A stretch of 17,063 nucleotides of DNA, taken from assembly GCA_028287885.1 (NCBI GenBank), contig JAQBOT010000392.1, positions 1-17,063 on the forward strand. The letters run 5' to 3'. The notes under the pieces were generated by a model. The model was given only the letters and a program-made list of their open reading frames with translations. It did not search any database and was not told where the DNA came from. This document shows positions 1-17,063 of this stretch, piece after piece. Position 1 is the stretch's first letter. Each line of letters opens with the position of its first letter. Source of the DNA: Pedobacter sp. GTDB lineage: Bacteria > Bacteroidota > Bacteroidia > Sphingobacteriales > Sphingobacteriaceae. Both the position numbers and the translations under genes were made by a program.

Positions 1-44
1 AGGAACCGCGCACGGGTAAATGCCTTATGGGTGTTGCTTTCCAT
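1..44 (-). CDS. Possible start of an unidentified gene, cut by the window edge
   Basis: Reading leftwards on the minus strand, an ATG at 44 opens a frame of 14 full codons (MESNTHKAFTRARF, then probably Leu) that reaches the edge without a stop. It would continue the run of same-direction genes beyond the alditol-oxidase-like gene. There is too little sequence to assign a family, and no good -7 box lies in front. A competing plus-strand frame in the same bases runs from the edge to a TAA at 76-78, so this could instead be the tail of a plus-strand gene. I prefer the minus-strand reading only because of gene direction nearby. Confidence 0.3.
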   Translation of the reverse strand, partial: MESNTHKAFTRARF

Positions 45-275
45 ATCAAATGCTTCAGGAATAGGTAGCTACGGATAAATCGTAACTGCTTTTATGAATA
101 TAAAGCAAATAAACTGAAAGAAGAAAAATTTAAGTTTATGAGGATAACACCCTTGTATTAAGTTTGAGGAACGGGTTGGGACTCCTGAAAGTAATTCAAT
201 CTCAGTTGCATCTTAAAAATATTGAATACTGCGTAGGCTAACTCTTCAATAGGTTTTTAGCTTTGAAAATGCTAA
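45..275. other. Intergenic region, AT-rich, no clear signal
   Basis: This is the space downstream of the alditol-oxidase-like gene. A weak inverted repeat (TTAGC at 258-262 paired with GCTAA at 272-276, nine-base loop) touches the stop region of that gene but has no T-run after it, so it is not a convincing terminator. No RNA gene or repeat is apparent. Confidence 0.4.
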
Positions 276-1547
276 TTAATAGAGAAGGTCAAGAAAATCA
301 TTACCGAACTTCCCTATAGGGTCATGTTTTTGTATCAACTGCTTGAAGTCCCCAAGCTTTTCATACCTGGATTGCAAGTCTTGTCCCGACATGGTAAATA
401 ACTTTCCCCAGTGTGGTCGCGGGTTAAATGGGGCAAGTTGTTGTTCAATAAGCGGCAAGAGCGCCATAACAGCCTCTATGTTTTGTTTCCAGGTAAAATG
501 AAAGGCAACGTTGCGTTGCTTGTAGCCGGGGCTCATCCACAAGTTATCCGCATCTATAGTCCGAATTTCACTGATGAAAAGATGAGGGCTGATCCTTTCA
601 TGCAGCTGTTCTATAGCCATCATGGCTTCATAAGCATGTTCGATTGAAACGAAATATTCAGACTGCAATTCTGCACCAACACTGGGCTGAAAGCCCATTT
701 TAAAATGTGGCAAACGATCAAACCAAGCACCCGGAACGCCCCTTTGCTCAGTCACATTTTCTGCAGATTGATCTTCTACGGGATGCAGGTTCTCAGTAGC
801 TTGTATGGCACCAAACAGTTCGGGAGCAGGAACGGAAGCGTCATTTTTGTCAGTAAGGCTCTTGATCCAAACCTCATTGATGTTTTTATTGGTCCAGTTT
901 GTAAATAGACTTACACTATACCCCATTGCTTGTATTTTATCAAAACTATCCTTCAACACTGCCATTGGAAGGTTACGATAAACGACCTGCTTCATATCAA
1001 ATGTAGGTATCACATCAAGGGTGATTTTGGTGATCACGCCCAATGCTCCTAAGTTTACGACCAGCCCATAGAACTGTTCCCCATCTGCTTGCCTTGACAT
1101 GGCAACAACCTCGCCGGCAGCGTTCACAAATTCTATTGCAGAAACCGATGTAGACAGGTTACCGTTATTAATTCCAGAGCCATGGGTAGCCGTTGAACAT
1201 GCACCAACCACGGTGATGTGCGGCAAAGAAGCAAGGTTTGGTAATGCATAGCCTTCTTCATGCAGATAGGACACGAACTCTCCATACCTGGCGCCGGCTT
1301 CTACAGTGACAGTATTAGATTCCTTGTTAAGCAACACGACTTTATTCATGTACTTCAGTGAAATCTGGTTGCTTGTGTTATCTGCAATGGTATTAAACGA
1401 GTGTTTTGAACCAAGTGCTTTTAAGCTTTCACAAGCCGTCACCACTTGCTGTACCTCCTCCAATGTTTTTGGATAGTAAACCTGGTCTGTGCTGAAGGTT
1501 ATGTTTCCAGCCCAGTTGATTTCCTGCGTTCGAATTCTTTTTTCCAT
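276..1547 (-). CDS. Alditol/xylitol oxidase-like FAD flavoprotein
   Basis: A 423-residue protein of the vanillyl-alcohol-oxidase (VAO) flavoprotein family, closest in pattern to bacterial alditol (xylitol) oxidases, which oxidise the C1 hydroxyl of a polyol to the aldose and pass electrons to O2, giving H2O2. Visible hallmarks: an N-terminal NWAGNI segment (11-16); LGSKHSFN (45-52), whose His49 matches the His that binds FAD covalently in Streptomyces AldO; Ser107 within NLASLPH; THGSG (121-125); SEIRT (326-330) with Glu327 and Arg329; and HWGK with Lys382. Spacing among Glu, Arg and Lys equals that of the AldO active-site residues as I recall them. No signal peptide is seen, so it is probably cytoplasmic. 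It is last in the minus-strand run but 161 bases from its neighbour, and a -7 box in the gap suggests its own promoter. A related sugar or lactone oxidase remains possible. Confidence 0.85.
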   Translation of the reverse strand: MEKRIRTQEINWAGNITFSTDQVYYPKTLEEVQQVVTACESLKALGSKHSFNTIADNTSNQISLKYMNKVVLLNKESNTVTVEAGARYGEFVSYLHEEGYALPNLASLPHITVVGACSTATHGSGINNGNLSTSVSAIEFVNAAGEVVAMSRQADGEQFYGLVVNLGALGVITKITLDVIPTFDMKQVVYRNLPMAVLKDSFDKIQAMGYSVSLFTNWTNKNINEVWIKSLTDKNDASVPAPELFGAIQATENLHPVEDQSAENVTEQRGVPGAWFDRLPHFKMGFQPSVGAELQSEYFVSIEHAYEAMMAIEQLHERISPHLFISEIRTIDADNLWMSPGYKQRNVAFHFTWKQNIEAVMALLPLIEQQLAPFNPRPHWGKLFTMSGQDLQSRYEKLGDFKQLIQKHDPIGKFGNDFLDLLY

Positions 1548-1708
1548 TGCCTAATACTGAATCATATATCAAGTTCTTAATCGTAGTATGCAGAATGCAT
1601 ATATTGCATCAAAAAAGTTCAATAAGCATACATTGTCCTCAAAGGTAATTTATAAAAGCGACAAGTCGAATTCCTGTGGAATCAAGTTTAAGGGCTGATA
1701 CAGATGGT
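1548..1708. other. Intergenic gap between transporter and oxidase genes
   Basis: Holds the candidate -7 box described separately and a short inverted repeat (ATGCA 1595-1599, TGCAT 1605-1609). In minus-strand order the T-run lies before this hairpin rather than after it, so it does not look like a terminator for the transporter gene. Confidence 0.4.
1640..1647 (-). promoter_or_regulatory. Candidate Bacteroidota -7 promoter box
   Basis: The minus strand reads TACCTTTG, a perfect match to the Bacteroidota -7 consensus TAnnTTTG. It would give a leader of about 85 bases before the oxidase start at 1547. No TTTG sits at the usual distance upstream; the nearest TTG (minus strand, 1664-1662) leaves only 14 bases of spacer, so the -33 element is weak or absent. 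Confidence 0.35.
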
Positions 1709-3028
1709 CTATATGGCGCTGCTTACCGCTACAACAGGTCTCTGAATGGGTTTCATCCGCGGACTGATAACATGCATGATCAACCAGGCAAAAACATAGG
1801 CACCAGCACAAATACTAAAGATGATGTTATATCCCGCTGTAATATTACCTGCAAGAAGATATCTTTCAAGGATATATCCGATTAGTATTGGAAAGAATAT
1901 TCCGCCAACAGAGCCAGCCATACCTCCAATGCCGATGACTGAACTTATGGTGTTTTTTGGAAACATGTCTGAGGCAATTGTGTAAATATTTGCACTCCAT
2001 GCCTGATGTGCAGCGGCTGCTAAACTGATTAATGCCACAGCCTGCCATACGTTTGTGGTAAAACGCGCAGCAAAAATTGGCAATACACACAATGCAAAAA
2101 TAAACATTGCCGTTTTGCGTGCTTTAAAGACTGGCCAACCCTTTTTGATAAACCATGAAGACAAGTAACCCCCGCCGATACTGCCAATAGTAGTGGCACT
2201 ATAAACCACAACTAGTGGTAAACTAGGCTTAGTAAGGTCAATGTGAAAGGTGCTGGAAAAATAAGACGGCAGCCAGAACAGAAAAAACCACCAGATTGGA
2301 TCCGTTAGAAGTTTGCCAACCACGAAGACCCAAGTCTGGCGGTATCCAAAAAGTTTGATCCATTTGATCTTATTGGTTTTATCCGCGCTTCCGGGTTCGT
2401 TTTCAACGTCTGAGTGAATAAATGCAAACTCCTGTTCAGTCAGCTTTTTGTGCCTAGAAGGAACTTCGTAAAGTACTAGCCAGCAAACAAGCCAAACGAA
2501 TCCGATGGCACCCGTAATGATAAATGCCATCTCCCATCCATAGATGCCGAGAATCCAGGGCACCATTACCGGTGCTACTACAGCACCTATATTAGCGCCA
2601 CAGTTGAATATGCCAGTTGCAAACGCACGTTCTTTCTTGGGAAACCATTCTGTAATTGCTTTGATTGCCGCCGGAAAATTACCAGACTCCCCAAAACCGA
2701 GGCTGGCACGCACAGCCCCGAAACCAACGGTACTATTAACAACAGCGTGCAGCATTGCAGCGAAGCTCCAAATCACAATTGAAATGGAATACCCGATTTT
2801 AGAACCTATCCTGTCTATGATGTTACCAAAGCAAAGCAGCCCTACCGCATATGCTGTGGAAAAGGCAATGACAATATGACTATAGTCGATTTCCGTCCAA
2901 TGGAATTGGTGTTCAAGCGTAGGTTTAAGCAAACCGATAACCTGCCGGTCCAGGTAGTTTATCGTTGTTGCGAAAAATAGTAGTGCCACAACCACCCATC
3001 GGTAGTTCCCTTGTGTCTGTCCTTTCAT
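1709..3028 (-). CDS. MFS transporter, hexuronate/sugar-acid (ExuT-like) type
   Basis: A 439-residue inner-membrane protein with the layout of a 12-helix major facilitator, from the anion:cation symporter group that includes ExuT (hexuronate) and glucarate transporters. Evidence: NYLDRQ at 24-29 in the first helix, the loop 2-3 motif G-x3-D-R-x-G-x-K at 68-77, and GFGESGNFPAAIK at 111-123 followed by the EWFPKKERA segment typical of this group. The ATG at 3028 is the natural start, with a short polar N-terminus before helix 1. It starts 39 bases after the stop of the upstream oxidoreductase gene, so the two are probably co-transcribed. By family it should bring a sugar acid or related small organic anion into the cytoplasm; in context the cargo may be an oxidised product of the upstream enzymes. 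The exact substrate is not deducible. Confidence 0.88.
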   Translation of the reverse strand: MKGQTQGNYRWVVVALLFFATTINYLDRQVIGLLKPTLEHQFHWTEIDYSHIVIAFSTAYAVGLLCFGNIIDRIGSKIGYSISIVIWSFAAMLHAVVNSTVGFGAVRASLGFGESGNFPAAIKAITEWFPKKERAFATGIFNCGANIGAVVAPVMVPWILGIYGWEMAFIITGAIGFVWLVCWLVLYEVPSRHKKLTEQEFAFIHSDVENEPGSADKTNKIKWIKLFGYRQTWVFVVGKLLTDPIWWFFLFWLPSYFSSTFHIDLTKPSLPLVVVYSATTIGSIGGGYLSSWFIKKGWPVFKARKTAMFIFALCVLPIFAARFTTNVWQAVALISLAAAAHQAWSANIYTIASDMFPKNTISSVIGIGGMAGSVGGIFFPILIGYILERYLLAGNITAGYNIIFSICAGAYVFAWLIMHVISPRMKPIQRPVVAVSSAI

Positions 3029-3067
3029 ATTATCTTGTTATAACTTACATTAAAGCGCTATGGGTAT

Positions 3068-4303
3068 TTAAACACCCATTGGAGGTTTGAGGTCATAGGC
3101 AGGAGTCCACTTTTGTATCGTGTGCCCAAATAAAGACGTATTGATCATTCCGACGGTTATTGCGGTACGAGCTCCCGTGTAAACATTTGATGAAGGCTGT
3201 TGAAGGCTACTTACACATTTGTGAAAATCCATTAACGCGTACCAGGAGCCATCTTTTAACGGCCCTGTTTCGATAGGAATTCCTCCATTCTTGTCCCAAA
3301 TGATCTTTGTAGCGCCAGTAACCCCATCAACCGTTTCATGCAGTGTTTCAAGAGCTTTCTTTTCCGGGTAGTATACTGCTTGGTCTACAAGTAAGGATAT
3401 TGAACCTTTTGATCCTTTGAACTTAAATAGATATCCATCATGGCTGTTTGCACAAGTTGCACCGAAATTTCCAATCATACCATCTTTATTATACCGGAGC
3501 ACTGCTTGTACGTTGTCATAGGTTTCGCGCCCATCTTTGTAAAAATCTATGCCCCCAGAGGCATAGACTTCGTCAACGTGGGTATCAAACGCCCAATTCA
3601 CAAAGTCGATCTGGTGAGACAACAACTCTGCTGGAAGGCCACCTGAATATTCCTTATACATCCGCCAATTGATCTGTCTCTCCAAAGATGGCTCAGGGAC
3701 CGGCCTGCGCCAAGTGCCATTCCGGTCCCAACGACAGTCTATCTGAGTTACTTTCCCCAAATAACCCTTGTTTATCATTTCTTTTACCTTATGGTAAAGC
3801 GGAGTGTAGCGGTATTGATGTCCAACTTGTAAAATCTGTCTGGGTCTAGACCTGGAGAGATTCACCAATTCAATGGCCTGCTGTATATTGTATGTCATTG
3901 TCTTTTCCAAATAAATGTGCTTTCCAGCATTTAATGCATCTTGCGCTATTTGAAAGTGCATATCTAAAGGAACAGAGATAATTACAGCATCAATATTCTT
4001 GTTGTCTAAAACCTTCTTGTAATCTTTGCTTGTAGTCGCTGCGGGCATCAGCTTTCTTGCATTTTCCAAACGAAAATCAAGGACATCACAGACCATTCCC
4101 AACTGATACTGATCTGGTAGTTGCTTCATCACGTGCATTAGACCGGTACCGCGGTCACCACATCCAATAACGCCGACATTGAGTTTCCGGCCGTCAGCAA
4201 ATGGTGTTAATGCCTTCGCGATGTTGCTTTGTAAAAGCAGTGATCCGCCTGTTATGCCAATATTTTTTATAAAATTTCTTCTAATCATTTTGTTGCTTTT
4301 CAT
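3068..4303 (-). CDS. Tat-exported Gfo/Idh/MocA oxidoreductase B
   Basis: A 411-residue NAD(P)-dependent dehydrogenase-like protein. The N-terminus carries a twin-arginine signal (RRNFIK, 8-13, then a mildly hydrophobic stretch to about residue 31), so it is probably exported folded with its cofactor. The Rossmann fold begins with VGVIGCGDRGTG (43-54). The family EKP signature appears as EKT (133-135): the catalytic-type Lys134 is kept and the Pro is replaced. The substrate-side acid/base pair is likely His230 and Asp233 in SHQIDFVNW. Members act on sugars, inositols and derivatives; here C3 oxidation or the reverse reduction of a glycoside is inferred from the DUF1080 neighbours. The ATG at 4303 is used; a second ATG at 4288 would still keep the RR motif. 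A 237-base gap separates it from the DUF1080 genes, while the transporter follows after 39 bases. Confidence 0.88.
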   Translation of the reverse strand: MKSNKMIRRNFIKNIGITGGSLLLQSNIAKALTPFADGRKLNVGVIGCGDRGTGLMHVMKQLPDQYQLGMVCDVLDFRLENARKLMPAATTSKDYKKVLDNKNIDAVIISVPLDMHFQIAQDALNAGKHIYLEKTMTYNIQQAIELVNLSRSRPRQILQVGHQYRYTPLYHKVKEMINKGYLGKVTQIDCRWDRNGTWRRPVPEPSLERQINWRMYKEYSGGLPAELLSHQIDFVNWAFDTHVDEVYASGGIDFYKDGRETYDNVQAVLRYNKDGMIGNFGATCANSHDGYLFKFKGSKGSISLLVDQAVYYPEKKALETLHETVDGVTGATKIIWDKNGGIPIETGPLKDGSWYALMDFHKCVSSLQQPSSNVYTGARTAITVGMINTSLFGHTIQKWTPAYDLKPPMGV

Positions 4304-4540
4304 TTCAGTAAGTGCCTAAATCCGGTTGATGTCGTATCTACAATGGAGCCGTCTTTTTTTTGATGGATTAAATAGAACTCCAGTTCTGGATGCCTTTTTA
4401 CAAAACGGAAAGCCTTTCAACAGTCATTTCCATAACGTAGAGCCTTGTCCGTATTCGGATAGTTTGTAACTTTTGAACGTGCTTTTCTTATAAAACATGC
4501 TTAAAAGACCGATTACCAACAAGCAAAACTTAATCATCTG
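4304..4540. other. 237-base gap inside the minus-strand gene run
   Basis: By far the longest gap between the enzyme genes. I find no convincing gene, no TAnnTTTG box on the minus strand and no terminator. It does contain a neat inverted repeat, AGAACT (4374-4379) and AGTTCT (4382-4387) separated by two bases, about 70 bases before the oxidoreductase B start, which could be a regulator site or chance. Confidence 0.4.
4374..4387. repeat. Short inverted repeat, possible operator
   Basis: AGAACT-CC-AGTTCT, perfect six-base arms around two bases. The loop is too short for a stable RNA hairpin, so if functional it would be a site for a dimeric DNA-binding protein in front of the oxidoreductase B and transporter genes. 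No second copy was noticed in the window. Confidence 0.2.
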
Positions 4541-5911
4541 TTACAGCTCCTGAATCTTTATACTTCTAAAGAATACTGTATTACCATGATCCTGTAAAAG
4601 GATATGACCTTTGGCTGCGGTACCAAAATTTTCCCAGTTCTTATACTTACTTGCTTGAACCAGTTTTAGATACTCAGGGGAACCGCGTTCAAACTCCAGC
4701 ATCTTGTAGCCGTTCAGGTAGTATTCTACCTTATTGTTTGGTAGAGACTTAATCACACCTTGATTCCAATCTCCAATTGGCTTCCGTGCTGCAGGTATCC
4801 TAGCAGAAGTAATTAGGTCATATAATGAGCCTAGCGTACGGTTTCCATCGCGGCCCAGCTTAGCGTCCGGATGGCGTTCATCATCCAACACCTGGTATTC
4901 GAGGCCTATCGCCGACGCGCCTTTTTCCTTCTCTGTCACGTAATATTTAACACCGCTATTTGCTCCTTCTGTAAGTTTAAAATCAAACTTCAATACAAAG
5001 CTGCCATACTCCTTTTCTGTTACGATATCCCCACCTACACCACCTTCAGCGCCATTTGATGCACTAATGGACAAAACACCATGATCAATTACCCAGCCCT
5101 TTGTAGGAAACTTATCCTTGTACGCACCGCGCCAACCGTTTGGGGTTTTTCCATCCCACAGCAGTTTAAAGCCATCTCGTTTTTCCTGAGCAGACACATT
5201 ATTGGGTATTGTATTAACCACGAATGTTTTATCAAGCGGCGAAGGTTTCAGGTTCTTTGTTTGAATTCGGATGTTCCTCCAATGGATCTCCTTTCCCGCA
5301 TTCTCAGGCTTATCAATTTCATGTACTTGCAAGGCTATGAAACCCCTTACAGTCTCCGCGTCTACCAAATGCGCGGTTGCTACGCCATTCACCCAAGTGC
5401 GAATGGTATTCCCGATGCATTCTATCCTGTACTTGTTCCATTCCCCGTTTTTAAAAGCGTCTTTTCCGGCTGCATTTACTTCCATTGGATAAAGCCATCC
5501 ACGCCGCGCTTCATCATATATACCGCCACTCCATTTACGATTCGAAGGGTCCACCTCAATCTGGTAGCCATGCACGCGGCCATTCTTGTAGGCTGCATCG
5601 CTTAAACTTCTGATCTGAATCCCTGAGTTCATAGAAGGGTCTACCTTAAGTTCAAGCTCGAGGATAAAATCGCCATAATCCTTGCTGGTTGCCAGAAAGG
5701 AGTTAGGTTCGTTCGGAACAGTTGTACCCACAATCTCCAGACCCCTAACCTCGTATTTCGCCTTACCATTGAGTTGTTTCCACCCGGAAAGATCCTTTCC
5801 ATTGAATAAAGGTTGCCAGTTGCCCTGTGTCCCACTTTGAGCGGATGATACCTGGCTTAAAAAAACACCGAAGAGTGCCACTAAAGCTATTCTGCAATTC
5901 ATATACGTCAT
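4541..5911 (-). CDS. Two-domain DUF1080 (3-keto-disaccharide hydrolase) protein C
   Basis: A 456-residue exported protein with a Sec signal peptide (hydrophobic 8-21, likely cut after VSSA, before Gln25) and two tandem concanavalin-like DUF1080 (PF06439) domains: N-domain about 31-218, linker about 219-246, C-domain about 247-456. The domains differ in type. The C-domain has NSGVKYY (318-324), GLEYQVLD (336-343), HPDAK (347-351), SLYDL (362-366) and LQDHG (439-443), like protein A. The N-domain instead has NSGIQIRS (95-102), GYQIEVDPSN (115-124), GGIYDEARRGWLY (129-141) and an ALQVH ending (193-197). Characterised DUF1080 relatives cleave or hydrate 3-keto-glycosides; which step each domain performs is unknown. 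It starts 8 bases after the DUF1080 B stop. An in-frame ATG at 5902 is an equally plausible start that keeps the signal peptide. Confidence 0.9.
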   Translation of the reverse strand: MTYMNCRIALVALFGVFLSQVSSAQSGTQGNWQPLFNGKDLSGWKQLNGKAKYEVRGLEIVGTTVPNEPNSFLATSKDYGDFILELELKVDPSMNSGIQIRSLSDAAYKNGRVHGYQIEVDPSNRKWSGGIYDEARRGWLYPMEVNAAGKDAFKNGEWNKYRIECIGNTIRTWVNGVATAHLVDAETVRGFIALQVHEIDKPENAGKEIHWRNIRIQTKNLKPSPLDKTFVVNTIPNNVSAQEKRDGFKLLWDGKTPNGWRGAYKDKFPTKGWVIDHGVLSISASNGAEGGVGGDIVTEKEYGSFVLKFDFKLTEGANSGVKYYVTEKEKGASAIGLEYQVLDDERHPDAKLGRDGNRTLGSLYDLITSARIPAARKPIGDWNQGVIKSLPNNKVEYYLNGYKMLEFERGSPEYLKLVQASKYKNWENFGTAAKGHILLQDHGNTVFFRSIKIQEL

Positions 5912-5919
5912 TTTGTCGG

Positions 5920-6645
5920 TTAATTTGGGTGATTAGTTAATTGGCGGATCTTTATGTTTTTAAAAGCTACGGGAGAACCTTCATTTTGGAACAGCAGGTA
6001 GCCCGCCTTGGCTTTTCCAAAATTCCTGAGGTTCTTGTATTTACTGTCAGCGATCAGCGTCGCAAATGCAGCTGAATTCCGGTTGTATTCAACAACTTTC
6101 TTTTCATTCAACCAATGTTCGATATGATTCTGGTTAACGATAATCTTAGCCGTATTCCACTTTCCCAATGGGGAGGTCGTCTTGTTTGTATCGGCAGGGA
6201 TAAGATCATATAGCGAAGCCAAACTGCGTAACGCTCCACGTTCCGGATATTTGAAGTTAACCTCGTCAACAATCTGATACTCTAGCCCCAAGTAAGCCCC
6301 TTTTTGTTCAGGGAAATTGTTTGAGACCAGATACTTTACACCGCTGTTCGTCTTCTCCGCCATCTTAAATTCGAAAACCAGTTCAAAGTTATCATACTGA
6401 TCACCGGATAACAGATCGAGTTGCCTTGGTGAAGTAGACGGAATTGCTGTTAACTCACCATCTTTGATCAACCAACCGTCCCCCGCCAGTTTCTGCCAGC
6501 CCTTGAAAGTTTTTCCATCAAACAGGACTGTCCAGCCAGCCTTGGTCACTTTATTTTCAGTCGCTTTTTGCGTTTGGGAAAAAGCTGCGCAAGCAAATAC
6601 AAGCTGTAATCCAACAGCAAAAAAGGAAAATTTAATGCTCTTCAT
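5920..6645 (-). CDS. DUF1080 (3-keto-disaccharide hydrolase-like) protein B, divergent
   Basis: A 241-residue exported single-domain DUF1080 protein. I chose the ATG at 6645 because it opens a normal signal peptide (MKSIKFSFF to about AFSQ, 24) and lies 4 bases after the upstream stop; the frame stays open to 6741 but that longer N-terminus overlaps the upstream gene and buries the signal sequence. Cys19 (VFAC) leaves lipid anchoring possible but the lipobox is poor. The domain (about 36-236) keeps NSGVKY (100-105), GLEYQIVD (120-127), SLYDL (144-148) and GKWN (161-164). Two stretches well kept in proteins A and C are changed: HPDAK-x-GR is lost (FKYPERG, 131-137) and LQDHG is FQNEG (219-223), so the His is missing. 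Altered specificity or a non-catalytic binding role is possible. Confidence 0.87.
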   Translation of the reverse strand: MKSIKFSFFAVGLQLVFACAAFSQTQKATENKVTKAGWTVLFDGKTFKGWQKLAGDGWLIKDGELTAIPSTSPRQLDLLSGDQYDNFELVFEFKMAEKTNSGVKYLVSNNFPEQKGAYLGLEYQIVDEVNFKYPERGALRSLASLYDLIPADTNKTTSPLGKWNTAKIIVNQNHIEHWLNEKKVVEYNRNSAAFATLIADSKYKNLRNFGKAKAGYLLFQNEGSPVAFKNIKIRQLTNHPN

Positions 6646-6649
6646 CGGA

Positions 6650-8017
6650 TTAAATCTTAGGTTCCCAACCTTTTTCATAGCTTCTGCCCCACAACTTTTC
6701 TGCTTCTTTATCACCAATGATATGTCCGTTTTTAGGATCAAGTTTCAAATCACGACCTACCCTCCAGGAAATATTCCCCAATTGCATGGCCATTACGCTC
6801 TTATAACCCAGTTCAACATCACAATTTGGACGGCGGTTATTCTTAATTGCATCCAGGAAATCGGCCATGTGCAAACTATCCATACCCAGACTTGGACTTG
6901 CCGTATTTCTTCCAGCCAAAGCTTCTCCGTTAGCTTCTGACTTAACGTCCTGAAGTAATTTTCCGTCCAGGTCATATATTTTATAGGCATCCTCTCCAGT
7001 ATCCAGGCTGCCTTTTTCGCCATAAAAAATTATCCCTCTTTCCTGGCCTTCCACCTTTCTTCCATTACAACTCCGGTTCTCCCACAACAAAGAAACACGC
7101 CCCGGATATTCGATTGTTACCAACTGTGTATCCGGCGTTTGCCAGTCGTCCTGAAATTGATACCTTCCACCAATGGAGCTCACGCGAATCGGAAAATCTA
7201 CACCAAGTCCCCAACGCGCAACATCTACCTCATGTGTGCCGTTATTTAAGGCTTCACCTGTGCCATAGTTCCAGAACCAATGCCAGTTGTAATGGATCAA
7301 ACCGTCTTTATATTCTGCACGTGGAGCAGGTCCCTGCCAAAGGTCATAATCCAGCCAATCGGGAACTGCACCAGGCTTCAGGAAAGTTTCTTTACGGGTA
7401 TTTGTATACCAGGTTTTGGCCATATAGACCCGCCCGATAATGCCCTCGTGCAAAAGCTGAATTCCTTTAGTTAGTATCGGAGCTGAACGCCGCTGTGCAC
7501 CCATTTGCACAACCCTGTTGTATTTTCTTGCCGCTGCGACGGCCATTTCTCCCTCCCGGGGATTGTGACTCAAAGGTTTTTCCACATAAACATGTTTTCC
7601 TGCCTGACAGGCCATGATCGTCAAAGGCGCATGCCAGTGATCCGGCGTAGCCGTATATATCGCATCTACAGATTTATCTTCTAAAACCCTCCGCAGGTCA
7701 GCTTCAGATTTTGGAACTGCAGTCTGACCTCCTTTTGCAATGGTTTGCATGGCTTTCGGAATTGCCCGTTTATCTACGTCACAAACCGTAACGATCTGGG
7801 CATTCTTCAGGCGTGCAATCGTGCCGCTCATACTGTTCCCACGGCTATTTACACCAATGACGGCCATATTGACCCGCTCGTTTGATCCCATAATATTCCG
7901 GTAACTTTTGGCGCTGGTCCCTATACCTGCCCCGCCAAATGCATTGTTTCCAATGGTTAAAGCTGCAGTACCAATCCCTAATTTTTTAATAAAATCTCTT
8001 CTCGAATTATTGCTCAT
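6650..8017 (-). CDS. Tat-exported Gfo/Idh/MocA oxidoreductase A
   Basis: A 455-residue NAD(P)-dependent oxidoreductase. Start placed at the ATG at 8017 because it puts the twin-arginine motif SRRDFIKK (5-12) near the N-terminus and leaves a 25-base gap to the previous gene; a longer frame to 8089 would overlap that gene. Rossmann nucleotide site at 52-64 (AVIGVNSRGNSMS, with G-x-N in place of the usual G-x-G). Catalytic EKP at 146-148 (Lys147) and a likely acid/base pair His262 and Asp265 in NNGTHEVDVARW. It resembles the large class of secreted Bacteroidota and Planctomycetota Gfo/Idh/MocA proteins with an extended C-terminal domain. Being sandwiched between two DUF1080 genes suggests it supplies or consumes 3-keto sugars in the periplasm; the reaction direction cannot be read from sequence. 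Confidence 0.9.
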   Translation of the reverse strand: MSNNSRRDFIKKLGIGTAALTIGNNAFGGAGIGTSAKSYRNIMGSNERVNMAVIGVNSRGNSMSGTIARLKNAQIVTVCDVDKRAIPKAMQTIAKGGQTAVPKSEADLRRVLEDKSVDAIYTATPDHWHAPLTIMACQAGKHVYVEKPLSHNPREGEMAVAAARKYNRVVQMGAQRRSAPILTKGIQLLHEGIIGRVYMAKTWYTNTRKETFLKPGAVPDWLDYDLWQGPAPRAEYKDGLIHYNWHWFWNYGTGEALNNGTHEVDVARWGLGVDFPIRVSSIGGRYQFQDDWQTPDTQLVTIEYPGRVSLLWENRSCNGRKVEGQERGIIFYGEKGSLDTGEDAYKIYDLDGKLLQDVKSEANGEALAGRNTASPSLGMDSLHMADFLDAIKNNRRPNCDVELGYKSVMAMQLGNISWRVGRDLKLDPKNGHIIGDKEAEKLWGRSYEKGWEPKI

Positions 8018-8042
8018 GACTAAATTTTTGATGTGTTTATAG

Positions 8043-8765
8043 CTATAATATTTTGACCTTAATATTTTTAAAGGCGACCTGATCTCCATGGTCCTGAAGT
8101 AAAATGTGGCCTTTTTTAACGGCTCCGAATGGAGGCTGGGTGTCCTTGAACTTACTTAGCTTCCATGCTTCCTTATAGGCCTCGCTATCACGGTCAAACG
8201 AGAGCACCTTTACCCCGTTCAGGTAGTGGATAACTTTAGATCCCTTTACAACAATTCTGGCGTGATTCCATTCTCCTACCCGATTTGGAACTTGTTTTTC
8301 CAAGGGCAGCAAATCGTAAAGCGTGGCTTGAAGGCGGTTACCATTCCGGCCATTCTTAGCGTCTGGATGCTTATCATTATCCAGTATCTGGTATTCAAGG
8401 CCAAGCCATCCACCCTGATCATACTTGGTGAACAAGTATTTAATACCGCTATTTCCACCTTCGCTTAGCTTGAAGTCAACGGAGAGATCAAAATCTCCGT
8501 ATTCATCTTTCGTAATGATGTCACTTCCGTGTTCCTCCCCGACTTTTTTGTTCATCAATATTCCATCTTGGATCACCCAGCCAGTTGCCGGGGGATCATT
8601 TTTTCCAACCGCAGTCCAACCCTCCAGGTTTTTGCCATTAAACAGGAGCTTCCAGCCTTGTCTCTCATCCTGCTTAGAGAGCATATTGGGTTTTTCTTGC
8701 GCAGATAGTGTATTTACGGACAAGAATGCGATGATAAAGCAGGCAATTATTTTTGAATACATCAT
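8043..8765 (-). CDS. DUF1080 (3-keto-disaccharide hydrolase) protein A
   Basis: A 240-residue exported protein: signal peptide 1-22 (cut after SAQ or just before the Gln), then one DUF1080/PF06439 domain (about 37-240). Landmarks are LFNGKNLEGW (41-50), NSGIKYLF (105-112), GLEYQILD (122-129), HPDAK-x-GR-x-GNR (133-144), LYDL (149-152), GEWN (164-167), HYLNG (180-184) and LLQDHG (222-227), all of which recur in the C-domain of protein C. The family adopts a concanavalin-like fold and includes enzymes acting on 3-keto-disaccharides or 3-keto-glycosides. It is the first enzyme gene after susD (44 bases), so it may act first or most abundantly. Two adjacent ATGs (8765, 8762) are equivalent starts. 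Confidence 0.9.
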   Translation of the reverse strand: MMYSKIIACFIIAFLSVNTLSAQEKPNMLSKQDERQGWKLLFNGKNLEGWTAVGKNDPPATGWVIQDGILMNKKVGEEHGSDIITKDEYGDFDLSVDFKLSEGGNSGIKYLFTKYDQGGWLGLEYQILDNDKHPDAKNGRNGNRLQATLYDLLPLEKQVPNRVGEWNHARIVVKGSKVIHYLNGVKVLSFDRDSEAYKEAWKLSKFKDTQPPFGAVKKGHILLQDHGDQVAFKNIKVKIL

Positions 8766-8809
8766 GTCTTATTTAGTGTAATTAATGTGATAATTAGTGA
8801 TTCTAAGTA

Positions 8810-10381
8810 TTAGATTTGGGTATAACCCTTATTTTGTATGATTTTCAGAGGATTAGACTGCATCACCGTCATTGGTATCGGATAAGCCAATGCGCTTTCG
8901 CTCCAGGCGAAGGTGTTATAACCGTCCAATCGCTGTTCTTCAATCATAGCTGCCTGTGCGCGGCCCGTACGCACCAGGTCAAACCAGCGGTGATTTTCAA
9001 ATGCAAGTTCTACCCGTCTTTCCTTCTCTATGGCGAGTAACAGCGTCTCATCATTAGGGAATTCGGCCAAAATAAAGTCATGCAGTAAATTAGCAGACGG
9101 TGGAATTGCTGGGTCACCTGGCGTATTTCTTGCACGTTGGCGAATCTTATTCATGTAAAGTATAGCGGCATTTTTATCGCCCGCTCCACGAACTTGTGCT
9201 TCAGCATACATTAGGTATACATCTGCCAGGCGCAGTTCAATCCAATTGTTCCCATTATCCGAACCGCTTGAGGCAATGTCATAATATTTTACGACATACC
9301 TTTCTGCCTGGAAAGCACCTGTCTTCGCATTTACCCAACCATCCCGCATAGAAACGAATTTCCTTGGATCACCAACCTCATAAGCGCTGGACATGCTTCC
9401 GGTTGGAGAGTTTTCGCCTCCTTTATCACCCACCAAAACAACTTCTTTATCGGAGAACCTTGGCGCAAAGTTGTTGTTCCAGGGACTTCCTGTTGCGGCA
9501 TTCGGAGAACCTTTTAAATATTGAATTTCAAAAAGTGATTCAGAACTATTCTTTTTAGAAACATCAAACAGGTCTTTGTAGCTTGGAACCAGGGAATAAG
9601 TGGAATTGCTGATCACTTCAAGCAATTTCTGACTCGCTAAGCCGTAGTATTCGGCGCCCTTATTCAAGGGATAACCTGCCATTGTCAAATACACCTTTCC
9701 GAGTAATGCCGATGCGCCACCCTTAGTTACACGACCGCGATCAATACCACCATATGTTTGAGGCAGATTGGCTTCTGCAAACTTCAAATCTTCGACGATG
9801 AAGTCATACATGTCCTGTAGCGGTGCACGGCCAAGTTCATAGGCTTCCGCCTGACTGAGTTCCTTATCTACCTTAATGGTACCAAGCATTTGCCCGTTTA
9901 TAGCCTCCCCGCCGAAAGCTCGGTTCAGCCAGAAATAAACTAAAGCCCTTAGGAAACGTGCTTCAGCTACATACTGGGTTCTTAACTTTTCATCGGTAAA
10001 CGTCGCAGCATCCGCACGTCCAATTACCAGATTGCATCGCAGTATGGTTTTATAACTATTGTCCCATAAGTCGGTAACAAAGTTATTTTCCGGCAACAGC
10101 GGAGATGCAAATTCGTCTATCCCCTTTTCATTTGCCGGATTGCCGGAAAGCCAGGAATACGTCGAATTGTCTGATCGGATTTCTCCAATTCGTACATAGG
10201 TAGCGTTGTACAAATCACGAAGATTTCCATAGGCAGAAAGTGTCGCCTGATTGATGTCCTGCTGATTTTTGTAGAAGGTGTTGGAGTTCAAATTTGAAGG
10301 CGGAGCCAGGTCTATGAAGTCCTTTTTGCAGGAAACGAGCTGAATGACAACCGCCAGGAACAATAAACTAATCTTTTTCAT
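8810..10381 (-). CDS. SusD/RagB-type surface glycan-binding lipoprotein
   Basis: A 523-residue lipoprotein. The signal peptide ends in a lipobox LVSC with Cys18 as the lipidated residue; KKD after it could serve surface export, as in other Bacteroidota lipoproteins. The body has the SusD layout: TPR-like helical N-terminal half (alanine- and leucine-rich segments such as EARFLRALVYFWLNRAFGGE) and the C-terminal hallmark EKERRVELAFENHRWFDLVR at 452-471, with the usual YPIP segment near the end. It forms the lid of the SusC pore and binds the incoming ligand at the outer surface. It begins 27 bases after the susC stop, the standard pairing. The ligand cannot be deduced from the sequence. Confidence 0.95.
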   Translation of the reverse strand: MKKISLLFLAVVIQLVSCKKDFIDLAPPSNLNSNTFYKNQQDINQATLSAYGNLRDLYNATYVRIGEIRSDNSTYSWLSGNPANEKGIDEFASPLLPENNFVTDLWDNSYKTILRCNLVIGRADAATFTDEKLRTQYVAEARFLRALVYFWLNRAFGGEAINGQMLGTIKVDKELSQAEAYELGRAPLQDMYDFIVEDLKFAEANLPQTYGGIDRGRVTKGGASALLGKVYLTMAGYPLNKGAEYYGLASQKLLEVISNSTYSLVPSYKDLFDVSKKNSSESLFEIQYLKGSPNAATGSPWNNNFAPRFSDKEVVLVGDKGGENSPTGSMSSAYEVGDPRKFVSMRDGWVNAKTGAFQAERYVVKYYDIASSGSDNGNNWIELRLADVYLMYAEAQVRGAGDKNAAILYMNKIRQRARNTPGDPAIPPSANLLHDFILAEFPNDETLLLAIEKERRVELAFENHRWFDLVRTGRAQAAMIEEQRLDGYNTFAWSESALAYPIPMTVMQSNPLKIIQNKGYTQI

Positions 10382-10408
10382 ATTATTAAAATATAAGATC
10401 TAATGAAT

Positions 10409-13400
10409 TTAAAATGTGAAGTTTGCGCCAAGGATGAAGGTTCGCGCGGTTGGATATCCAAGGTAATCGCCTCCCTTGGTCAATCCGGTGCCCTCACTGC
10501 TCGTCTCTGGATCATAACCAGAGTATTTGGTGATAGTAAACAGGTTACTTCCTGTCACATAAACGCGTAAGCCCTTTAGCTTCAACTTTTGTGTAAAGCT
10601 TTTATTGAAATCATAAGCAAAGTTCAGATTTCTAAGTCTGATATAGGATGCATCCTGAATCCATGCCGATGAAGGATCCCGCTGCCATCCGGATGGTGTC
10701 CTTGTTGCCCTGAAGTGAATTCCGTCTCCTGGTTCTTCAACGGAGCGCCAGCGATCCACCTGCTCAATCATACCATTACGATCCCCGTGGTAAATACCAA
10801 CCATCCTTTTGTAAAAGCTAAATAATTCTGCTCCGTATGATGCGGTAAACTGAACGCCCAAAGAAAAGTTTTTGTAGGAGAAGTTGTTGGTCAGGCCTGC
10901 AGTGAAATCGGGATTGTTATTTCCTAAAATCGTTTTATCATTCTGATTAAGAATTCCATCATTATTTATATCAGCATACCTTCCGTCACCCACTTTATCT
11001 GCGCCAAGGTGTGGATAGCGATCCAACTCCTCCTGACTTTGGAATACGCCTTCATACCTGTAGCCATAGAAACTCGCAATCGGAGCACCTATAGTTGTAA
11101 TAAAAGCATTATTGGCATTCGGAGCACTGCCATAAATCGGACGTCTGTCTGGGCCAACTTCAAGAACTTTATTCTTATTAAACGAAATGTTGAAGTTTGT
11201 GCTCCATTTAAAGGTATTGATCAGGTTTCTGGTCGTAACCAAGAACTCCATTCCCCGGTTTTGCACCTTTCCAATGTTCTGGATTTGTGAGGAGTAACCG
11301 GTAATCACAGGCACAGGAACGTTCAATAACAAGTCTATCGACTGGCTGTCATAGAAATCTCCTTCTACCCGGATGCGGTCTTTCATTAACCCGAATTCAA
11401 ATCCCAGGTTATATTGTCTTGTCTTCTCCCAACCAAGATCATCATTTGACATGGTGTTTGGATTGGATGTATTTTGAAGTGCATTTCCTGTCGGATAAAA
11501 TCCAGAAGAAAGAAGTCCGATCGCAGAATAATCACCAATTCTGTTGTTCCCAACTATACCGTAGCCGGCACGAATTTTAAGATCACTGATAGCAGTGACA
11601 TCTTTCATGAATTTTTCCTGAGAAACTCTCCAGCCCAGAGACAGTGAAGGGAACGTGCCCCACTTTTTATTCATACCAAAACGCGAGGAACCGTCACCCC
11701 GAAAAGTAGCAGTGATCAGGTAACGGTCATCATATGAATAATTAACACGGCCTAAGTAAGAGATCATTGAATAGTTCGACTCGTCGCTAGTAAGGGCATA
11801 CATTGTACCTGCATTCAATGTGTGGATCGCGTCGTTAGCAAAACCACGGGCTTCCCCAAACATGTTGTTATAGGTATGCTTTTGAGTTGTGTAACCAACC
11901 AGGCCTGATAAGGCGTGCTTACTTCCAAAGGTATGTGCATAGTTCAGCGTATTTTCAATTACCCAGTCGTAATCAGTACCCCGTTGATTGACTGCCCTGG
12001 CGGGACGTGGTCCCTTTGAAGCATCAAAATCTATATAGGAGGCTTCAAAGATCTTTTGTTGATTGTCCTGAATTCCACCATTCACATTTACCCTGTATTT
12101 CAGATCCTTTATAATCTCCCACTCCGCAAACACGGTTCCCAACCAGCCATAACGTTTACGGGTATTTAAAACCTGTTCTGCAATCCCGATTGGATTGGAA
12201 ACATCCCCTGGAAAGATTTCCGGATTTCTAAGCATAGACCCATAAGTACCATCGTCATTTTTTCCCGGAAAGATCGGCGGCAGCTGCAAGGCGAACATGA
12301 CAGGAGAATATTTTCCATTTTCCTGCTCTCTTCCATTAGCCGAATAGGCCATTAAATTCATTCCAAGGGAAATACTTTTACTGACCTTGGAATTAACGTT
12401 GGTACGGAAATTAAAGCGGTCATAGTTTGTTCCCAATACAATTCCCTCCTGTTTTGCATAACTTCCTGCAAAAGTATATTGGGTGTTTTCAGAACCTCCG
12501 GAAACAGACAGCTCATTTTGCTGGGTCAGGGCTCTTCTGTATAATAAATCCTGCCAATCATTATCGGGCAAGGTTGCCACGGAAGCCGGATCACGGAAAT
12601 TGTATTTGTAACCGTTGGTACCATCAGGTATATTGTATTGGGTGCTCGCGCCCGAATACAAGTTCCGTCTGGTGTTCGGATCATTAATCGTATGTGGTGT
12701 CTGGTTTGGATCTGAGGTCAACACCTGAGCATCAAGCCAGGCTTGGTTTCTACCGTCCATAAACCATTGTACATACTGGTCCCTATTCATCATATCTATC
12801 TTTTTGCCGAGTTCCTGAAAACCTACAAATGAACTCACGTTGATCGTTGGCGGTCCAACTTTACCTTTTTTCGTTGTTACGATAACCACACCGTTGGCAC
12901 CTCGGGATCCATAAATAGCTGTCGAAGAAGCATCCTTTAAAACCTGGATGCTTTCAATATCAGCCGTATTCAAGAGGCGAAAGGCGTTACCTTCCATCGG
13001 ATACCCGTCCACGACATATAAAGGATCATTGGACTGCGTTATTGACCCAACGCCCCTTACGCGTATCGAAAGCCCCTCACCTCCAGGGGCACCACCAGTT
13101 TGCTGAACCTGAACACCTGCCATTTGGCCGGCTATGGCTTCGCCGAAGTTCAATGATGGACGCTCCTTGATGCTTTCCGCAGAAACAGAAGATACGGCAG
13201 TTGTAATATTTGACTTCTTCTGAGTTCCATAACCGATAACAACCACCTCATCCAGGGCAGATGATTCTTCCAGGAGGGTCACATTTACCGTCTGGTTGTC
13301 TCCTACTGATATTTCTTTACTCGCAAATCCGATCATGCTAAACACCAATGTCGCATTGGCAGGCACGGAGATGCTATACACGCCATTGGCATTACTGATT

Positions 13401-13936
13401 GTGGCTATGCTTGTTCCTTTTACCTTGACACTTACACTGGGAATTGGAGCATTGCCTTTATCCACAACTTTGCCCTTAATAACTTTATCCTGTTGTTTTT
13501 GAATTTGATCAACTGCGCTGGCCCCATTCGAGCTTTTCTTGATCAGTATGTCTTTATTGATGATCTGGAAAGAATACGGCAGGTTTTTCAAACATTCGCG
13601 CATTGTCTCCGCAACTGTGGAGTTTTTCAGGTCAATTGAAACGACCTTACTGGCAAGATCATTGCTATTATACAATAATGCATAGCCGGTTTGGCGTTTG
13701 ATCGACTTGAACACCTGTTCCATCGTCAAATTGTTTGCGTACAATGTTACCTTTTGGGTCTGTGCCTTTGCAGATCCCTCGGCAACCACAAACAATATAA
13801 AGAAAAAGGTAAGCTGGAGACTTTTCTTTATCTCCCATTTACTCAGAAAGGAGAATTTTTGTGAGACCAAATGTAGAGTTCGCAAAAATTCAGATAACAG
13901 CATAGAGAATGCCATTGAATAGCGGTTCACGTTCAT
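10409..13936 (-). CDS. SusC/RagA-type TonB-dependent transducer with STN domain
   Basis: A 1175-residue outer-membrane TonB-dependent receptor. Order: an unusually long charged N-region (1-38), signal sequence core (about 39-57, cut near AKA/Q59), STN domain (about 61-133) that contacts an anti-sigma factor in the periplasm, CarboxypepD_reg-like beta-sandwich (about 151-222), TonB-box-like DEVVVIGYG (229-237), plug (about 240-357, with IRVRG, YVVDG and ANGVVIVTTKKG), then a barrel to the C-terminal phenylalanine (LGANFTF). A D-x-N-x-D-G calcium-loop-like motif lies near residue 987, as in many SusC proteins. With the following susD it should import oligosaccharides or glycosides using TonB energy. 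The STN domain plus fecR and ECF sigma genes just upstream make it a signal transducer too. In-frame ATGs at 13915 and 13903 are alternative starts that shorten the N-region. Confidence 0.95.
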   Translation of the reverse strand: MNVNRYSMAFSMLLSEFLRTLHLVSQKFSFLSKWEIKKSLQLTFFFILFVVAEGSAKAQTQKVTLYANNLTMEQVFKSIKRQTGYALLYNSNDLASKVVSIDLKNSTVAETMRECLKNLPYSFQIINKDILIKKSSNGASAVDQIQKQQDKVIKGKVVDKGNAPIPSVSVKVKGTSIATISNANGVYSISVPANATLVFSMIGFASKEISVGDNQTVNVTLLEESSALDEVVVIGYGTQKKSNITTAVSSVSAESIKERPSLNFGEAIAGQMAGVQVQQTGGAPGGEGLSIRVRGVGSITQSNDPLYVVDGYPMEGNAFRLLNTADIESIQVLKDASSTAIYGSRGANGVVIVTTKKGKVGPPTINVSSFVGFQELGKKIDMMNRDQYVQWFMDGRNQAWLDAQVLTSDPNQTPHTINDPNTRRNLYSGASTQYNIPDGTNGYKYNFRDPASVATLPDNDWQDLLYRRALTQQNELSVSGGSENTQYTFAGSYAKQEGIVLGTNYDRFNFRTNVNSKVSKSISLGMNLMAYSANGREQENGKYSPVMFALQLPPIFPGKNDDGTYGSMLRNPEIFPGDVSNPIGIAEQVLNTRKRYGWLGTVFAEWEIIKDLKYRVNVNGGIQDNQQKIFEASYIDFDASKGPRPARAVNQRGTDYDWVIENTLNYAHTFGSKHALSGLVGYTTQKHTYNNMFGEARGFANDAIHTLNAGTMYALTSDESNYSMISYLGRVNYSYDDRYLITATFRGDGSSRFGMNKKWGTFPSLSLGWRVSQEKFMKDVTAISDLKIRAGYGIVGNNRIGDYSAIGLLSSGFYPTGNALQNTSNPNTMSNDDLGWEKTRQYNLGFEFGLMKDRIRVEGDFYDSQSIDLLLNVPVPVITGYSSQIQNIGKVQNRGMEFLVTTRNLINTFKWSTNFNISFNKNKVLEVGPDRRPIYGSAPNANNAFITTIGAPIASFYGYRYEGVFQSQEELDRYPHLGADKVGDGRYADINNDGILNQNDKTILGNNNPDFTAGLTNNFSYKNFSLGVQFTASYGAELFSFYKRMVGIYHGDRNGMIEQVDRWRSVEEPGDGIHFRATRTPSGWQRDPSSAWIQDASYIRLRNLNFAYDFNKSFTQKLKLKGLRVYVTGSNLFTITKYSGYDPETSSEGTGLTKGGDYLGYPTARTFILGANFTF

Positions 13937-14040
13937 TAAATTAAGGTTAGTATTTGGTTAGACTTTGATTTTTTTGGATGTATTGGGCCCGTTCGTATTT
14001 CCTGAGCCTATTCCACCTGTTTTTTAGTTTTCATATTCTC
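13937..14040. other. Gap between fecR and susC genes
   Basis: This 104-base gap is where an ECF-dependent promoter for the susC operon would be expected. I see no TAnnTTTG box on the minus strand, which fits use of a specialised sigma factor, but I cannot define an ECF motif from a single site. No terminator hairpin is visible after fecR. Confidence 0.3.
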
Positions 14041-15210
14041 TTATTTATGTTGTCTATTTTTTGCAGTTATGATCACTTGCTTTACCTCAGCCTTATTTAA
14101 AACTCTATAGTTTAAATCAAAGAAGGTCAAAAATTCCAATGCTTTTTCAAGAGAATCCTCACGGTGAACCTCGCCCCATAACTTGATATTTGGTATTTTT
14201 GGATCGATTTTAAAATCCACATTATACCAGCGTGCCAGTTGCCGGCTAACATTGGCAAGGTCTGAGTTTCGGAATTGAAACAACCCGGTTCGCCAGGCAA
14301 CTTCATTATCTACATCAACCTTTGAAACTTCGATCTTCGCATGTTCATTAAGCGTCGATTGTTCACCGGGCCTAAGTATGATCGTATGTTTCAGTTTATT
14401 TTCTAAAACTTTTACTTTTCCTTCAAGTAAGGTCGTTTTTGTTGTCGGTTCATCCGCATAACTGGAAACATTGAAATGAGTGCCCAAGACCTGTACCTGT
14501 TGGCGGCGTGTTAACACCTCAAATGGGTGAGACTTATTCTTCGCTACCTCGAAATAGGCTTCACCATCGAGCTCAATATGCCTGGTTTTGCCGGAAAATG
14601 TAGTTGGAAATTTTAAAGAGGAGACAGCATTGATCCAAATGCGGGTACCATCAGTCAATATCACCTGGAATTGCGCAGCCCTTGAAGTCGTTAATACATT
14701 CAGTATGCGGGAAGATTCGTTGGCCGTGTTAGGTGATAAAGTTGAAAATTCAATTACATCTTTCTCAAGCTTGCTGATTTGAACCCCTTGCTGCTGTGCA
14801 AGTATTCCGATGGGTGCTTCAGCCAATGATACTTTACGTCCGTCAGCCAGGGTCAGGAATGATTTACCAAGTTGAGTGGTAGGTAGGGCGGCGTGCCCGG
14901 TTGCGGACAGGCGCGGCCCAGCCTCCAACTGCTTCTGTGAACAATAATAATATAGCCCGATTGATAAAGAAAGGATAATAGAGATGGACGCAGCAATGGG
15001 AAGCGAAAAATTCAAAGATCTCTTTTTCCGGCTTCCAGGTAACCTATTATAAACAGCTTCAAGATCTTGGCTTACCTGATCCTCAGAAACGTTTGTTGCT
15101 GCCTTTTTGATCTGTTCATCGTACCATGCGTGCAGCAATGACAGTTCTTCTTCGGAACACTGCTTATTTTTTAATTTATCAAGAAGTTGCCTTAATTTCT
15201 CCGCTTCCAT
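14041..15210 (-). CDS. FecR-like anti-sigma factor
   Basis: A 389-residue single-pass inner-membrane regulator. The start is the ATG at 15210; the frame can be read from a TTG at 15216, but ATG is likelier. Counted from that ATG: cytoplasmic N-terminal helical region (about 1-60) that should hold the sigma factor, with KQCSEEELSLLHAWYDE (16-32) typical of this group; basic GSRKKR then a membrane segment (about 69-89); periplasmic FecR domain (about 170-268, with ILTDGTRIWINAVSSLKFP and LDGEAYFEV); and a C-terminal DUF4974-like domain (about 310-383) that meets the receptor STN domain. It lies 75 bases after the sigma gene and before susC, the standard cell-surface-signalling order. It would keep the sigma factor inactive until the loaded receptor signals. 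Confidence 0.93.
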   Translation of the reverse strand: MEAEKLRQLLDKLKNKQCSEEELSLLHAWYDEQIKKAATNVSEDQVSQDLEAVYNRLPGSRKKRSLNFSLPIAASISIILSLSIGLYYYCSQKQLEAGPRLSATGHAALPTTQLGKSFLTLADGRKVSLAEAPIGILAQQQGVQISKLEKDVIEFSTLSPNTANESSRILNVLTTSRAAQFQVILTDGTRIWINAVSSLKFPTTFSGKTRHIELDGEAYFEVAKNKSHPFEVLTRRQQVQVLGTHFNVSSYADEPTTKTTLLEGKVKVLENKLKHTIILRPGEQSTLNEHAKIEVSKVDVDNEVAWRTGLFQFRNSDLANVSRQLARWYNVDFKIDPKIPNIKLWGEVHREDSLEKALEFLTFFDLNYRVLNKAEVKQVIITAKNRQHK

Positions 15211-15285
15211 AAACAAGGTTCTGAACTGTATAGTCCGTTAACCTGGCGACAGGGCGTAGAAGAAAAAGAGAAATGTTTAAAATAA

Positions 15286-15876
15286 TTAGTTGGCAACTTG
15301 GGCGAGTACCACTAAGAACAGAGAAACGTAGGTACCCAGTTTTACCCGTAGGATTTTCAAGGCATTGTTTACTTGTTTTTTCACGGTGCTCTCAGAGATA
15401 TGCAGCGCTTGTCCAATTTCCTTGTGACTTAAGTACGACTTCCTGCTTAATGTTAGCACTTCACGCATTTTTGATGGTAATTCATCAATCTCCTGATCTA
15501 TGATTATTTGAAGCTGCTTTTCCCGAATCAAATGATCGGAACTGGTAAAGCTTTCCTGAGCCGGTAACTCAAATAAACTGAAATATTTACACTCGACCTG
15601 TTGATGGCTAAGCGCCTTAAACACGGAATTGCGCGCTGCAACATATAAGTAGCCCGCAAGATTGCTGTTAATGACTATATCCGACCGTTTGTTCCACAAA
15701 CTGGTAAAGACCTCTTGAACAATGTCCATGACTTCAGATCTATCATTTAACAGTTTGTAAGTATTTCTGTAAACCACTGGAGAATGACGCGAATAAATTT
15801 CGGTAAAAGCGGCATGATCATCCTTTCTGAGTAGATCAACGAGTTCAAAATCCGAAAACAACTTATACCCTGACAT
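15286..15876 (-). CDS. ECF sigma factor, FecI-like Bacteroidota type
   Basis: A 196-residue sigma-70 family factor of the extracytoplasmic function class with only regions 2 and 4. Region 2 spans about 22-90, including MDIVQEVFTSLW (50-61), which recognises the -10 DNA and core polymerase. Region 4 spans about 130-178: LPSKMREVLTLSRKSYLSHKEIG begins it and the helix-turn-helix continues through HISESTVKKQVNNALK (159-174), which binds the -35 element. The protein ends in a hydrophobic tail (GTYVSLFLVVLAQVA, 181-195), longer and more apolar than region 4 needs. It is paired with the FecR-like protein and should direct transcription of the susC operon and perhaps its own gene. Confidence 0.94.
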   Translation of the reverse strand: MSGYKLFSDFELVDLLRKDDHAAFTEIYSRHSPVVYRNTYKLLNDRSEVMDIVQEVFTSLWNKRSDIVINSNLAGYLYVAARNSVFKALSHQQVECKYFSLFELPAQESFTSSDHLIREKQLQIIIDQEIDELPSKMREVLTLSRKSYLSHKEIGQALHISESTVKKQVNNALKILRVKLGTYVSLFLVVLAQVAN

Positions 15877-16263
15877 CCTGACAATTTACGATTCTATACC
15901 TGTTTTAAACGTTTGGACCCTTATTCACTTAGCACCAAAGGTTTACCATACAGTATGTAAGTTGAAAAGAATCTGGGATTGTTTTTAATGAATGTCAGAA
16001 TGTCACTAAATCTTTACAAACCAACGTCAGTCTTTAACACGAGCTAACAACGGAAAATGTGGCTACAATGAGGCGACACGTATTTTTTGGATTTTTCATT
16101 ATCTAATAAAAGCTTGTTAAGCATTTCATAAAACTTCAGAAGCAAGGCGACACACTGGGAAATGGCTTGCTGTGGTAACCTGTCGATTACCGTTGAGATG
16201 CTCAACATTATCATTTCTTCGGGACTTTCACCCTATAGTTTGCGCCCATGCCGGGCGCACCAC
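15877..16263. other. Regulatory gap upstream of the sigma factor gene
   Basis: About 390 bases without a gene. It should hold the promoter of the sigma gene. The best minus-strand -7 look-alike is AACCTTTG (15943-15936, one mismatch to TAnnTTTG), about 60 bases before the start and without a clear -33 element. Two short direct repeats stand out: tandem AATGTCAG/AATGTCAC (15991-16006) and two copies of AGGCGACAC (16071-16079 and 16145-16153). A GC-rich hairpin, GCGCCC 16242-16247 with GGGCGC 16253-16258, lies just beyond the terminator of the next gene. Confidence 0.4.
16242..16258. repeat. GC-rich inverted repeat next to a terminator
   Basis: GCGCCC and GGGCGC, six-base perfect arms with a five-base loop. 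No T-run follows on either strand, so it is not a terminator by itself. On the minus strand it comes five bases after the T-run of the terminator at 16264-16287 and may act as a backup RNA structure. Confidence 0.4.
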
Positions 16264-16287
16264 AAAAAAAGGCAGCTTAAAGCTGCC
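16264..16287 (-). terminator. Rho-independent terminator after the SnoaL-like gene
   Basis: On the minus strand GGCAGCT-TTA-AGCTGCC forms a seven-base stem with a three-base loop, followed at once by seven T residues (16270-16264). It lies 24 bases past the stop of the SnoaL-like gene. The plus strand has no T-run after the stem, so it works only leftwards. It insulates the sigma factor locus from read-through. Confidence 0.85.
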
Positions 16288-16311
16288 CTCAGGTTCCCGA
16301 GAGACTATCTC

Positions 16312-16725
16312 TTATGAAATGCTATGTGAATCAGGTGATGATTGTGGTTGACCCGCAACCGCTTCTTGCATCATTGAATATCTAACGGTTTGAGCATGAA
16401 TGCTACCATCGCGAATTACGAAAGTGTCAACGCCATCATTGATATTGATTGAAGGCGATTTAAGTGTCCACTCCAGAAAAACAATGTCGTCTTCAATATT
16501 CACTTGTTTAAGATCAAACGCTGACCCCTGCTCCAGGCTCTGAAAGATCTGACTATAAGCATCTGATATCGCATCAACCCCAATCCGCTTTTCGCCGGTA
16601 GACGTAATAAAGATGGATTTCTCGTTGAAATCTGTTGCAAGGTCTTTTAGATCCTTCCTTAAGAATGCATCCATATGATGATTGAATACATCTTCTGTGC
16701 TTCTGTTGATTCCGTTCATTTCCAT
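16312..16725 (-). CDS. SnoaL/NTF2-like protein of unknown function
   Basis: A 137-residue protein when started at the ATG at 16725 (MEMNGINR); an ATG at 16719 would serve equally. A longer frame reaches 16869, but the extra 48 residues look like translated intergenic DNA. The pattern fits the SnoaL-like/nuclear transport factor 2 fold (SgcJ/EcaC-like group): an opening helix pair (VFNHHMDAFLRKDLKDLATDF), an early strand (SIFITSTGEKRIG), a helix (AISDAYSQIFQSL), then strands (IVFLEWTL, VDTFVIRDGSIHAQTVRYSM). Such proteins form a cone-shaped pocket and include isomerases, cyclases and many of unknown role; no catalytic residues are assigned. No signal peptide is seen. It has its own terminator and is probably not part of the glycoside locus. 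Confidence 0.75.
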   Translation of the reverse strand: MEMNGINRSTEDVFNHHMDAFLRKDLKDLATDFNEKSIFITSTGEKRIGVDAISDAYSQIFQSLEQGSAFDLKQVNIEDDIVFLEWTLKSPSININDGVDTFVIRDGSIHAQTVRYSMMQEAVAGQPQSSPDSHSIS

Positions 16726-16957
16726 TGCTAATTGTTTAAGGTGAAATAAATCAATAATGGTTAGGCTTGGCCAATGTGAAGTTACTGTTAAGAAGAACGT
16801 CAAAAAATAGCCAGATGTAGTCATTATTTTATGCACAGCAAAGCAAGAACAAAAAGCATCTGCTTCCATCTCCGGGTGTAGGAATGTTTGTTTTGAAGAA
16901 GATGACTAATAAGTCGTAAATTAAGTAGAATTAGAGCCATTAAAATGACACGAGATC
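16726..16957. other. Divergent promoter region between SnoaL-like and VOC genes
   Basis: Both flanking genes are transcribed outwards from here. On the plus strand AATGTTTG (16883-16890) is a one-mismatch -7 box that would give a leader of about 60 bases for the VOC gene, without a clear -33 partner. For the leftward gene I find no exact -7 box. Confidence 0.3.
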
Positions 16958-17063
16958 ATGAATAATGTAAAAGTACCTCAAGGATATCAGCAGGTGATGC
17001 CCTATCTGATAATCAAAGATGCCAATAAGTTTCTCAACTTTATGAAAGCCGTATTTGAAGCAG
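16958..17063 (+). CDS. VOC/PhnB-like (glyoxalase-fold) protein, N-terminal fragment
   Basis: The ATG at 16958 opens a frame with no stop to the window end, giving 35 full codons. The segment VPQGYQQVMPYLIIKDA followed by NKFLNFMKAVFEA matches the typical opening of PhnB-like members of the vicinal oxygen chelate superfamily: a Gly-Tyr, a strand containing PYL and V/I-K-D-A, then a helix ending in F-x-A. These proteins are often small metal-binding enzymes or resistance-type proteins, but most PhnB-like members have no proven activity. The rest of the gene lies outside the window. It is divergent from the SnoaL-like gene. Confidence 0.72.
   Translation, partial: MNNVKVPQGYQQVMPYLIIKDANKFLNFMKAVFEA

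Follow-up and report, generated by a model that had tools for sequence, protein, structure and literature searches.

Gene content of the locus

The window analysed here is the whole of contig JAQBOT010000392.1 (17,063 nt) from Pedobacter sp. assembly GCA_028287885.1, on which all cassette genes lie on the minus strand (Table 1). We detected a SusC/SusD-type PUL with ECF/FecR control, with an STN-bearing SusC, SusD, FecR and the ECF sigma factor all in one unit, alongside DUF1080 proteins and Gfo/Idh/MocA oxidoreductases. Open reading frames and Pfam and NCBIfam profiles placed the genes named in the first-pass annotation where it had put them, except for the MFS transporter, which it had counted within 3068..15876 and which is present outside that interval. 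Its count of three DUF1080 proteins with four domains also held, since bis-DUF1080 contains two PF06439 stretches, and all three proteins exceed the Pfam gathering cut-off of 26.8 bits. Both Gfo proteins had been described as Tat-exported: GfoA scores 24.5 bits against the NCBIfam Tat model, above its cut-off of 16.7, and the Tat motif of GfoB, IRRNFIKN, was recognised by eye. The longest GfoA reading frame begins at 8089, and its start at 8017 was picked from the Tat motif; the DUFb start was chosen by eye.

Table 1. Features of the locus, with positions in the 17,063-nt window
Feature	Position	Strand	Evidence
ECF sigma factor (Bacteroidetes family 1)	15286..15876	-	TIGR02985 128.3 bits (cut-off 126.4); Pfam sigma-70 r2/r4
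FecR anti-sigma factor	14041..15216	-	PF04773, PF16344
STN-SusC TonB-dependent transporter	10409..13936	-	PF07660 (STN), PF13715 (carboxypeptidase-like), PF07715 (plug)
SusD lipoprotein	8810..10381	-	PF07980, PF14322; lipobox by eye
DUFa, predicted 3-keto-glycoside lyase/hydratase	8043..8765	-	PF06439 165.8 bits; HPDAK loop and QDHG; signal peptide by eye
GfoA, Tat-exported Gfo/Idh/MocA oxidoreductase, predicted glycoside 3-dehydrogenase	6650..8017	-	
DUFb, remodelled PF06439 paralog	5920..6645	-	PF06439 143.2 bits; NFKYPERG loop and QNEG; motif clade
bis-DUF1080 protein, N-class and C-class domains	4541..5911	-	PF06439 twice, 290.7 bits; 4jqt 509 bits
GfoB, Tat-like Gfo/Idh/MocA oxidoreductase, predicted second dehydrogenase or reductase	3068..4303	-	PF01408, PF22725; context
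MFS transporter, sugar-acid (galactonate/hexuronate) type	1709..3028	-	TIGR00893 254.2 bits; DgoT 6e9n 155.9 bits; relatives' context
FAD alditol/xylitol-oxidase-like enzyme, possibly the unit's last gene	276..1547	-	PF01565, PF04030; 8ot8 430.8 bits; xylitol oxidase 2vfr 364.6 bits

Among the 12 minus-strand and 8 plus-strand open reading frames of at least 80 aa on the whole contig, Pfam found no hydrolase, lyase, esterase or sulfatase family besides PF06439, in agreement with the earlier claim that no such enzyme is recognisable, and no classical CAZyme (GH, PL or CE) within the contig. Pfam's own name for PF06439 is 3-keto-disaccharide hydrolase. Rfam gave no match at the gathering score, and the Bacteroidota-type promoter TTTG-N17-21-TANNTTTG had 0 matches against 0.66 expected; sigma-70-like sites numbered 41 (35.0 in shuffles, sd 6.1) and terminator-like sites 23 (15.5 in shuffles, sd 4.8).

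The MFS protein is 60-63% identical to its nearest kin and falls below the cut-off of 395 bits for the TIGR00893 D-galactonate transporter family; three of the six relatives that were read are clustered instead with genes for GH28, GH20 and a member of the MurNAc-6-phosphate-etherase family. New here is its assignment by sequence to the sugar-acid type of transporter, with a sugar acid as predicted substrate. The gene next after it, encoding the FAD enzyme, was absent from the first-pass annotation.

A conserved seven-gene cassette

We found that ECF-FecR-SusC-SusD-DUFa-GfoA-DUFb form a new cassette conserved across Pedobacter and two related genera, present in nine of the ten genomes with DUFb. 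A search of other genomes for the same gene order, as had been suggested earlier, recovered the identical seven genes in identical order in 8 genomes besides the source genome, which excludes chance. Pedobacter cryoconitis and P. panaciterrae are among the carriers of all seven. The locus had been read as one unit, and this applies to the seven genes only: bis-DUF1080, GfoB, the MFS transporter and the FAD oxidase form an extension seen solely in the source genome among the 9 cassettes. An exported, predicted Gfo dehydrogenase adjoins an exported DUF1080 protein (DUF1080 signal peptides by eye) in 9 cassette genomes.

The catalytic partner might instead be a hydrolase just beyond the contig, leaving the Gfo and DUF1080 genes accessory. 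The flanks do lie beyond the ends of the window, and GfoA relatives in other genera adjoin GH115, GH29, GH2 or polysaccharide lyase genes; however, the 8 other cassettes, read together with 2.5-6 kb of sequence to either side, keep the seven genes adjacent and uninterrupted by any hydrolase, and none of ten flanking proteins scanned with Pfam in four cassettes is a glycoside hydrolase, the one sulfatase lying beside L198. Two further flanking proteins, beside L015 and L022, belong to radical SAM and purine synthesis families, and we consider such a hidden hydrolase quite improbable. Because GfoA relatives elsewhere do adjoin hydrolases or a lyase, the absence of hydrolases is a feature of the cassette and not of the GfoA enzyme family. 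In the titles and abstract openings listed in literature searches we found no description of the cassette or of a DUF1080 protein lacking the histidine. PUL prediction relies on hydrolases, lyases and sulfatases, so a conserved hydrolase-free SusCD cassette would escape it or be given no substrate.

Gfo proteins and DUF1080 paralogs

The best structural match of modelled GfoA is the glucoside 3-dehydrogenase AL3 (91.4 bits by sequence), one entry of which has trehalose bound, with a lead of only 1.2 Z over other sugar dehydrogenases. Orthology with BT2158 and BT2159 was rejected: against the BT_2158_fam glycoside 3-dehydrogenase model (NF058561, cut-off 750) GfoA and GfoB score 148.9 and 85.2 bits, and against the BT_2159_fam disaccharide 3-dehydrogenase model (NF058563, cut-off 650) 25.1 and 54.7 bits. 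Were either protein an NAD-dependent glycoside hydrolase of the GH109 or sulfoquinovosidase type, the locus would be an ordinary hydrolase PUL in disguise. We regard this as highly improbable: GGHGG, which we take to be the GH109 acid-base loop and which bears on the GH109 type only, is absent from both GfoA and GfoB, and matches to 2ixa (37.1 bits) and 6t2b (25.3 bits) cover the N-terminal stretch only, as against 91.4 bits for AL3. GH109 membership was rejected on the same grounds. By gene context, GfoB is the usual partner of bis-DUF1080 elsewhere.

Of the 12 GfoA loci fetched from the genus, 9 have no adjoining DUF1080 gene (7 without DUF1080 or cassette, 2 within SusCD units that include a TIM barrel). 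No DUF1080 trace was found by tblastn in L160, L163, L164, L166, L167, L169, L170 or L171; in L168, a DUF1080 fragment of 33 residues lies immediately upstream of GfoA and points to loss of the gene there. PF01261 TIM barrels occur at 9 places in the source genome, 8 of them above the cut-off. A missing TIM-barrel hydratase was considered as a gap and set aside: barrels beside the GfoA relatives L017, L027 and L171 match own-genome barrels (on contigs covering 7 of the 9 places) at only 27-33% identity, and we therefore name no specific partner.

DUFa (222 bits to the solved chain 4jqt) and the C-class domain of bis-DUF1080 are of the canonical PF06439 type, with a QxHG histidine and an H(P/A)DAK loop as in the solved chains 8rr2 and 3osd. 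DUFb has QNEG, with glutamate for histidine, and NFKYPERG instead, a pattern common to all 96 nearest homologs among the matches listed, its own entry included. We report DUFb as defining a new PF06439 clade (support 100/100) in which glutamate takes the place of the QxHG histidine and a different sequence that of the H(P/A)DAK loop. A member of the same DUFb cluster also lies on a contig of up to 93.6 kb in public data. The four DUF1080 domains are not equivalent, since one has lost the conserved histidine. The automatic name 3-keto-disaccharide hydrolase is nevertheless given to the whole clade, though this highly conserved family motif residue is gone.

A B. theta lyase of the DUF1080 kind both eliminates and hydrates (PMC13273386). 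In a B. theta lyase, a His-to-Asn change abolishes hydration and keeps elimination. The site of that change is probably the position of the replaced histidine in DUFb, which may therefore be a dedicated lyase that accompanies a bifunctional DUFa. More tentatively, and with the odds against it, DUFb could be the founder of a functionally new 3-keto-glycoside lyase branch, a natural His-to-Glu form that would eliminate without hydrating (or perform a new second step). A hydrolase-free cassette would then retain it alongside a bifunctional DUF1080, with reactive 3-keto-glycal passing between the two paralogs, and in the source genome the system would have been widened to glucuronides or to glycosides of other sugar acids. 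The published B. theta mutant makes DUFb function directly testable, and the clade offers a natural experiment on the elimination/hydration split.

The loss of this histidine would also fit uptake and modification without cleavage, with Gfo enzymes interconverting monosaccharides or polyols (inositol, sugar acids) and DUF1080 proteins mainly binding carbohydrate, as would the occurrence of GfoA without DUF1080 and the alditol-oxidase-like gene downstream. The top NCBIfam score of GfoB is likewise to inositol 2-dehydrogenase, but at 104.5 bits it is far under the cut-off of 355; moreover, DUFa and the C-class domain keep the full canonical motif set, and among solved structures GfoA is nearest to a glucoside 3-dehydrogenase, making modification alone unlikely.

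Proposed route and closest known systems

We consider it probable that the locus is an inducible glycoside uptake-and-cleavage system using the known oxidation-elimination-hydration-reduction route, in which, judging from sequence, the sugar bond is probably cleaved by prior oxidation instead of hydrolysis. From homology we infer the signalling, catalytic steps, division of labour and sugar-acid substrate as follows. Substrate-loaded STN-SusC/SusD would pass a signal to the ECF sigma factor by way of FecR, and would bring the glycoside into the periplasm, where GfoA, exported folded with its nucleotide, would oxidise the sugar at C3. DUFb, with its glutamate and other loop, may share in elimination where the leaving group or anomer differs, or carry out an altered second step. 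Reduction of the 3-keto-sugar by GfoA or GfoB would close the NAD cycle in the periplasm, and the MFS transporter may carry released sugar acid into the cell.

The initial interpretation as a 3-keto system holds in part. Homology favours a sensing and uptake module that is coupled to 3-keto-glycoside enzymes and lacks a classical hydrolase (the GfoA structural match; DUF1080 proteins at 143-291 bits to PF06439); the 9 GfoA loci of the genus with no adjoining DUF1080 gene qualify it. That the route is "complete", as had been suggested, is plausible because the B. theta lyase both eliminates and hydrates, so that a separate hydratase or TIM barrel may be unneeded. Counted against the oxidative route were the low BT_2158_fam and BT_2159_fam scores, the GfoA loci with no adjoining DUF1080, the narrow AL3 lead, the 60-63% identity of the MFS protein to its nearest kin, and the MFS gene outside the conserved cassette with its relatives' cluster. 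Two published results were counted likewise: none of the ten DUF1080 genes of a Pedobacter had a phenotype on lactose (PMC9007349), and single deletions of BT2157 or BT2158 grew normally on raffinose-family sugars (PMC11501099).

As described in PMC10628242 and PMC9007349, the 3-keto routes of Agrobacterium (AtOGE) and Caulobacter (LacABC with DUF1080) similarly oxidise, cleave and reduce; AtOGE is unlike DUF1080, being Mn-dependent and annotated as a sugar phosphate isomerase/epimerase, and the Caulobacter LacABC dehydrogenase is membrane-bound. Among solved structures, the D-galactonate transporter DgoT comes nearest to the MFS protein, with four matched residues, although the latter scores below the family cut-off and its sugar-acid substrate is only predicted. 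4jqt has the same two-domain architecture as bis-DUF1080, matched over nearly the full length; its entry says only "putative glycosyl hydrolase", whereas the context here is Gfo genes. AL3 of Alistipes (PDB 8tdf, 8tdh) is 27% identical to GfoA. Nasseri et al. (Nature 2024) reportedly described the 3-keto-glycoside pathway of Bacteroides thetaiotaomicron BT2156-BT2160. According to sources on the roles of these genes (PMC11300592, PMC12385236, PMC9007349), that system likewise has a periplasmic Gfo dehydrogenase and a DUF1080 protein with no classical hydrolase. In contrast, the contig here has no TIM-barrel gene and its Gfo proteins fall outside the BT_2158 and BT_2159 families by cut-off, while two unlike single-domain DUF1080 paralogs are present and STN-SusC/SusD and ECF/FecR are joined to the enzymes.

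A conserved cassette and its layout

Relatives of DUFb, a single-domain DUF1080 (PF06439) protein, were sought in 400 genomes of the order at E <= 1e-62 and detected in 10 of them, and in nine of these DUFb is the seventh gene of the order ECF-FecR-SusC-SusD-DUFa-GfoA-DUFb, in which DUFa is a second single-domain DUF1080 protein and GfoA a Tat-exported Gfo/Idh/MocA protein. The search for the same gene order that the first-pass annotation proposed recovered this seven-gene order in nine genomes, including the window's own. These cassettes lie in Pedobacter (the window, L161, L162, and L165), a second genus (L196 and L199), and a third (L197, L198, and L201), while the tenth genome (L200) carries DUFb without the cassette. 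Identities to the window's proteins across cassettes are 65-80% for SusC, 70-81% for SusD, and 75-86% for GfoA; ECF is 29-32% identical in L197, L198, and L201 and 48-64% in the other five, and its gene is inverted in L198 and L201. A DUFb search over 395 genomes spread across the class matched only the window's own genome. Within flanks of 2.5-6 kb, the other eight cassettes lacked orthologs of the window's further genes, which encode a two-domain bis-DUF1080 protein, a second Gfo/Idh/MocA protein (GfoB), an MFS transporter, and an alditol-oxidase-like FAD enzyme; L198 holds an additional Gfo gene.

The window is an entire contig (C254) of a 3.4 Mb genome in 498 contigs that is 92% complete. 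The genes named in the first-pass annotation were present as described, and its claim of no recognisable glycoside hydrolase, lyase, esterase, or sulfatase held within the window, where, PF06439 apart, Pfam searches of every ORF of >=80 aa (20 in total) found no GH, PL, CE, or sulfatase family. GfoA is closest among named relatives to proteins of Pedobacter panaciterrae (86%), P. foliorum (84%), and P. cryoconitis (82%). With the starts of GfoA (MSNNSRRDFIKK, Tat) and DUFb set by eye, apparent gene overlaps vanish, leaving intergenic gaps of 4 to 104 bases from ECF through the bis-DUF1080 gene. Because wider gaps separate bis-DUF1080 from GfoB (237 bases) and the MFS gene from the FAD oxidase (161 bases), the last genes may be transcribed separately. 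An upstream gene for a SnoaL-like protein, 435 bases away, was left out of the unit.

Coordinates of individual features
Feature	Sequence	Position	Strand
GfoA start, set by eye	window	8017	minus
DUFb start, set by eye	window	6645	minus
Alditol-oxidase-like gene	window	276-1547	minus
SnoaL-like protein gene	window	16869-16312	minus
GfoA locus with TIM barrel and GSDH genes	L171	12245-14340	
DUF1080 piece	L168	6259-6357	

A DUF1080 branch lacking the motif histidine

Motifs were compared in 84 PF06439 domains from fetched loci, at least four of which are copies of the window's own. Of the 82 rows that have a residue at the QxHG histidine position, 73 have histidine, and DUFa and the C-domain of bis-DUF1080 combine it with the HPDAK loop. 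In the N-domain of bis-DUF1080 the histidine is retained alongside a different loop, and this N-class (18 of the 84 rows, one a duplicate) comes exclusively from two-domain proteins. DUFb instead has QNEG and NFKYPERG. The nine rows without the histidine are five DUFb (one a duplicate), L012, L064, L091, and L058, the last doubtfully aligned. Glutamate at this position is therefore not confined to DUFb, since the distantly related DUF1080 proteins L012 (contig C273 of the window's genome), L064, and L091 carry QSE or QAE at the QxH site.

A search of 5.8 billion proteins returned 6,914 DUFb homologs; among the best 120 of these, the first 96, led by the window's own entry, uniformly carry QNEG with a Y(P/A)xR loop, and ranks 97-120 have QGH (12), QDH (10), QEH (1), and QDE (1). 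The QDE homolog, P0097, shares the Y(P/A)xR pattern. When 112 domains were placed in a tree, all 21 with QNEG fell into a single branch supported at 100/100, adjoined by P0097 (98/83). P0097 (QDEG) and P0098 (QGHG) each come from a contig of 17,317 bases, perhaps the same one, and are possibly a second pair with and without the histidine. UniProt-derived names among the listed homologs include "3-keto-alpha-glucoside-1,2-lyase/", the rest of which is presumably "hydratase".

An H275 variant of a related Bacteroides thetaiotaomicron lyase is deficient in hydrating 2-hydroxy-3-keto-glucal and was employed for elimination, according to PMC13273386 (citing Kastner et al., Angew. Chem. 2024). In the solved PF06439 chain 8rr2, assumed here to be that lyase, the QDHG histidine is residue 250 by our count, with one more histidine nearby (241). 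A signal-peptide numbering offset of 25 would turn residue 250 into 275, so H275 is likely the QDHG histidine. On this reading, DUFb would be a natural counterpart of the H275 variant, a predicted eliminating enzyme with absent or altered hydration.

GfoA and the extension outside the cassette

SusC-SusD-DUF1080-GfoA arrangements extend beyond the cassette clade to Adhaeribacter (L017), Dyadobacter (L023), Tannerella (L038), and others. Among 20 GfoA-relative loci examined in detail, out of 80 fetched, 10 have a SusC/SusD-like pair ahead of DUF1080-GfoA (seven directly, three with one or two genes between), and some hold hydrolases or lyases: GH115 and a sulfatase (L024), GH29 (L026), GH2 (L036), and a polysaccharide lyase (L023). 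In the genus, GfoA occurs at E <= 1e-150 in 24 of 145 genomes, the window's own counted. The 12 loci fetched from these comprise three cassettes, seven with no adjoining DUF1080 gene (L160, L163, L164, and L166-L169), and two with FecR-SusC-SusD-GfoA followed by two genes (L170 and L171); GfoA thus seems useful independently of the cassette. In L171, GfoA and SusCD are followed by a TIM barrel and a glucose/sorbosone-dehydrogenase-family gene (GSDH, PF07995), without DUF1080. A 33-residue DUF1080 piece immediately upstream of GfoA in L168 is likely a remnant of a lost partner. One and the same purL-side chromosomal site holds, in different genus members, either GfoA alone (L160, L163, and L164, with no DUF1080 remnants there) or the full cassette around GfoA (L161 and L162).

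Of 300 genomes searched in the order, 102 have GfoB-like genes at E <= 1e-100, and in 15 of 20 hand-chosen loci, mostly best matches, these genes occur with bis-DUF1080 and a second Gfo of 450-494 residues. This module is widespread in the family (L142-L152 and L155-L158), often beside DUF6807 or ApbE. The window's genome has no other GfoB at that threshold, and its short contig C87 carries a bis-DUF1080-Gfo pair with no GfoB downstream and its upstream side cut off. Part of the three-gene module therefore appears to have joined the cassette in the window. The same genome has a separate 3-keto-type locus (L133, contig C206) with a Gfo, an IolE-like gene, DUF1080, a nucleoside-type symporter, a TIM barrel, a gene weakly similar to pyranose-oxidase/GMC, and a BT_2158-like Gfo (487 bits against a cut-off of 750).

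Possible substrates and known 3-keto systems

The nearest solved structure to the MFS transporter is DgoT (155.9 bits), and the transporter matches D46, R47, R126, and E133, which we take to be important DgoT residues. MFS relatives occur at E <= 1e-110 in 34 of 119 genomes of the genus, and context was read for six of the seven closest (60-63%). Those in L175-L177 share a cluster that in L175 includes glucuronate isomerase, mannonate dehydratase, and D-mannonate oxidoreductase above cut-off. Those in L172-L174 lie in another shared cluster; in L173 it contains an N-acetylmuramic-acid-6-phosphate-etherase-family gene (365 bits against a cut-off of 168), a second MFS, PhyH, and genes of the GH28 and GH20 families. 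Both clusters would be compatible with acidic sugars, hexuronate being one candidate. The window's genome carries UxaC adjoining KduI-, SDR-, and PfkB-family genes, as well as UxuA, and no other MFS at that threshold. From the transporter's kinship, its relatives' clusters, and UxaC and UxuA, we read the predicted product as a sugar acid, perhaps from glucuronides. An alternative is a glycosyl-polyol substrate, suggested by the alditol-oxidase-like gene, which was matched in none of 118 further genus genomes at E <= 1e-110 and has a second copy on contig C453 of the same genome. These two genes, confined to this genome among those compared at that threshold, were perhaps acquired.

Catalytic roles in the cassette are predicted throughout from homology. 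The first-pass reading of this locus as a 3-keto system describes a real feature and interprets it well, and the chemistry and pathway are already published. BT2158 has been described as a periplasmic glycoside 3-dehydrogenase (PMC11300592), the four-step logic is laid out (PMC10628242), a figure gives putative DUF1080 active-site residues (PMC9765024), and a review assigns BT2156-BT2159 a glucosinolate role (PMC12385236). DUF1080 proteins are linked to 3-ketotrehalose and lactose use, with a lactose phenotype for none of ten DUF1080 genes in a Pedobacter (PMC9007349), and deleting either BT2157 or BT2158 singly left growth on raffinose-family sugars unimpaired (PMC11501099). Within the literature and database searches made, two things appear to be new: the conserved cassette in this exact, hydrolase-free form, and the DUF1080 branch with QNEG.
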